Source: a virus
IMG/VR virus record: IMGVR_UViG_3300048792_000052
Location: 1-54,663 of that record
Direction: 5' to 3' (one strand)
Length of the DNA stretch: 54,663 bases
Made by a program: the position numbers and the translations under genes. Positions 1 through 54,663 of this stretch are shown piece by piece. The notes beneath the pieces were generated by a model that had not been told where the DNA came from, made no database searches, and was given only the letters and a program-made list of their open reading frames with translations. Positions within the stretch are counted from its first letter, which is position 1; each line of letters begins with the position of its first letter.

Positions 1-154
1 GCGGCGGATTTCCGATCAGAACCGTCCCGATAGCCGCGCCCAGGATAATGAGCAGCTCGGCAGGCTGCATCAGCACCAGGAGGTTACCCTTTTCGATGAG
101 GTAACCGCCCGCGATACAGGCAAAGACAACCACTATACCTATGATGGGGAACAT
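1..154 (-). CDS. motA: Flagellar motor stator protein MotA, N-terminal part
   Basis: The gene runs off the left edge, so only about 51 N-terminal residues are present. They form a first membrane segment and the start of a second (MFPIIGIVVVFACIAGGYL, then QPAELLIILGAAIGTVLIGN). The Gly-Gly-Tyr-Leu and Gln-Pro-Ala-Glu-Leu motifs are typical of MotA. MotA forms the proton-conducting stator with MotB in the inner membrane. The gene is outside the element and belongs to the host. The assignment rests on this short but characteristic stretch. Confidence 0.8.
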   Translation of the reverse strand, partial: MFPIIGIVVVFACIAGGYLIEKGNLLVLMQPAELLIILGAAIGTVLIGNPP

Positions 155-281
155 TCCTAGCCGAGTCTCCGCATGCGATCTTGGTAGATCTTTAATCGGC
201 ATGAAGCGGAGCGCGGGCGATACCCGCAAATGAGGGGACCGCAGCAATGCGGCGGCTAGGGAATCGCAGAGTGGCTGAGGG

Positions 282-1202
282 TCACTCGTCTTCCGGTTCC
301 GCAAGAGCGTACAAGCTCTGTTTCGATTGGATCTTGCCGCACAAATGCTGTTCACCATGTTTCCAATAATCCAATGTCTTCCAGCGCGCCCAAGTTTCGG
401 GGATCTGGCTCATGATTTCTTCTATATCGCCGCGGGGAGCGGCCTCAAGATAGCCAAACCCGAGCGAGTGGGCCAGGCGCGTTCCGGATCGGATAGTTAC
501 TACCAACGTTCGATACTCACCGGAAGCTTTTTCATCGAACTTGCCGGTAACGGCACACAACCAAGGCGGCAGGCCCCAGGCGGAGGCGAGCCACGATCCG
601 GTGGCGAAATGATCCATACCAAACATCATTTCCTCGCGCGCAAGCAAGTCGAATCCCGTATTGTCCCGGAACATCCTGTCGATGAGAGTCAACAGATTTG
701 CGTACTTGTCTGGATACGCGGCGATCAAGGCAAGCCGTCCGATATCGTGAAGCAATCCGGCGACGTAGGCGATCAGGCGGTTGTCCTCGCCGGGCAAAGC
801 GATTTCCTGGCAACAGACCGCGCACGCCAGCGTGTAACGCCAGTAGCGCCGGTCTTCCAAGACATCTAAGGCGCGATGCATGTATCCTCGCACTAGCAGC
901 GTGATCGCGATCTCAATCAACTCGGCGGCGCCAACGCGGTCAATGATGGCCGCGGAATCGAGGGAGGCGCCCTCGTCGTATTTTCCCGATGCGACCGCAA
1001 TCTGATCCACTGAGTGCAGCACGTGTGGGTGTTCTTCCAGCAGACCTTGAAGCTGGTCAAGCTCGCTCGCCCGCGGGGGAATTCTGTTCAGAATGGCAAG
1101 CGCACATTCAGGAAACGGCTCGATGCGCTGAATCGAACGCGGTATTTCCACTGAGCCAAGCGTATCAGTCCTTTGCTTCCAGCGCCAAGGGCTTCTTTCC
1201 AA
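282..1202 (-). CDS. HDOD-domain protein
   Basis: A protein of 306 residues containing an HDOD domain, a catalysis-poor relative of HD phosphohydrolases found in signalling proteins. A typical helical HDOD segment starts near residue 20 (IEPFPECALAILNRI), and a clear HD-like motif, LLHDIGRLAL, lies near residue 150. It is followed by the usual long helices with EEMMFGMDHFATGSWLASAW. The longest reading starts at a TTG; a GTG about 17 codons in could also be the start. It lies downstream of motA on the same strand, which suggests a chemotaxis or motility role, but the partner and signal are unknown. Host gene. Confidence 0.8.
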   Translation of the reverse strand: MERSPWRWKQRTDTLGSVEIPRSIQRIEPFPECALAILNRIPPRASELDQLQGLLEEHPHVLHSVDQIAVASGKYDEGASLDSAAIIDRVGAAELIEIAITLLVRGYMHRALDVLEDRRYWRYTLACAVCCQEIALPGEDNRLIAYVAGLLHDIGRLALIAAYPDKYANLLTLIDRMFRDNTGFDLLAREEMMFGMDHFATGSWLASAWGLPPWLCAVTGKFDEKASGEYRTLVVTIRSGTRLAHSLGFGYLEAAPRGDIEEIMSQIPETWARWKTLDYWKHGEQHLCGKIQSKQSLYALAEPEDE

Positions 1203-1226
1203 AAGTCGCCCGCAGAAAGGAGCTGC

Positions 1227-1255
1227 TTGACATGTACGTATATTTACCGTACGCT
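1227..1255 (+). promoter_or_regulatory. Promoter and operator of the toxin-antitoxin pair
   Basis: A perfect -35 box TTGACA at 1227-1232 is followed after 17 bases by a weak -10 (TACGCT). Between them is an inverted repeat GTACG (1234-1238) and CGTAC (1248-1252), 9 bases apart. The antitoxin start is at 1274. Antitoxins of this family normally bind palindromes over their own promoter, so this is the likely autoregulation site. Confidence 0.6.
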
Positions 1256-1273
1256 TTGAATAGGTAACCGACG

Positions 1274-1588
1274 GTGAGTCAGCCGGCTCTAAAACGACGA
1301 AAACACAACGCGCTGAAGGCTAAAGCCTATCGCTTTGACGCGCGCCTGAATGCAGAGCAAAAGGTTCTCATACAAAAGGCAGCCGATCTTGAGGGCCGGA
1401 CCATGACGGACTTCGTCCTGCATAGCGCGGAAGCCGCCGCCGAACGCACCATTCAAGAGCGAGCAATCTTGATTCTGAGCGCACGCGAGACCGAGACTTT
1501 TGTGGATGCCATCCTGCACACCGCCCAACCCGGGCCTGTTTTACGGTCCGCAGCTCGGCACTACAAGAACACAATCGGCCGACGGTGA
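1274..1588 (+). CDS. DUF1778-type antitoxin
   Basis: An antitoxin of 104 residues starting at GTG. The N-terminal half is a basic ribbon-helix-helix DNA-binding region (YRFDARLNAEQKVLIQKAADL), followed by TMTDFVLHSAEAAAERTIQE, which matches DUF1778 (TacA/AtaR/KacA type). The C-terminal tail should wrap the toxin and neutralise it. Its stop overlaps the toxin start by 4 bases, so the pair is co-translated. The inverted repeat in its promoter is the probable operator. It lies just outside the left attachment site and therefore belongs to the host flank. Confidence 0.88.
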   Translation: MSQPALKRRKHNALKAKAYRFDARLNAEQKVLIQKAADLEGRTMTDFVLHSAEAAAERTIQERAILILSARETETFVDAILHTAQPGPVLRSAARHYKNTIGRR

Positions 1589-2097
1589 GTCTGATTCCGT
1601 CTTCTTTCGAACCCCTCGCGGATCAGGATAAGACCAGCTTCACATGCGGCGTCGCAGAACTGGATGAGTATTTTCGCCGGCAGGCGAGTCAAGACGCGAA
1701 GCGGAAGGTGGCCGCGCCCTTCGTAATGTTGGACCAAGGGCGTCGCGTTGTAGGCTATTACACCCTGTCCGCGTATGGAATTCGCATCGCGGAATTGCCT
1801 CCGGCGGTTGCCAAGAAGCTTCCGAAGTATCCGCTCATCCCAGCGACCCTACTCGGCCGTTTAGCCGTGAGTCAAGACCATCGCGGACAGAAACTCGGAC
1901 GACTCCTGTTAATGGACGCCCTTTATCGAAGCTGGAAGAACACAAGAGTGATCGCCTCGATTGGCGTTGTGGCCGAGGCCTACGATGAGTCGGCGCGTAG
2001 CTTTTATCTGCATCACGAATTCGTTCCTCTCTTGGAGCATCCGCGAAAATGTTTCATTGCCATGGGAACCATCGAGAAAGCCTTCGCCCGAATGTGA
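1585..2097 (+). CDS. GNAT acetyltransferase toxin (TacT/AtaT type)
   Basis: A toxin of 170 residues starting at GTG within a GTGA overlap with the antitoxin. The GNAT acetyl-CoA binding motif is visible as LLGRLAVSQDHRGQKLGRLL (roughly residues 88-107), followed by the usual DESARSFYLHHEF segment. The N-terminal CGVAELDEYFRRQASQD is typical of tRNA-acetylating toxins. Family members acetylate the amino group of charged tRNAs and block translation; the target tRNA cannot be told from sequence. It ends 14 bases before the left attachment site, so it flanks the tRNA-Sec integration locus. Confidence 0.88.
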   Translation: MSLIPSSFEPLADQDKTSFTCGVAELDEYFRRQASQDAKRKVAAPFVMLDQGRRVVGYYTLSAYGIRIAELPPAVAKKLPKYPLIPATLLGRLAVSQDHRGQKLGRLLLMDALYRSWKNTRVIASIGVVAEAYDESARSFYLHHEFVPLLEHPRKCFIAMGTIEKAFARM

Positions 2098-2111
2098 CGG
2101 GCTATTTAGCC

Positions 2112-2133
2112 TGGCGGAAGCTAGTGGGAGTCG
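2112..2133. repeat. Left attachment site (attL core)
   Basis: The 22-bp sequence is identical to 54342-54363, the 3' terminal part of the tRNA-Sec gene including its encoded CCA. Identity stops at both ends. On the host side a 12-bp palindrome, GGCTA-TT-TAGCC (2100-2111), abuts the core. It may serve as terminator for the toxin gene. Confidence 0.92.
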
Positions 2134-2248
2134 GGTTTACCTCCCGCATTGAAAACACGTAAGTTATTGATTCTACGTTTTGCGGTGTGCTCGCGTTTTG
2201 CCGGGTTTATAAATCTGCCGCTCAAAAAGCCGCACATGCCGTTAATTT

Positions 2249-2280
2249 AAAGGCCCCCGGTTCATGACGCCGAGGGCTTT
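2249..2280. terminator. Hairpin just inside the left end
   Basis: The stem AAAG-CCC-CGG pairs with CCG-GGG-CTTT across a 9-base loop, with one mismatch and one bulge. Only three U residues follow, so termination is plausible but not certain. The rest of 2134-2454 shows no gene that I can support. Confidence 0.35.
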
Positions 2281-2454
2281 AAAGGTTCCTTTGGTCTTTC
2301 CCGCCTTGTGGAGGGGCGGAAGAGCTTGCCGTCAGTTTCGTGGACCTGTAGCTGCCGCCGAGGGTCTATCTGCTATACGACACGCTTCAGCAAAGCATAG
2401 CACGAAACAGAATCACCCGGCAATGTTCTTTTCGCGACGTGATACAGTGTTCGC

Positions 2455-2682
2455 ATGCAGAAGAAAGAAACTATGCATGACGATATAACGCACAAGGGGA
2501 AGGTCTATCGGATCATCGGCGAGCCGAGCAGTATCGCGCATCCTGGCCAGGTCATTGTTGCGATCTTCGACATCTCGTTACCGGGAAAACCTGAGGAGAT
2601 GCATAGGGACACAGGGACGGACGATTCGAAGCTTGAAACGATGATGCGGAACGCTAGAGTTTGGGTGAATAACCTAAGTTGA
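2455..2682 (+). CDS. Small protein of unknown function
   Basis: A protein of 75 residues that I do not recognise. It reads as a compact soluble protein: a basic start, a beta-rich middle (GKVYRIIGEPSSIAHPGQVI), then an acidic and polar end. An internal ATG at 2473 is preceded by the purine-rich GAAGAAAGAAAC and may be the true start, giving 69 residues. It is the first gene inside the left end and is transcribed rightward, unlike the neighbouring phage genes. It converges with the next gene, leaving about 20 bases between stops. Confidence 0.5.
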   Translation: MQKKETMHDDITHKGKVYRIIGEPSSIAHPGQVIVAIFDISLPGKPEEMHRDTGTDDSKLETMMRNARVWVNNLS

Positions 2683-2703
2683 AACAAGTTTTGGTTAAGC
2701 AGA

Positions 2704-3183
2704 TCACAACCCCAAAATCTCGCGAATCCGTAGCCGCGCCATTTTATCTGCCGGAGTGCCGCCCGGCCGATTCACCCATGATTTGAAAGCCGCGATTTTT
2801 ACGTGGTGTTCCACTTCGGGCTGTGCTGCGCATACGGTGATCGTGGTTATGCCCTCGGGTATTTCTCCGGCCCACGCGGAACTTTTAATCGCTTTCAATC
2901 CGCGGGCGACGGCTTCGAAAAGCGTATCTGCGGTGACGTGAGCGGTGTGCTCAATCCCTTCCATGTCGGTAACGGAGACGCGGCAGGAGCGGTTCGGCAC
3001 GTCGGACATTTTAGCAAGATTCGCCTTTTGTTCGCTCGCCTGAGCAGTCGGGAGCCAAATGCCTTGGAGGTCGTGCCAGGCGTGCGCAGCAATCCAGGAA
3101 AGACCGAGGATCAGCGTCGCAAGAACGATGGCGTTATACAGGATGTTGTGGGCAATCCTATCGAGGCCGGGCGGCGTGTGCAC
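2704..3183 (-). CDS. Membrane-anchored hypothetical protein
   Basis: A protein of 159 residues starting at a GTG preceded by a good ribosome site (AAAGGAGATTTCT). One membrane segment at about residues 15-33 is followed by a soluble domain containing CRVSVTDMEGIEHTAHVTAD and a helix (TLFEAVARGLKAIKSSAWAG). From memory, this domain recurs in small proteins of acidobacterial genomes, but its function is unknown. The leader holds two small hairpins (3222-3233 with a UUCG loop on the coding strand, and 3254-3269). It is the leftmost leftward gene of the element and probably cargo. Confidence 0.7.
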   Translation of the reverse strand: MHTPPGLDRIAHNILYNAIVLATLILGLSWIAAHAWHDLQGIWLPTAQASEQKANLAKMSDVPNRSCRVSVTDMEGIEHTAHVTADTLFEAVARGLKAIKSSAWAGEIPEGITTITVCAAQPEVEHHVKIAAFKSWVNRPGGTPADKMARLRIREILGL

Positions 3184-3418
3184 AGAAATCTCCTTTCCGG
3201 CGTAAAGAGATTCGCTCTATCGACCCCGAAGGGTTCTCTTGGCTGCTACTGATGCCCCCGCCGGAGGGCTAACTGCTCAAAAACTTCTTGGTTACAGCGT
3301 CAAAGGCATAACTTGGTTTCATTATGTCGAAGCCACAAAAGCTATACCTATACCTACAGTAAGCATATCATCAATCCCATCGTTTCGGCTCAACCTTGTT
3401 TTTTGTTTCGGTGGATAT

Positions 3419-3457
3419 GCGACTTCCCCGCCGAAAAAAATCGGGCGGAGAAGTCGC
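3419..3457 (-). terminator. Strong hairpin ending the structured region
   Basis: GCGACTTC (3419-3426) pairs exactly with GAAGTCGC (3450-3457), and the stem continues through CCGCC/GGCGG with one mismatch. A run of seven A (T on the minus strand) forms the loop rather than a tail. It can therefore end or cap a leftward transcript, but it is not a textbook terminator. Confidence 0.5.
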
Positions 3458-4160
3458 AATCTTCTTGTCCTTGTTTCGTATGGACGTTTGCGATGGATCG
3501 GCTTAAAACGTTGAACTCTGAAAGATTAGGACGGTGGGGTTTGCCTGGTACTCACCCACGATGCCATTTGAATAAGCATTCGCGTCTTTCCCATCGTCAC
3601 CCACAACCGATGCCGTTCGGCAGCTTCGCTTCAGCTTGGCAACCCTGTCAACAAGTTCCCGCTACTTGATCCGCATTTTCAAGTTGAACGTTCGCGGGGC
3701 GGGCCTTTTTGCGGTAGGTATCCCTCTTGGGTAAGCAGACGGCTCGCTTTAGTAGGCGTGTCCACCAGTCGAGCAATTACCCCGACGACACAACCGTGTT
3801 CACCGTCACATCCTAATCTTTCAAAGAACAACGCCGACGCGCGGGGAAGTCGTAAGAAGCCGCGACGTTCTTTTGATTCGCCCAATCCAGTTGCCCTTCC
3901 AGCGAATATAAAAAGCTCTTTGGCGAAGTGGCGAGGCAAGATGCACTTTAGAAGGTGCATACGGGACGATTGCTCGTACCGCCTCTCCACCTACCCAAAA
4001 AGCTTGGGTGTAGGATTTACTTCGCCGTCCATGAAAGGACCCTTGAAGTATGAGCCATCCCCAGAATCCGTCAACCTGGGGATAACAAAACCGCCCGTTC
4101 CCGATAAATCGAGTGGGCGGCTCGCGCGACTTGCACAAAATATAACGGGGTAGCGTACTA
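3419..4160 (-). ncRNA. Candidate large structured non-coding RNA
   Basis: No reading frame in 3184-4217 looks like a real protein, yet the minus strand is dense in stems. Exact or near-exact pairs include 4057-4064 with 4076-4083, 3941-3946 with 3955-3960, 3993-3997 with 4005-4009, a nested pair 3729-3734/3777-3782 enclosing 3742-3746/3770-3774, and TGCCG-TT-CGGCA at 3611-3622. A long-range helix joins about 3509-3535 to 3801-3832, with 15 consecutive pairs. A TTGACA box (4186-4181) with a 4/6 -10 box at 18 bases lies at the start and a 39-base hairpin (3419-3457) at the end. It is comparable in size and setting to large phage RNAs such as GOLLD or ROOL, but I see no specific match. Confidence 0.5.
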
Positions 4161-4186
4161 GAAGGTTACTGGGCGGTGCCTGTCAA
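4155..4186 (-). promoter_or_regulatory. Promoter-like sequence before the structured region
   Basis: Minus strand TTGACA at 4186-4181, then 18 bases, then TCTAGT (4 of 6 matches to the -10 consensus). A copy of the dispersed 12-bp palindrome lies 6 bases upstream of the -35 box (4193-4204), as expected for an operator. Confidence 0.45.
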
Positions 4187-4192
4187 CTTTCG

Positions 4193-4204
4193 GCGGATTT
4201 CCGC
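4193..4204. promoter_or_regulatory. Dispersed palindrome, copy 1
   Basis: Exact GCGGATTTCCGC. It lies 13 bases after the stop of the leftward gene at 4218 and directly upstream of the promoter-like TTGACA at 4186. Confidence 0.7.
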
Positions 4205-4217
4205 AATCTTGGAGCCG

Positions 4218-4601
4218 TCAATGGATTCCGCCGGTTTCGAGGCAAACAAACTTGTCGGTCTGGCGGGTACATTTCCAGACAACTGTGCCATATTCTGGCT
4301 GTTCTTTGCGCCCCCAGACCTCAACTGATATCTCGTGGGCGGGGCCGTCGTCGCACGTGAAATAGCCCACGGCATATCCGACTTTCATTCGTCCCACGGG
4401 TTGTTGAAAAGGGTTTGTAAAGCAAGATTTGCTCTCGCCGACAAACCAATTACCTTGCGCGGTGAGGTTCGTTTCGACGGTGTGCTCTATGAGTCCTGCC
4501 CCATCTAGGTACTCGTAACCTTCTATAGCGGCACCAACGGTCACGGCTATCAGTATGTATGCAACCCAACCGATAACCGCATTGCTCTTCTGTGGTGCCA
4601 C
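4218..4601 (-). CDS. Membrane-anchored hypothetical protein
   Basis: A protein of 127 residues starting at a GTG with GGAG upstream. One membrane segment (VIGWVAYILIAVTVGAAIEG) anchors an exported domain carrying three cysteines (residues about 60, 83 and 110, with a fourth near 119) that could form disulphides. No family recognised. It is separated from the next gene upstream by a strong bidirectional terminator, so it has its own promoter; a TATACT box lies about 30 bases before the start. Likely lysogenic cargo acting in the envelope. Confidence 0.6.
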   Translation of the reverse strand: MAPQKSNAVIGWVAYILIAVTVGAAIEGYEYLDGAGLIEHTVETNLTAQGNWFVGESKSCFTNPFQQPVGRMKVGYAVGYFTCDDGPAHEISVEVWGRKEQPEYGTVVWKCTRQTDKFVCLETGGIH

Positions 4602-4770
4602 TCGATGCGCTCCGGTGTAAGAGTATATCGTACCGGCGCAGGTTTTTGTCTGTAATGGTTCCGCGCGAGCTGCGGCATCATTGGGGCAACCCTCCTTGCC
4701 TAAAAATGCGATTATGGGCGCATCGTCGGTACTGAAAGACGGGAGCCGTTGAAGAACGAAACCTAGGTCG

Positions 4771-4821
4771 AAAGAAAAACCGCCCAGCCCGCTAGTCGAG
4801 CTTCAATGGCGGTTTTTCTTT
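4771..4821. terminator. Bidirectional terminator
   Basis: A perfect 14-bp stem: AAAGAAAAACCGCC (4771-4784) pairs with GGCGGTTTTTCTTT (4808-4821). It has T tracts on both strands. It ends the leftward GH26-like gene whose stop is at 4839. Confidence 0.85.
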
Positions 4822-4822
4822 T

Positions 4823-4834
4823 GCGGATTTCCGC
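4823..4834. promoter_or_regulatory. Dispersed palindrome, copy 2
   Basis: Exact GCGGATTTCCGC, placed between the stop codon of the GH26-like gene (4 bases away) and its terminator. Confidence 0.7.
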
Positions 4835-4838
4835 GATC

Positions 4839-5648
4839 TTAGAGCAGAGCTTTGAGGGTTCCGAGCGCGGCGGAGCCAAGAGTGAATGGGGACTGGTTGA
4901 AGTAGATAATCCCCTTCGCGCCCGATGCGAATGCCGCTTGCAGGAAGGCTGACTGGTTGTCTAAGCTTACCGCTCCGATTGAGGTGGCCCAAAGCGGCTT
5001 ACCAAACGCTTGCATGACAGGCAGCGATTCGCTGAAAACTTGTGAGAAGTTTTGTCCACCGAAATCGAACCCATCGAGTCCCACAATATCCACATAAGCA
5101 CTCCCAGGATAATAAGCGGTGAGAGCAGAACAAGACATACCAGTTCCGCATACGTTCGGATCATAGGCAAACTTTACATTACTGTCGCCGGAAAACAAGG
5201 AGTGGATGTGAATCCAGGCAGCTTTGAAAGCAGTCGGGTTGCCGTAGTACGGACTCCAGTCGCCGTTCATCTCGTCGAGCGGGGCAAAGATGACGGGCTG
5301 TCCATAGGACTTCATTTCGCTGGCCCAGACTTTGAGGAATGAATCCGCGTCGCCGTTCTCGATCTGTTGTGCCGTGTAGCTCGATTCCCAATATGCGAAG
5401 ATCGGGCCGGTAATATTTTGCGAGGCAAGGTCTTCGGTGAAGTCATCGCCGTCGCCGAAGAAGAATCCCGTGTACGTTCCGTACTGCGTTTTCTTTTCGT
5501 TGTTGTACATCCCGAACTGGATGCCGGAAGGTATGGTAACAGGTGTTACTATAGGCGGCGGAACTGGCTGATGATGATGGCCGCGCGCGAAGGCGGGCGA
5601 TGCTGCGAGAAACAGGACTGCGCTGATGAGGAGAGTTATTTTTTTCAT
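4839..5648 (-). CDS. Secreted GH26-like (mannanase-type) protein lacking the nucleophile
   Basis: A protein of 269 residues with a clear signal peptide (residues 1-21, cleavage near AFA-R), a His/Pro linker and a TIM-barrel-like domain. APLDEMNGDW (residues 122-131) matches the acid/base Glu region of glycoside hydrolase family 26, and YPGSAYVDIVGLDGFDFGG matches its later strand. At the position where GH26 enzymes carry the nucleophile Glu in a xxE(T/F)G motif, this protein reads WATSIGA, with Ser at about 223. It may bind rather than cleave a glycan, or use another residue. The domain call is good; activity is doubtful. It lies next to a lysozyme-like gene. Confidence 0.75.
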   Translation of the reverse strand: MKKITLLISAVLFLAASPAFARGHHHQPVPPPIVTPVTIPSGIQFGMYNNEKKTQYGTYTGFFFGDGDDFTEDLASQNITGPIFAYWESSYTAQQIENGDADSFLKVWASEMKSYGQPVIFAPLDEMNGDWSPYYGNPTAFKAAWIHIHSLFSGDSNVKFAYDPNVCGTGMSCSALTAYYPGSAYVDIVGLDGFDFGGQNFSQVFSESLPVMQAFGKPLWATSIGAVSLDNQSAFLQAAFASGAKGIIYFNQSPFTLGSAALGTLKALL

Positions 5649-5663
5649 GGTTGGTTAGTTAAT

Positions 5664-6074
5664 TTAACAATTGGGAGGGAAGTCGTAGGGATACATTGTG
5701 CATCGAAAACGCCACGTCGACCATCGTGCTATTTTACCGGCGAGAATCCATTGCATCGCGAGTTGGGTACTGCACTGAAGGTTCATGGCGCACGATTCGT
5801 CAAAGTCCGGGTTCGCGTCGTTGAACTGCCAGAATCCATAGCTCGTGCTGCCGTTCGGCTCATGGCCGACGAGATTCTGTCCGTCCTGGGATTCATGGGC
5901 GACGATGAAAAGGGCATCAACCGGATTTACGCCGTAGAGGGCTGCTTCCTGCCGGACATACGCAATCACGGATGAAGTGCTTAAAACGCCGCTAGCGGGC
6001 AAAACGGGGCTAGAAACAGGGGTAGGAAAAACCGCCGCTTCAGCTTTTGAGGCGGTTCCTTGGATTACATACAC
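5664..6074 (-). CDS. SLT-fold lysozyme-like protein, probable endolysin
   Basis: A lytic-transglycosylase-type domain: AALYGVNPVDALFIVAHESQ carries the catalytic-type Glu (residue 61 of this reading), followed by STSYGFWQFN. It would cleave peptidoglycan glycan strands. The listed start is a GTG inside what looks like a signal peptide. The frame is open further upstream and encodes LKSLHALIGLFTLLSVLAQPA, but the only possible start there is ATT at about 6143. So either a rare ATT start or a small sequence error hides the real N-terminus. With the signal peptide it would be an exported endolysin or a cargo enzyme. Confidence 0.7.
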   Translation of the reverse strand: MYVIQGTASKAEAAVFPTPVSSPVLPASGVLSTSSVIAYVRQEAALYGVNPVDALFIVAHESQDGQNLVGHEPNGSTSYGFWQFNDANPDFDESCAMNLQCSTQLAMQWILAGKIARWSTWRFRCTMYPYDFPPNC

Positions 6075-6161
6075 TGCTGGCTGGGCTAGGACTGAGAGGA
6101 GGGTGAAAAGACCGATGAGAGCATGAAGTGATTTGAGAATAGGTTATGGGTGTTGAACCCC

Positions 6162-6173
6162 GCCACTAGTGGC
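6162..6173. promoter_or_regulatory. Perfect 12-bp palindrome GCCACTAGTGGC
   Basis: It lies between the HNH gene stop (6180) and the start of the lysozyme-like gene. It may be an operator for the latter or a small terminator stem. No second copy seen. Confidence 0.35.
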
Positions 6174-6179
6174 AACGAC

Positions 6180-6803
6180 TCATTGAAGAGCCGATATTAG
6201 ATTTTGTTCGACTGGTAACTTATCGTTTTTCCTTGAGTTGCATGGCCTACAGAGTGGTTGAATGTTGGTAATGTCATTGGTACCCCCCTTCGAAACAGGT
6301 ATGATATGGTCAATCGTCAATTTCCTATTGAAGTCTGCTTCCCCGCATTCGCTACAGAGATAAGCGTTACTAGCCTTGATCCGAATCCATTCACGGCGCG
6401 TAAGAGGTTGTAAGCAACCAAGGATAGCGCGTCGCCGCCTGTTGTTCTTTAAGGCGTTCACCTGCGTAACGCCGCCCTTCCAAAAGTGACTTTTAGCTCC
6501 TAGCCGAGAATCGCTGATATGTTTCCGATGTTCAGGAGAAAAACGCATTCCCTTGTGGGCAAGCCTCATGCGCTCCTTGGTTCCTTCAGTGTGTTTCCAG
6601 TAATCGCCTAAAGCTCCATAAGCTCCCGCGTAGACATGACCATCTGCCTCTCTCTTTGCCTTATAAATCAGAATGTTGCAGGGTCGACACGCACTTTGAA
6701 AACCGCCTCTTACCGAAGAATAGAAATTAGCGGTGTCCAGAGGCTTAATTTGTTTGCACTTCCAACACCGTCTTTGACCTTGTGCTTTCAGTCGATGATC
6801 CAA
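6180..6803 (-). CDS. HNH endonuclease with NUMOD-like motif (homing type)
   Basis: A protein of 207 residues starting at TTG, since no ATG precedes the conserved part. The N-terminus has a zinc ribbon (CWKCKQIKPL ... CRPCN). The middle has a NUMOD3-like segment (GMRFSPEHRKHISDSRLG). The C-terminus is an HNH domain, CSECG ... LTIDHIIPVSKGGTNDITN ... CRPCNSRK, with the catalytic histidines at DHIIP and the zinc cysteines on either side. This architecture is typical of free-standing phage homing endonucleases. It lies alone between cargo genes and is one of three HNH genes in the element. Confidence 0.85.
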   Translation of the reverse strand: MDHRLKAQGQRRCWKCKQIKPLDTANFYSSVRGGFQSACRPCNILIYKAKREADGHVYAGAYGALGDYWKHTEGTKERMRLAHKGMRFSPEHRKHISDSRLGAKSHFWKGGVTQVNALKNNRRRRAILGCLQPLTRREWIRIKASNAYLCSECGEADFNRKLTIDHIIPVSKGGTNDITNIQPLCRPCNSRKNDKLPVEQNLISALQ

Positions 6804-7036
6804 TGAAGTTGTGTTGCTGACTTGAGTTTACGACTGGTTTGGTATTCGCTTGGCGCAAAGCCCGCTTTTGATACCCTAGGACTACTTTGCGGGGTCTGCG
6901 CGAAACGAACAGAGAGCAGGAAGGGGCTTCCTGGAGGGTTCCTGCGCTAGAAAAGGGAAAATTGGATGATCTTCGTCAAGCGAAGGGTATTAAATTGTTG
7001 TGCGAATCGGAAGCCCCAGATAACGATACCGTCTTG

Positions 7037-7048
7037 GCGGAAATCCGC
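7037..7048. promoter_or_regulatory. Dispersed palindrome, copy 3
   Basis: Exact GCGGAAATCCGC, 17 bases beyond the stop of the TonB-like gene (7065), again just downstream of a leftward gene. Confidence 0.7.
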
Positions 7049-7064
7049 AATAAGTTATCCCCAG

Positions 7065-7874
7065 CTACCGGAAGATGAAATTGCGCATTTCTTGGATGCG
7101 GACAGGGTGGTTATGCTGCATCCCAGCTTTGAAGTGCCAGCCACGAATCTCTTGCACGATGTTCATGGCGATATGTTGCGGCGGAGTCTGAATGAAATAG
7201 ATATCGGCGGGACTGCCGCGCTCATCAACGACGAAACAGACTGCCACGGTTCCCTGAAAACCGCTCGCCCAGGTTATCGTGTTATCCGTGCCGGTGTCCG
7301 AGAAGAGAAAGACTGGTGATGTAATGCCGGTCATGCCGCCGGTTTCTTTGATCGCATTGGACTTGTCGCAATAGTGGGGGTCGTCTTCCCGAATGTCTAC
7401 CTTGGTGAGCTTCGGTAGCGTCGGCTGGAAGGGTTGCGGCACCGATCCGCGCGAGGGCGCGGCGACGGGGTCGTTCGTATAGAAATGGAGCGTGCCGTGG
7501 CCTTGAAAACGGGCTTGCTGGAACTTGAATTGAGAGCTGTCGTTCGCAAAAAACGGTCCTTGCCCCTTCCGGTCGCCCACGATCCAGATAGCATCCCAGA
7601 ACTGTTTGGAATCGCCGACCGGCCGGAAATAGAACTGGTGCCATGCCTGTGGGATATGGACGATCGGGCCGAAACATCCTTCGGTAAGCGGAACGGTGAA
7701 GTCGCGGATAAGTTTATTCGAATTGTCGATGTCTTTGTCTTCCTCGCCCGCGCACAATGTGGTGGCCTCGAATCGGATAGGGAAATCCGGCTTGCTCTTG
7801 TACGAGAGGACGAGAACGATGCCGGCAATCGAAGCGAATAAAAGGACAAGCCACAATGTTTTAGATCCGCTCAC
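7065..7874 (-). CDS. TonB C-terminal-like membrane protein
   Basis: A protein of 269 residues with one N-terminal membrane segment (about residues 7-25) and a long periplasmic region. The last 80 residues (FVVDERGSPADIYFIQTPPQ, then a final HPVRIQEMRNFIF) resemble the TonB C-terminal fold, which touches outer-membrane transporters. The Pro-rich linker of true TonB is short here (about residues 140-155), so this is a TonB-like rather than a classical energy transducer. In a prophage it could alter uptake or block superinfection through TonB-dependent receptors; that is inference. It stands alone with noncoding DNA on both sides. Confidence 0.6.
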   Translation of the reverse strand: MSGSKTLWLVLLFASIAGIVLVLSYKSKPDFPIRFEATTLCAGEEDKDIDNSNKLIRDFTVPLTEGCFGPIVHIPQAWHQFYFRPVGDSKQFWDAIWIVGDRKGQGPFFANDSSQFKFQQARFQGHGTLHFYTNDPVAAPSRGSVPQPFQPTLPKLTKVDIREDDPHYCDKSNAIKETGGMTGITSPVFLFSDTGTDNTITWASGFQGTVAVCFVVDERGSPADIYFIQTPPQHIAMNIVQEIRGWHFKAGMQHNHPVRIQEMRNFIFR

Positions 7875-8001
7875 AGAGGGAGCTTAACAGAAAAAGAGAG
7901 CCCGCGTGTGTTAAGCGCGGGCGAGCCGTGTCCGTATCCAACGTGGTCGGACATCTGGCGAGTTGCATCATACCGTGATGCACGGTGGGGGAAGAAATGG
8001 A

Positions 8002-8154
8002 TCACCTACTTCCTGTCGCAGTAGCGACTTTGACGGATGTGCCGTTCAGTTCTCGGTAGAGTTCGAACAGCCATTGCTGATAGCAGGGGTCGTGGAAGCC
8101 GTTGATGGTTTCATCGTTTGGCAGGATTGCCGCTTTGCACTTTGGGCACGTCAT
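8002..8154 (-). CDS. Tiny Cys-rich (zinc-ribbon-like) protein
   Basis: A protein of 50 residues. It starts MTCPKCKAAILPNDETING and continues with FHDPCYQQW, giving a CxxC plus HxxC pattern suited to binding one zinc. Its start lies 44 bases inside the end of the gene at 8111-8464 in another frame, so the two are translationally coupled. No family assigned. It resembles several other tiny Cys-rich genes in this element. Confidence 0.55.
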   Translation of the reverse strand: MTCPKCKAAILPNDETINGFHDPCYQQWLFELYRELNGTSVKVATATGSR

Positions 8155-8464
8155 GCTTCTCCTCTTTGGCTTCATCTTCTTTGAGCCAATTGATTTCGGT
8201 CACCCACGCGGCGGGTATGGCGAGAAAGGTATCAGGTTCACCTTCCGAGAAGTTGTAAACGACGAGGACGACTTTGTTCTGCACCGTCACGCACCCGAAG
8301 GATACTTGGGGAACGAGCAGCGAGAGAAAGTTATTGAGATCGGGGTCATGCGGTCGTGAGTGGAGCGCGGCGTCGAACCAACGGACCTGTGCAGCTTTGC
8401 ACTCGTGTTCCGCGAGTACGGGCAGCGGGATGAGAAGCGCGAGTAAGGCGATGAGCTTGTTCAT
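8111..8464 (-). CDS. Periplasmic hypothetical protein
   Basis: A protein of 117 residues with a clean signal peptide (MNKLIALLALLIPLPVLAEH, cleavage after VLA). The mature part has two cysteines (CKAAQVRW and FGCVTVQNK) that could form a disulphide, and a charged C-terminal tail. I do not recognise the family. The start overlaps the stop of the gene upstream by ATGA, and the next tiny gene overlaps its end, so the three form one translationally coupled unit. Confidence 0.65.
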   Translation of the reverse strand: MNKLIALLALLIPLPVLAEHECKAAQVRWFDAALHSRPHDPDLNNFLSLLVPQVSFGCVTVQNKVVLVVYNFSEGEPDTFLAIPAAWVTEINWLKEDEAKEEKHDVPKVQSGNPAKR

Positions 8465-8676
8465 TGTTTGAACCTATCGAGAGACTGCCGAAACAGTTCT
8501 AGGTGCGTCGGATTGCTTCGAGGATTGAGAGCAATCGTAACAAAGCGTTTCCGAGCGAAAGTTCGTACAGGGGCGGATAGTAGCTTTCCACATCCAAGGT
8601 TGGTGCAGTAGGCGACACCCGTGGGGACTGCCCGATGGCAGTGCGGACAATAGTTGGTCTTCTGCGAATTGCGCAT
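8461..8676 (-). CDS. Small zinc-ribbon protein
   Basis: A protein of 71 residues starting at the ATG at 8676, preceded by AAAAGGGAAAAACC. The pattern YCPHCHRAVP ... AYCTNLGCGKLL gives two cysteine pairs, as in short zinc ribbons, followed by a basic segment (TFARKRFVT). A longer in-frame reading exists but lacks coding character. It overlaps the next gene by ATGA. Probably a nucleic-acid or protein-binding accessory factor; no specific role can be assigned. Confidence 0.6.
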   Translation of the reverse strand: MRNSQKTNYCPHCHRAVPTGVAYCTNLGCGKLLSAPVRTFARKRFVTIALNPRSNPTHLELFRQSLDRFKQ

Positions 8677-8707
8677 GGTTTTTCCCTTTTCTGATGTCGG
8701 CTGAATT

Positions 8708-9421
8708 TCATGAGCGGGCTTCCAAGAATCCGGCGAGCTTGGCCGTCGCCTTGAATTGAGGTATCGGGTCGAGAGTTTTGAACGCGGATGTAAAGGCGTT
8801 CGACAAACTCCAAATCGTGCGTGACTGGAACTCTTCAACCTGCGGGTTGAAATAGAGGTCGTGGACGGGCCGGGCCAGGTGTTTCGGAACTTCGAGGTCC
8901 GATTCGATGAATGCCTGGTAGATGAGGAGTTTGGCCGAAACGTCGGTCAGTTGCGATTCGCGCCAGCGATCGACGGCTTTCACCATCGGATCGAAGTTGC
9001 GCTGCATCTGGTCAACGCCAACGGACAATGCGTTCTGAAGCGAGAAGTGTTTCGAATGCTTGGCGAGCACGGGTTCGAAGTCCCCTTGGAACGCCATGTT
9101 TTGGCATACGAAAACTCGGTAGCCGACGGTCATCGCGAGGCGCATGGACTTGTCATGCGAGTTGCGGATGCCGATTGCGAACCGGCAACCATGGAACGTT
9201 GTTTCGAGCTCCATGAGCCCGAACATCTTCATGCCATCTTTCGATACGGCATATTCTTCGGAGTGGACGCCGATATGGCGAAACCCGAGAGTTTCGACGA
9301 GGGCGTTCACGACTTCGTGGTGAGGCACGGGTTTGTGTGTGTCGGTGCCAAGCGGCGTGGGTACAAGCGCGAGCTGTTGGCGATCGAGCTTCCCCTCATA
9401 CGAGATGAGCGTAGAATCCAT
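8708..9421 (-). CDS. DUF932 family protein
   Basis: A protein of 237 residues with a good ribosome site (AGGAGAACT before ATG). The segments VVNALVETLGFRH, FGLMELETTFHGCRFAIGIR and NSHDKSMRLAMTVGYRVFVC match the DUF932 family, which occurs widely on phages and plasmids and has no firmly established biochemical role. It is probably soluble and cytoplasmic. It is one of the few leftward genes with a strong Shine-Dalgarno site. It lies between the lysis-type genes and the cargo region, in an unusual place for this family, which more often sits with replication genes. Confidence 0.8.
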   Translation of the reverse strand: MDSTLISYEGKLDRQQLALVPTPLGTDTHKPVPHHEVVNALVETLGFRHIGVHSEEYAVSKDGMKMFGLMELETTFHGCRFAIGIRNSHDKSMRLAMTVGYRVFVCQNMAFQGDFEPVLAKHSKHFSLQNALSVGVDQMQRNFDPMVKAVDRWRESQLTDVSAKLLIYQAFIESDLEVPKHLARPVHDLYFNPQVEEFQSRTIWSLSNAFTSAFKTLDPIPQFKATAKLAGFLEARS

Positions 9422-9515
9422 AGTTCTCCTATTCGGTTTTCAAAGTTCGGAAATCGAGCAGTGTGCTCGCACGGAAAGCGACGGGTCGAAAGCGTCGCTT
9501 CCCTTGCGAAAACGC

Positions 9516-9719
9516 TTACGCTGTTTGAGGTACGAAAGTAACCGTTGCGCCTGATTGAGTCGTTCCGACGAGGGTAACGATTGGATCGGCTGCCGGTGCC
9601 GGTGTCGCGGCGATGAATGCTTGAAGATTAGTAACGAAGGTTGCGAGGGTTGTCTCGAACTGGTCTTCCGTTACCGTGGCGAGCGCCTGCGCTGCTGCCA
9701 CAATTTGTTCTGAAGTCAT
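9516..9719 (-). CDS. Small Ala/Thr-rich protein
   Basis: A protein of 67 residues starting at MTSEQIVAAAQALATVTEDQ. An in-frame extension upstream is unlikely because it is the leader carrying the AAAGGTCG box. Two helices are followed by a Pro-Ala linker and a beta-like end (PIVTLVGTTQSGATVTF). It resembles small structural or capsid-associated phage proteins but has no assignable family. It follows the holin-like gene in the same direction. Confidence 0.55.
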   Translation of the reverse strand: MTSEQIVAAAQALATVTEDQFETTLATFVTNLQAFIAATPAPAADPIVTLVGTTQSGATVTFVPQTA

Positions 9720-9736
9720 GTGCTTGTGATGTTTGG

Positions 9737-9747
9737 TTTCGACCTTT
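9737..9747 (-). promoter_or_regulatory. AAAGGTCG leader box
   Basis: The minus strand reads AAAAAGGTCGAAACC, ending 17-20 bases before the ATG at 9719. No Shine-Dalgarno site lies in the usual window. The same box precedes the genes starting at 10020, 16897, 17445, 18476, 36478, 42763, 47701 and 47990. Confidence 0.45.
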
Positions 9748-9789
9748 TTAAGTCTTTCGTGTTGCCTTCTGGGTTTCCGCATGGATGCG

Positions 9790-10020
9790 TTACTGGCCCG
9801 AAACTGGTTTGCCGAGTGCGGCGGAGGAGGAAGCGGCGCCCAAGACCGCTGACTTGTGGAAGTATTGCGTCAGGATGAAGTTCAAAGCGATGACAACGGA
9901 ATTGATCCATGTAACGCTCGGATAAGCGTTCAGGACAGCACCAAAGAAAAGGTACAGCACCGTGACGGCGTTGCTCCAAAATACCCCCGACTTGAAGAAC
10001 GAGAAATTAATGTTGTTCAT
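9790..10020 (-). CDS. Holin-like small membrane protein
   Basis: A protein of 76 residues with two hydrophobic stretches (about 17-33 and 38-55), a short turn between them (NAYPSVTW) and a polar Ser/Ala-rich C-terminus. Size and topology fit a class II holin or a phage membrane accessory protein. It lies directly after the papain-like peptidase gene and near a spanin-like gene, which supports a lysis role. No sequence family recognised, so the call rests on topology and context. Confidence 0.5.
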   Translation of the reverse strand: MNNINFSFFKSGVFWSNAVTVLYLFFGAVLNAYPSVTWINSVVIALNFILTQYFHKSAVLGAASSSAALGKPVSGQ

Positions 10021-10041
10021 TGTTTTTGTGATAACGACCTT

Positions 10042-10914
10042 TTACCATTGGCCCATCTCTTTCGAAACGAGGCCAACGGCTTGTTCGATATCGCTGAGAA
10101 TCTGCTGGATGAGCGTGTTCTTTTCCGGCTGGGAAAGAGTGGGATGCGTGGCTATCTGCTGGATGCTCGGAGGAAGGTCAACGGCGGTGCCGGATTCGAA
10201 GAAGAACTCTGAAGTTACGTACTGCTTGCCAATCATCTTCACGCCGAAGGCGTTGTTGGGATCGGCCGAATCAATCACGCGAAGCGCGTCTGCCGTGTAG
10301 CCGTCGGCAACGATGAAGTGGCCGTACTTCGGCGTGGTGAACGTAGGAGTCGTCGTACCCCAGAATCCGTCATCGCATTTTATGAGCAGAAGGACGGCAC
10401 CGTTTTGATAAATGTACTGGCAGAGAGATTCGAAGTCAGTGTTGCCGAAGGCGTAACTCTGGATTTGATTTTGGCCCGCGTCCGTATCCATCGCCGGAGT
10501 TGCGGCGGTCGGATCGCAGTACGTTGCGGTCGCTAGAGTAACATCGTTTTCGAGCGGCGCAAAATCATCTCCTCCGATTTTCTGGAGCCACTTGAAGATG
10601 GCCGTCATCGTCGTGCCGGCGTCAACTGGGAAACCGTCGTACACCGGAGATGAGGGAGTCTTGAGTTTTATGACTCCATAGCGCGGCGTGAAGCGCTGGG
10701 CTACCTGCGCGTTCAAGTTGCGTTTCAGGATGGCGAGGAAATGGGAAGCCGCGTGTTCGCCGCAGAACGCGGTCTCGCCTTGGTAGTTTCTTTGGAGCCA
10801 AGTGTTGTCCGGAAGGAACTCGGCCGGAAGGGAGATGGGGGCCTGAACGGACCCGAGAAGAACATCTCTCTCATCTTTTGGCCGCTCTATTGCACCAAGC
10901 CGGGTGTAGTCCAT
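10042..10914 (-). CDS. Papain-like cysteine peptidase
   Basis: A protein of 290 residues without a signal peptide. The nucleophile region GETAFCGEHAASHFL places Cys at 51, followed by a helix. KYGHFIVADGY gives the catalytic His at about 199, and VIDSADPNN offers the third residue. This Cys-His-Asn/Asp order is that of papain-fold (C1/C39-like) peptidases. In tailed phages such enzymes act as tail-tip peptidases or as part of the lysis set by cutting peptide crosslinks. The gene lies between a spanin-like and a holin-like gene. A lysis or cell-wall entry role is inferred. Confidence 0.7.
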   Translation of the reverse strand: MDYTRLGAIERPKDERDVLLGSVQAPISLPAEFLPDNTWLQRNYQGETAFCGEHAASHFLAILKRNLNAQVAQRFTPRYGVIKLKTPSSPVYDGFPVDAGTTMTAIFKWLQKIGGDDFAPLENDVTLATATYCDPTAATPAMDTDAGQNQIQSYAFGNTDFESLCQYIYQNGAVLLLIKCDDGFWGTTTPTFTTPKYGHFIVADGYTADALRVIDSADPNNAFGVKMIGKQYVTSEFFFESGTAVDLPPSIQQIATHPTLSQPEKNTLIQQILSDIEQAVGLVSKEMGQW

Positions 10915-10958
10915 TTGCTGTTAATTGTGAGTGATACGGCGGATTTGTCCAGTGCACA

Positions 10959-11022
10959 ACCACTCCCCTCCCCTACCGTGGATGTCCCTGTTTTCGTCGC
11001 TTTTTTGTGGTGGGGGAGTGGT
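10959..11022. terminator. Long hairpin between two lysis-region genes
   Basis: ACCACTCCCC (10959-10968) pairs exactly with GGGGAGTGGT (11013-11022). The loop contains TTTTTT on the plus strand. It lies after the stop of the spanin-like gene (11071) and before the peptidase gene. Confidence 0.45.
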
Positions 11023-11070
11023 ACGAACCGAAAAGGAGACACCCTGAAGAGGGGATTAGTGTCCCGCTGG

Positions 11071-11478
11071 TCAGTTGTTCACGATAACGTTCGTCGACTG
11101 TGCCCTTAGCCAGGTCTCGATGAAGCGTTCGATTATCTTTATTGATTCGCTGGTATCTTTCATGAACTGCTCCAAGTGTGGGTTGTAGTTCTTGACGATC
11201 TCCAGATACTTCTCGATGGCCTCGTCTTTGGTCTTGAGCAATACCTTCAGTTCGGCAATGTCCTGCCCCTGCTTAGTGACGATGGTATTCAGGCGGATTA
11301 TCTCGTTCTTGAACTCCGCCAACGTCGCGTCCTTCAGCTGGATGGCCGCTAGGGCGTCTTGGTCTTCGGTGCTCTTTTGCGCCGACTTCGAATTTTGCCA
11401 CGTCGCTATCGCCGCAACGACAATGATGGCGAGCATCGCGCCGTCGAAGAGATTCTGCGGTGTGAGATATTCGTTCAT
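11071..11478 (-). CDS. Single-pass coiled-coil protein, candidate inner-membrane spanin
   Basis: A protein of 135 residues. An N-terminal membrane segment (residues about 13-28, GAMLAIIVVAAIATW) is followed by about 80 residues of charged heptad-like helix (KDATLAEFKNEIIRL, IAELKVLLKTKDEAIEKYLE). This matches the layout of i-spanins, which span the periplasm and help to disrupt the outer membrane. No overlapping outer-membrane spanin gene is seen, so it may instead be a structural or signalling coiled-coil protein. It is followed by the peptidase and holin-like genes. Confidence 0.5.
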   Translation of the reverse strand: MNEYLTPQNLFDGAMLAIIVVAAIATWQNSKSAQKSTEDQDALAAIQLKDATLAEFKNEIIRLNTIVTKQGQDIAELKVLLKTKDEAIEKYLEIVKNYNPHLEQFMKDTSESIKIIERFIETWLRAQSTNVIVNN

Positions 11479-11579
11479 GGCTGTGAATGTTGTTCGTTAT
11501 TCATCTTGTCCTGTGCTATCTCGCGGGCGGTGGTGCGTTCTTCGGACATCGGTTGTGCTTGCTTTATTGTGGAAACATG

Positions 11580-12914
11580 TTAGCCGAATGCTTCCCACAC
11601 CATCCACGACCCGGTGCCGCCTCCGCCCGTTTGCGACCATACGATAGTGATGTTCGTTGCATCGACCGTTACGACGCCAGTGATAAAATTACCACCCGAG
11701 CCGCCAAAGTTATAGATGCTGAATGCGGTTGAGTGTCCGACGTTCGTGCTGGAGTTTGAATACATGCACGATGAGTTCGTGCCATCATACGCTCCTGCCG
11801 TAAATTGAATCTGCGATGTCGTTCCGTAGGATGCGGTGAACTTCACGAGCGCAGGCACCTTGCCGAGGCCGTGGGCGATGGTCTGCGTGCCGGATGATTG
11901 ATTCATCGCGGCGACACCTGTCTTAGCCGCATTGAAGCCGGCTGCTCCCCATGAAGGATTTGCACCTGCGCCATTCGTCGTTAGTATCCCGCCGCTTGTG
12001 CCAGCCGGAAGCCGCGCCCACACGCCGGCGCCGTTGTAGTACAAAACATCACCCTGTGCGTCGCTGCCGGGATCGAATATGACGATGCCTGCCGCGATCT
12101 GGCTGGCGCTCGATATGTAACCGGCATCCGTGAGAAAACTCCGGACGTCATTCAGTACGTAGCCCTGCCCGCTTTGCTGGTTGTCGTTGTCGTACAGTGC
12201 GGTTTCGCCGACAACGTTATAAATCTCCGCGATTACAACCTTGTTGACGGGATAGCTCGGAGCAACGGGAGAAGCGTTTTCCGTCCCCGTTACGAGCGCA
12301 ATAGTTCCGCTCGAATCGGCAGTTACAAGATCGATGCGGGGATGGGACGAGGGCGCGGTGATGGTAGGCGTACTGCCACCTAAGAAAAGGATGCGAGTCG
12401 TGCCGACGTAATACGTGCCCGGCTGGACATAGAGTTTCATCGTTTGGGCGGTCCATGTGCCGCTTGTGACGGTCGTCGAAGCGCTGAAAGAAGTGAGGGG
12501 AGAGTAGGTCGAAGTATTGAGCGAAAACGGCGTGATGGTCGTTCCGCCGGATGGCAGCGCCCAGCCGAGATACTGGACGAGAATTGCATTCGCGGAGGAG
12601 AGCGCGACGCCCGTCGCTGTCGTAACGGTCGGATTTTGAAGCAGCGTGATGACATTCGCGACAAAGGCTGCTGCTGAACCTCCAATCAGAACATTCCCTG
12701 CGGTAGCTCCAATGCTCGTAACGGCGGTAAGCACGACATTCGTTCCGTTGATATCGAGCGTAACAGTCTGGTTGTTTGTTGGCGTCGTCCCGAGCGCCAA
12801 TGCACCGAGTTGCTGATGGACATGGAGAAACGCAGCACCAGCCGCATCGGAACGCAGCGCGTTATGTTCATGCGCGAAGTACGTGCTGCCACTCGGGAGA
12901 CGAACTGATTTCAT
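11580..12914 (-). CDS. Tail fibre protein
   Basis: A protein of 444 residues, rich in Gly, Ser, Thr and Asn, starting MKSVRLPSGSTYFAHEHNAL. A stretch near the middle (GDVLYYNGAGVWARLPAG, followed by TSGGILTTNGAGANPSW) is a motif common in tail fibre shafts. The C-terminus is beta-rich and ends WMVWEAFG, as a receptor-binding tip would. The start overlaps the stop of the previous tail gene by ATGA. It is the last gene of the tail block, the usual place of the host-range fibre. Confidence 0.8.
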   Translation of the reverse strand: MKSVRLPSGSTYFAHEHNALRSDAAGAAFLHVHQQLGALALGTTPTNNQTVTLDINGTNVVLTAVTSIGATAGNVLIGGSAAAFVANVITLLQNPTVTTATGVALSSANAILVQYLGWALPSGGTTITPFSLNTSTYSPLTSFSASTTVTSGTWTAQTMKLYVQPGTYYVGTTRILFLGGSTPTITAPSSHPRIDLVTADSSGTIALVTGTENASPVAPSYPVNKVVIAEIYNVVGETALYDNDNQQSGQGYVLNDVRSFLTDAGYISSASQIAAGIVIFDPGSDAQGDVLYYNGAGVWARLPAGTSGGILTTNGAGANPSWGAAGFNAAKTGVAAMNQSSGTQTIAHGLGKVPALVKFTASYGTTSQIQFTAGAYDGTNSSCMYSNSSTNVGHSTAFSIYNFGGSGGNFITGVVTVDATNITIVWSQTGGGGTGSWMVWEAFG

Positions 12915-13474
12915 GAATTTGCAAATCCGAAGTCGATCTCAAGGGTCGTATCGACGCCAGCGGTCTTCACATATGGGGATGAGAATAGCGCGTGGTTGAA
13001 CATGTTGCCCGAACCGAGGCTCGATGAGCCGCCAACGAAGGAACCGAACTCGTAGTAGGTGGTGTTGGCCAAAGTGCCGTCCGTGAAGAAGAACTGGAGC
13101 TGCGCTTCGTTGTATTGGCTGTCGGCGGCGTAGCTGACGGGCGCGCGGTTGGTTGGAGTCGTGAGGGCGATGTCGGTATTCATCGGCGCCGTGTTGCCGG
13201 TGCCAATTTCCCCCCAAGCAATCCCGAGCGGGATGGCTAGACTGCCATTGTATGCGCTCAAGAGATACTGGACCAGAATGTCGAAACCGCAATTGAGCGA
13301 CCAGACAATCATGTTTTTCTGCTGGACTTTCACATCCCCGGCCTTGATAAGATTTTGAGCTTCGATCAGGTGCCCTTGCGCGATGAGCGCGTGGTACGCG
13401 TCAATCGTGCCTGCGGGATGCGAGCGAACCGTTACTGTACCGGTGATTCTTACACCGTCCTGTTCAATGTTCAT
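12911..13474 (-). CDS. Tail-tip or baseplate-associated protein
   Basis: A protein of 187 residues. It contains the pattern IGTGNTAPMNTDIALTTPTN, followed by RAPV, which recurs in phage tail proteins that decorate the tip. The rest is beta-rich with no membrane segment. It lies between the large tail-tip protein and the fibre and overlaps the fibre start by 4 bases, so the two are made together. Exact position in the virion is unknown. Confidence 0.65.
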   Translation of the reverse strand: MNIEQDGVRITGTVTVRSHPAGTIDAYHALIAQGHLIEAQNLIKAGDVKVQQKNMIVWSLNCGFDILVQYLLSAYNGSLAIPLGIAWGEIGTGNTAPMNTDIALTTPTNRAPVSYAADSQYNEAQLQFFFTDGTLANTTYYEFGSFVGGSSSLGSGNMFNHALFSSPYVKTAGVDTTLEIDFGFANS

Positions 13475-13525
13475 GGGGGTTTGGATTAATTGTAGGGTGC
13501 TATGCGAAAAAGGCCTATGTGCATA

Positions 13526-15043
13526 TCAGGAGAGCCGTGCGAAGCCGAGGCGGAATTGATTGGAGGCCGCAACACCTAACTCGTAAGGCATGGAAGTTGT
13601 AACGGGCGTTTGGAGAGTTTCCGTGACGATTGCCTCCTCCTCCGCGCCTTCCCAATTTTCGGTAACCGTCGAATCGTCCACGGTTGTCTGATTACTTTCC
13701 TGCTGCAAGATGCTCTGCATCAAATCGGTGAAAGTAACGACATCAGAACCGATTGCCTCGATCTGATACTCAAGCATTCCGTTCGCGCCCGGCACAAAGC
13801 CCGTGACTTCAATTCGCTTGATGATGAGAGTATCCGTAAGGCCGAACGCGGTAAGGTCAAAATTGATGGCTTGCCCTATCTTGCAACCGGGTATCAAGGT
13901 TTTGAACTTCACGTCATACACCGGATGGCCGAACTGGAGGATCTGGGCTAGTGCGCGCTGCTGGGCTTCAGGAACGCTCAAAATCTTCGTATCGGTGATA
14001 ACCCCTTGGTACTCACCGTAGGTGGCAATGCTTGAAGCGTCGGAAGCGTGGGCGATGATGGGAACTTTGGCCGTGCCGAACACTTTGACGGTCTGCCCGC
14101 TGCCAGGCGCACCAGCGGTGAACTGAACCCAGCGTTGCGCGGAGTTATACATGACCTGGAAGCTGGCCGGGTCATCCTGGTTCGCGATGCCAACGGTCTG
14201 GGGCGTGCCGGCCAGAGTAACCGTTATGGGAACGGCTTCAAAGGAAACGGCGGTCGGAGAGTAATAAGGATACGAAACGCTGAAGAACTGGCGGATGCCG
14301 TCAGTAAGGAAGGTGTCGGGCGTTGTGATGGCTGTGAAGGTTTTGGGGTACGTCCCGCCGATGACAAAGACGCTGTTCTGCATGTTCGTGATATTCACGT
14401 CCACGTCTAGCGAGTTCCACTCGATGTCTGCGCCGTTATACCCGCCGGTCGTATTCACGAAGATCGGAGCAATACCCCCTTCGCCCACGCCGTCGTCAAC
14501 ATCGCCCAAAAAGAAATGAACGTCCTTATTCGGATCGATGTACCAATCCCAGCCGATGAGGTTGGCAAGAGATTGTAGTGCTTTTGAAGGCTGCTGGTAG
14601 TTGAACTTGATAGAAGGGATGAGGAAGTTGCCCTTCTGGACGTGGTTCGTCGTGAAGCCTTTGGCTCCAAGAGGGTCGGCTTGGGCGATGATGTCGAGGA
14701 CGATGTCGTGCGGGTCGAGCTGGGAATAGTTATCTCTGATAAGGATTCCGTTCAAAAGGTATCCCCAGTCGGTTGCGGTAATTTGCCACGTAATCATCAA
14801 CCCGGAGATGATCGCTTCGGTTTCCGTGACGGTGCCAGCCCAGATGAGGCCGGTTGAATCGTAAAGGCTGAGGGTATCGCCGATTACTGGGACCGTGACG
14901 GAAGTGGGGTTCGCTGCGTTCTGGCGGACTGAAACTTTGAACGTCCCCACGTCCTTTGTCATCTGCGCGACTGCGTCAATCGACTTCCAGTCGACGGAGT
15001 TTGAGATGTCAGACGAATTGCAGGTGACGACTACCGGGTTCAT
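13526..15043 (-). CDS. Tail-tip hub protein (distal tail / Tal-like)
   Basis: A protein of 505 residues encoded immediately downstream of the tape measure and sharing its last base, where siphophages encode the distal tail and hub proteins. The N-terminal 140 residues (DVGTFKVSVRQN, TGLIWAGTVTETEA, ITWQITATDWGYLL) match the opening domain of hub proteins that bind the tail-tube end. The C-terminal 60 residues are acidic and Thr-rich and may link to the fibre. It is likely the ring at the tail tip. The specific family is not resolved. Confidence 0.75.
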   Translation of the reverse strand: MNPVVVTCNSSDISNSVDWKSIDAVAQMTKDVGTFKVSVRQNAANPTSVTVPVIGDTLSLYDSTGLIWAGTVTETEAIISGLMITWQITATDWGYLLNGILIRDNYSQLDPHDIVLDIIAQADPLGAKGFTTNHVQKGNFLIPSIKFNYQQPSKALQSLANLIGWDWYIDPNKDVHFFLGDVDDGVGEGGIAPIFVNTTGGYNGADIEWNSLDVDVNITNMQNSVFVIGGTYPKTFTAITTPDTFLTDGIRQFFSVSYPYYSPTAVSFEAVPITVTLAGTPQTVGIANQDDPASFQVMYNSAQRWVQFTAGAPGSGQTVKVFGTAKVPIIAHASDASSIATYGEYQGVITDTKILSVPEAQQRALAQILQFGHPVYDVKFKTLIPGCKIGQAINFDLTAFGLTDTLIIKRIEVTGFVPGANGMLEYQIEAIGSDVVTFTDLMQSILQQESNQTTVDDSTVTENWEGAEEEAIVTETLQTPVTTSMPYELGVAASNQFRLGFARLS

Positions 15044-16752
15044 CAGAGTGCATAGCCGGTTACTTTAAGGCCGCGGAGGATGCTTTTCGCAAGAAGGTCG
15101 CCAATCTGCTTCATGGTCGAGCCGTCCGCCGGAAAAACACCGCCATTGATATTGATAACGATTTGCTGCCCGCCTGCTCCCCCGCCCATGCCTGAAAGTG
15201 GGATCACGGCTTCTGGCCCGGCTTCGCCGATAAGGGCCAAGGTCGGTTGCGTTACAAATCCCCCTTCCGCGAGCATTGGAATATCAGGAATGCTGAAGCC
15301 TAAATTGACGGAGGGCGTGGCGAGTTTCGTTCCGGGAATTGAGATTGACGGTATGGAAATGTGGATGGCGTCGAGCGCGTTAATGAAGGCGTTGATGGCG
15401 GAGATAACGTAGTCCACTCCCGCCTTCACGGTGTTCTGGATGGTGGTCCAGATAGTACCGATGAAGTTGCTGATGTCGGTCCAAATTGTCTCCGTATCCG
15501 TTTTGATAAGGTTCCAGTTGAAATAGATCGCCGCCGCGAGCGCGACGATAGCAATGACCACGAGGCCAATCGGAGAGGCAATGGCGGCGATAACAACGCC
15601 AACCACTTCGATGACAGGGGTAACGGTGATGATCGCAACGCCAACGAGACCTATCACGAGCAAGAGCGCAGCAAGGGCTATGGCACCAATGATAATGGCG
15701 TCCGTGAGTTTTGGATGCGCTTCGGCCCACGCGGTGATGTCTTGGATGATCGGCTCAAGGTCTTTCGCGATAGCATCAAGAAGCGGCAAAAGGTCATTCC
15801 CGATGACCGTTCCTAAAGCCGTCATTTGATTGCTGAGCTGAGTAAGCGCTGCGCCGGGCGCGCCCGCCGCGGCGCTTGCTACCCCGCCGATGGAATCTTG
15901 GAGCGTTTTCAAAATGAGCGCGTCGGCTCCGGCGTTATCGCCCACTTTCGCCATATTCTCGATGATGGTGACGGTGGCGGCCGGGAAGTCGATGTTGCCC
16001 TGGCGGATGAGCTGGTTCAATCCTGCCACTGGGTCGGTGAGGGCGTTCGTGAGCATCCGCGTCGCGTTCGGAAGGTCCGTTCCCATCTTGGTCGCCAGAT
16101 CTGCGGCCATGAACGTGACGTTTTGGTATGAACCCTGCAACTGCGCGTGGCTCAAAATGAGCGCCTCGGAGGAAAGCACGTCCTGTTGTGAAAAGAGGGT
16201 TGTCGCTTGGAGCTGTTGTGCGTACGCCTGAACCTGGGAAAGGGGAATTGCCGAGCCGGTGTCCTTGAGTATTTGGACAATCTGGGCTGAGGTTTCGTCC
16301 CAATCTTTTGCGGAAGATACGGCGTCGCTGATGGCGCTTTTGATGCCAAGAAAGGCTATCCCAGCGATCGCGGCAAGCCCTGCATACGCTCCGGCGGAGC
16401 TTGTAGCGGCTTCCTCGGACGATGCGGCAATGTCGGCATCGGCTTCGGCAATCACTGCTGCCGCCTCTTGGGCGCTGATTCCCGTGTCGAGCATGAGCTG
16501 CTGCATCTCTTCTGAATCTTGCGCGACGACTGCGGCAGCCATGTCAAAACGCTCCTGCTGAGTAAGCAGGGCGTCTTCAATCTCACCTGTGGTTTCGTTT
16601 ACCTGAAGCCCGAACTCGGCAAAGCTGGCTCCGGCGGCATCGGTTCCCGCCGCCACATCCTCGGCCATCCCACTGACGGAGTCCGCAATTTCAGCCATCG
16701 TTGCCGATGCTTCATCGACGGCTGTTACGAGGATTTCAAGCTCGGACTCCAT
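15043..16752 (-). CDS. Tail tape-measure protein
   Basis: A protein of 569 residues. The N-terminal part is long Ala/Glu-rich helix (TMAEIADSVSGMAEDVAAGT), followed by a hydrophobic patch near 145-165. A strongly hydrophobic stretch lies at about 352-415 (AIALAALLLVIGLVGVAIIT onward), as in tape measures that insert into the host membrane. The C-terminus has the typical EAGPEAVIPLS motif. By the usual ratio of about 0.15 nm per residue the tail would be near 85 nm. It comes after the chaperone genes and before the tip protein, in standard order. Confidence 0.92.
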   Translation of the reverse strand: MESELEILVTAVDEASATMAEIADSVSGMAEDVAAGTDAAGASFAEFGLQVNETTGEIEDALLTQQERFDMAAAVVAQDSEEMQQLMLDTGISAQEAAAVIAEADADIAASSEEAATSSAGAYAGLAAIAGIAFLGIKSAISDAVSSAKDWDETSAQIVQILKDTGSAIPLSQVQAYAQQLQATTLFSQQDVLSSEALILSHAQLQGSYQNVTFMAADLATKMGTDLPNATRMLTNALTDPVAGLNQLIRQGNIDFPAATVTIIENMAKVGDNAGADALILKTLQDSIGGVASAAAGAPGAALTQLSNQMTALGTVIGNDLLPLLDAIAKDLEPIIQDITAWAEAHPKLTDAIIIGAIALAALLLVIGLVGVAIITVTPVIEVVGVVIAAIASPIGLVVIAIVALAAAIYFNWNLIKTDTETIWTDISNFIGTIWTTIQNTVKAGVDYVISAINAFINALDAIHISIPSISIPGTKLATPSVNLGFSIPDIPMLAEGGFVTQPTLALIGEAGPEAVIPLSGMGGGAGGQQIVININGGVFPADGSTMKQIGDLLAKSILRGLKVTGYAL

Positions 16753-16759
16753 GATGGCG

Positions 16760-16897
16760 TTAGGATTTTAGATATTTGTCCGCCGCGTCCCAGACCTTCT
16801 TGTGCTGTTTGGCGCGGTAGATGGCGCCGCCGATTATGAATGCGAATAGCGCAAGAGGGCAGAACGCGAACACGAATAGAATGGCGAATGTTTGCAT
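16760..16897 (-). CDS. Small membrane protein before the tape measure
   Basis: A protein of 45 residues. It starts MQTFAILFVFAFCPLALFAF, so the first 27 residues are a hydrophobic membrane segment, and ends with a basic, aromatic tail (YRAKQHKKVWDAADKY). It stops 7 bases before the tape-measure start. Its leader carries the AAAGGTCG box about 18 bases upstream and no Shine-Dalgarno site. No family recognised. Spacing and clean coding sequence argue that it is real. Confidence 0.6.
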   Translation of the reverse strand: MQTFAILFVFAFCPLALFAFIIGGAIYRAKQHKKVWDAADKYLKS

Positions 16898-16966
16898 GGA
16901 ATCTTCAATTTGGTTTTCGACCTTTCAACCCGCTAACTATGCACCCTAACGAACGCTCTGGCAAGG

Positions 16967-17182
16967 TCATTTATTTCTGCGTTCGGCTTGCTCCGCCTCG
17001 TTCTGGAGCATCGAGAGAAGCATGGTAATGAACCACTGCGGCTGGCTGCAATAGACTTCCCAACTCCATTTCATTTCGCGGCATAAGATTGCCGCTTTCA
17101 TCTGGGCGGGGAGCTGCGCTCTGCCGATGGCGAAGAACTCGTGCCAGAGAACGTCTACGCCTGAGTCTTCGCCTCCGTAAAA
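16967..17182 (-). CDS. Tail assembly chaperone extension (T part of G-T)
   Basis: Reading minus one from the T run at 17182-17179 gives an open frame of 71 residues (FYGGEDSGVDVLWHEFFAIG onward, ending EQAERRNK). It has no start codon of its own at the proper place. It overlaps the end of the G gene, as in lambda-type tail chaperones where a fraction of ribosomes slip back by one base. The slip sequence is GGA-TTTT-AC. The fused protein would be about 159 residues. The Trp/Phe-rich sequence LCREMKWSWEVY is typical of such extensions. Confidence 0.7.
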   Translation of the reverse strand, partial: FYGGEDSGVDVLWHEFFAIGRAQLPAQMKAAILCREMKWSWEVYCSQPQWFITMLLSMLQNEAEQAERRNK

Positions 17183-17445
17183 TCCGGATTGATGAGCTTC
17201 GCGACTTCCTTGCTTACGAAGGCGTAGTCGGCAAACGGAAGGGCGCGGAGGGCGTTCGGAATGTCCGTGGTTGCGCCGTTCACCGAAATGACGACAACGT
17301 CCATGATGCGCTTGCTCAACTGCACCTTAGAAAGCTCAGTGGGAGAATCGCTCGCGTCGAGAAAGTCTCCGCCGGTGAGCTGATCCTTCAGTTCGATCAC
17401 GACACCCGATGGGGTCGTAATGCTCTTAGTCTTGATTTCAGACAT
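17155..17445 (-). CDS. Tail assembly chaperone (G part)
   Basis: A protein of 96 residues: MSEIKTKSITTPSGVVIELK, then helical segments (LSKVQLSKRIMDVVVISVNG, FVSKEVAKLINPDF). Size, composition and position between the tail tube and tape-measure genes fit the gpG-type chaperone that coats the tape measure during tail assembly. Near its 3' end a T4 run allows a -1 shift into the downstream frame. The leader has the AAAGGTCG-type box (CAAGGTCGAAAC). Confidence 0.75.
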   Translation of the reverse strand: MSEIKTKSITTPSGVVIELKDQLTGGDFLDASDSPTELSKVQLSKRIMDVVVISVNGATTDIPNALRALPFADYAFVSKEVAKLINPDFTEAKTQA

Positions 17446-17474
17446 GTGATGAGGATTATGAGTTTCGACCTTGA

Positions 17475-18476
17475 TTAGTACGTACCACTCTGGGTGTTCG
17501 TGATGACGGCTTTTATCATCTGCGTGTCGGCCAATTTATACGTGGCCGAAAACTTCAACGTCTGGTACACGACGTCTTTCAAACTCTTCTTGATGCCGAG
17601 GTCCTTGAAGAAAACCTGGTTCAAGGTGATGGCGAGTTCGGGATTCGCTGCGGAGCCGATCGTTACATCGGTGTTCTTCAAGTCGATAAGCATCGCCTGG
17701 CCGACGTTCGGCGTGGCGAGGAAGATGTTTTTGAAATCCGTCAGATTCTGATAGATCGCCTCCAAGGTACCGCTCACTTTGAACTCTTTGTTCAAGAAGT
17801 CTGCTGGGGCAACGCTGCCCAACACTTCCTGGTCTTCAATGTCCGCGTCGATATCAAGTTTGATGTTCTTCAACGCTATCGCAGTCGCGCCGGACAATCC
17901 CGATGCCGTCGTCGCGTACTTGAACGTCATGTACTGCGGGATGAAGCGGTTTTCCGCGACAATCGAGGGGCTGAAAGCCGATTGCGAAACGCCTTTCTGC
18001 GCTCGCACGGACATGGAGAGCTGAACAAACTTCTTGAGCTGCGCGTCGAGGGTCATTTTGTGAATGACGCCGTTCGCATGGCTGAAATCAGTCCCGCCAA
18101 GCGGATCATGCACGAACATCGTGAGCGATTGATGCTGGGCTGTCTCCCCTACGGTAAAGGTGTGGTCATAGACTACGGTTTCTCCAGCGTGCGTTGCAAC
18201 CGCTTGCGCCCCGAACATGGAGAGAAAAAGCAGCGGTGAACTGAGATCGGTGAGCGGCATTTTGAAACTGCCGTCCGCAAAGTTCTTAACCCGGTATTCT
18301 CCGATTGAGTTTTCAATCACGCCTACCGCCTGGTCGGCAGAGACGTTGTCGGCTTTCTCGTCAAAATCGAGGTCATCCCACGGCGACCAGGCCGTTGCAG
18401 CACTGATGGCTGTCCCACGCGTGGCTTCCTTTGCATACCCGTATTGGACGAGTCTTCCAATTCCTTTCTGTGACAT
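17475..18476 (-). CDS. Major tail tube protein
   Basis: A protein of 333 residues. The N-terminus (LVQYGYAKEATRGTAISAAT) and the beta-rich body with FKVSGTLEAIYQNLTDFKNI are typical of phage tail tube subunits of the larger type. It lies directly before the G/G-T chaperones and after the tail-terminator-like genes, the canonical place. The protein polymerises around the tape measure into the tube. It has one cysteine-free chain and no signal peptide, as expected for a cytoplasmically assembled virion protein. Confidence 0.85.
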   Translation of the reverse strand: MSQKGIGRLVQYGYAKEATRGTAISAATAWSPWDDLDFDEKADNVSADQAVGVIENSIGEYRVKNFADGSFKMPLTDLSSPLLFLSMFGAQAVATHAGETVVYDHTFTVGETAQHQSLTMFVHDPLGGTDFSHANGVIHKMTLDAQLKKFVQLSMSVRAQKGVSQSAFSPSIVAENRFIPQYMTFKYATTASGLSGATAIALKNIKLDIDADIEDQEVLGSVAPADFLNKEFKVSGTLEAIYQNLTDFKNIFLATPNVGQAMLIDLKNTDVTIGSAANPELAITLNQVFFKDLGIKKSLKDVVYQTLKFSATYKLADTQMIKAVITNTQSGTY

Positions 18477-18478
18477 GG

Positions 18479-18730
18479 TTATTCGTTATTGGTTGATTCA
18501 CCGACCTTTTCTTCTGCCGGTATAAGCGGCTCGCGGGTGTCTTTATGAATCTCCTCCGCCTGTTCGCGGTTCGGAGCTTTGATGGTCATGGGCTTCCACA
18601 CCCCGCCACCGGGGAAGAAGTACTCGTTGATGAGCTGGGAGACGGCACGCACACTCGTCGGCGTATCAGCCACTTTGTTTTGGGCTTCCGAGCTGTCAAT
18701 CATTTTGTTGGTTGCAGTGGGTATATCCAC
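18479..18730 (-). CDS. Small protein of the tail operon
   Basis: A protein of 83 residues, probably starting at GTG. Polar and acidic, with a central aromatic segment (LINEYFFPGGGVWKPMTIKA) and a C-terminal helix (NREQAEEIHKDTREP). It ends 3 bases before the tail tube start, so it is in the same unit. Unrecognised. A similar small gene often sits before the tube gene in siphophages, but I cannot assign a role. Confidence 0.6.
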   Translation of the reverse strand: MDIPTATNKMIDSSEAQNKVADTPTSVRAVSQLINEYFFPGGGVWKPMTIKAPNREQAEEIHKDTREPLIPAEEKVGESTNNE

Positions 18731-18747
18731 GTTGTTGATAATTAGGT

Positions 18748-19212
18748 TTATTGCTGAACGGAACTGGGTACAAGTGCTTTTGCCTTAAGACTAACCGCGA
18801 ACACGACATATGTCACGCTCGCGCTACTCACAGGCCCCGGAGGGTCAAGAATGGCCGGTAGGACGCCGCCTACGGCCATGCCTTGCAAGGTAACGTCGTT
18901 ATCGAAGACCTGAAGCACGGCATCCATCAGCCCTTCAAGGTAGGTCGGGTCGGTTTTTGGCAGATTTTCAGGGGTGGTTACCACTCCCACGTACCAGGTG
19001 TATTCGCGAATGTTCGTGGCGGTGTCGGCGGGTTCTGAAGCGCTGACGGTCGGAGGAATGATGATGGCCGAAGGGAACGCGCCCCACGTCCGCTCGAGTG
19101 GATTCAGCTTCGTGAAGTCGTCGACTGAATAGGAACCCAAGGTACCGGCCGTAACCAGGGCCTGGAGGTCGTTCACGATCGCATTTTTCATATTCTGAGC
19201 GAAGCTATGCAT
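18748..19212 (-). CDS. Tail terminator-like protein
   Basis: A protein of 154 residues. The N-terminal helix (FAQNMKNAIVNDLQALVTAG), a central strand (SAIIIPP) and REYTWYVGVVTTPENLP, then YLEGLMDAVLQVFDNDVTLQ, fit the tail-completion/terminator family that caps the tube and joins it to the head. It overlaps the gp10-like gene by 8 bases and is upstream of the tail tube gene, as expected. The assignment rests on size, order and weak motif similarity. Confidence 0.6.
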   Translation of the reverse strand: MHSFAQNMKNAIVNDLQALVTAGTLGSYSVDDFTKLNPLERTWGAFPSAIIIPPTVSASEPADTATNIREYTWYVGVVTTPENLPKTDPTYLEGLMDAVLQVFDNDVTLQGMAVGGVLPAILDPPGPVSSASVTYVVFAVSLKAKALVPSSVQQ

Positions 19213-19669
19213 TAGATTGTGAAACGATTTGTGCGTTTATCTTTTCGAGCGCTTGGATGAAAAGCGTTTCGATGTCGGGCTGGGAAGCGGCAATGATTCT
19301 TTCAAGAAAAGGATTCGCTTTCGTGCCGGGGTGGTGAACAAGAGTGCCGAACACCTGGCCCGTCGCCACGTTCGCAAGGACGCGCTTGTTTACGGGTCTG
19401 ATAAGGTGCGGGGCGGTGCCAAACTCCACAAAAGGAGCGTAGTTGGCTTTCGGGAACCAACGGGCGAACATATTGCCTATTTCGAATCCCCAATTTTGGA
19501 CGAGATAACCGGTGCGGATGGGGACGGTAGCGCCGGTGGTGAACTTCGCTAAGATGGCCTGCGCCGCGACGATGGCATTTTGAATGATGGGCTGGGAGAT
19601 GGCCGGATACTCCGCAAACGCTTCTTGGAGTGCCGGAAGATTGGGGATTTGTACTTGGAATGTTGCCAT
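19205..19669 (-). CDS. HK97 gp10-like head-tail joining protein
   Basis: A protein of 154 residues. RTGYLVQNWGFEIG, YAPFVEFGTAPHLIRP and HHPGTKANPFLERII are hallmark segments of the HK97 gp10 family, which acts at the head-tail junction. It shares its first base with the last base of the connector gene and overlaps the next gene, so it belongs to the connector block. No membrane segment or signal peptide. Confidence 0.88.
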   Translation of the reverse strand: MATFQVQIPNLPALQEAFAEYPAISQPIIQNAIVAAQAILAKFTTGATVPIRTGYLVQNWGFEIGNMFARWFPKANYAPFVEFGTAPHLIRPVNKRVLANVATGQVFGTLVHHPGTKANPFLERIIAASQPDIETLFIQALEKINAQIVSQSNA

Positions 19670-20532
19670 TAGAAAGTGGTGAATCGGGTATAGCGGTTGA
19701 TGGTGTCCTTATCCATCTGGTCGAGGTCGTTTCGCCATGAGGTCGTTGCGCCTGACATTGACTCGCTTGCCTTGCCGTCCAAGGGAAGGCGTTTGAAAAT
19801 ACGGACGGCTATGTTTTCGCAGGTATTCGAAAGGTCTGTCGGCAACTGATGCGAGACCCCGTCGCCGGCGTTTTCCCATTTGACGGGGAAGCCTGCAACA
19901 TAGGTCGCGCGGAGCATGTTCGAATAGATCCGCGGCATCGCCCCGTACACGCGCACAATACCGGAGTAGCCCTGCTGCTCCAATTCGAATTGGTCGGTGA
20001 TGAAGGCAGTCCAGCTCGGGTTGCTTGGAGTCCCCGCCCGCCACTGGAACGAAATGAGGCCGCTGATTTCGAACACCGCTCCGGTCTGCGTAACGCTCGC
20101 TGGCTGGCTCATGGTCACACTGGAGCCGGATACCGAGAGGACGGTCGTTCCCTGCGGAAAGAGGCCCTGGATGGCGTAGAGAGGCATTCCGGCGACAATG
20201 CCAATGGATGGAGTAACGTTCGCGACGACAGGGGAATTAGTGGTCAGATCGCCCGTAACGATGAGATAGGTAACGGGGGCGTTGCGGAGCAGAAGGGTCT
20301 CCTGGCGGGTGCCCCGCACGCTGTACACCTCGTTCGTATATTTCTTCTGAACGAAGTGTCCGTCGTTCGGGTATCGCTCTATTCCGCTCTTGCCGCACGC
20401 CCGCTCAATGAGGTCGGTTGAGGCGTTAATCACGCGCGTAAGAACGGCGTCGTTTTGAATGTTGTTAAGATTCAGCCGATCTTTGACGCGCTGCAAAGAA
20501 GTTAAGGCGTAGGGAGATAGTTTTTCTGCCAT
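19669..20532 (-). CDS. Head-tail connector protein (gp6-like) with an inserted domain
   Basis: A protein of 287 residues from the ATG at 20532; a GTG nine codons upstream is a weaker choice. The N-terminal helices (TSLQRVKDRLNLNNIQNDAV, INASTDLIERACGK) match gp6-type connectors, which are usually near 100 residues. An inserted beta-rich region (about 70-170, with PSIGIVAGMPLYAIQGLFPQ) enlarges it. The C-terminal helices (CENIAVRIFKRLPLDG) return to the connector fold. It adds a ring below the portal. Confidence 0.7.
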   Translation of the reverse strand: MAEKLSPYALTSLQRVKDRLNLNNIQNDAVLTRVINASTDLIERACGKSGIERYPNDGHFVQKKYTNEVYSVRGTRQETLLLRNAPVTYLIVTGDLTTNSPVVANVTPSIGIVAGMPLYAIQGLFPQGTTVLSVSGSSVTMSQPASVTQTGAVFEISGLISFQWRAGTPSNPSWTAFITDQFELEQQGYSGIVRVYGAMPRIYSNMLRATYVAGFPVKWENAGDGVSHQLPTDLSNTCENIAVRIFKRLPLDGKASESMSGATTSWRNDLDQMDKDTINRYTRFTTF

Positions 20533-20600
20533 TGTTGCGGAGGGGAATACCCTCGCCACAGGCCTCCGGTAAAGAAGACCTGCTGGCGAAAGTTCAAATA

Positions 20601-21053
20601 CTAAGTATTTGAAACGGTCGTCGTGACTGGAAGTTGTCCAGCAGCGCCACCGAAGATTATTTCGGCGTAGGAAACACTGGCCGGTGACGAGCCGCCTGTG
20701 AAGGTCGGCGTGATGACCGCACGAAGATACCGCTTCCGGTTAAGGTTGAGGCCTTCGATGCGTGCCGCGTTCACTCCGTCTGCACTGTGGGTGTTCAGCG
20801 TGAAGCCGATAACCGTGCCCGTGTTATCGAGGGCGTTGCTCCAGTTCGTCGAACCGTCTGCCGACTCTTGGAGCGTAACGACGAGCGATGCGGCTGAGGG
20901 AGTTCCCGACGCCAGTACCGCGTAGACGTGGAGCTTCGCGTTGTCGTACCCCGAGGTATCGACCGAAACGCCATCCACGGCGCTTGAACCGCTCACGCTC
21001 TGCGGGACGATGCTCGTGACGTTATGGACGTCATCATATGCACTAAAACGCAT
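20601..21053 (-). CDS. Virion-associated beta-rich protein
   Basis: A protein of 150 residues without membrane segments. The sequence NAKLHVYAVLASGTPSAASL, then VTLQESADGSTNW and RKRYLRAVITPTFTGG, is a pattern seen in small phage head or decoration proteins. It lies between the capsid gene and the connector gene. It could be a capsid decoration or head-fibre base protein. I cannot name the family. Spacing to both neighbours leaves room for its own translation signals, but no Shine-Dalgarno site is visible. Confidence 0.6.
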   Translation of the reverse strand: MRFSAYDDVHNVTSIVPQSVSGSSAVDGVSVDTSGYDNAKLHVYAVLASGTPSAASLVVTLQESADGSTNWSNALDNTGTVIGFTLNTHSADGVNAARIEGLNLNRKRYLRAVITPTFTGGSSPASVSYAEIIFGGAAGQLPVTTTVSNT

Positions 21054-21110
21054 GGTGATAATTTGTTGGCCCCTGCCTTCCCTCGACTTTAATCGGAAGG
21101 GACGAACCTC

Positions 21111-21122
21111 GCGGATTTCCGC
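21111..21122. promoter_or_regulatory. Dispersed palindrome, copy 4
   Basis: Exact GCGGATTTCCGC between the capsid gene stop (21198) and the next gene start (21053). It is the only copy within the virion gene block. Confidence 0.7.
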
Positions 21123-21152
21123 AATAGTTCGACGGGCGGTTTATGAATCCGT

Positions 21153-21186
21153 TCCGGCCTGCAATCAGGAATAACTGCAAGCCGGA
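21153..21186 (-). terminator. Hairpin after the major capsid gene
   Basis: TCCGGC-TGCA (21153-21163, one bulge) pairs with TGCA-GCCGGA (21176-21186). It begins 12 bases after the capsid stop codon on the minus strand. There is no U tract, so it may be an RNA-stabilising or attenuating hairpin that sets capsid expression high relative to downstream genes. Confidence 0.45.
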
Positions 21187-21197
21187 CCGGAAAGAGC

Positions 21198-22424
21198 TTA
21201 CGAAGCTGCCGTATAAACGACAGTGAAAGCCTTGGGAAGCACGACCACGAAACCGTGGCGATGCTTGTAGACGATGCCAGACTGGTCGGTGAGGGCAATT
21301 TCCTTGCCACCAAACGAACCGGACTGGAAGTTGCCGACGCGGATATCGCCCTTGTCGCCGAACGCACACGCCTTCATATTTCCGAAGATCATGAATGAGG
21401 TGTTTGTCTGCGTAACAACGGTCGTCGCCGGAAGCCATCGGTTCGTGAAGACCGGGAAGCCGGCCATCTCGCCTGCTGGCTTGATCGGACCGCCGAGCGC
21501 ATCATGCGCCAACTCGTCGCGGGCGCCGCTCAAGAACAAGAACGGCAAGCCGGAGGTCGAAGCGAGCGCGGTGCGGATTCCTGCCCAGACGGTGCGGTGC
21601 ATGTACCAACCCGCTCCATCCAAGATTGATTCCTCAAGCGTCGCAACAACGTTGCCAGCATCCGTTACCGGATTGAACGACGTATAGGTCGTCTGGCTGT
21701 TGCTAGCTTTCATCGTGTAGGTGTTGACGTTCGCGGCGTTCAAGATGCCAACGAAAGGACCCGGAGCGGTCGAAGACTGCCCGATGAATCCCTGCTGGTC
21801 AATCATGTTCGCGAGCGCCTCACCTGCCATCGCCAAGAGCCAATCGCCCAACTGAACCGAAGCATCGGCCAAGAGGTCGTTGCCAACGGTGAAGGCGAGC
21901 TGCCACTTGCGAGCGATCAAAACGGCCTGGCCGAACGTAAGTCCGGTTACCACGCCGGGGAGATCAACGCCGATGTAAGAACCGGTGAGGAAGGTGCCGG
22001 TGAAATTGGGGATGCCCAATTCATCGGTCTTCATCTGCCACTTCTGACATTGCTTCATGATCGTTCCGACCGAAGCGGCGATACGAAGGATCGCTGCCGC
22101 AACTTCCGGTTGGACCAAGTAGCCGCCGCGGTTGTCCTGTTCCTCAATCAAAGCTTCGTTCGCTTTTGTAACGCGAACTGCCTTCGATTCATGGCCCTTG
22201 AACGCGGAAATCACCTGCGCGGCGAAATCCTTCTTAACCTCTTCCGAGAGGCCAGTGCGGTCATAGCCAAAGAGGTACTTATCGAGCGTCATCTGCTCGA
22301 CAACCTTGCGGGCGTTTTTGATGGATACTTCCTCCATCGTGGGGATGAGCTTTTGCTCCATGAAGTCGTTGAAACCCTTGCTGACGGTTTCCTCAACCGA
22401 CTTCAAAATTTCTTTTGTGTCCAC
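21198..22424 (-). CDS. Major capsid protein (HK97 fold)
   Basis: A protein of 408 residues with a GTG start. About 110 residues of helical, charged N-terminal region form the delta or scaffold-like domain. It is followed by the HK97 capsid body: EQDNRGGYLVQPEVAAAILR (N-arm/E-loop region), LTFGQAVLIARKWQLAFTVG, and a C-terminal core with GDKGDIRVGNFQSGSFGGKE. It follows the protease gene by 27 bases and is ended by a stem-loop. It forms the icosahedral head shell. Confidence 0.92.
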   Translation of the reverse strand: MDTKEILKSVEETVSKGFNDFMEQKLIPTMEEVSIKNARKVVEQMTLDKYLFGYDRTGLSEEVKKDFAAQVISAFKGHESKAVRVTKANEALIEEQDNRGGYLVQPEVAAAILRIAASVGTIMKQCQKWQMKTDELGIPNFTGTFLTGSYIGVDLPGVVTGLTFGQAVLIARKWQLAFTVGNDLLADASVQLGDWLLAMAGEALANMIDQQGFIGQSSTAPGPFVGILNAANVNTYTMKASNSQTTYTSFNPVTDAGNVVATLEESILDGAGWYMHRTVWAGIRTALASTSGLPFLFLSGARDELAHDALGGPIKPAGEMAGFPVFTNRWLPATTVVTQTNTSFMIFGNMKACAFGDKGDIRVGNFQSGSFGGKEIALTDQSGIVYKHRHGFVVVLPKAFTVVYTAAS

Positions 22425-22451
22425 TGATTTATTTGTTGTGGGAGATCAGAA

Positions 22452-24344
22452 CTATTTCCGGGGATACAGCTTTTCGAGCTTCTCATTGAGTTGCCGTAAG
22501 CCGGTCTCGGAGACAGTTTTGATCTGTCTCACGAGCCGTTGGCCGAGTAGGTACGCCTCAAGCTCTTCCGAGCTGGACTTCCTGCCGCCATTCGCTCCTG
22601 AGATTCTCGACCTTGAGTTTGGGGTCGCGGACTTTTCGTCCGACGTTTCCTTCCCCTCGTCGCCCTCTGGCTGAGCCGTAAGCTCCTTAAGGGCCGCGAT
22701 TGCTTTGTTGGTGAACTCCTCATGGTCGGCAGAATGCTTTGCGTGGAACTCTTCGATAGACTTTACGATGGCGTCAATCTTCTCCTGGGTCTTGGCAGAA
22801 ATGACCCGGCCCGCCTTCACGATGGTTTTCTCCCCCTTACCGTCGTCCTCGCCTTCACCCATCTCCGCCTTGCACATTTCCATATGCGCGGCCTTGTGGC
22901 GCTCTAATTCAGTGCCGATGGCCTTCGTGTATTCCTCGATAGCTTTCTCTTTATCCTTGTCTTCGCCGTCTTCCGGGAAGGCAGACTTGAACTCCTCGAT
23001 TGCCTTATCGCATGCCTTGACGTGGTTCAAATGCTCGGCCTTCATTTCGGACTTGAACTCGTCGATGGCTTTCTTCTGGTCTTCCAACTCGTAGCCTTCA
23101 TCAATGGCCTTCATGCACTTCTCAAGGTGGGAGTCCTGCTCGGTATCCATCTCGCCCTTGTATTCCTCGATGGCTTTTTCCGCGCCACCCATACACTTCT
23201 CGGAAAACTCATCGATTGCCTTACCGACCGCCTCGCCGTGCCTCGTATGTTCCGCTGTGATGTTTTTGATAAGTTCTTTATTCATGGCTTCGAATTTACT
23301 TTTGTCGCCGCCCGCCGGAACGCACACCATCTCGCCTGGATTGTCGCTGTCCTCCGCGAGCACTCCGGGCGTTCCGTCGTCCAGCTCGCAGTGGTCGCCG
23401 ATTTGCGGGCTTTTGGATACGGTATCCAGCAGTTCGGGACTTTTTTTTAGAATTTGAAAAAGTTCCACCGCCTTCTCATAGTCCGGCGCTTCCTTGCCGA
23501 ACTCTTTGTAATGCTTGGCCAAATGCGAATAGGTTGCTTTCCTGTCGCCCTCCGGGATGTCAACGCCGCCGCGCGAACCCATGAGCGCACCCATCGCCGC
23601 CGCCACGCCTTTCCAGACTGCTTTCATGTCCTCTGCGCGGTGATGAGGCAATTTGTAGGCGGACTTCTTTTCGTTATTCTCTGAATCGAACCAGGTACAG
23701 ATGGACTTCAGTTTGTCTAAATCATCGCCGCACGCCTTCACCTGGGCTGGGCCGTCCCACGTCGCATCAATGTCGTCGACAATGCCGTGGCTCTTGAAGG
23801 GAACGGCGCCCTTGGTGGTGAAGGAAAGTCCCTTCATCACAAGGCTCGCCATGTCGAGATTCAGCTTCTTTGATTCGCGGAGCGAGAGGGCATAGGGGTT
23901 GGCCGGAACGGGTACGAAGCTGAACTCCAAGAGTTCCAAATCGCCGTCCTCGTGCTGCATGTATCCGACTGATGTCGTATTGATATAGCCCGCTTCGTAG
24001 AGGCCCGCGATCTGGCTAGCGAAGGGATTCAGTTCAGCCGGAGCGAACTTGCCTTCGGCCACCAGCTTGCCGCCTTCCACCTTGATACCCGTGCAGATGG
24101 CAATAGGGGGATTGTAATAATCGTGCGCCCAGAGGACAACGGGGTTCTGCTTGTAATTTTCTAATTTCCACTTGGACTGGTCGAGCGCATCGCCCTGCCG
24201 GTCTTCGTCCGACGTGCTGATGACGACTTTGAATGTGCCGCCATCCGATGCTTTGATTTTCGCTACGTCTTTTTGATTCTTAACGAGGGCTGCTTGGAAG
24301 TCCTTGAGGAGATCGGCTGAAAATTGTTTTAAGGCTTCATTCAC
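22452..24344 (-). CDS. Prohead protease fused to a long coiled-coil region
   Basis: Start chosen at GTG 24344, just after the stop of the gene upstream; a longer reading overlaps that gene by about 80 bases. Residues about 25-160 are an HK97-type protease: VVISTSDEDRQGDALDQSKW, VVLWAHDYYNPPIAICTGIK (catalytic-type His) and TTSVGYMQHEDGDLELLEFS (Ser). A middle domain reads AYKLPHHRAEDMKAVWKGVA with a SRGGVDIPEGDR motif, seen in other large proteases. The last 300 residues are highly charged helices with repeated KAIDEF/KAIEEY units. I infer a built-in scaffold. 630 residues is about three times a normal prohead protease. Confidence 0.85.
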   Translation of the reverse strand: MNEALKQFSADLLKDFQAALVKNQKDVAKIKASDGGTFKVVISTSDEDRQGDALDQSKWKLENYKQNPVVLWAHDYYNPPIAICTGIKVEGGKLVAEGKFAPAELNPFASQIAGLYEAGYINTTSVGYMQHEDGDLELLEFSFVPVPANPYALSLRESKKLNLDMASLVMKGLSFTTKGAVPFKSHGIVDDIDATWDGPAQVKACGDDLDKLKSICTWFDSENNEKKSAYKLPHHRAEDMKAVWKGVAAAMGALMGSRGGVDIPEGDRKATYSHLAKHYKEFGKEAPDYEKAVELFQILKKSPELLDTVSKSPQIGDHCELDDGTPGVLAEDSDNPGEMVCVPAGGDKSKFEAMNKELIKNITAEHTRHGEAVGKAIDEFSEKCMGGAEKAIEEYKGEMDTEQDSHLEKCMKAIDEGYELEDQKKAIDEFKSEMKAEHLNHVKACDKAIEEFKSAFPEDGEDKDKEKAIEEYTKAIGTELERHKAAHMEMCKAEMGEGEDDGKGEKTIVKAGRVISAKTQEKIDAIVKSIEEFHAKHSADHEEFTNKAIAALKELTAQPEGDEGKETSDEKSATPNSRSRISGANGGRKSSSEELEAYLLGQRLVRQIKTVSETGLRQLNEKLEKLYPRK

Positions 24345-24348
24345 TCCG

Positions 24349-24897
24349 TTAGTAAGGAAGTTGGTCGAAGGTAATGCTGACGCGGGTGGAACTGACTTCG
24401 GTAACCGCAGCGCCCGTGATATTTCCAACTGCTACCGTGGCCGTGCCGGTCGCGCCGTTCGTTGAAGTGAGCAAGCAACCTGCGATGTAGGCCGTGGTCG
24501 TCGCCGTGCTGCCGCTGCAAATGGCTCCGATGTTCAAGCCCTGGGTTTCCGAAACCGTTACGGTCGTCGTGGCCGTGGAGGTCGTGGAACCGAACGGGCC
24601 AAGAGTGAAACCGGCTGACGGGAGCGTTCCCGAAGCAGTTACGTAAGCCAGAAGGCCGTGGTACTGGTCATTGCCGCCGATTGAGACGCCGTTCTGGTCG
24701 TCATTCGAGAGCGAGCCGACCGGCGTGACGTAACCATTGCCAGTCAATCCGCCGGAGCCGCTTCCAGTCACGAGCTGGCTCGGAACGATGCCGCCCGCGA
24801 AGTCGCCGCCGAGAAGTGGCTTGGCAACCGCACCGCCAACCACACCGCCAACCAACGAACACGCAACTACGACCGCGATAAGAGTTTTATTATTCAT
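24349..24897 (-). CDS. Exported Ser/Thr/Gly-rich protein in the head gene block
   Basis: A protein of 182 residues. The N-terminus MNNKTLIAVVVACSLVGGVV continues into a hydrophobic stretch and GGAVAKP, a signal peptide or anchor. The rest is Gly-, Ser-, Thr- and Ala-rich and beta-prone, with two cysteines (AICSGS and AGCLLT). It lies between the protease and a baseplate-like gene. A signal peptide on a gene inside the head module is unusual. It could be a surface adhesin, a lysogenic coat protein, or a virion protein delivered to the envelope. Confidence 0.6.
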   Translation of the reverse strand: MNNKTLIAVVVACSLVGGVVGGAVAKPLLGGDFAGGIVPSQLVTGSGSGGLTGNGYVTPVGSLSNDDQNGVSIGGNDQYHGLLAYVTASGTLPSAGFTLGPFGSTTSTATTTVTVSETQGLNIGAICSGSTATTTAYIAGCLLTSTNGATGTATVAVGNITGAAVTEVSSTRVSITFDQLPY

Positions 24898-24953
24898 GGC
24901 TTAACCTTACCAGTGCTTTGATTTCTGACAAGACAGGTAAAGTTGTGCATAAC

Positions 24954-25394
24954 TTATTCGGGCAGGCGGGGCGCGACGATTATCTTCAATCCGTTCCACG
25001 TGAGGATTTCGTTCGGCGACCAGGTGGCCACAATCTGGGCGAGGAACGTGCCGGTGTTCGGGAAATTGCCCGCTGCGATGCGGTAATGGCAGGTCCCGTC
25101 CGGACCGTCATCCACTGCCATAACACCGCTAAACAGGATGGTTTCCGTGTCGTCCTGGGTGTCCTGCACGTTGATCGTGAGCGAGGCAGAGTTGAGGTCC
25201 ACTGGGTTTCCGCTGCCGTCCAAGAGCGTGAAAGGAAGGCCGTAGCCAAAATCATCTTGGGTAACGACGTAGGGCTGAACGATGTTGAATCCAAGGCTTA
25301 GCGTGCGCATGGCAAGTTCAACGAGCGGGGCGATGACGCCCGCGATGCGACTCGATGCGTAGGTGTTGGTTGCGTAGCCGGAATATCCATACAT
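24954..25394 (-). CDS. BppU-like N-terminal domain protein
   Basis: A protein of 146 residues. After a Tyr/Gly-rich start, DDFGYGLPFTLLDGSGNPVD, then LNSASLTINVQDTQ and FPNTGTFLAQIVATWSPNEI, resemble the N-terminal domain of upper-baseplate (BppU) proteins, a beta-sandwich that anchors receptor-binding parts. Here it is free-standing and lies next to the head genes. It may form the base of an additional fibre together with the large fibre gene at 26667. Upstream of it the strand switches to two rightward genes. Confidence 0.6.
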   Translation of the reverse strand: MYGYSGYATNTYASSRIAGVIAPLVELAMRTLSLGFNIVQPYVVTQDDFGYGLPFTLLDGSGNPVDLNSASLTINVQDTQDDTETILFSGVMAVDDGPDGTCHYRIAAGNFPNTGTFLAQIVATWSPNEILTWNGLKIIVAPRLPE

Positions 25395-25453
25395 GGGGGA
25401 TGGATTAACTGTACAAAGCGTGCAGGATTTGGCAAGCGGTAGAATGGCGGGAC

Positions 25454-26029
25454 ATGGAACCTTGGATTGTCCCCGTATTGACCGTTGGAGCCAGCTTCTT
25501 AGGCGGCTTGTTCGGAGGATACATTTCGAAGCGCGGCGAGATTCATGCGGTCCATAAGGAACTGGACAAGGTGGTCGCGCAAACTACGGCGATTACGAAA
25601 GCGACAGAAGAAATCAAGGATACGCTTCTCACGAAGGCGTGGGCACGGGATATCCGGAAAGAAGTGTCTTTTGAAGCTATCAAAACGATGGGGAAGCTGA
25701 ATGACCGGGTTACTGACTTCATGGTTTCGCATCGCATGAAGGACGGTGAATTTTTGACCGACACGCTCAGGCGCAGGAAGGCAGCGAATGACTTTGATGC
25801 CATCCATGACGATCTCTTGGGCATCCAGATGCTCGTAGCGGTTGTGTGTAGTAATGACGTGAGCGAAGCCATTGGTGAGCTATTAAAGCACTCTTTAGAC
25901 TTAGCCATGGATCTTTCAAAGGGAAGACTGGGCGAAGACGAAGCACAGGTGAAACGCGGGAAGGAATTCGGTGTGCTACGAGTGCATGTTGGCGAGATGG
26001 TACGAAAGGATCTTGGGATCGACAACTGA
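25454..26029 (+). CDS. Membrane-anchored helical protein (moron)
   Basis: A protein of 191 residues. A short membrane segment (residues 5-24, GASFLGGLFGGYISK) is followed by an alpha-helical domain with heptad-like stretches (HKELDKVVAQTTAITKATEE, EAIGELLKHSLDLAMDLSK). No family recognised. Transcribed against the virion genes and divergent from the BppU-like gene, with about 60 bases between starts holding both promoters. This single-gene, opposite-strand setting is typical of genes expressed from the prophage. Confidence 0.6.
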   Translation: MEPWIVPVLTVGASFLGGLFGGYISKRGEIHAVHKELDKVVAQTTAITKATEEIKDTLLTKAWARDIRKEVSFEAIKTMGKLNDRVTDFMVSHRMKDGEFLTDTLRRRKAANDFDAIHDDLLGIQMLVAVVCSNDVSEAIGELLKHSLDLAMDLSKGRLGEDEAQVKRGKEFGVLRVHVGEMVRKDLGIDN

Positions 26030-26114
26030 AGTAGAACGTATTGGTCAGGCTGCACGTCTCAAGATGGAATCCATGCATCGCGGATGGGACGAGCGGACGT
26101 GCTAGCATGTCTCG

Positions 26115-26606
26115 ATGGCATTGCGGACAGGCGTGTTTCTCCTGGCGATATTCTCGCTGATGGAATCTCCACTCAGCGCGCAGCATGGAACATTTCATCT
26201 TTACCAAGTGAACCGACCGCGCACGAGATCGGCGGTGAATTACGAAGTGGCTGGTTCGTACACTGTAGGAAAGGACGGGGTCGTCGTGGTCAGGATTGCG
26301 GAGATGATGGTGTTTGCATCCGGGTCTGTAACCCTACACACGCTGAAAATCGGGCTGTGTTCGGAGACTGACGGATTTGCGGTACCAGGCGATGAAGTCT
26401 TCGCGCCGGAGATCCCACTGGAAAAAACTTTGGAGACTAATCAGAAGTACACTATGCCCGTAAGAACGGTTCGGATTGTCCTTACCAAGAAAGTTCCGAA
26501 GCACAACTATTTTTGCACCGTGCTTTCGAACTCAGGGGGAAACGATTATTATGCGCAAGGTTCACGAATGACGACTGTGGTTCTCGCAAGCGAGTGGATT
26601 AAGTAG
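26115..26606 (+). CDS. Secreted hypothetical protein (moron)
   Basis: A protein of 163 residues with a signal peptide (MALRTGVFLLAIFSLMESPL, cleavage near LSA-QHG). The mature part is beta-rich with two cysteines (GLCSET, NYFCTV) and a charged C-terminus. Unrecognised. It follows the previous rightward gene after 85 bases and converges with the large fibre gene. Likely a periplasmic or surface protein expressed in the lysogen, for example for superinfection exclusion; that role is only inferred from context. Confidence 0.55.
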   Translation: MALRTGVFLLAIFSLMESPLSAQHGTFHLYQVNRPRTRSAVNYEVAGSYTVGKDGVVVVRIAEMMVFASGSVTLHTLKIGLCSETDGFAVPGDEVFAPEIPLEKTLETNQKYTMPVRTVRIVLTKKVPKHNYFCTVLSNSGGNDYYAQGSRMTTVVLASEWIK

Positions 26607-26666
26607 AAAGCGTTGGCCCCCTACTGGCAGAAGCTCGGCTTGGTCGTAGTTGAAGCGAAAGTAGCC

Positions 26667-29648
26667 CTATCGGTACGTCATTCCCGTCACGACCGTTGTT
26701 GTCGCCCCATCAAGCATAATACTTACCGAATTCACCGTGACCGTGTTGAGCGTGCTTGCAGCCGAGGGATTCCATTTAACCTGGAATGATTGCGGCTGCG
26801 TGCTGTCTACGGTTGAAAGGTTGCCCGTCCGGTTCCCGGTGGTAGTTCCCCACATAGTTACTAGGTTGCTGATCTGGTTATTGGTCGTGCCTGAAGCGTT
26901 GGACATTTGGAATGTTTCCGTGAAGGCTTGCGGAGTGGTGCTTGTGGTTATGGCGGCGATGGTGGTATTGCCCGCGATTTCGACACCACCGAAGTAAACT
27001 CCTGCTATAAGGTTTTGCGCCGTGGAACTCGTGTTTAGATAGGTTCCGTTAATTTGAACTCTCAACACTTGCCCAGCGTTGCCGAGCGTGTTGCCGGGGA
27101 TCGTGGTCGAAACCACTGCGGTAGGACTCGTGGTATTGGTGATTGTGGTCACCGTGGTTGTCGCGAATATCTGCGCCGAGTAGGTGAGTGTTGTCGTTGT
27201 GAGGGTGAAGGTGTCGGGGACGGTAAAGGCAACGGTACTTGAACCGCCCGAAGTGGACGTGCTTATCGACGGGGTGCCGGTGGTGGTCGTGGCTATCGTA
27301 AAGTTGAAGGGTGCGGGTACTCCTCCTATGGTCGCGGTAGCCGGTGCGGAAGTAATGAATCCTAAACCCGCAACTTGGGTCTGGAGGGTGGAGGTCGAAA
27401 GCGATATGGTTTGGTTTGACGAAAGTGCGCCTCCGCCGGAGAGTATGCCTCCACTATTTATCTGCGTCGTGTCAAGCGCAACAGGAACCCCACTTTGCGA
27501 GAGCGTGCCGGAGGCATTGATGTTGCCGTTCGCATAATAATCACCCTGCCAGTCCGTGAGGTTTTCAATGGTGGCTCCCACGATGTTTGCCTGTTGCACG
27601 TCTTGTGGGTTTCCGAGACCGTTCACGATATACGCTACGCCTGCGGAGGTCGAGGAGGGAACCTGGAGATTTTCGATGGAAGTCCTTGCGAAAGCATAGT
27701 TGTCGCAAAGAAGATTCGCCGTCGTTGTTGCTGCGCTCAGTTTTGCTGCGCTCACGTCGTCAAGATCTAGGTCTGCACGGTTATCAAAATAGCATGGAGC
27801 GGTATTTGCTATCGTCGAACCATCTTGCAGGAATTGGCTATCCAAAATGCCTATGAAATTATTATTGACGGTTGAACTCGCGTTGACCACGAAGGGATAG
27901 GGTGTGAACGAACTGCTTGCTATGGCATCGGAATTCTCTTGGTGAGTGCCAATCATGTGGGTGTCGTCTTCTGCCGCACCGCTCGTGCTGTTTTGCGCGT
28001 ATTGGCAGTTATCGAAGCTCACACCAAACATATTGATATCCATGTAGTTCCCACTATCGTTGTCCGCGCAATTTGTGGCCGTGTATGCGTCAAAAATAGT
28101 GTCGTCAATCAAGTTGTCATTCTCGCCGGAGTTCGATGTCCCGTTCCAGAGAAGATCTTGCGTGTTCTTGAAGACATTGGTGTTCATCAGCGTATCCCGA
28201 TAGGCGTTCGACCCAAACGTCACTCCAACATTGTAATGTTCCACCGCGCTATTCTCTACAGCTACTCCCGGCGACAAGATGCTAATCCCAACAGTGCTCG
28301 TCGTGCCGAGCGGCGCAAATGGTGCCTTATAAAAACATCCCCATGTACCGAGACCTGTAAGAATTCCTAAATTGTTTCCAACGTTAAAATTCAGAGCGGT
28401 ACCCGTGCTGGCTTGAAAGTTGAGTTGTGTTCCCGGAGGACACGAGATACTCGCCGGAACCCCGCTCGAAGCGATGACAATCGGCGTAAAATCATTCCAC
28501 ACATTCGTAGAAACCCCTATGCCCACGCCAGTCGCGGACGAGCTCGCGTAGGCCGAGTTTATTTTCGCGCTCATGTCCGAACCCGAAAACTGATCGGCGT
28601 ACAGAGTCGATTCAAAATCTTGAGCGCTCGTTGTTCCTAGCGCAAACGTCTGAGAAGCGATCCACGTATTTGCCGTCGAGGTCGAAACATTCGAAGTGCC
28701 GTATCCTTTCGGATTGCTGGCAAGGTAAAACGTCGAGGAACTGACGCCCTGCCAGGGGCCGGACCAGTTGCCGCTCGTGATTATGGAAAAGGTCGTCGTG
28801 GCTCCCGATACGGTCGAGGTGACCGTCGTACCGTCGCCCACGATATAGAAGGTGAGCGAAGGATTGCCGTTGATGGTCGTCGTCGCGAACTGGACAACGC
28901 CGAGGGATGACGACGTGATGGTTACGGTTCCCGTCGCCCCATTCAGGCTCGACACATACTGCGTGGAAGACGCCAAGAAGTTCGAAGGGCCGATGACCCC
29001 AAGCGAGGATGAGGTTATGGTGACCGCTCCATTCGAGGCATTTACGGACGAAACATAGAGCGTGCTCGATGTAAGGTAATCCGTCTTGCTGAAGGTTGCA
29101 ATCGAACCCAAACCGAGGTTGAGCCGCGCGGCTGAGGTCGAGGCAACATCCGAAAGATTGTTCGCCACGAGCAAGGCGCCGTTCAGCGACGTAAGACAGG
29201 ACGGGCAAGAGAACGCGCCAGTCGAGCTGTTATACGTGAGCGGTGAAGCGGCCGAAAGGAGCTGGAGCACTTTGGCGGTTGAGAGTGAAACTTGAATGGT
29301 CGATGTTCCCGGATTCGTCACACTGACGTACGTCCCGTCCCCTACGATTGAAAAACTGTTCGCGGCTACTGCAACCGGAAGAATCTGAACGGTTGATGTC
29401 GTCTGCGGCGGAACGTTGATGGTAATTGCTCCGCTCGAAGTGGCTACCGAGCAATTCCCGGTACAAAGAAGATAGGCCGGACCGTACGTTCCAACGTTCG
29501 TCCCGATGGGCACTTGCCCCGCCAGTGGAGTGGTGGATGTTCCCGTTCCGCCCAAGCCCGTGGGAAACGGCGCCGCAAACGAAACGCCAGCCAGTTGCAA
29601 GGCGATGGCGACTCCGAAAGCGATAGCGATGGTTCGAAACGTTTTCAT
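26667..29648 (-). CDS. Large fibre/adhesin with signal peptide
   Basis: A protein of 993 residues starting at ATG 29648, which overlaps the stop of the gene upstream by ATGA. The N-terminus MKTFRTIAIAFGVAIALQLA followed by GVSFAAPF is a convincing signal peptide. A Ser/Thr-rich beta shaft with repeats of the type SLNGATGTVTITSSSLGVI (twice or more, about 200-250) leads to a central parallel-beta-helix-like domain (DNLIDDTIFDAYTATNC, MFGVSFDNCQYA). A C-terminal jelly-roll-like part follows. The architecture is that of a tailspike or fibre, but a signal peptide does not fit virion assembly in the cytoplasm. Confidence 0.7.
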   Translation of the reverse strand: MKTFRTIAIAFGVAIALQLAGVSFAAPFPTGLGGTGTSTTPLAGQVPIGTNVGTYGPAYLLCTGNCSVATSSGAITINVPPQTTSTVQILPVAVAANSFSIVGDGTYVSVTNPGTSTIQVSLSTAKVLQLLSAASPLTYNSSTGAFSCPSCLTSLNGALLVANNLSDVASTSAARLNLGLGSIATFSKTDYLTSSTLYVSSVNASNGAVTITSSSLGVIGPSNFLASSTQYVSSLNGATGTVTITSSSLGVVQFATTTINGNPSLTFYIVGDGTTVTSTVSGATTTFSIITSGNWSGPWQGVSSSTFYLASNPKGYGTSNVSTSTANTWIASQTFALGTTSAQDFESTLYADQFSGSDMSAKINSAYASSSATGVGIGVSTNVWNDFTPIVIASSGVPASISCPPGTQLNFQASTGTALNFNVGNNLGILTGLGTWGCFYKAPFAPLGTTSTVGISILSPGVAVENSAVEHYNVGVTFGSNAYRDTLMNTNVFKNTQDLLWNGTSNSGENDNLIDDTIFDAYTATNCADNDSGNYMDINMFGVSFDNCQYAQNSTSGAAEDDTHMIGTHQENSDAIASSSFTPYPFVVNASSTVNNNFIGILDSQFLQDGSTIANTAPCYFDNRADLDLDDVSAAKLSAATTTANLLCDNYAFARTSIENLQVPSSTSAGVAYIVNGLGNPQDVQQANIVGATIENLTDWQGDYYANGNINASGTLSQSGVPVALDTTQINSGGILSGGGALSSNQTISLSTSTLQTQVAGLGFITSAPATATIGGVPAPFNFTIATTTTGTPSISTSTSGGSSTVAFTVPDTFTLTTTTLTYSAQIFATTTVTTITNTTSPTAVVSTTIPGNTLGNAGQVLRVQINGTYLNTSSTAQNLIAGVYFGGVEIAGNTTIAAITTSTTPQAFTETFQMSNASGTTNNQISNLVTMWGTTTGNRTGNLSTVDSTQPQSFQVKWNPSAASTLNTVTVNSVSIMLDGATTTVVTGMTYR

Positions 29649-30223
29649 TGGTACTGACAAATGTGGGGTTGACCTGCGAGTTCGACAACGGGGGGTGTTA
29701 CATAGGTAATGGTAGTGCCTGAGAACGTGTAGTCAATACCCTGAAGCTGTGGCTGGCGGGCGAGCGATAGCTGAAGCGAGTTTGGGTCGAAGGGTGCAAT
29801 CGAACCATTGAGCGTGAAAGTTACGTTGCTGCCGTCGATCGCGCCGTTCACCGTAACCAGGCGCCACGGCTTCTGGAGATTATTGCTGATATCCGCAATC
29901 ATCTTGGCCGTGATGCCGAGCATCAGGGAATAGGTCTTGCTGGGCGTGTTCTTGGCCGATGCCGTTGTGCCTTCCTGCGCCGTGCGGGAGGTGCCGTTGT
30001 TTGCCAGGGTGATGACATTCCCCACAACCGAGATGACGCGGTCAATCTCTACATCCGGATCTTTGTCGGGACTTGGGTAGTCGGTCGAGTTCCAATAAAT
30101 GACGTTGAATGGAGCCGCGGGCAGCGTAGCCCCGCCGGACTCGACGCCGATCACGTACGCGTTCTCATCGTAGCCCTCGCTTACCGTCAGATTTATGAAG
30201 TTGGCTACGCCATCGAGTGTCAT
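29645..30223 (-). CDS. Tail/fibre-associated structural protein
   Basis: A protein of 192 residues. The segment DPDVEIDRVISVVGNVITLA, followed by NNGTSRTAQEGTTASA and LMLGITAKMIADI, is a pattern frequent in small phage tail or fibre-base proteins (the RAQEGT-type motif). The C-terminal half (NVTFTLNGSIAPFDPNSLQL) is a second beta domain. It overlaps the large fibre gene by 4 bases, so the two probably form one structure. It lies between the portal and the protease genes, outside the main tail block. Confidence 0.65.
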   Translation of the reverse strand: MTLDGVANFINLTVSEGYDENAYVIGVESGGATLPAAPFNVIYWNSTDYPSPDKDPDVEIDRVISVVGNVITLANNGTSRTAQEGTTASAKNTPSKTYSLMLGITAKMIADISNNLQKPWRLVTVNGAIDGSNVTFTLNGSIAPFDPNSLQLSLARQPQLQGIDYTFSGTTITYVTPPVVELAGQPHICQYQ

Positions 30224-30270
30224 TTGCTTTAACAGTAAAGAGGATTAGTGATTTGCGCCATGTTGATAAC

Positions 30271-32604
30271 TTAGATTGCAATATCTTGCGGGCGGATGAA
30301 ACAAGCGCAGAGCGGATGAAGAGGCGGAAAACCAACGTCACCGTAATCGAGCGACATGGTCTTTGCGTTGTCGCCATCTCCCGCCGTTATCGAATCGCCG
30401 TTCTTGAAGAAGACGTCGTCAATCGGAATGGTCTTGCCGTTCATGGATTCGCAAAACTGGCAGACGTTATCCAGGTCGCTTGTGTACCACCGGACCGTCT
30501 TCACGACGCCGGACTGCTTCCACGCTTCCTTGAGCGCACTGTTGGCCGTGCGGAAAGATTCAGTCTTTGCCACGGTCGCCGCGCGGGACGTGTCGCTCCA
30601 TTCGTAAATCTGCTCAACGCGTTTTGAAATATCTGCTAGCGATTCCCCGGCCTGGATGCCTTCGTTGATGTGCGTTTCAAGAGCCTCCAACGTGGTTTGG
30701 TTGTAGCTTTCGGACATCATCTGGACGGACTGCTTCACCGCCGCGCGGGTGGTTTCGTTAAACGGATTCAGGTCCGGCTTGCCGATCTCCGCTGCCGCTG
30801 CGAGGGCTTGATGCTCAAACAAAGTTTCCATCGTGGGCGTGAGCGCGCTCGTGGTAATTGAAATCCAGTTGTCGAGATTGAACAACTTGGAAGGGTCGAT
30901 GCCTTTCGTGGCATTCGGCAGATTGGCAAGGACTTCCTTTTTCTGCTCGGCGTTCAGCTTCTGGATTGTCTCGGTAATCTCCTTTTCCGCCGCGTGGGTG
31001 TACTCGCTGAACTCTTTCCAGACCGCTTCATCTTTTTCCTTCGATGATTCGAATGCTTTGGTCGCGAGCTTTTCCTTCAACGCATCGGCGATTTTCTTTG
31101 CGAGATTCCCGCCCAACTCCTGGCGCTGCTTGGCGCGGGTGCGTAGCTTAGTCCTGATAGGCCGGAAGGCAACGCGCATGCCATTCGCGGCTTTCATTGT
31201 TTTATTCGCATCACTTTGGGCTGGTCCGTTGGCTTCGGGGTCGACGTCGCCGTTGCCGCCCGGCGCCGCTTCGCCTACCGGAGCCATGGCGGTCGGGTGC
31301 ATGAGCACATCGCCTCCGTCGATCGGCCCCAGGCCCATGAAGTTTTCGCGAGCTTCGTTGATCGTAAGCACGGGCTGGCTGCCGACGGATGCTTGCATCT
31401 CGGTCGTGCGTGCGGCGCGGTCCTCTGCCACGGGGTCGATGAACGTGATGTACAAATCATCCCCGTAGCGCGGAATCAATTTCTCGTTCAAATATCCACA
31501 GATGAGCTGCATGTGCGGCTTGACAACACGCTTTGAAAATACGTAGTCTGCTGTCTCCGCGGTTGCCCTGTTGGTGTCTGATTCGGCGGTGCCTAAAATA
31601 GTTTTCGAAATACCGAATAGCATAAGAATTCGGTCGCGCATGACGAGCGACAGATTCTTGAAGTCCATATCCTTCGGCGTTGCTCCAGCTCCGACCCACT
31701 TCACTCCCTTGGGCAAGACGGCGATGCGGTTCATATTCTCGATGCCGCCGTGCATATCCATGAAGCTGATCTTCAGAGATTCAATCTGGGTTTCAGCAAC
31801 TGCTTCGCTCTCAAGGAAGCCGGCCGGCCGCGCTCCGTTCATGAAGAACTTACGGTTGAACTCCATCGCATAGTTATCGTTGTCGATGTACTCCGCGCCG
31901 GATTGTACGATGCCTTTGCCTTCGTACTGATTGCCAGGGTCGGGCAAACGGAAGTGGATGATGCACGCGGGACTAAAGATGATAGTGCGCGTTTCTATCC
32001 GCATCTTGTAGCCCGTGATTTTGAAGGGGAACTGCGAGCGGTCAACCATGACGTTTGTCCTGGTTGGGTCGAGGAGATAGATGGCGTCGGGTTTCGTCAG
32101 CTCGTCCTTAACGGGATTGCCTGCCTTGTCCGTCAAAAGCCAGTAGCAATTGCCGACAAGGTTCAGATGGGCGGAGGTCAGGTACTTCAGCTCGGAGCCA
32201 ATCATGTCCGAGTTCACGCTGTCCAAAAGGTCAAGCGCGGCATGTTCGGTCTGTTCCTCTCGGTCCTTGCCGCTCTCTTGGAACAAACGGAAGTCGGTAT
32301 TCTGCACCTCGCGGCCAATCGCATTCACCGCAGCATAGACATACCCTTTGTTGTTTGCCATCGCCCGTTCGGGGTCGATGTGATTCGCGCCCGGCCGTTC
32401 GATGACGAACTGGTTGCCTGATTCGATCTCGCTGAACTTCCCTCCAACGCCCTTCACCACTCCGTAGCGGGTCATTTTCACGCCGCCCTGCTCCTGGGAA
32501 TACAACTCCGGTTCAATGCGGGATGCGAACGGATTCAGACGCTTAAAGGCGCTGCGGATGGACCAGCTTGGCTTTTGTTTGGCGTTGAGGGTGGGCGATG
32601 CCAT
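30271..32604 (-). CDS. Portal protein fused to a MuF/SPP1 gp7 head morphogenesis domain
   Basis: Start at ATG 32604 (MASPTLNAKQKPSW), overlapping the preceding stop as TAATG; 777 residues. Residues about 20-430 are an HK97-type portal: NKGYVYAAVNAIGREVQNTD, LTSAHLNLVGNCYWLL, DRILMLFGISKTILGT. The C-terminal 230 residues are a MuF-like domain: ATVAKTESFRTANSALKEAW, then VRWYTSDLDNVCQFCESMNG and LHPLCACF, where the Cys/His residues may bind metal. The two are usually separate neighbouring genes. The dodecameric portal would thus carry the minor head protein covalently. Confidence 0.9.
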   Translation of the reverse strand: MASPTLNAKQKPSWSIRSAFKRLNPFASRIEPELYSQEQGGVKMTRYGVVKGVGGKFSEIESGNQFVIERPGANHIDPERAMANNKGYVYAAVNAIGREVQNTDFRLFQESGKDREEQTEHAALDLLDSVNSDMIGSELKYLTSAHLNLVGNCYWLLTDKAGNPVKDELTKPDAIYLLDPTRTNVMVDRSQFPFKITGYKMRIETRTIIFSPACIIHFRLPDPGNQYEGKGIVQSGAEYIDNDNYAMEFNRKFFMNGARPAGFLESEAVAETQIESLKISFMDMHGGIENMNRIAVLPKGVKWVGAGATPKDMDFKNLSLVMRDRILMLFGISKTILGTAESDTNRATAETADYVFSKRVVKPHMQLICGYLNEKLIPRYGDDLYITFIDPVAEDRAARTTEMQASVGSQPVLTINEARENFMGLGPIDGGDVLMHPTAMAPVGEAAPGGNGDVDPEANGPAQSDANKTMKAANGMRVAFRPIRTKLRTRAKQRQELGGNLAKKIADALKEKLATKAFESSKEKDEAVWKEFSEYTHAAEKEITETIQKLNAEQKKEVLANLPNATKGIDPSKLFNLDNWISITTSALTPTMETLFEHQALAAAAEIGKPDLNPFNETTRAAVKQSVQMMSESYNQTTLEALETHINEGIQAGESLADISKRVEQIYEWSDTSRAATVAKTESFRTANSALKEAWKQSGVVKTVRWYTSDLDNVCQFCESMNGKTIPIDDVFFKNGDSITAGDGDNAKTMSLDYGDVGFPPLHPLCACFIRPQDIAI

Positions 32605-33011
32605 TACGCGGGCATGATGTTTCCGTCCTTTATTTCGAAAGCGATTGTCGGCGCGTCGTACCGTCCAACCCCGCGCGAATAGGCGCACGCCAAAGGCTTT
32701 ACAATGGTGAGCGGCTCTATGCTCACAATCCTGTGGTCTTTCGTGGTCGCTATTGGCTGACTGCAATGCGGGCAGTTCATCACGATTGCATCGTAGTCGG
32801 GCCACACGATTTCAATCGTTTCCTTGAGGGCAGTTTTCTTGCCGAACATGCCCCACAAGAGAAGGCGGAAGAAACCCTGCGGCGGCTGTAAGCGCTGGAT
32901 ATCAAACGTGCGAATTGGCTCGCGCTTGGCGATGAAGCAATAATCCCCTGGCTGGAGCAGGTCGGCTGAAAAGGGAACGCGGCGGACTTGGAGGGTTTGG
33001 AGGGCTTCCAT
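32604..33011 (-). CDS. Small protein upstream of the portal
   Basis: A protein of 135 residues. It starts MEALQTLQVRRVPFSADLLQ and has an amphipathic or hydrophobic stretch (GFFRLLLWGMFGKK) and one CxxC pair (MNCPHCSQPIATTKDHR) resembling half of a zinc knuckle. No family recognised. The TAATG overlap with the portal start shows translational coupling. It could be a head-assembly accessory factor. Confidence 0.6.
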   Translation of the reverse strand: MEALQTLQVRRVPFSADLLQPGDYCFIAKREPIRTFDIQRLQPPQGFFRLLLWGMFGKKTALKETIEIVWPDYDAIVMNCPHCSQPIATTKDHRIVSIEPLTIVKPLACAYSRGVGRYDAPTIAFEIKDGNIMPA

Positions 33012-33112
33012 GTGCTTTGAATTCTAGAGGTTCGGCGGGATTTGGCAATTGACCCCTATGCACAGGGAAAGAAATCCGGTAGAATGTTGCGATCCAAGGA
33101 AGGAACCAAGCT

Positions 33113-33526
33113 ATGGGACGATACATCGGTTTAATCGGAGCGTGTTTGTGTTTTTTGCTCGACGGATGTTCTGCGGGCGGGAACTCTGTAAGCAATGCGT
33201 TTGACTTCTCCAGCCCGTCTAGCGTCGTTAAAAAGCTCTTCGAAACGTGTAATGCTGGTGAGTACTCTAAAGCTAAGGATCTGTATACGACAAGCCTCCA
33301 AAAAACCATAGATGGGGAACTCGGTGCTATGGCTGGCGGTATGAAGGGTCTCTGCGACAGTTCCACGAGAAACGGAACTATGACGAGCATTGAAATCAAG
33401 AGCGAAGAAAAGAGGGGAGAAGGGGCAATAGTTGTTGCGAACATTCATTTTAAGGACAACAGCACAAACGAAGGAGATCAAACTGAGTTGATTAAAGAGA
33501 ATGGCGTTTGGAGGGTGGCCAAGTAA
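33113..33526 (+). CDS. DUF4878-like lipoprotein (moron)
   Basis: A protein of 137 residues. The lipobox LLDGC at residues 15-19 follows a hydrophobic stretch, so it is exported and lipidated. The mature part begins with a Ser-rich linker, then SPSSVVKKLFETCNAGEYSK, and ends VANIHFKD ... ELIKENGVWRVAK, the pattern of DUF4878 and other NTF2-like lipoproteins. It has a good ribosome site (AAGGAAGGAACC). It lies between the terminase and portal genes on the opposite strand. Typical single-gene moron; superinfection immunity is one possible role. Confidence 0.75.
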   Translation: MGRYIGLIGACLCFLLDGCSAGGNSVSNAFDFSSPSSVVKKLFETCNAGEYSKAKDLYTTSLQKTIDGELGAMAGGMKGLCDSSTRNGTMTSIEIKSEEKRGEGAIVVANIHFKDNSTNEGDQTELIKENGVWRVAK

Positions 33527-33527
33527 C

Positions 33528-34973
33528 TCAAGCATCAATCCAATGGATCTTCGGCAGCTCCAAGCCCTGCTCGATCAAGCCTTGAAGCAACGTGGTCAGC
33601 CCGTCGCAGAGGTCATCATGCGACTCCACGCCAAGATTGAAAATCTGCCCGAGCAACTGTTCGCACCCCGTCCGTGGGAACAGCACGGTTCCGTTCTTGA
33701 TGAGCGGCGCGACGACCTGTAGCCTGCTCCGCTTATCCGTTGTCGGGCGCATGGGAACGACCGGGAGCATCATGCGCTCCATCTCCTGTATCGCCGCTTT
33801 TTGGTATGCCACGTCCTCAACAAAGAAAATGTGCGAACCCTTGCGTTCGCCCGGCACGTTCCGGAGATAGACCATGAAGTCGTGGAACGTGACGTGTTCG
33901 TTGTACGGGTCAGGGAGGATGTAGATCTTCGGCGCTCCATCGAGATAGTGCACATCGCCTTCGACGTCCGTCGTGTAGTCCGCGCCTTCCTTTTGTGAGA
34001 TAGCCAGGTCAACCCCGTGGCCTTTCATCGCTGCTATGCCGGTGGGGCGTTCGTCGTAGTAATGGATATCCTCGGGCTTGATGATGGCTTCGTCGTCCGC
34101 CACAATCTTCAGCAGCATTTCCCGCTGCCACGCGATCGCGCCCATGTCACGTTCTTTGTCCTTGAGGGATTGCGCGGTGGGGTACATCGCGGGCCAGGTG
34201 CAGATGCCCTTGGAATCAATCAGAGGGAACTCAAGGACTTTGAATCCCGTGCCTGGGGCTTTCAAACGGGAAAGCAATGCGTCCATGTGCAAGAGGTTGC
34301 CGATGACAACCAGCTTGCCTTTGCGGGCGTCCATACCCGGCATAATTTCTGAATGGAGCCAGCGGTCGGTTTTATCCCTGTTCTCTTTGGTGCGAATCCA
34401 CTCCCCGTCCTCCGGGTCGTCGATCACTACCAACTTGGGCCGGTGTTGGAGATGACGGAGGCCGCGAACCTTCTGCCCACGGCTCCGCGCAAGGATGCGG
34501 ACGCCGTTCGAAAGAACGATGTTCTGCTTTTGCCACTCTTCCCCTTCGCCCTTCAGAGCAAAGTCTTCAATGACGTTGCCTTTGATTTCTCCATAGTCCT
34601 GTTTGATAAGGGCGTTGGTTTCGAGCTCATGCTTGATGGCGCTGATGTTGAGCGTCGCCTGGCGGCTGGAATCGGCTACCAAGATGATGAAGGGGTACTG
34701 CTCCGGATGTTCGAGTGCAGCCCACAAGGGCAACGCAAGTGAGCCAAGGGTGCTTTTGCCCGAACCGCGGAAGCCGATGATGAGCAAGCGGCGGTCGTCG
34801 TCGCTTTCTAACGCATGGATGAGTTCAGAGTGGAATGAGGCAGGCGGGTCGGTGAAATATCCGGTGAGATAGACAAGCGAAAAGCCCAAGAGCGTTTTTG
34901 CGCTCTCGCGGCGGCCGTCATACGAATCGAATGGGGAATCAAGAAGCTGGAGGGAGTTCGGTTGTTCGGACAT
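33528..34973 (-). CDS. terL: Terminase large subunit
   Basis: A protein of 481 residues. Walker A is GFRGSGKST (residues 67-75) and Walker B is LVVIDDPEDGE near 180. The C-terminal RNase H-like nuclease shows its acidic residues in HGVDLAISQKEGADYT, IFFVEDVAYQKA and SHDDLCDGLTTLL. It packages DNA into the prohead through the portal. It overlaps the small-subunit gene by 35 bases and is the second gene of the virion operon. The family is clear; the packaging type (cos or pac) is not. Confidence 0.93.
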   Translation of the reverse strand: MSEQPNSLQLLDSPFDSYDGRRESAKTLLGFSLVYLTGYFTDPPASFHSELIHALESDDDRRLLIIGFRGSGKSTLGSLALPLWAALEHPEQYPFIILVADSSRQATLNISAIKHELETNALIKQDYGEIKGNVIEDFALKGEGEEWQKQNIVLSNGVRILARSRGQKVRGLRHLQHRPKLVVIDDPEDGEWIRTKENRDKTDRWLHSEIMPGMDARKGKLVVIGNLLHMDALLSRLKAPGTGFKVLEFPLIDSKGICTWPAMYPTAQSLKDKERDMGAIAWQREMLLKIVADDEAIIKPEDIHYYDERPTGIAAMKGHGVDLAISQKEGADYTTDVEGDVHYLDGAPKIYILPDPYNEHVTFHDFMVYLRNVPGERKGSHIFFVEDVAYQKAAIQEMERMMLPVVPMRPTTDKRSRLQVVAPLIKNGTVLFPRTGCEQLLGQIFNLGVESHDDLCDGLTTLLQGLIEQGLELPKIHWIDA

Positions 34974-35460
34974 CCTCCTTCGGAGCTTCTAAAAGCCCCC
35001 AGTTTTGGAAAACGGAACGGATGGCTTGCTTGCGTTCTTCTGGTAGCGGAGTATTGCGGATCACCGCATCGAGCGTTCCTAGCTTGCGCTCAAAAACGCC
35101 GGCGTCGAAGAGTTTTTCGAACATGTCCTTATGCGCCTCGCGTATCTCGCGGAGTGCCATTACCCTATCCTGCTTGCGGGCGAATTCGTCGTTCGCAATG
35201 GACCACGCGACGGCCGAGATTTCCATCATCACGTCCTGGAAGGATGAAAGGGCGTAATTGAGGGTGAGCGTGTTCAAGCGCTTCACTCGCTCCACCTGGA
35301 TGCTCTTGAGAAGCGATGCGACGTACCAGCGGTCAAGTGCCAGGCCATCGTCTTTGAGGCGTTCTGTAAGCGCTACCTGCGTAATCTGTGGGTGCTGGGC
35401 GATGATGCTACGGATACGGGACTTGTAGTATTGCTTCTTCTCTTGCGTTATCTTCGGCAT
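34939..35460 (-). CDS. Terminase small subunit-like DNA-binding protein
   Basis: A protein of 173 residues. The N-terminus holds a helix-turn-helix (SIIAQHPQITQVALTERLKD, then DRWYVASLLKSIQ). A long central helical region (YALSSFQDVMMEISAVAWSI) could oligomerise, and a short tail contacts TerL. Position directly before TerL with overlapping ends supports the small terminase role of recognising the packaging site. Sequence alone gives only the HTH. Confidence 0.75.
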   Translation of the reverse strand: MPKITQEKKQYYKSRIRSIIAQHPQITQVALTERLKDDGLALDRWYVASLLKSIQVERVKRLNTLTLNYALSSFQDVMMEISAVAWSIANDEFARKQDRVMALREIREAHKDMFEKLFDAGVFERKLGTLDAVIRNTPLPEERKQAIRSVFQNWGLLEAPKEDVRTTELPPAS

Positions 35461-35530
35461 GAACGTGAGGATTCGTGGGTTTCAATAACCATACAACAAT
35501 CGGGTAAACTAGGGAAGCAAAGGCGATAAT

Positions 35531-35863
35531 ATGCACCCAGAAACCGAGAAACGAGTTGAACATCTGAGGAGTCGAATTGCGACGGCTACAAAAGAGCTGG
35601 ATGAAGCAAAGGCGCGATTTGGCTCTAACTCAGATGAATACCTGCACGCAAGGATTAGGCAGGCAGAGTTCTGGCTCGGAGATTTGGAAACGCTTTTTAT
35701 TGCGATGGTTATTGAAAAGCGCAGTCCACCCAAGACCCTTAGTGAAGAGTTGTGGATTCTACAAACGGCGGAAACAGACCTTGCCAACATAACTACGCCG
35801 CTCGTAAAACAGATTTCCCAATGGTCAACAACCTACGGCGATAAGTTTCAGGCAATCGGCTGA
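35531..35863 (+). CDS. Small helical protein (moron)
   Basis: A protein of 110 residues. MHPETEKRVEHLRSRIATAT, then KELDEAKARFGSNSDEYLHA, predict a helical hairpin; the rest is helical with no membrane segment. Transcribed rightward from a 70-base gap shared with the terminase operon. It converges on, and overlaps by 16 bases, the leftward gene at 35848. No family recognised. Confidence 0.55.
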   Translation: MHPETEKRVEHLRSRIATATKELDEAKARFGSNSDEYLHARIRQAEFWLGDLETLFIAMVIEKRSPPKTLSEELWILQTAETDLANITTPLVKQISQWSTTYGDKFQAIG

Positions 35864-36039
35864 CGAGACAGTTCCTTCAATAGCACCGATAACTTCTTGA
35901 TGTCCTCTGCCTCGCCGACAAGCTCTATCCTCGCCTTGAGGTGGTGCGCTTTCGACAAGTCCCCGTCCTCATGCAAGGCCTTCTCCAGCTCTTTCTGGCT
36001 GACCGCCGGGCCGAATTTTATGGTGTAGCGTTCGATCAT
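35848..36039 (-). CDS. Small protein of unknown function
   Basis: A protein of 63 residues: MIERYTIKFGPAVSQKELEK, then LKARIELVGEAEDIKKLSVL. The predicted alternation of strands and helices suggests a small alpha/beta fold. The ATGA overlap with the gene upstream shows coupling. Unrecognised. Its end overlaps a convergent rightward gene. Confidence 0.55.
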   Translation of the reverse strand: MIERYTIKFGPAVSQKELEKALHEDGDLSKAHHLKARIELVGEAEDIKKLSVLLKELSRQPIA

Positions 36040-36206
36040 GTTCCAAGGGGAGTGCCGTCAATTATGTATGCAAAAATCTGTTCTTCGCTTCTCATCACTT
36101 CGTCCACGCGGTAAAAGGTCTTGCCCTGCCGCGTCACGAGGGGGTTTTCCCGATCCACACGATGTCCGCGCAATTCCAAAGCGTCGAGTGCTTCCTGGAT
36201 GTTCAT
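36036..36206 (-). CDS. Small protein of unknown function
   Basis: A protein of 56 residues: MNIQEALDALELRGHRVDRE, then PLVTRQGKTFYRVDEVMRSE. It has the look of a compact helix-strand protein, perhaps DNA- or protein-binding. It overlaps the next gene by ATGA, a strong sign that it is translated. No family recognised. Confidence 0.55.
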   Translation of the reverse strand: MNIQEALDALELRGHRVDRENPLVTRQGKTFYRVDEVMRSEEQIFAYIIDGTPLGT

Positions 36207-36271
36207 GCTTGGACATAATAACAGGCCTGAATAGCTCCGGCATTGAGCGCAAGGGCTACCCGGCCTGAAAA

Positions 36272-36478
36272 CTACGCTGCTTCCTCGGCTGGCTCGTCCG
36301 TCTTTTCCTCCGGCGCTACCTCCTTTTCCTCAGCGCCGTCGCGGTTTTCCGCAATCTCCTCGGTGGATTCCGGCTTCGCTTCCTCTACCTTTTCCTCCGG
36401 CTTGGTTTCCTCGGCCGGGGTCTGACCCTTGAACGCTATGCCTCCGTTCGGATGAGCTACAAAATGGTTATCTTCCAT
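36272..36478 (-). CDS. Highly acidic small protein
   Basis: A protein of 68 residues. The short start MEDNHFVAHPNGGIAFKG is followed by about 50 residues of Glu, Pro and Lys only (EEKVEEAKPESTEEIAENRD and similar). Such acidic tails act as DNA mimics or as flexible linkers. The leader carries the AAAGGTCG box (36499-36506) and a CA-rich spacer instead of a Shine-Dalgarno site. A one-mismatch copy of the dispersed palindrome lies inside it. Confidence 0.5.
   Translation of the reverse strand: MEDNHFVAHPNGGIAFKGQTPAEETKPEEKVEEAKPESTEEIAENRDGAEEKEVAPEEKTDEPAEEAA
36341..36352. promoter_or_regulatory. Dispersed palindrome, variant copy
   Basis: GCGGTTTTCCGC, one mismatch to the consensus, followed by the usual AAT. 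Inside the acidic-protein gene. Confidence 0.45.
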
Positions 36479-36505
36479 GTGTGTGATTGTGATTTGAAAC
36501 GACCT

Positions 36506-37144
36506 TTAGAGAGAACGGATTTTATCGGCTGTGCTTCGGGCTTTCGCCGCCTGGTCTCGGAAGAACTTGGCTGTTTGCTCGCTTCCCTCTGCGTTCTCAG
36601 TCTCGCCCCGCGCCTGCTCGCGCTTCGATGCCACGATCTTCTCTGCCTCGCCGCGCTCTTTGTCGGACTCGTACTTCTCCTGGCCGGACATCTCGGAACG
36701 TTTGATGAGCTTGCCTGGTGCGCCACAATTTAGACATTTGTGTGCAACTTGGTTAGCGTCGACGGCTCTATCGCTTCGAACCGTGTATGTTGTCTGGGCA
36801 ATTCGCGAGGCCTCGTTCCAGTGCTTTGTGCAGACGTTGATTACATCTCCGGCCACAGCATCCGGCCACTTACCGTCGTTGTCGCATACGCCGCATGGCC
36901 ATGTCGCTGAATCCATTTCATGCCCGTTGTCGCAAAGCCAAAATCCCTTTTCTTCCATCGCGGCCACTTCTTTGATGCGGGCATCCATCGTGTCCGCTTC
37001 TTTGTTCAACTGCTTGACGAGCGTCCTTTTTTCGCTGCCAGTGCGCTCCGCAAGGCGGCCGTTCAAATCGTTCAAGGCTGATTCGCGCTCGTGCCGCCAC
37101 CGATAGGCGATCTTGGTATAAACTTTGGCTAGGAATCTGAACAT
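36506..37144 (-). CDS. Coiled-coil / zinc-knuckle protein
   Basis: A protein of 212 residues. N-terminal basic helices (YRWRHERESALNDLNGRLAE) and a coiled region lead to a middle zinc-binding-like part (FWLCDNGHEMDSATWPCGVC, later KCLNCGAP). A second charged coil follows (SGQEKYESDKERGEAEKIVA). Four or more paired cysteines suggest two zinc sites between two coils. Unrecognised. It heads the small-gene cluster that precedes the terminase genes. Confidence 0.55.
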   Translation of the reverse strand: MFRFLAKVYTKIAYRWRHERESALNDLNGRLAERTGSEKRTLVKQLNKEADTMDARIKEVAAMEEKGFWLCDNGHEMDSATWPCGVCDNDGKWPDAVAGDVINVCTKHWNEASRIAQTTYTVRSDRAVDANQVAHKCLNCGAPGKLIKRSEMSGQEKYESDKERGEAEKIVASKREQARGETENAEGSEQTAKFFRDQAAKARSTADKIRSL

Positions 37145-37205
37145 CTTGGAGATGGTTTAATAATAATATTCGGGCAACATTTGTCAATTCACAGGAGCGT
37201 ATACG

Positions 37206-37595
37206 ATGACCTTCGAGGAGTTTCAGAATGCGGCGGCAGAAACACTGCTTGCTGAGGCGAAGACTTGCTTTGATACATCGAAGAACTTTCCCGCACCCTG
37301 GGCAGGAAGAGCGCCGTTAGTCCTTGAAGCACAGTTTTACATGGCGGAACTGGATCGGAGGGAAGCCGCCCTCGAACGCGCTGAGAGCCGGAGGATCGCA
37401 ACGAGGGACTTCCGCATGGAACTTATCGTTATCTTTCTCATCGGGCTGGAACTGGTCATGGGAATCTGGGGGATCGTTGCCGCCACGAAGGAAAGCAAGG
37501 AGCAGGCGAAGATAATGGATCGGGTGGTGCAAGGGTTGGACCGCGTAGAGAAGGCGGCAAACCGCGCCGGAAATATGAACCTGCTCCGCCATTAG
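37206..37595 (+). CDS. Small membrane protein (moron)
   Basis: A protein of 129 residues. The N-terminal half is soluble and helical (MTFEEFQNAAAETLLAEAKT). A membrane segment lies at about 77-97 (LIVIFLIGLELVMGIWGIVA), followed by a short coil (QAKIMDRVVQGLDRVEKAAN). A clean ribosome site (AGGAGCGTATACG) precedes the ATG. It is rightward among leftward genes, so probably prophage-expressed. Function unknown. Confidence 0.55.
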   Translation: MTFEEFQNAAAETLLAEAKTCFDTSKNFPAPWAGRAPLVLEAQFYMAELDRREAALERAESRRIATRDFRMELIVIFLIGLELVMGIWGIVAATKESKEQAKIMDRVVQGLDRVEKAANRAGNMNLLRH

Positions 37596-37632
37596 GTTCT
37601 CTGAAGCGCTGAGAGCGGCACCCGAGGATTCA

Positions 37633-37770
37633 ATGAAACCGAAGCAAGTTGTTCAAAGCGTAGAAGAAATTCGGCGTAACTGGAGGTTTGCGGAAATCCG
37701 CAATGGTATTATGGTGGGTGAAAAAGGAGCGATTAAATGGCTGATTTCAAGATTGGTGATACGGTAAAGC
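37633..37770 (+). CDS. Possible small ORF carrying a palindrome copy
   Basis: A possible protein of 45 residues (MKPKQVVQSVEEIRRNWRFA, then EIRNGIMVGEKGAIKW), with GAGG upstream. It overlaps the following gene by 34 bases in another frame, and that gene has its own strong ribosome site. The palindrome falls in frame as Ala-Glu-Ile-Arg. Coding is uncertain. Confidence 0.25.
37690..37701. promoter_or_regulatory. Dispersed palindrome, copy 5
   Basis: Exact GCGGAAATCCGC in the 36 bases before the rightward DUF2158 gene, where it could act on that promoter. Confidence 0.7.
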
Positions 37771-37949
37771 TCAAGTCGGGCGGTCCGAAAATGACAATCA
37801 CGAGCGATAGCGCTCCTCCGCCGCCTCCCGGCGGTACGGTCCGCAAAATGTGGAAATGCCAATGGTTCACGGACAAGCATGAGGTCAAGCACGCAGACTT
37901 TCCACCGGAATCGCTGATGCCTTGGACCGAAAAAGACGAGATGCTTTAA
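37737..37949 (+). CDS. DUF2158 (YodC-type) small protein
   Basis: A protein of 70 residues: MADFKIGDTVKLKSGGPKMT, then WKCQWF. This is the DUF2158 pattern, a small SH3-like beta barrel of unknown role found in many bacteria and phages. Strong ribosome site (AAAGGAGCGATTAA). It converges with RusA, overlapping its stop by 4 bases. A palindrome copy lies just upstream. Confidence 0.8.
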   Translation: MADFKIGDTVKLKSGGPKMTITSDSAPPPPPGGTVRKMWKCQWFTDKHEVKHADFPPESLMPWTEKDEML

Positions 37950-38281
37950 CGCATCGGATGCGCTGGGCGGAGCTCGAACTCCACGAACTCCTGTCCCTTC
38001 GGCACGATCCGCTTTTCTACTTCCCAATGGCAGATGTCGCGGTCGTTGAAACCGTATTGCTCCGCGAGCGCGTCTTGGAATGCCTTGATGAGATTGTCGC
38101 CGTCGGAATTGCTTGAAGAAACACCGAACACGTATCTCACCGCGAGCTTACCGCGCGGCACTTCGATCTTGGGCAGGAGATACGAAAGCTCGCGCTGGTA
38201 GGCGAGAAGTTCCGGCGTGCGAAAGCGGCGCCCTTGATACGCACGATTGACTGTAAGCGGCTTGATGGCGACGTGGTACAT
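37946..38281 (-). CDS. rusA: RusA-type Holliday junction resolvase
   Basis: A protein of 111 residues. The active-site region NSDGDNLIKAFQDALAEQYG, followed by FNDRDICHW, carries the conserved Asp cluster of RusA. IKPLTVNRAYQGRRFR at the N-terminus is also typical. RusA cuts Holliday junctions as a dimer, resolving recombination intermediates or trimming branched DNA before packaging. It lies near the nuclease and SSB-like genes, forming a recombination module. A GTG one codon upstream is an alternative start. Confidence 0.9.
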   Translation of the reverse strand: MYHVAIKPLTVNRAYQGRRFRTPELLAYQRELSYLLPKIEVPRGKLAVRYVFGVSSSNSDGDNLIKAFQDALAEQYGFNDRDICHWEVEKRIVPKGQEFVEFELRPAHPMR

Positions 38282-38283
38282 CA

Positions 38284-38421
38284 CTACGTTTCAAGGTCGT
38301 CCTCCTTCGGCTTGTGGCAAGGGCAACTGCAAGGGGAGTCGTGCTCCAACCATTCTTTCTTCGGGGCCACGCCGTCACAATCCATATGGTCCCCATCGCG
38401 GCACGCTTCGGAGATGGTCAT
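38284..38421 (-). CDS. Tiny Cys-rich protein
   Basis: A protein of 45 residues: MTISEACRDGDHMDCDGVAP, then HDSPCSCPCHKPKE. Five cysteines and three histidines could bind one or two zinc ions. Its stop overlaps the possible RusA start region, so it is in the same operon. This C-x-C-x-C-H ending resembles small phage zinc proteins. No family assigned. Confidence 0.55.
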   Translation of the reverse strand: MTISEACRDGDHMDCDGVAPKKEWLEHDSPCSCPCHKPKEDDLET

Positions 38422-38422
38422 A

Positions 38423-38545
38423 TTAATCGACTCGCGCGTTGCACACCGTGCAGTAATGGCGGTTCCATGACCAAGCCCAGATCTTCGCGCCGTGGCACTG
38501 TGATCGGAAACCGAGCCGTATGAGGATGCGGGTGAAGATGGTCAT
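38423..38545 (-). CDS. Tiny protein with a C-terminal CxxC
   Basis: A protein of 40 residues: MTIFTRILIRLGFRSQCHGA, then WSWNRHYCTVCNARVD. A short hydrophobic helix and a Cys/His cluster (C17, H18, H30, C32, C35). The ATGA overlap with the gene upstream and the 1-base gap to the next gene support translation. Function unknown. Confidence 0.5.
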   Translation of the reverse strand: MTIFTRILIRLGFRSQCHGAKIWAWSWNRHYCTVCNARVD

Positions 38546-38823
38546 GCTTTTGGTGCGGGACGCGCCTTTGCGGATTTCCGCGAAGGAAGGATACGGATCT
38601 CGACGGGAAGAATCTTGTAATACTTTTGGTCTGGCTTATTTATCCACGCTTTTCGTTTCCGGGCTTCTTCTTCTCGCCAATACAACTCGAAGTGATATGC
38701 CGTTTCGAATTCCTCGCCAACTTTCATGTGGGCGAAAGTTGAAGTCGGCGCAAAAGATGGGTCGTCTAACGGATTGCAATCGTTTACCACCGCCCACGCT
38801 TTGATGACTTTCGGTTTCTTCAT
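38542..38823 (-). CDS. Small protein of unknown function
   Basis: A protein of 93 residues: MKKPKVIKAWAVVNDCNPLD, then a beta-rich middle (FAHMKVGEEFETAYHFELYW), a basic helix and a Lys/Pro-rich end. Looks like a small soluble alpha/beta protein. The palindrome copy at 38570 falls within its C-terminal codons. First gene of the RusA-containing sub-operon; its leader (TAACCAATCTCTACTTAC) has no Shine-Dalgarno site. Confidence 0.6.
   Translation of the reverse strand: MKKPKVIKAWAVVNDCNPLDDPSFAPTSTFAHMKVGEEFETAYHFELYWREEEARKRKAWINKPDQKYYKILPVEIRILPSRKSAKARPAPKA
38570..38581. promoter_or_regulatory. Dispersed palindrome, copy 6
   Basis: Exact GCGGATTTCCGC inside the 3' end of the gene at 38542, about 25 bases before the start of the next small gene. 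Confidence 0.7.
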
Positions 38824-38858
38824 GTAAGTAGAGATTGGTTAGTTGCTACACTGTGCAA

Positions 38859-39053
38859 ATGGATATTTTGAAGATGCTTGAAGAACTTCGTACCGAGCGT
38901 GCGGCAATTGATGAAGCGATCGCGGTACTAGCACGGCTGAGTTTGGGCCAGGGAAAACGGCGGGGACGTCCACCGCTCTGGATGACAGGAGCCGTGGCGG
39001 GAAAGCGGCGCGGCCGTCCGCCTGGAAGCAAGAACAAGCCGAAAGAGGAATAG
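38859..39053 (+). CDS. AT-hook small protein
   Basis: A protein of 64 residues. The N-terminal helix MDILKMLEELRTERAAIDEA may dimerise. Two AT-hook-like motifs follow (GKRRGRPPLW and GKRRGRPPGS), which bind the minor groove of AT-rich DNA. From memory, this small family is widespread in acidobacterial genomes and their mobile elements, which supports the host guess. It is rightward and divergent from the gene at 38823. A longer start at 38835 is possible but lacks support. Confidence 0.7.
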   Translation: MDILKMLEELRTERAAIDEAIAVLARLSLGQGKRRGRPPLWMTGAVAGKRRGRPPGSKNKPKEE

Positions 39054-39054
39054 T

Positions 39055-39453
39055 TCAGAACAGCATGTGTTGGGCTTCGACCTTTGGCCCAGAATTGAAG
39101 AACCTGTCTTTCATCGGGATATCGAGCTGTTGCTCTAGTTCGAATAGTTCTTCCTCTCGCCGCGCCGAGATTGCGGAAATCCGCAACGGGAATGACATCT
39201 GATACCAATAGAGTGCTTGGTTCTTTGGGTCGTGCCAGCCGCGAATCAGGCACTCGGTCTTGCCACGCCACTTGCCATCCTTTAGATCCGCGACTCTCGC
39301 CCCGACACGGGCAAGACTTTTCATATCCCCGCGCCCGCACTCCGGACAGTAGTTGGCTGACGGATAGACCACGCGGACGATTTCGTCCGTACGATGGGGC
39401 TGGTTGTCGCTCAATAGGTTGTAGAGGCGCTCGGTTTGTGATGGGGATTTCAT
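39055..39453 (-). CDS. Winged-helix-like protein with one zinc pair
   Basis: A protein of 132 residues from ATG 39453. MKSPSQTERLYNLLSDNQPH, then RTDEIVRVVYPSANYC, look like a winged helix. YCPECGRGDMKSLARVGARV adds a CxxC. The C-terminus is a polar helix (REEELFELEQQLDIP). Such proteins often act as transcription regulators or recombination accessory factors; I cannot choose. It is a possible candidate for an unidentified regulator of the element. A palindrome copy lies inside it. Confidence 0.6.
   Translation of the reverse strand: MKSPSQTERLYNLLSDNQPHRTDEIVRVVYPSANYCPECGRGDMKSLARVGARVADLKDGKWRGKTECLIRGWHDPKNQALYWYQMSFPLRISAISARREEELFELEQQLDIPMKDRFFNSGPKVEAQHMLF
39173..39184. promoter_or_regulatory. 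Dispersed palindrome, copy 7
   Basis: Exact GCGGAAATCCGC, extended to ATTGCGGAAATCCGCAA. Inside the winged-helix-like gene. Confidence 0.7.
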
Positions 39454-39455
39454 GG

Positions 39456-39641
39456 TTATTGTGTTTGCGCTTCGAAGTCGTCCGCGCTGAATATCTGTTC
39501 GATAGGGATGAACGATGGTTCTACACCTTTGCATCCGATATGCTGGACACGCCATCCACCCTTGTGCCGTTCGAAGTATCCGTCGTCCGGCTTCACCGGC
39601 TTGCCGCACTTATAACAAATGCCTGGGTACTTGTTCCTCAT
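39456..39641 (-). CDS. Small zinc-ribbon protein
   Basis: A protein of 61 residues: PGICYKCGKPVKPDDGYFER, then WRVQHIGCKG. The CxxC plus HxxC pattern is a typical short zinc ribbon. Between two other small genes with 2-3 base gaps, so co-transcribed. Role unknown, perhaps as a nucleic-acid-binding adaptor. Confidence 0.65.
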   Translation of the reverse strand: MRNKYPGICYKCGKPVKPDDGYFERHKGGWRVQHIGCKGVEPSFIPIEQIFSADDFEAQTQ

Positions 39642-39643
39642 AG

Positions 39644-39943
39644 TTACTCTGTTTGCGCGATCAGACTGCTCACCTCGACCAGATTGGTGATTCCTGGATA
39701 ACGATCAAGATGCCGCATCATCGCGCATTGCGGCATATGGAACCACGAGTAGCCATACCACGGCTGGTAGTACTCCCATACTTCCGTACAATCGCACTGC
39801 ACCTTGCCGAGTTTCGCGCGCCACTTGAAATTGAATGGAACGATGATTTTATAGCCGCGATCAATCCAATTCTTCGGCCTGCGCTTAGTAGGCTTCACGA
39901 AATTGCCGCAGATGGACATAGATTCGTTGGTTCGGCAGCTCAT
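39644..39943 (-). CDS. Small Trp/Tyr-rich protein
   Basis: A protein of 99 residues from ATG 39943 in an ATGA overlap with the gene upstream. It is basic in the middle (KPTKRRPKNWIDRGYKIIVP) and aromatic after it (VWEYYQPWYGYSWFHMPQC), with four scattered cysteines. Not recognised. Confidence 0.6.
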   Translation of the reverse strand: MSCRTNESMSICGNFVKPTKRRPKNWIDRGYKIIVPFNFKWRAKLGKVQCDCTEVWEYYQPWYGYSWFHMPQCAMMRHLDRYPGITNLVEVSSLIAQTE

Positions 39944-40350
39944 GGATGTATTGAACAGTGATGCTGACACGTCGGAGCTTCGACTTGCTCCGCTTCTTTC
40001 TTTCCTGGCAGGGCTTTAGACCAAGAACCTGCCGATTGAAATATTCGCTCGCATGTTTCCTTCAAGGAATCGGAGGGCTTTGCGAAGCGTTTATATATTT
40101 CGATTGCCTCGTAAGCCCGCCGCTCCGTCATGCCGCGCTCGCCGTACTCATTACAGACCGCCTGGATGAACTTGCGCCGGTCCGGTTTCTTGATATCCCG
40201 TAAAGCGTTCTCTAGCGATTTCACCCGCCCGACGTACCAGACGATGGTTCTCATCGCGCGATCATGGAAGAACATTTCGTCCTGCCCGCGCCAATCGTCA
40301 ATGAGATTAGCAACGGTTTCTTCAAAGTGGGGAGTGAGAGCTTGGGTCAT
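39940..40350 (-). CDS. Helical hypothetical protein
   Basis: A protein of 136 residues from ATG 40350, overlapping the previous gene by ATGA. Mostly helical: MTQALTPHFEETVANLIDDW, then RDIKKPDRRKFIQAVCNEYG and MTERRAYEAIEIYKRF, the last resembling a helix-turn-helix. The C-terminus has a Cys/His cluster (CQHHC). It may bind DNA. No family assigned. Confidence 0.6.
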   Translation of the reverse strand: MTQALTPHFEETVANLIDDWRGQDEMFFHDRAMRTIVWYVGRVKSLENALRDIKKPDRRKFIQAVCNEYGERGMTERRAYEAIEIYKRFAKPSDSLKETCERIFQSAGSWSKALPGKKEAEQVEAPTCQHHCSIHP

Positions 40351-40625
40351 GTTGGCTTGTACCACGGCTTATCGACTAACTCATCGTGATGAACCGCCGA
40401 GGCCTGATTGAATCCGCCGATCTCATTCCACAACTCCTGAACGTGGCGGCACGTTCGGGAGAACGTGAACTTGGGGCAGGTGCAATCCCAGTTCGGGTGG
40501 TCGAGCGTTCCTCCAAAAAAGATGGTGGTCGTGTAAGCCGTTCCGGGATTGGACTTAGAAGGGAATGTCTTCGGCCGAAATGTCTTCTGCGCCCGATATG
40601 TCTGGCATATCTTCTTCGCTAGCAT
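40347..40625 (-). CDS. SWIM-type zinc-finger protein
   Basis: A protein of about 92 residues starting at ATG 40625 (or 40631). It contains SKSNPGTAYTTTIFFGGTLD and then NWDCTCPKFTFSRTCRHV, the CxC...CxH pattern of a SWIM zinc finger, a motif often found in proteins that act with recombination or DNA repair machinery. The N-terminal 25 residues overlap the SSB-like gene in another frame. It follows the nuclease and SSB-like genes in one operon. Confidence 0.75.
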   Translation of the reverse strand: MLAKKICQTYRAQKTFRPKTFPSKSNPGTAYTTTIFFGGTLDHPNWDCTCPKFTFSRTCRHVQELWNEIGGFNQASAVHHDELVDKPWYKPT

Positions 40626-41061
40626 CGTCATCGAGTTGGATGGTTGGCACATGATTACCAGCGACCTTTGAGATTTTCGTGCCATACTTTCCTGTCTTCA
40701 TCTTGAATGCCTCCGCAATGAACTCCTCGCCCACGGCGATGTTTTCCAACGCTTCGACGATGTAATTCACCTTGCCCGTCTGCTGGTTCTTGATGGCGAC
40801 GTTCCAAAACTTCTTCTCGCCATTGTCGGAAACGACCATCTGCAATTCCTCCTGCTCCTTGCCGTCATAGCCCTTGCCGCGTCCGATCTTCTCCGAGATG
40901 ATTTTGACGCGGTGCTGGCCGTTCGGCACGCGGATCTCCTCCGTCTGTCCGGCGCCCACATCGACAACCCTTTTGTCCGTCACTGAAAAGAACCCTGACT
41001 GCTCCCGCACCGCACCTTTCTCCCGCGCTGAATCCATCAACCGCTTTGTTAAATCGCTCAT
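40555..41061 (-). CDS. SSB-like single-strand DNA-binding protein
   Basis: A protein of 168 residues. A beta-rich core (QTEEIRVPNGQHRVKIISEK, EELQMVVSDNGEKKFWNVAI, GKVNYIVEALENIAVGEEFI) is followed by a long acidic linker and the terminal hexapeptide AEDIPF. That end is the SSB signature (D-D-D-I-P-F) used to recruit repair and replication proteins. The core is not the standard SSB sequence, so this is a divergent or analogous single-strand binder. It lies between a RecB-like nuclease and a SWIM gene. Confidence 0.7.
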   Translation of the reverse strand: MSDLTKRLMDSAREKGAVREQSGFFSVTDKRVVDVGAGQTEEIRVPNGQHRVKIISEKIGRGKGYDGKEQEELQMVVSDNGEKKFWNVAIKNQQTGKVNYIVEALENIAVGEEFIAEAFKMKTGKYGTKISKVAGNHVPTIQLDDDASEEDMPDISGAEDISAEDIPF

Positions 41062-41076
41062 AGTTAGTGTTATTGG

Positions 41077-41955
41077 TTATGCGGCTTTCGACATTGCCGC
41101 TTTTGTTACTGGCTTTGGTTTGACTGCCTTGATTGGCTGAACAATGGGTTTAGCATCGACCTTCATCTTGTGGCTACCCATATCCTTGAACTTGGATTCC
41201 ATATAGGAATAGAACTTGTGGGCGACACGCTGGTGTAAAAACGTCTCACGGAAGAACTGCATATCGGTCTGGTTCGTGATCGTAAGGGTCTCCGCCTCTT
41301 TACCGTCCTTCGGGATACGGATGATGAGGTAGCCCATCACCTGCAAGCCCATTTCGCGGAGCATCAGATCGTACCCGGCGCATTGGAGCAAGTAGCTTGC
41401 TGAAAGCTGGCCGCTCGTCTTGAAGTCCACAAGATAGGTAATGCCGTCGATGACTGCAATGCCATCCAGCTTGCCGGCGACCCGATGTACGTCCGACGCG
41501 ACTACTTCTTCGGATGCGAGCCAAGTGATGTCTTTGTCCTTCATCCAACCAACGAAAGCAGTTATGGCGTTATCGGCTTCCTTGCTTTGAGGAGTAGGAG
41601 GCAGGGGCTTGTCCGAACCCATCTTTGACTGAACGACTGCGCTGATCCAGTCATGAGCCGCCGTGCCATCCTGTTTCGCCTGTTCGGACTTTCGCTTCGC
41701 CGCACCTTTGGCTGCCATAACTGCTAACTCGAACATTTTTGGATTTTCCGTCATCACCTCGAACGGCTTAGAGAGCAGGTCTGAGGCCATCTCTTTCGCG
41801 TACCACGGACCGAGGAAGAAACTTTTGTCCCACGCATCGCTGATCGTGGTGCATCCGGTGTAGAGCGTTCCATCCGGCTTGGTGTAGGTATGCGCCGGTT
41901 CCTGAAAGATGATGTCGGTAGTATGCAAGATGCCTTCTAAAGATTTTGATTTCAT
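41077..41955 (-). CDS. PD-(D/E)XK exonuclease-like protein
   Basis: A protein of 292 residues. The nuclease core is visible as a conserved Glu in WLASEEVVASDVHRVAGKLD, then GIAVIDGITYLVDFKTSGQL, where D and the DFK triad residues bind metal. YLLQCAGYDLMLREMG follows, as in RecB/Cas4-type exonucleases. The Lys/Pro-rich C-terminal tail (VKPKPVTKAAMSKAA) may bind DNA. With the SSB-like, SWIM and RusA genes it forms a recombination and replication-support module. Confidence 0.85.
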   Translation of the reverse strand: MKSKSLEGILHTTDIIFQEPAHTYTKPDGTLYTGCTTISDAWDKSFFLGPWYAKEMASDLLSKPFEVMTENPKMFELAVMAAKGAAKRKSEQAKQDGTAAHDWISAVVQSKMGSDKPLPPTPQSKEADNAITAFVGWMKDKDITWLASEEVVASDVHRVAGKLDGIAVIDGITYLVDFKTSGQLSASYLLQCAGYDLMLREMGLQVMGYLIIRIPKDGKEAETLTITNQTDMQFFRETFLHQRVAHKFYSYMESKFKDMGSHKMKVDAKPIVQPIKAVKPKPVTKAAMSKAA

Positions 41956-41963
41956 GTTTTTGA

Positions 41964-42049
41964 ATTCGGGAGGGTGCGAGCGAACCGGAACGGAATGCTC
42001 ACTGGAATAGTGGCCACTTACAGCATCACTGCTTTCCCCCCTCCCGAAT
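41964..42049. promoter_or_regulatory. Large inverted repeat upstream of the nuclease operon
   Basis: ATTCGGGAGGG (41964-41974) pairs exactly with CCCTCCCGAAT (42039-42049). The loop holds a perfect 10-bp palindrome, AGTGGCCACT (42009-42018). It begins 9 bases upstream of the nuclease start and could be a control element, a leader structure or a replication-origin feature. The rest of 41956-42106 has no gene. Confidence 0.45.
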
Positions 42050-42106
42050 GTTCCCGTTACTTTAATGTTCTGGTTTGCGCTGCTGACGTAAGCGCGGATT
42101 GACGTG

Positions 42107-42520
42107 TCACTGAAGATTACTGCTATCAGCCCTTGTCACTATCCTCCTGCACTGCTGCACAAACTCTTTCGGTGATAGTTGTTGTTTCATAAGATTACAT
42201 TGCTTACAACAGGGGACAAGATTGCCGATGTGATATCCAACTGTAGAATCGATACGATCCATGCCATATCGCGCAAAGACTAAGCCACAGTAGACGCACG
42301 GTTTCTGCCAAAACTCCATAAACTGTTCGAATGTCAGAGAGACTGCTTTATTTCTTTGCCTCGCTTGACCAAGGAACTTCTTAAATACATTCTCTGGCTT
42401 AGAGTTGGATCGAGAATGGTAAAAGCGTTCGCGTAGTGCTCTTGTCGAGGATAGCTCTGGTGGAATCGAAAGTGTAAATCTACCTCCGCGCCGATTGATT
42501 TGTTGTGGGTATATCTTCAT
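42107..42520 (-). CDS. HNH endonuclease (homing-type)
   Basis: A protein of 137 residues. The N-terminus is basic; the HNH core reads CVYCGLVFARYGMDRIDSTV, followed by GYHIGNLVPCCKQCNLMK, with the zinc cysteines and the catalytic Asp/His/Asn set. This short form is common in phage genomes as a free-standing homing endonuclease. It separates the small membrane gene from the nuclease operon. Confidence 0.85.
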   Translation of the reverse strand: MKIYPQQINRRGGRFTLSIPPELSSTRALRERFYHSRSNSKPENVFKKFLGQARQRNKAVSLTFEQFMEFWQKPCVYCGLVFARYGMDRIDSTVGYHIGNLVPCCKQCNLMKQQLSPKEFVQQCRRIVTRADSSNLQ

Positions 42521-42544
42521 TAACGCGAGCGCGGGATGACGGAC

Positions 42545-42763
42545 TTAAAAGTCGAGGACTGCGAAACCGCTCACAAAGACGATGAGGAAACTTACGATGA
42601 GCGATGGGGTGTCGTGCGCTCCAACTGCCCACACGAACTCCGATCCTGCGAGGAAGAACGTAAGGTAGGTCAATTTCTCCGCGCGTCGACTTGTCCTGCG
42701 CCGCCAGTCCTCATGTTCAATCGGAGAGACAAGCGGCAATGCTGATTTAGATTTCGGTTTCAT
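42545..42763 (-). CDS. Small membrane protein
   Basis: A protein of 72 residues from ATG 42763. A basic start (MKPKSKSALPLVSPIEHEDW, then RRRTSRRAEK) is followed by one or two hydrophobic stretches (LTYLTFFLAGSEFVWAVGA and PSLIVSFLIVFVSGFAVL). Possibly a hairpin in the membrane. The leader holds both an AAAGGTCG box (42795-42806) and a palindrome copy (42771-42782) just before the start. Unrecognised. Confidence 0.55.
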   Translation of the reverse strand: MKPKSKSALPLVSPIEHEDWRRRTSRRAEKLTYLTFFLAGSEFVWAVGAHDTPSLIVSFLIVFVSGFAVLDF

Positions 42764-42770
42764 GGTGATT

Positions 42771-42782
42771 GCGGATTTCCGA
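42771..42782. promoter_or_regulatory. Dispersed palindrome, variant copy in a leader
   Basis: GCGGATTTCCGA, one mismatch at the last base. It ends 7 bases before the ATG at 42763, so a bound protein or its RNA form could affect translation. Confidence 0.55.
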
Positions 42783-42956
42783 AATAGTGTTAGATTTCGA
42801 CCTTTTGGTGTAATTCGCTGGTGGGGAAAGCGATTCATTGGGACAGTAGCCATCGCTGATACTGAATCTCGTATCTATTTCCCTTCCCCCATCAGCGAAC
42901 CACTTAGTAACTATACGCCCCCGTCAGGTTATTGCAAGCCCAACCTGTGCATAACC

Positions 42957-43115
42957 CTAGACCGCCATTTCAGCCCGTTTTCGCGCCCGATACCCTCTGA
43001 AATACGCCCGTAGCTGCTTGCGGTGCGTCGTCCGGTAAGCAACGTGGTAGGCGTTGTACCGCTTGCGGCCGAGCCGCTTGCCGAACTTCTTTTGATACCA
43101 CGCGAGGGATGCCAT
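42957..43115 (-). CDS. Small basic protein
   Basis: A protein of 52 residues: MASLAWYQKKFGKRLGRKRY, then NAYHVAYRTTHRKQLRAYFR and GYRARKRAEM. Very basic with repeated Tyr-Arg units of the type seen at the start of phage HNH and zinc proteins. Probably binds nucleic acid. It is the first leftward gene from the divergent control region at 43116-43249. Confidence 0.6.
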   Translation of the reverse strand: MASLAWYQKKFGKRLGRKRYNAYHVAYRTTHRKQLRAYFRGYRARKRAEMAV

Positions 43116-43249
43116 TACAAAAATAATAACCCAGATTGTTATTTGTGCAAATGCTGAGAAAGGGGCATAACCGGAGAACTTATTTAGTCTTGTATTATCC
43201 CGTGGATTCTTTACGCTTAGATTAGCAGACTTGAAAGGACTGCTTTCTT
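43116..43249. promoter_or_regulatory. Divergent control region of the early genes
   Basis: It separates leftward and rightward early genes. It holds an inverted repeat, AATAAC (43125-43130) and GTTATT (43138-43143), in the leader of the leftward gene. A rightward promoter-like pair TTGTGC-17-CATAAC begins near 43144. The 19-bp inverted repeat is a reasonable operator. Confidence 0.45.
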
Positions 43250-43432
43250 ATGCCCCAGCGCAAGGAAGTGTTCGTCATCCAGCCGGACCCCGATGACGAA
43301 AAGAAATCGTACTGGCATCGTTGCGGTGTCGCGTTTGTAAATCGCGACGGCTCGCTCAACCTGAAGCTCGATCTGTTTCCGAACGTGCAATTGCAAGTTC
43401 GGGACGCGAAAGAAAAGGAGGGTGCGCGATGA
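43250..43432 (+). CDS. Small phage-type protein
   Basis: A protein of 60 residues: SYWHRCGVAFVNRDGSLNLK, then LDLFPNVQLQVRDAKEKE. This W-x-R-x-G-x-A-F-x-N-x-DGS pattern is shared by many small phage and mobile-element proteins of unknown role. First gene of the rightward early cassette. It overlaps the next gene by ATGA. Confidence 0.75.
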   Translation: MPQRKEVFVIQPDPDDEKKSYWHRCGVAFVNRDGSLNLKLDLFPNVQLQVRDAKEKEGAR

Positions 43433-43602
43433 GCGCGCCCTCTCAACTCAATCTCTTTGAACCGAAGGAGGAGAAGTACAAATACGGAACGCATTACTAC
43501 CGGTGCGGTGGGTGGTTCATCACCAAAGACAGTTTTGTGTACATCCAGCTCAACGGCGAACTTCGTCCGAAACCGCGCAAGAAGAAACGGAGGCGACGAT
43601 GA
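43429..43602 (+). CDS. Small basic-tailed protein
   Basis: A protein of 57 residues: MSAPSQLNLFEPKEEKYKYG, then THYYRCGGWFITKDSF and a basic end (KPRKKKRRRR). The QLNLF start resembles a beta-clamp-binding (QLxLF) motif, which would link it to the host replication clamp; this is an inference from one motif. ATGA overlaps at both ends tie it to its neighbours. Confidence 0.6.
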   Translation: MSAPSQLNLFEPKEEKYKYGTHYYRCGGWFITKDSFVYIQLNGELRPKPRKKKRRRR

Positions 43603-44000
43603 GAATCCAGTTTGCGGAAATCCGCAATATCAAAGTGGAGGATGTGCTTGCCCACTACGGAGTGGAAACGCGCAAGCGGTCCACTACGGAACTGGTAGCC
43701 AACTGCCCGTTCCCGTCCCATAAGGAAACGGAACATAAAAACGGGAATCCTACTCTCTGCATTTCGCTCGAACTGAACCGCTGGTTCTGCCAGAGTTCGA
43801 AGTGCCGAGAAATATCCAACAAGCCCAAAGGCGGGGACTGCATTGATGTCGTCGCCATGATGGAGAATCTGACTCCGCTCGATGCCGCGAAAAAGCTGGC
43901 GGAGTTGTTCGGCGGAAATCCGCAATCTCGACCAAACACTGTAAGAGCGGACACCCCTCACCCCCTTCAAAGCCGAATCCTCCCCTCGCCTTCACGCTGA
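43599..44000 (+). CDS. DnaG-like primase, N-terminal zinc-finger part (frameshifted)
   Basis: A product of 133 residues as it stands. A CHC2-type zinc finger reads LVANCPFPSHKETEH, then PTLCISLELNRWFCQSSKC and GGDCIDVVAMMENLTPLDAA. Residues after about 120 (TPHPLQSRILPSPSR) have no primase character. The next frame continues with SKPNPPLAFTLKLDPDHPAI, a normal primase linker. One missing C in the run of five at 43961-43965 explains this. It primes DNA synthesis for the element if the frame is restored. Confidence 0.8.
   Translation: MRIQFAEIRNIKVEDVLAHYGVETRKRSTTELVANCPFPSHKETEHKNGNPTLCISLELNRWFCQSSKCREISNKPKGGDCIDVVAMMENLTPLDAAKKLAELFGGNPQSRPNTVRADTPHPLQSRILPSPSR
43614..43625. promoter_or_regulatory. 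Dispersed palindrome, copy 8
   Basis: Exact GCGGAAATCCGC, 12 bases after the primase start codon, in frame as Ala-Glu-Ile-Arg. Confidence 0.7.
43912..43923. promoter_or_regulatory. Dispersed palindrome, copy 9
   Basis: Exact GCGGAAATCCGC, second copy in the same primase gene, in a different frame from copy 8, so codon use does not explain both. Confidence 0.7.
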
Positions 44001-44056
44001 AACTTGACCCCGATCACCCAGCCATCAGAGAAAGGGGAATCAGTCTGGAAACGGCG

Positions 44057-44491
44057 ATGGAGTTCGGAGTGGGGTTTTTCTCTGGCAAGGGAAGCATGGC
44101 TAATAGAGTGTGCTTCCCCATCAGAGAAAACGGCGCGATCGTGGCTTACGCGGGCCGGACCATTTTGCCCGTTTCGGATGAGAACCCTAAATGGAAGATT
44201 CCTGCCGGTCTTCAGCGCACGTTTGTCTACGGGTTAGAAAAGTGCGATCCGGCAAAACCACTCATCCTATGCGAGTCGCCGTGGGGATGTCTATGGCTAT
44301 TTCAGCATGGACGGCAAGCCGCGGCGCTCGTCGCTTGCAGTATGACATCCGAACAAGAAAAGCGGCTCGAGCCGTTCAAGGTTATCCAGCTCGCTTTTGA
44401 CAATGACCAATCGGGCCGCGATGCTACCGCAAAGATAGTTGAACGTTTGCGCGGGAAGCACACGGTACTGAAATCGTACCTGAAGGAATAG
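44057..44491 (+). CDS. DnaG-like primase, TOPRIM part (frameshifted)
   Basis: A product of 144 residues from the ATG at 44057, but the frame is open back to about 43966 and continues the primase linker from there. FGVGFFSGKGSMANRVCFPI, then IVAYAGRTI, is the usual lead-in. The TOPRIM catalytic Glu region is LILCESPWGCLWLFQHG and the DxD-type motif is IQLAFDNDQSGRDATAKI. It is one gene with the zinc-finger part. A terminator follows at once. Whether the frameshift is biological or a base-calling error in a C run cannot be decided here. Confidence 0.8.
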   Translation: MEFGVGFFSGKGSMANRVCFPIRENGAIVAYAGRTILPVSDENPKWKIPAGLQRTFVYGLEKCDPAKPLILCESPWGCLWLFQHGRQAAALVACSMTSEQEKRLEPFKVIQLAFDNDQSGRDATAKIVERLRGKHTVLKSYLKE

Positions 44492-44515
44492 CGGCTCTAC
44501 GGAGCCGCCTTTTTT
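44491..44515 (+). terminator. Rho-independent terminator after the primase
   Basis: GCGGCTC (44491-44497) pairs with GAGCCGC (44502-44508), followed by C and six T. Classic form. Confidence 0.88.
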
Positions 44516-44579
44516 GTGAGCTTGCAATTCTGCGGGGAGGGCTTATAGTTACATAAACCACTTACTGTTTCCACTTCTG

Positions 44580-45056
44580 ATGGCACGCAATCTTGTAAAA
44601 CATCGTGCTTCAAACAAACGGTACTACAAACGCCACCGTGATTTGGTTATCAGGAAAAACAGCAAATACCAACTAGAACATAGGCCTCGCAAACGTGGAT
44701 ATGACCATCGCAGATATTTGCAGGTACGAGTGGCGTGGATTAAGAAGACAACCGAATGGAGGCGCAATAAGGTTATCGAGGTCAGGCGAGCGATCTTTGA
44801 AAAATATGGCAAACGTTGTAAGCGTTGTGGGTTTTCAGACGAGAGAGCGCTTTGCGTTGACCACATCCACGGCGGCGGCAGAAAGGAGCGGAGGGTTCTC
44901 ACACCATACAAGTTCTATGAAAAAGTGCTGAAGGATAAGGCTGGCCTGTACCAGATACTTTGCCACAACTGTAACTGGATTAAGGTTCATGAAAACAAGG
45001 AGTTCGTGGGTCGGCCACGTTTTGTAGTTGAAGAGGGAGAAGTAAGAGCGATTTAG
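44580..45056 (+). CDS. HNH-like nuclease domain protein
   Basis: A protein of 158 residues. A long basic N-terminal helical part (YYKRHRDLVIRKNSKYQLEH) is followed by an HNH-like fold: CKRCGFSDERALCVDHIHGG, then GLYQILCHNCNWIKVHEN. The two CxxC pairs and the DHIHGGG catalytic region are clear. This class is common in phages and may be a homing enzyme or a packaging-related nuclease. Good separation from the primase terminator indicates its own promoter. Confidence 0.8.
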   Translation: MARNLVKHRASNKRYYKRHRDLVIRKNSKYQLEHRPRKRGYDHRRYLQVRVAWIKKTTEWRRNKVIEVRRAIFEKYGKRCKRCGFSDERALCVDHIHGGGRKERRVLTPYKFYEKVLKDKAGLYQILCHNCNWIKVHENKEFVGRPRFVVEEGEVRAI

Positions 45057-45070
45057 AAAGGGAGAGTAAC

Positions 45071-45277
45071 TTGGACACGAAAGAGCTGCTAAAGATGGAA
45101 GCCGCTGTCAAAGACGCGCGGCAAAAAGTGAAGGATGAGCTGTTTGCCAAGGTGCAGGTGATGCTCGAAGAACTGCGCCTCGTCGGGTTTGACTATGACC
45201 TCATAACTCACCGAGAAACCCCGAAGATTGGCCGGCCACGAAAGGAGGGAAATGCCAAAGCGCAGGTGGGGCAGTAA
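45071..45277 (+). CDS. H-NS-like helix plus AT-hook small protein
   Basis: A protein of 68 residues with a TTG start and a strong ribosome site (AAAGGGAGAGTAAC). An N-terminal coiled helix (MDTKELLKMEAAVKDARQKV) is followed by HRETPKIGRPRKEGN, an AT-hook motif. The layout resembles small nucleoid or silencer proteins that oligomerise and bind the minor groove. A second AT-hook protein occurs at 38859. Possibly shapes expression of the prophage. Confidence 0.6.
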   Translation: MDTKELLKMEAAVKDARQKVKDELFAKVQVMLEELRLVGFDYDLITHRETPKIGRPRKEGNAKAQVGQ

Positions 45278-45407
45278 GCCGAGAGCGCATCCGGCGCGGT
45301 GGAACCTTCAACACGGCGAGCGGCCGGAAAAAGACAAACCCAAGCCGACGTGGGATGCCAAGAACCCGAGGCCGCCCGACAAGAGGCCGAGAGGATGGTT
45401 TTTTTGA
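45252..45407 (+). CDS. Small basic Pro/Trp-rich protein
   Basis: A protein of 51 residues: MPKRRWGSKPRAHPARWNLQ, then HGERPEKDKPKPTWDAK and an end in PRGWFF. Strong ribosome site (AAAGGAGGGAA). It overlaps the previous gene by 26 bases in another frame and is followed by a terminator. Not recognised; disordered and basic, perhaps nucleic-acid-binding. Confidence 0.55.
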   Translation: MPKRRWGSKPRAHPARWNLQHGERPEKDKPKPTWDAKNPRPPDKRPRGWFF

Positions 45408-45413
45408 AAAAAG

Positions 45414-45440
45414 GCCCCTGCTTCGGCGGGGGCTATTTTA
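45414..45440 (+). terminator. Terminator ending the rightward early cassette
   Basis: GCCCCTGC and GCGGGGGC form an 8-bp stem around a TTCG tetraloop, followed by TATTTTATTT. Strong. Confidence 0.88.
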
Positions 45441-45483
45441 TTTGAGATATACTTGTTCGCATTCCGAAAAAGAGGTGAACCGC

Positions 45484-46012
45484 ATGGTAAGGCCGACCGC
45501 ATTCCTGCCGCTCGCGTTTCTCGCGCTTGCGTCAGCGGGCGCACAGGAGAAAAACGATAAGTTCGCGGTGTTCGTCGTGGGCATGGGCGACGCCGTCCCC
45601 GTGGCCCAGTCGCTCATAAAGCAGCTGAATGCGTCAAAGCCGTTCGCGGCGGTCGGCAAGAATGACGAGAGCAAGGTGGTGGTGCTCGTGACATGCATGC
45701 CGCGCAAGCAGGCGGAGCCATTCGCGTGCATGTACGTATCGCAGTTCAACGGGCCGACATTCAAAGACGTTCATGGGCGGCGGTCTGTTCTTCAGCACGG
45801 GCGCGGAATTGGTGGCGAGCAACTTTTTGGCGTCGATCGCGCAGGATGTCGTCGAGCGGTACAGCGACACGAATCTGGACAATCTGAGGCAGGGACTCGA
45901 AAGCTGCCTGCTGATGACCGACTCAAAGTGCAACGTCCCCGACCCGCTCCAGAAGGAATTCGACGCGAAGCAGCTCACGCTGGGGCAGTACCTTTTGAAA
46001 AAACACAAGTAA
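45484..46012 (+). pseudogene. Secreted protein with an internal frameshift
   Basis: The start is at 45484 after a good ribosome site (AGAGGTGAACCGC). A signal peptide (MVRPTAFLPLAFLALASAGA) leads a soluble domain up to about residue 94 (SQFNGPTFK). There the frame must skip one base (TTC AAA g ACG) to continue as TFMGGGLFFSTGAELVASNF and on to SNFLASIAQDVVERYSDTN and a normal end at 46012. Both halves have good coding character. The unshifted frame runs on without sense. Product about 175 residues, periplasmic. Either a true lesion or a sequence error. Family unknown. Confidence 0.6.
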
Positions 46013-46021
46013 AACATGAAG

Positions 46022-46060
46022 CCCAACCCAGCTTGTGACTGGGTGGGGGTTTTCTTTGTT
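46022..46060 (+). terminator. Terminator after the secreted protein
   Basis: ACCCAG and CTGGGT form the stem around CTTGTGA, extended by CCC/GGG, followed by GGTTTTCTTTG. Rightward orientation. Confidence 0.75.
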
Positions 46061-46064
46061 CCGT

Positions 46065-46241
46065 CTATTGATTTTCTTTCAACGACACTTTTGCGCCAGA
46101 CATGAGTTGCGGAAGTTTGGCGCGGCACTTCGGACAATGATGCATTTCCGCTGCCCCACCAGATGGCCCCAGCGTGCCGGGATTTTCAACCATCAAATCA
46201 GCATCGCACTTTTGGCATTTGAGATCATGGAAAGTAGGCAT
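46065..46241 (-). CDS. Small double zinc-ribbon protein
   Basis: A protein of 58 residues: MPTFHDLKCQKCDADLMVEN, then AEMHHCPKCRAKLP. Two CxxC pairs and nearby histidines fit one zinc ribbon, as in rubredoxin-like or transcription-associated knuckles. Leftward, downstream of the ParB-like gene's terminator, so separately expressed. No family name. Confidence 0.6.
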   Translation of the reverse strand: MPTFHDLKCQKCDADLMVENPGTLGPSGGAAEMHHCPKCRAKLPQLMSGAKVSLKENQ

Positions 46242-46265
46242 ATTCTGATATTATCAAATGAAAAT

Positions 46266-46294
46266 CCCCGCTCCAGTCACAAGCTGAAGCGGGG
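46266..46294 (-). terminator. Terminator of the ParB-like gene
   Basis: On the minus strand CCCCGCT and AGCGGGG form the stem, followed by ATTTTCATTTG, 10 bases after the stop at 46304. Confidence 0.75.
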
Positions 46295-46303
46295 ACCGTG
46301 TTT

Positions 46304-47701
46304 TTAGAGCTTCGTAACGTTCTTCTTCATCTCCTTGTCGTCACTGTGCGTCCAGTAGGTAGGCAGGAGAAGCTCGAAAATCATGCGCAGCTTCCCGTCA
46401 TTGCCATCCACCTCTGCTTTCTCGCGGAGTGGCGTTTTGTAGTCCCGGCTCGTATACCCGTCGTGCTTCTTCGCGAGGGCCTTCAACCCGTAGCGTTTTA
46501 GAAGGGGCATGGTCTTGTTCGAACTCGCATCGTGAAACATCAAATCGAATAGTGCGTCGAGATGCTTCTGCGAGAGCGGCCATTTCACTTTCACCAGCCC
46601 ATCGCACACTGCCTTGTCGAAGGCGAGCCGCCTGGCCTGCTCTTTCTCGCGCTCTTTCTTGCGCTTCTCTTTTTCTTTCTCGCTCGGACGGTACTCGGTA
46701 TGCTGTTCCCCATGCTCGGAGCAATCGCCGCTGGCGCAAATCCAAATCGTCGTTCCCGTGTCCGGGCCGTCAACTACAATGCCCTGCACCGCGCCTTCGC
46801 AATACTTTTTTGTGTTCGAAGGCAGCCCCTCGTAATTACTCTCGGAAAGCACCGTCATTCCGGCGAACGTCTTGCGCTCCGGCGTGCCGTACTGCTTCAC
46901 GATGGGAACCAAGCCGCTCTCATCGGTCTTGATGCGATGCGTTATGTAGGCATCCATCTTGCGCTTCCAGCATTTGAGGTCGGTGCATTGGCCGTCCTTC
47001 ACCGAACCGAACAAGGCTTCACGTACTGGTGGACACTCCTTGCACACGCCGACGATTTTGGCGATGTCGGAATTTTTCACCCACGGCTGGAACGCCAACG
47101 GGCGGTAGAAGGTCTTGTCAATCCACTTCTTCAATTCGGGAACCGTGACGCCGCGCCACGTTTGCCCCATGTATTTCAACGCCGCGAGCTGGTCACGTTC
47201 GGCGAGCTTGGCGACGAGATACGCCGCACCGTCCGTCATTTCCCCTTTTCGGTATTCCTTGGCTGCTGCCGGACAAAGGTTGGTCAGGAATAATCTCTGC
47301 CGAACGTAATCCTCCGGCTTCCCGACTTTCACCGATATGTCTTTGACGGTCCGGTCCCCGTCCTCGATGAGCTGGCGGTACGCCTCGCCTTCTTCAAGCG
47401 GATGCACGTCCTCGCGCTGGAGGTTCTCGACGATCTGCGCTTCCCGCGCTTCATCGTCCGTCATGTCGACGACTTGCGCCGGGATCTCTTTCAGCCCGGC
47501 TTCCTTCGCCGCCCGGAGCCGACGATTGCCGGCGATGATCTCGTATCCTTTACCACTCTTGCGGGCGAGAACCGGCACGAGGATACCTTTTTCACTGACA
47601 CTCGCCACTAACTCACTAAACGATTTGCCCGCGAAGTCTGTGCCCCGCGGGTTGGTCTCCGATTCCCGGCATTCGGAAACCTTGAGATTCTGCAATTGCA
47701 T
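46304..47701 (-). CDS. ParB/KorB-like protein
   Basis: A protein of 465 residues. Residues 1-110 are a ParB/Spo0J N-terminal domain with the nucleotide-binding motifs GYEIIAGNRRLRAAKEAGLK and IVENLQREDVHPLEEGEAYR. A helix-turn-helix follows (TVKDISVKVGKPEDYVRQRL). The middle carries a Cys cluster (GVCKECPPVREALFGSVKDG, CTDLKCWKRK), and the C-terminal part is a charged coil plus a globular end. ParB-type proteins bind dispersed palindromes for partition or, like KorB, for global repression. No ParA is seen. It is the best candidate to bind the dispersed 12-bp palindrome. Confidence 0.85.
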   Translation of the reverse strand: MQLQNLKVSECRESETNPRGTDFAGKSFSELVASVSEKGILVPVLARKSGKGYEIIAGNRRLRAAKEAGLKEIPAQVVDMTDDEAREAQIVENLQREDVHPLEEGEAYRQLIEDGDRTVKDISVKVGKPEDYVRQRLFLTNLCPAAAKEYRKGEMTDGAAYLVAKLAERDQLAALKYMGQTWRGVTVPELKKWIDKTFYRPLAFQPWVKNSDIAKIVGVCKECPPVREALFGSVKDGQCTDLKCWKRKMDAYITHRIKTDESGLVPIVKQYGTPERKTFAGMTVLSESNYEGLPSNTKKYCEGAVQGIVVDGPDTGTTIWICASGDCSEHGEQHTEYRPSEKEKEKRKKEREKEQARRLAFDKAVCDGLVKVKWPLSQKHLDALFDLMFHDASSNKTMPLLKRYGLKALAKKHDGYTSRDYKTPLREKAEVDGNDGKLRMIFELLLPTYWTHSDDKEMKKNVTKL

Positions 47702-47738
47702 TGTTGTAATTCATTGGTTTATATTTCGACCTGCATTA

Positions 47739-47766
47739 AGTATGACCGACCCTAGTAAACTTTCAA
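47739..47766 (-). promoter_or_regulatory. Promoter of the ParB-like gene
   Basis: Minus strand TTGAAA (47766-47761), 16-base spacer, CATACT (47744-47739). The AGGTCGAAA box would fall at the transcript start. A palindrome copy lies about 35 bases upstream. Confidence 0.5.
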
Positions 47767-47800
47767 CCCCGGCTGTCCACAAGGAAAAACAACCGGGATT

Positions 47801-47812
47801 GCGGAAATCCGC
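47801..47812. promoter_or_regulatory. Dispersed palindrome, copy 10
   Basis: Exact GCGGAAATCCGC, one base after the stop of the small gene at 47814 and upstream of the ParB-like promoter, consistent with autoregulation. Confidence 0.72.
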
Positions 47813-47813
47813 A

Positions 47814-47990
47814 CTACACTACCTCGTTGCCGTTCTCATCAATCTCGGTAACGTCGGTGACATTTATTTCGAAGTCGCCTGACGCTTCGGGGTGGGTCAC
47901 GGCGATGTGTTCCGCCTCGGTGGAGTTTTCGGCGCTCACAATCGTATCCCAGCACCTATCCTCGGTCATGTGAACTCGATATAGTCTCAT
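47814..47990 (-). CDS. Small acidic protein
   Basis: A protein of 58 residues: MRLYRVHMTEDRCWDTIVSA, then AENSTEAEHIAVTHPEASGD and an acidic end. It has the look of a small alpha/beta protein. Its leader has the AAAGGTCG box (48008-48018) 18 bases before the ATG. It is directly upstream of the ParB-like gene in the same direction. Unrecognised. Confidence 0.6.
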   Translation of the reverse strand: MRLYRVHMTEDRCWDTIVSAENSTEAEHIAVTHPEASGDFEINVTDVTEIDENGNEVV

Positions 47991-48268
47991 TGGTTTGTTT
48001 ATTTAGGTTTCGACCTTTGCGCCGTTCGCTTGACGGCAGTCATAGGGAAGCTGCCAGGTGCCCTGAAAAGTCAAGGTGGATCGTCTAAAAGGCCGCGCGA
48101 CGTTTCGGCGGCGGCAAAGAGTCGAAGTACCTTTACTTTTTAGGGTGGCTGCTACCCTTAACGGTCCGTAAAGCGAACTACGTGGCACGCGAGCAAACCC
48201 GAAGGGCAGTTATCGAGGCGCGTCTTCGCGCCACTGATTGCGGTAAAATCCGCTGATTAGAGGCGCAT
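47991..48268. other. Intergenic region with leader box and hairpins
   Basis: No gene seen. It holds the AAAGGTCG box of the leftward small gene, a hairpin AGGGT-GGCTGCT-ACCCT near 48140-48160, and a perfect hairpin GGCGCG-TCTT-CGCGCC (48217-48232). A degenerate palindrome (TGCGGTAAAATCCGC) lies just before the rightward gene at 48269. Confidence 0.4.
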
Positions 48269-48610
48269 ATGAAATTCTGGAAAACAATCGGAACTGTGCT
48301 CGATAATATTTGGGCACCGGCAGGAGCTTTGGTTTTCGACCCTGACGGTGAACGGGGAAAGAACGATAACTACCTCCCAGAAAAGAGGCATGTGGGGTTC
48401 TGGTTCTTCGTGGCGGTCATCGCCCTGGTGGGATCGTGGATATTTAAGTGGTCCGACAAATACGCCGATGTGGCGGGCGTCGCGTTCATGGTCTGCCGAT
48501 TCGCCCTCGTGGAACGCCGGGTCGCTGATTTGACCATGAGTTTAAAAACTTTAGAATCCTCGCTTCAACGTCCTTCCGTTTCGTCCCCCACCGCTCCAAG
48601 GACGCCTTGA
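48269..48610 (+). CDS. Membrane protein overlapping the ATPase gene
   Basis: A protein of 113 residues: MKFWKTIGTVLDNIWAPAGA at the start, then one or two membrane segments (VGFWFFVAVIALVGSWIF and YADVAGVAFMVCRFALVE) and a polar tail. It converges with the VirD4-like gene and overlaps its 3' end by 125 bases. The long antisense overlap is unusual. The last 30 residues may be dispensable. Not recognised. Confidence 0.5.
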   Translation: MKFWKTIGTVLDNIWAPAGALVFDPDGERGKNDNYLPEKRHVGFWFFVAVIALVGSWIFKWSDKYADVAGVAFMVCRFALVERRVADLTMSLKTLESSLQRPSVSSPTAPRTP

Positions 48611-49769
48611 TGAGCTTCGTGGCGTTGGCTTCGTCCCCGCGCTTTTGTACGGGCGGGTTAGCTTCGAAATGGGATACCAGGGGTTCATTGCGTGCGTTGA
48701 ACGAGCGCGCGTAGAAGTGGTAGCGTGGCAGGTCGGTAATCTGATACGCAACGTCCTGTCCCCAATTGGTAGCCATCAGTTTCGCATCCTCTCCTGAAGC
48801 GTTGAAGATGATCTGCGTCGGGCAGTTGGCGAGCAGGTCTTTCGCAAATGGGAGCTGGTACATTCCCTGCGTACCGCTCACCAGGCTTACCCCATACTTC
48901 CTGCCTTCAGCCAACAAGGTTCCGAACCGTCCGCCGTGCGTGAAGTTGTGCGTCTCGTCCACCACCACCATGAAATGCGGTCTGGATTTCTGCCGCTCGC
49001 GCTTCAGGGCTGCGATGGAAACCATAGAGATGATGAGCGAGCCGAGGATTTGGGCAATTTCTTCACCGAGACGGCCTTTGGATAATCTGGCGACGACTAT
49101 CCGGCGCCCGTTCATCACTTCCAGAAAGTCCAATGAGTCCGGCTGGCCGATGATGGGCAGGATGGCCGGCCGAAGTAATTTGGCAACCTTGTTCAAGGGC
49201 GGAGAGAACTTGGACATCTGCTCCGAGTCGCGCAGTTTCTCGTCGTACTGCTCGCGGAACAGCTTGAGGAAGGGGTTGGCGGATTTCCGCAATACCGATT
49301 CTCGGAACTTGTCGTCCGCCATGAAACGGAACACATGGACTGGCGTAGGCCGGGGAAACGCCTCGCAAACCGCGTCGATGGCATTGATAATAACGCGGGC
49401 CGATTCATCGCCCCAAGCGGAACCGGCAAGAGATTTAAGCGTAGTAAAAAGTGATTCCTTGCCGAGTTCCAGTTCTTCGCCCGTTTTGAAGAAAAGAGGA
49501 TTGAACGGAGGCACGCGGGGAGCGTCGGGGTCTATCCAAATAAAATCCCTGGCGCGGGATTTGGGGATTAGTTTGGCTATCGCATCCGCCGCATCGCCGT
49601 GCGGGTCGATAAACAATCCCCCGTTGCCCTGGCGGATGTGTTCGACAAAAAGATTGATGAGCAAGCTGGACTTGCCCACGCCTGACATGCCCTCAATGTT
49701 TATGTGGCGCGCGGTGTCGATCGCGAGCGGTCTGTTGCTGATAAAGTCATTTCCGATGATTGCGTTCAT
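48486..49769 (-). CDS. VirD4/HerA-type DNA-translocating ATPase 1
   Basis: A protein of 427 residues. Walker A is GMSGVGKSS (residues 27-35) and Walker B is HFMVVVDETHNF in the C-terminal half. Further sensor-type segments are VSLVSGTQGMYQLPFAKDLL and ANCPTQIIFNASGEDAKLMA. This is the pattern of HerA/TraG/VirD4 ATPases that pump DNA through membranes or in packaging. No N-terminal membrane anchor is present, so it is a soluble form. It is downstream of a replication-relaxation gene and a second ATPase, a set seen on conjugative and integrative elements, not in normal siphophages. Confidence 0.82.
   Translation of the reverse strand: MNAIIGNDFISNRPLAIDTARHINIEGMSGVGKSSLLINLFVEHIRQGNGGLFIDPHGDAADAIAKLIPKSRARDFIWIDPDAPRVPPFNPLFFKTGEELELGKESLFTTLKSLAGSAWGDESARVIINAIDAVCEAFPRPTPVHVFRFMADDKFRESVLRKSANPFLKLFREQYDEKLRDSEQMSKFSPPLNKVAKLLRPAILPIIGQPDSLDFLEVMNGRRIVVARLSKGRLGEEIAQILGSLIISMVSIAALKRERQKSRPHFMVVVDETHNFTHGGRFGTLLAEGRKYGVSLVSGTQGMYQLPFAKDLLANCPTQIIFNASGEDAKLMATNWGQDVAYQITDLPRYHFYARSFNARNEPLVSHFEANPPVQKRGDEANATKLIKASLERWGTKRKDVEARILKFLNSWSNQRPGVPRGRIGRP
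49279..49290. promoter_or_regulatory. Dispersed palindrome, copy 11
   Basis: Exact GCGGATTTCCGC inside the first ATPase gene, in a frame encoding Arg-Lys-Ser-Ala. Confidence 0.7.
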
Positions 49770-49778
49770 GCTCTGGAA

Positions 49779-49849
49779 GCTGGGCGGTAGGATTCGAACC
49801 TACATCTCGCGGACAACTCCGCGTGCATCTACCGTTCTGCTACGCACAG
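49779..49849 (-). tRNA. tRNA-like gene with a non-standard anticodon loop
   Basis: It folds as a cloverleaf. The acceptor CTGTGCG/CGCCCAG has one mismatch. The D arm is GCA...TGC, the anticodon stem CGCGG/CCGCG, and the T arm GTAGG-TTCGAAT-CCTAC is perfect. The anticodon loop has only six bases (AGTTGT), so the anticodon is ambiguous (TTG or TGT are possible). No CCA is encoded. It lies 9 bases upstream of the first ATPase gene. It may be a decayed tRNA or a tRNA-like processing signal. Confidence 0.55.
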
Positions 49850-49930
49850 CTCTCAAAGTACGAAACATTAGCCCGCGTCCCAGCCCCCATCTCGGCTCAC
49901 AGCCGGAGAAGACTGGGAGGCAGGGAATGT

Positions 49931-49946
49931 GCGCGACATGTCGCGC
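49931..49946. promoter_or_regulatory. Perfect 16-bp palindrome
   Basis: GCGCGACATGTCGCGC lies between the replication-relaxation gene stop (49978) and the tRNA-like gene. It could be a DNA-processing site, an operator, or a small terminator stem. Confidence 0.4.
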
Positions 49947-49977
49947 CCCGCGAGTTTGGGTCGCGATTATTAGAAGT

Positions 49978-50703
49978 TTAACTCTCTGGCCTCAAAATGC
50001 TATACGCGCGATCGCGGAAGTTCTTGGGCGTCCACCAGATTTTGCCGGTGGGGTTTTTAGAAAACACATCGACGCTTGTGAACCAAAGCCTTGGAGTGTT
50101 TAAGGTGTCTTCAATCGACGCGAGCAGCATTTCAACCCTGCGCGTTGTTTGGACCACAATGTAGGTTCGCGGGAAGTGCTTGGCGTAGTCGGCCAGTTTC
50201 TCGCGGCTTACAGGATTCATGCGCTCGTATTCCATAGGACACCAGCCCGTACCGTCCTTGAGGTCGAAAAAGAGGTCGGGGACTTCGCCGTCAAAATCTT
50301 TCTGCAAGTCAGTGCGCCACCTGCGGAACTCGGCGCCGTCGAAATGCTTCGCGAGCAGAAGCTGGCAATCAGTGATGCCTTTTTCGTGCGGGAGCTGCAT
50401 GGGGGACTTCTTTTGGACGTACCACTTCCGGCTCGCCGCCCCGCGCTCAATCGCCTTCAAAGCTCCCTGCTCGGTAAGGAAATAGAGGAACTCCGAAAAG
50501 TCATTCTGCTGCACGCGTCCCAGGTATCCGTTCTCGCACAACCTGCGGAGGCGGACGTTGATGTAATCGAACTTGCATCCGAGCGCGGACTGCATTTGCT
50601 TCGTCGTCAGGAAAACGTACTTCGCGAACGCTTCATAGATCCGGTCGTCAGCCAGCATCGAATAGACGCGCCGGACGTTTCTTGCTTCGGCTTGGGGTAT
50701 CAC
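49978..50703 (-). CDS. Replication-relaxation-type protein (PF13814-like)
   Basis: Start at GTG 50703, preceded by AAAGGAG at ideal spacing; an ATG at 50730 lacks such a site. 241 residues. The N-terminal winged helix (KYVFLTTKQMQSALGCKFDY, then VRLRRLCENGYLGRVQQ) and the later beta-rich domain (DGEVPDLFFDLKDGTGWCPM, then EYERMNPVSREKLADYAKHF) fit the replication-relaxation family found on plasmids, ICEs and phages beside TraG-like ATPases. Its exact action is not settled. It overlaps the second ATPase gene by 56 bases, so the three form one operon. Confidence 0.78.
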   Translation of the reverse strand: MIPQAEARNVRRVYSMLADDRIYEAFAKYVFLTTKQMQSALGCKFDYINVRLRRLCENGYLGRVQQNDFSEFLYFLTEQGALKAIERGAASRKWYVQKKSPMQLPHEKGITDCQLLLAKHFDGAEFRRWRTDLQKDFDGEVPDLFFDLKDGTGWCPMEYERMNPVSREKLADYAKHFPRTYIVVQTTRRVEMLLASIEDTLNTPRLWFTSVDVFSKNPTGKIWWTPKNFRDRAYSILRPES

Positions 50704-52075
50704 GGGTGCTCCTTTCAAAGCTGTTTGCATGGGGTGGGAAAGAGTTAGGAAGGTTGTTTCTAAATAGTAAAGTTTCTGCGCTGGAATACAAGTAGGGCCG
50801 GAGCGGGGGAACTTTGTAGTGGTACGTCCGGTCCGGCAGGACGATCATGCACTGGTACTTCGGAAGGTTGAGTTTCTCCGCGAACTTGGCACGCTTTTCT
50901 TCTGGGGAATAATCCTCCCAGCCGGTCTGCACTTCCACCGATTGGGGCCGGAGCCGGTCGTGGGTGGTTATCTGGTCCCCGTCCGGGTATTCGGTAACGC
51001 TCGTGCCAATGTCGTCTTCGTATTCCGTGATATGGCTGATGCGCGGCTGCCGGTGCCAGTCCTCCGCCAGCTCGCGCGAGAAGGCATCCCCCGCCAACTT
51101 ATTGCGGATTTCCGCACTCAAGCCGCCGAAGATTACGCGGATGCCGGCGTTCACGGATAAAGATTCTTTCGTCCGTTCATCCATCTGGCCGGCGAAGTGG
51201 TGAATGATGGTGGCGCGGATGCCGGAAGCTAGGACCAGGTCAAGCATGGAACCCAAATCAGGGGAGCTGTATTCCTGCGCTTCATCGGCGTACAAGAATG
51301 TGGTATGCGGGTCGTTCGCATGCTCTATTCCAACAAGGGTGATGTCCGATAGGAGAAGGCCGAGGCAGATGCGGGCAGTTTCGCGTGGCAAGTGTGCGCT
51401 CGGGGTTGCGTTCACAAAAAGGCTGACGCCATTGCGAAAACACTCTCCGACTTCCAAGGGATCGGGCAGGGACATAACTTGCCGGAGCATGGAACTTGTA
51501 ATGAAAGGCCGGAGCCGGTTTCGGAGGGGCTTTACTTCGAACTTCCAGTCCGATTTATCAGTGTAGGAAATGCGGCGCATTTCTTCTCGGAACTGTTCGT
51601 CAGGCATGTCTTTCGAATAGTCGAGCCAGAGTTTTCGTTTGTCGTACTCCACCATGTCGAGCGCTTCGGTAAGAGGCATCTTCGAAACTGCGAGATGGGC
51701 AAAGAATGCTTCGGCCACTCTCGCGTAATTTTGCAATTCGGAGATGGGCTGGTTGGAGACGACTTTCAAAATCACTTCGGCAAGATGGTTGGCGTGCGTA
51801 GCGAGATCGCGTCCCGTGGGCAACGCAAAAGGATTCCAGGCAATCAGCCGATCGGGGTTCGATAGATTCAAGAACTTGGCTGGGTAGTTTGGATTGGCTT
51901 CGGCGACGAAGGCGACAAGTTTTTCGTAACCCTGCGATTTGTATTCCAGCCACATCATGGGATTGCCTGCCAAGATGTGGATGTGGCCATGACCGACTGC
52001 GAGCGTCGTCTTGCCGTACCGTGCGCGGCCGACAATTTCACAATGAGTTTTATAGGGCGCCCAACGGGGATGCAT
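50648..52075 (-). CDS. VirD4/HerA-type DNA-translocating ATPase 2
   Basis: Start at ATG 52075 (MHPRWAPYKTHCEIVGRARY), preceded by AAAGGAACCT; a longer reading from 52264 crosses an inverted repeat and is unlikely. 475 residues. Walker A is GRARYGKTT (16-24) and Walker B is TTFLYADEAQEY near 260, followed by GIRATIIHHFAGQMDERTKE. Related to, but clearly different from, the ATPase at 48486. The pair with the replication-relaxation protein looks like the core of a DNA mobilisation or replication-initiation module. A palindrome copy lies within it. Confidence 0.82.
   Translation of the reverse strand: MHPRWAPYKTHCEIVGRARYGKTTLAVGHGHIHILAGNPMMWLEYKSQGYEKLVAFVAEANPNYPAKFLNLSNPDRLIAWNPFALPTGRDLATHANHLAEVILKVVSNQPISELQNYARVAEAFFAHLAVSKMPLTEALDMVEYDKRKLWLDYSKDMPDEQFREEMRRISYTDKSDWKFEVKPLRNRLRPFITSSMLRQVMSLPDPLEVGECFRNGVSLFVNATPSAHLPRETARICLGLLLSDITLVGIEHANDPHTTFLYADEAQEYSSPDLGSMLDLVLASGIRATIIHHFAGQMDERTKESLSVNAGIRVIFGGLSAEIRNKLAGDAFSRELAEDWHRQPRISHITEYEDDIGTSVTEYPDGDQITTHDRLRPQSVEVQTGWEDYSPEEKRAKFAEKLNLPKYQCMIVLPDRTYHYKVPPLRPYLYSSAETLLFRNNLPNSFPPHANSFERSTRDTPSRSKKRPARLFDAG
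51104..51115. promoter_or_regulatory. Dispersed palindrome, copy 12
   Basis: Exact GCGGATTTCCGC inside ATPase 2, on the minus strand in frame as Ala-Glu-Ile-Arg. Confidence 0.7.
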
Positions 52076-52136
52076 AGGTTCCTTTCCGATAGAGATTAAG
52101 GCACGCCGAGTGAAGCGATAGCGGCCTGCGATAGTG

Positions 52137-52211
52137 CCTATCGGGGTATCCTGACCGTGCCCTGCTAAGGGATGCGAATAGTAAGAAGCAAGGGAAGGAT
52201 ACCCCGATAGG
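52137..52211. repeat. 15-bp perfect inverted repeat upstream of the ATPase module
   Basis: CCTATCGGGGTATCC (52137-52151) and GGATACCCCGATAGG (52197-52211) are separated by 45 bases. GCGATAG occurs at about 52116 and 52129 on one side and 52287 on the other. It lies 60 bases upstream of the ATPase 2 start. Such long inverted repeats beside a mobilisation operon are seen at transfer origins, replication origins and recombination sites. Which one applies is unknown. Confidence 0.6.
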
Positions 52212-52310
52212 AAAAGGCACGAGGCGAACAGGCAACCCGCGTGATAACAAGGGTTTGGCGGCATGGTCGCGAATTTTTCTTATCGAGCGATAGCATACTG
52301 CTAGTAAGGT

Positions 52311-52643
52311 CTAATGAACCTTGTCGGGATGGTGAAACTCACGAGCGACTTGTCCTTCGAGGTACTTATCGAAGTGTTTTTGCAAGTCCTGATCGCCAAC
52401 CTTGATTGCGGGGAGTTGGGTGTCTTTGAAAGAAGCGATGGCGTGGACAACCTCGATCTTTTTCTGGATGTCCCGCGCGGCGATTTCCGCTTCCGTGGGT
52501 TCGCGCGGCGGTGGAAGTGGTGGAGGTGGTGGTGGAAGGGGTGGCTCGGGTGGTGGAGCTGGTGGAGGCGGGTCGGGCTGCAAGACCTTGTAGAGGCTCA
52601 AGCAGCCCAGAGCAACCAGCAGAACTAAGAGAAGGCCGCTCAT
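52311..52643 (-). CDS. Proline-rich membrane-anchored protein
   Basis: A protein of 110 residues. A hydrophobic N-terminus (MSGLLLVLLVALGCLSLY) contains a possible lipobox (ALGC). It is followed by about 30 residues that are nearly all Pro, then a helical end (AARDIQKKIEVVHAIASFKD). Proline-rich small lipoproteins act as outer-membrane spanins or as envelope linkers. It is far from the lysis genes, so a link to the transfer-like module downstream is also possible. It overlaps the HTH gene upstream by 4 bases. Confidence 0.6.
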   Translation of the reverse strand: MSGLLLVLLVALGCLSLYKVLQPDPPPPAPPPEPPLPPPPPPLPPPREPTEAEIAARDIQKKIEVVHAIASFKDTQLPAIKVGDQDLQKHFDKYLEGQVAREFHHPDKVH

Positions 52644-52855
52644 GGGCGGCCTCCGTTCTTTTTCTTGGTGATGAGTTGTTTCAGTTCGTCGGCCCGCTGG
52701 CGGGGAACTTTGCGGGTTTCGTTCGTTTCGCCGGTGCCGATGTTCAGGTAACCGCCGTACTTAATCAAAAGTCGGCGCCCTGAGTGGTAGGACGCGCCAA
52801 TGTAGGCGGCGAACTCTTTTACGGTGAGGGTCTCCTCATAAACGATACTTTCCAT
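52640..52855 (-). CDS. Excisionase-like HTH protein
   Basis: A protein of 71 residues with a good ribosome site (CAGGAGATTGCGAC). LTVKEFAAYIGASYHSGRRL, then LIKYGGYLNIGTG, is a winged-helix/MerR-like DNA-binding domain of the type used by recombination directionality factors. It is the first gene after the integrase in the same direction. Role as excisionase is inferred from fold and position. Confidence 0.72.
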   Translation of the reverse strand: MESIVYEETLTVKEFAAYIGASYHSGRRLLIKYGGYLNIGTGETNETRKVPRQRADELKQLITKKKNGGRP

Positions 52856-53206
52856 GTCGCAATCTCCTGTTTGGGATTTCGCGACAGATTTCTCCCGGCC
52901 TATTAGCCGCGAGCGTTACCCAATTGGGCCACGCTTGAACCGTCCAATTGAACTAGCTTAGATAGTTTCTGTCCGTTGCCGTGAAAGAACGCTTCCCTGA
53001 GAGCCAGCGCGACTAAAGCAGGCCGAAAGCCTGACGCGCCTAAACTTAGCTTGTCATCTTGCGTCCACCCGTATCTTTGCCCTATTAGGCAATATTGAAA
53101 CATAACGAAGTCAGCAACGTTTGCCTATATGTCTTATAGCATGGACGTGAATTGGTTTCTAGGGTTTCCGGAAAGTAATCTTGATCTGGATTTGCAGTTC
53201 GAGTTT
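52856..53206. other. Hairpin-rich gap between integrase and excisionase-like gene
   Basis: It shows a perfect hairpin CAGGC-CGAAA-GCCTG near 53018-53033 nested in GGCGCG/CGCGCC-type pairing, and CCCAATTGGG plus nearby CCAATTG repeats around 52918-52950. It may hold the operon promoter, integrase arm sites or a small RNA. A 66-codon frame at 52903-53103 crosses these hairpins and is not convincing. Confidence 0.4.
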
Positions 53207-54268
53207 TTATGAAAATTGCTTCACGCGGACGAGCTGGGGCTTCCAGGTGGAACGGATAAGTTTTGTGAGCTTCTTTTGCCGCGCCCGGTTCCATCCAGCG
53301 TAAACTGTCGCAACGAGTTGTGGGCTGTTGCCGAGGATCATAGCGACTTCGGTAACAGGAACGCCTTGCTCCAAGAGGGATGCAGCCAGGGTGTGGCGAT
53401 AGCGATGGGGATGCGCGCCTTCCACCTTCGCACGGGTAAAGAGCTTGGAAAGGTCGTCCCTGAAATTATTGACGGCGGTTTGCTTCTTCCCTTCCCCGGT
53501 CGCGAAGAAGAAGTCATTGCTCTTGTTCGGACATTTTTCGAGGGCTTCAACGACGTGTTCAGGGAGTGGCAGCCAGACGGGCGCACCGGTTTTTGCGGTG
53601 TATAAAAAAAGGTTTCCGTCTTTCAGCTTGCGGCGCTGGAGCATCACGGCGTCGGCGATTCGTAAACCGCTATGGCGCAACAAGAGAACCATTGCGTAAT
53701 GCCTCGGATGCTTCGATGCTTCGGCTTCGATAGCGAGAAGTTCCTCCGGCTCGAAAGGGGAAACTTGTTTCGGCGGAACTTTCGGCATGGCAAGATCAAG
53801 CGCGGGATTCTTTTTCACCCACTCCTGCCGGATGGCGTGCTTCCAAAAACTCCGCAGCCGTTCGATGTACTTTGCGCTCGTGAGCGCGGACCACGTCCAC
53901 TCGTTCCTGAACTTTTCGATGAGGGGTGTGTTGATGGCGTTGAGGGGAAGATCGGTGAACGCGGCGAGCTTGTCCAAGATTATTTCAAACTTCCGAACGG
54001 TCGCCGATGAGACGTTTTTCTTCTTGAGATGTTCAAGAAAAAGTCTCTTGGCCTCGGCTACCGTGACGGAGGGCTCGGCTGGCGCTTCGCCATCCTCGAT
54101 CTGGCGCTTTAAGACTTCCCCACGCGTCCAGCTCCGCGTTTTCAAACTGCGGCGGATGTACTGGCCCTCAACGGTTCCCTCGCAATGTACCGCGCACCGG
54201 CACTTTCTGAAGTAGCGGTCCTCCTTGTGGGGGCATTTGGATTTGTGCCGTCGCCAGAGGATGAGCAT
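53207..54268 (-). CDS. int: Tyrosine site-specific integrase
   Basis: A protein of 353 residues. The catalytic set is R203 (HSGLRIADAV), K226 (YTAKTGAPVW), H288 and R291 (HPHRYRHTLA), N314 in the usual His/Trp position (LGNSPQ) and nucleophile Y323 (ATVYAGW). The core-binding SAM-like domain spans about 70-155. The first 30 residues hold a Cys/His cluster (CPHKEDRYFRKCRCAVHCEG) that may bind zinc and is seen in some acidobacterial phage integrases (from memory). It ends the element 75 bases from the tRNA-Sec 3' end, its target. Confidence 0.95.
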   Translation of the reverse strand: MLILWRRHKSKCPHKEDRYFRKCRCAVHCEGTVEGQYIRRSLKTRSWTRGEVLKRQIEDGEAPAEPSVTVAEAKRLFLEHLKKKNVSSATVRKFEIILDKLAAFTDLPLNAINTPLIEKFRNEWTWSALTSAKYIERLRSFWKHAIRQEWVKKNPALDLAMPKVPPKQVSPFEPEELLAIEAEASKHPRHYAMVLLLRHSGLRIADAVMLQRRKLKDGNLFLYTAKTGAPVWLPLPEHVVEALEKCPNKSNDFFFATGEGKKQTAVNNFRDDLSKLFTRAKVEGAHPHRYRHTLAASLLEQGVPVTEVAMILGNSPQLVATVYAGWNRARQKKLTKLIRSTWKPQLVRVKQFS

Positions 54269-54341
54269 GTCCGATTATCGCACACTCTACAGCGCACCTT
54301 TTTGCTGATATCCGCAAACTGCTGAAACTAAACAAGATAGA

Positions 54342-54363
54342 TGGCGGAAGCTAGTGGGAGTCG
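54342..54363. repeat. Right attachment site (attR core)
   Basis: 22 bp identical to 2112-2133. It is the 3' end of the tRNA-Sec gene: the CCA, discriminator G, acceptor 3' strand and part of the T arm. Integration thus keeps the tRNA gene intact. Confidence 0.92.
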
Positions 54364-54436
54364 AACCCACCTGCGACACGGAGTGCCCCACGCTGGTTTT
54401 GAAGACCAGGCCCAGCACCGGCCAAGACTAGCTTCC
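54342..54436 (-). tRNA. selC: tRNA-Sec (anticodon TCA)
   Basis: 95 bases including an encoded CCA. The 8-bp acceptor GGAAGCTA/TAGCTTCC and the 5-bp T stem (GTGGG-TTCGACT-CCCAC), the anticodon loop CTTCAAA and a long extra arm are the hallmarks of bacterial selenocysteine tRNA. The host therefore probably makes selenoproteins. selC is a classic phage and island integration site. The gene is complete despite the insertion. Confidence 0.95.
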
Positions 54437-54462
54437 TCGGTGATTCTAGCACCTGCAAGTCT

Positions 54463-54663
54463 TCAGCCTGTCGCCGATGCTCCCGCTTGTGTTCCCGCCA
54501 GGCCCAAGTCCGCGGCGTGCTGTTTCATGGCTTCGATGCAGAATTCGATGTGCTGATCCAAATCCACGTTCAATCCGGCTGCGCCATTCACAATGTCATC
54601 GCGGCTCACTGACCGCGCGAATGCTTTGTCCTTCAGCTTTTTCCGCACTGATTTGGTTTCCAC
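54463..54663 (-). CDS. C-terminal end of a probable HD-type hydrolase (partial)
   Basis: The gene runs off the right edge; 66 residues remain. VRKKLKDKAFARSVSRDDIV, then NGAAGLNVDLDQHIEFCIEA, resembles the conserved end of HD-superfamily predicted hydrolases common in Acidobacteriota and other soil bacteria. The HD catalytic part is outside the window, so this is from pattern memory. Host gene, upstream of tRNA-Sec on the same strand. Confidence 0.5.
   Translation of the reverse strand: METKSVRKKLKDKAFARSVSRDDIVNGAAGLNVDLDQHIEFCIEAMKQHAADLGLAGTQAGASATG

Follow-up and report, generated by a model that had tools for sequence, protein, structure and literature searches.

Genes for a relaxase and a coupling-type ATPase are the usual markers of conjugative or mobilisable elements. 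What such genes do in the genome of a tailed phage is the question raised by this locus. The window analysed, a stretch of 54,663 nucleotides (IMG/VR record IMGVR_UViG_3300048792_000052), is a whole temperate siphovirus provirus of about 52.2 kb inserted in a tRNA-Sec gene, with host sequence flanking both ends. It encodes TerL, as the earlier note on this DNA had read it, along with portal, capsid, tape measure and tail proteins. The features that frame the provirus are as follows:

2112..54363, no strand, provirus with a 22-bp direct repeat at its two ends (attL 2112-2133, attR 54342-54363) that overlaps the 3′ end of the tRNA-Sec gene
43602..44488, plus strand, DnaG-type primase, split over two reading frames in the window (43602-43943 and 43985-44488) and undivided in relatives
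46304..47701, minus strand, ParB-like protein (ParB_N E 3e-22), kept in the related record G011 and absent from the relative G316
52640..52855, minus strand, small protein that may be an excisionase or an HTH protein, judging from its position and from small HTH-like reading frames found here in relatives
53207..54268, minus strand, tyrosine integrase adjoining attR (Pfam Phage_integrase E 1.4e-18)
54346-54436, minus strand, tRNA-Sec gene

Database searches with the 52640..52855 protein give zero matches. The ParB-like gene that had been noted near the ATPases is real; no ParA is recognised in the window, the ParB gene notwithstanding. Pfam recognises no replicative helicase, initiator or polymerase in the window, and none appears in two relatives (25 of 28 Pfam families listed). 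The gene maps are mechanical calls of open reading frames, and Pfam misses diverged genes.

Between the integrase and the primase lie the three genes under study, in the order ATPase1, Replic_Relax, ATPase2 in every locus with enough sequence. They and the elements next to them are:

48486..49769, minus strand, ATPase2, TrwB/TraG-type (Pfam TrwB_AAD_bind E 1.3e-7, TraG-D_C E 2.4e-5)
49778..49850, minus strand, tRNA-like sequence with a 6-nt anticodon loop, between the Replic_Relax and ATPase2 genes
49978..50730, minus strand, Replic_Relax (MOBC-type) protein (Pfam Replic_Relax E 9e-9)
50648..52075, minus strand, ATPase1, VirD4/TrwB fold by fold match
52138..52210, minus strand, origin-like inverted repeat, long and conserved, within the trio leader (arms 52137-52160 and 52188-52211, 88% complementary)
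52311..52643, minus strand, small protein just upstream of ATPase1 with a single predicted membrane segment and, after it, a proline-rich stretch (hydropathy scan)

Two distinct ATPases of the VirD4/TrwB fold thus flank a protein with a winged helix and a PD-(D/E)XK domain (Pfam Replic_Relax, the MOBC relaxase family). The earlier note had proposed two VirD4/HerA-type ATPases around a replication-relaxation protein, and Pfam matches, folds and the Walker A and Walker B motifs present in both ATPases agree with it. ATPase2 has no N-terminal membrane segment. Its identity to 12 relatives is 65-75%, and matches at 62-75% identity come from IMG/VR contigs and three Acidobacteria MAGs. ATPase1 has zero matches in Pfam, PHROG, PADLOC and NCBIfam. 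The top structure match of its model (mean pLDDT 76.5) is the coupling protein TrwB (1e9s, E 2.6e-10), with HerA, VirB4 and DndH among the further matches. The ATPase1 gene that had been drawn to 52264 exists, but the listed frame (50648-52264) is over-extended: homologues begin near the motif MHPRW, which places the start near 52075, and the extra N-terminus is the leader that contains the inverted repeat. Searches of annotated phages and plasmids with ATPase1 and Replic_Relax return zero matches. The tRNA-like sequence was set aside as a part of the module, as it is not common to relatives. It scores below the Rfam gathering threshold, has no counterpart at the same place in six relatives and is probably degenerate or incidental.

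The Replic_Relax protein matches PF13814 with 36.1 bits, above the cut-off of 25.3. This family is treated as MobC, the MOBC relaxase family, in CONJscan (PMC5357655). MOBC relaxases are kin of PD-(D/E)XK restriction enzymes, and their prototype has an N-terminal winged helix and binds direct repeats at its own oriT (PMC12857230). The predicted structure of the phage protein comprises a winged helix followed by an alpha-beta-beta-beta-alpha-beta core. Residues H115, P151, D152, E167 and K178 are invariant in an alignment of 12 sequences, and the model puts D152 directly ahead of strand 2, E167 within strand 3 and K178 in the following helix. The model thus predicts both hallmarks of a MOBC relaxase, the N-terminal winged helix and the PD-(D/E)XK catalytic residues. 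In the fold search no solved nuclease structure came near the top, the winged helix dominating the ranking.

If the trio were cargo, relatives of the phage should differ in having it. Terminase relatives number 42 loci, and ATPase1 and Replic_Relax occur together in eight of the 25 larger terminase-sharing records and are both missing from the other 17. The length of sequence beyond the terminase, computed for 24 of these records (the eighth carrier, G011, is outside this count), separates the two groups with no overlap: seven carriers extend 16.3-27.2 kb and the 17 non-carriers 2.2-13.6 kb. All 17 are too short on that side, so that truncation explains the absence and the reading of the trio as an accessory ("absent in 17 of 25 relatives") is rejected. 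Seven non-carriers that were inspected end before or shortly past the primase, several exactly at gene boundaries. The many provirus records that end right before the trio suggest that boundary callers may take its genes for host or plasmid DNA. The trio is a fixed core of the phage lineage and not cargo, being present in every viral relative with at least 16 kb on that side, a status drawn from viral records that are mostly fragments. A terminase search of 399 genomes of the class gave zero matches. The suggestion that the set is surplus to the needs of a phage is accordingly not supported. The earlier note had named, as what would refute its reading, a trio that is a conserved part of a known phage group with a purely virion or lysis role; half of this holds, since the trio is conserved in a phage group, but nothing points to either role.

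Two further relatives add to this picture. An acidobacterial MAG carries a provirus on a 232-kb contig, bounded by a 23-bp repeat at a tRNA-Met 3′ end (116013 and 168104); both here and in the window the trio lies inside tRNA att sites. The second, G316, adjoins the same tRNA-Sec gene as the window phage and is nearly identical to it in integrase (95%), terminase (91%) and capsid (96%). Its trio has diverged to 39% (ATPase1), 56% (Replic_Relax) and 52% (ATPase2) identity and comes without ParB. The retention of a diverged trio in an otherwise near-identical phage indicates that the module is swapped as a block and not lost. The two-ATPase set is not confined to this lineage, since locus L017 also has two ATPases and Replic_Relax, and Bacillus phage G has matches to all three proteins. 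Among viral proteins, phage G gp146 gives the best fold match to Replic_Relax (E 9.9e-6), and gp155 and gp156 match ATPase profiles. Phage G differs in being a jumbo phage in which, by gene number, about ten genes separate gp146 from the ATPases.

The trio has a DNA site of its own. The inverted repeat of 15 bp that had been noticed nearby extends into the longer dyad listed above, is surrounded by CTATCG/CGATAG repeats and is conserved across relatives. In all 17 loci whose sequence covers this place, it is found upstream of the trio genes, between them and the integrase side; the aligned arms are 17 bp long and enclose loops of 27-69 nt. Shuffled regions score at most 12, compared with 12-21 for the conserved repeats detected in the same search; the remaining repeats of the 17 loci came from a wider search. 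With positions aligned on the GGG core, the arms covary: both sides have changed in 15 of the 17 pairs, with 62 double-change cells and one single change (a wobble), a value approached by none of 500 shuffles and by no slid alignment. The percentage of paired positions is partly a matter of construction, each arm pair having been chosen as an inverted repeat, an effect that bears less on how the arms change from locus to locus. G-U pairs are nearly absent, which suggests a dyad acting at the DNA level rather than an RNA hairpin. A model of the repeat (R2, used for the searches; R1, built from the arms only, contains a short artificial linker) matches the window at 52132-52216 (E 8.8e-7). Over 1.13 Mb it finds one place per genome, always upstream of the trio, and it recovers a truncated copy in L005, a locus left out of model building. 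No Rfam family matches the repeat at gathering score, and the conserved inverted repeat beside the trio is new here. A MOBC-family nuclease, two ATPases of coupling-protein fold and a dyad of their own together uphold the earlier view of the trio as DNA-transfer-type.

ATPase1 also has a link to the membrane. In 14 of 17 loci it has a membrane-protein gene upstream or a membrane segment fused to it. The probability of such a count by chance is about 3e-4 when either of two upstream reading frames may count and 9e-3 with three tries, counts and chances alike coming from a simple hydropathy scan on roughly called reading frames. Type IV coupling proteins of the VirD4/TrwB kind resemble both ATPases in fold and motifs, and ATPase1 in the membrane segment beside or fused to it. 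They differ in that neither window ATPase has an N-terminal transmembrane domain of its own, the segment being fused to ATPase1 in some relatives, and in that VirB4 occurs in none of 15 viral records.

The trio and the upstream inverted repeat may form a self-contained module for nicking and translocating the DNA of the phage itself, with the start of replication as its most likely purpose, a reading to which we give a probability of roughly 0.45. Its observed basis is the gene content, the folds, the catalytic residues, the covarying repeat, the core status and the block-wise exchange. The winged helix of the Replic_Relax protein would bind the inverted repeat or the repeats around it, and its PD-(D/E)XK site would nick one strand there. 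Both VirD4/TrwB-type ATPases, hexamers by analogy, would then load on the opened DNA and translocate, with the small membrane protein probably tethering ATPase1 at the membrane. The neighbouring primase would start the second strand, and the outcome would be a nick-dependent, relaxase-like replication of the excised phage circle. Replication is preferred over mating because the trio is universal where testable, yet VirB4 is found in just 75 of the 299 class genomes sampled and in none of the 15 viral records, and because this genome has no recognised replicative helicase, initiator or polymerase. Several points count against replication. The membrane proteins linked to ATPase1 fit membrane DNA transport better than cytoplasmic replication, and we know of no VirD4/TrwB ATPase that serves as a replicative helicase. 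The helicase could come from the host, and Pfam may have missed diverged replication genes. The inverted repeat could also be a control site of the operon.

The membrane link of ATPase1 keeps mobilisation or transfer as the main rival. Here the trio would be an IME-like mobilisation cassette: the repeat would serve as an oriT and Replic_Relax as a MOBC relaxase, the ATPases would link the nicked circle to a host T4SS, and the prophage could move by mating as well as in virions. The Replic_Relax and TrwB-type assignments in family and fold, the membrane segments that recall coupling proteins and the oriT-like position of an inverted repeat adjoining mob genes all fit. In streptococcal IMEs, too, a MOBC relaxase and a VirD4 coupling protein form a pair next to an integrase (PMC5357655). 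Known MOBC modules (pAD1 TraX, CloDF13 MobB/MobC and streptococcal IME class 8) share with the phage module the Replic_Relax protein (PF13814) with winged helix and PD-(D/E)XK domain, the pairing with a VirD4-type ATPase and an integrase nearby. The phage module differs in its tailed-phage core, its two ATPases, its long covarying inverted repeat and a nicking activity that is predicted from sequence and model. The CloDF13 reading frames give zero matches to the Replic_Relax profile, so similarity to the prototype CloDF13 MobC is not detectable; gene similarity to CloDF13 stays at or below about 6 bits, and Replic_Relax has no plasmid match by tblastn. VirB4 is present in part of the sampled genomes of the class and in three of seven module-carrying MAGs. 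An excess in module-carrying hosts was not borne out, as three of seven against 25% is no clear excess, and a trio found in every testable relative sits poorly with VirB4 in about a quarter of the sampled genomes. The phages bring no VirB4 of their own, and two coupling-type ATPases are more than mobilisation needs. The cassette reading is therefore unlikely, albeit the strongest competitor of nick-dependent replication. It is equally doubtful, though conceivable, that the lineage has fixed a relaxase and coupling-ATPase module with an oriT-like repeat as a necessity of its life cycle, the genome being nicked and pumped in a plasmid-like manner and perhaps moving by both virions and mating.

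A role in segregation or plasmid-like maintenance, with FtsK-type ATPases and ParB partitioning or resolving an extrachromosomal prophage, is improbable. Both the window and G011 have a ParB gene next to the trio, and in Bacillus Tyroviruses a T4SS-type protein adjoins a replication-relaxation protein in a similar gene set that its authors interpreted as plasmid-prophage genes (PMC9703825). Replic_Relax genes also occur in Bacillus phages Izhevsk and Novomoskovsk, in the latter with an FtsK-type protein (PMC7685451, PMC9658697). These phages resemble the present one in having a Replic_Relax gene and differ in that they bring replication genes of their own together with partition genes of the ParM/ParG or RHH type. 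Some Tyroviruses lack the region, whereas the present module, with its two ATPases and the repeat, occurs in every relative long enough to show it. Against segregation, G316 keeps the trio without ParB, ParA is not recognised and the proviruses examined carry integrases at tRNA genes. Dispersed palindromes do not track with ParB either: GCGGA-NN-TCCGC was rejected as a ParB site, G316 having 10 copies and no matching ParB. The plasmid-like or mobilisable form of the element that the earlier note had suggested may exist. Set against it are the integration at a tRNA gene with a tyrosine integrase, the unrecognised ParA, the absence of ParB from G316 and the lack of VirB4 among the 15 viral records.

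Defence or superinfection exclusion, in which a nuclease and a HerA-like ATPase pair would attack incoming DNA, is very improbable. Defence systems built from HerA and a nuclease are known, DndH and HerA are among the structures that ATPase1 resembles and ATPase2 matches the PADLOC mad8 model (E 4.7e-17), but that single model is the only substantial match to any anti-phage system, and PADLOC gives zero matches for Replic_Relax or ATPase1. The module, moreover, is not variable cargo: every testable relative has it, and it keeps one fixed position in the core, together with a cis element that covaries.

Genes that mark DNA transfer elsewhere belong here to the fixed core of a lineage of tailed phages, and the cis element that goes with them marks an exact candidate site. 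Should the module initiate phage replication, a siphovirus would start copying its DNA in a relaxase-type manner, which would be unusual. Should it move DNA, transduction and conjugation would be joined in one element. This family of viruses of the soil bacteria Acidobacteria may thus start copying or moving its own DNA in the manner of a plasmid.

Many provirus records in IMG/VR end at the DnaG-type primase gene or shortly beyond it, which is where the trio (the ATPases ATPase1 and ATPase2 with the Replic_Relax protein) would be expected to start. The related records ending near the primase are G318, G320, G321, G325 and G329 (loci L095-L115). Several of these ends coincide with gene boundaries, and the boundary caller may have removed the trio from these records. 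The primase itself is split in the window, whereas in relatives it is a single intact frame; the split is natural unless it stems from an error in the sequence.

43602-43943 and 43985-44488: DnaG-type primase of the window, in two reading frames

Between two of the trio genes lies a tRNA-like sequence, and a search at the matching position in relatives found none.

49778-49850: tRNA-like, anticodon loop of 6 nt

Distant relatives of ATPase2 (48486-49769) are found on plasmids of haloarchaea, Sulfolobus and Streptomyces, most of which are typed as non-mobilizable. Additional ATPase-like proteins are encoded in the early region of the related record G322 and on the contig of G030.

L101:3909-5585: P-loop ATPase-like ORF of 558 aa (G322)
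L048:9612-12731: 1039-aa protein matching ATPase profiles (G030)

Near the latter, L047 carries a Replic_Relax gene, a second ATPase and a primase, and the gene set of L047/L048 apparently represents a different type of element.

On the host side of attL, region 1274-2097 is probably a host TacAT-like toxin-antitoxin pair; a TacA1-type antitoxin match is present in the window set.

1585-2097: acetyltransferase, just outside attL and behind a small gene

The palindrome GCGGA-NN-TCCGC occurs 12 times in the window, from 4193 to 51104 (0.5 expected from shuffles), 10 times in G316, a phage next to the same tRNA-Sec gene, and 0-3 times in other relatives. It resembles a dispersed binding site, for example a stoperator, with no tie to ParB.
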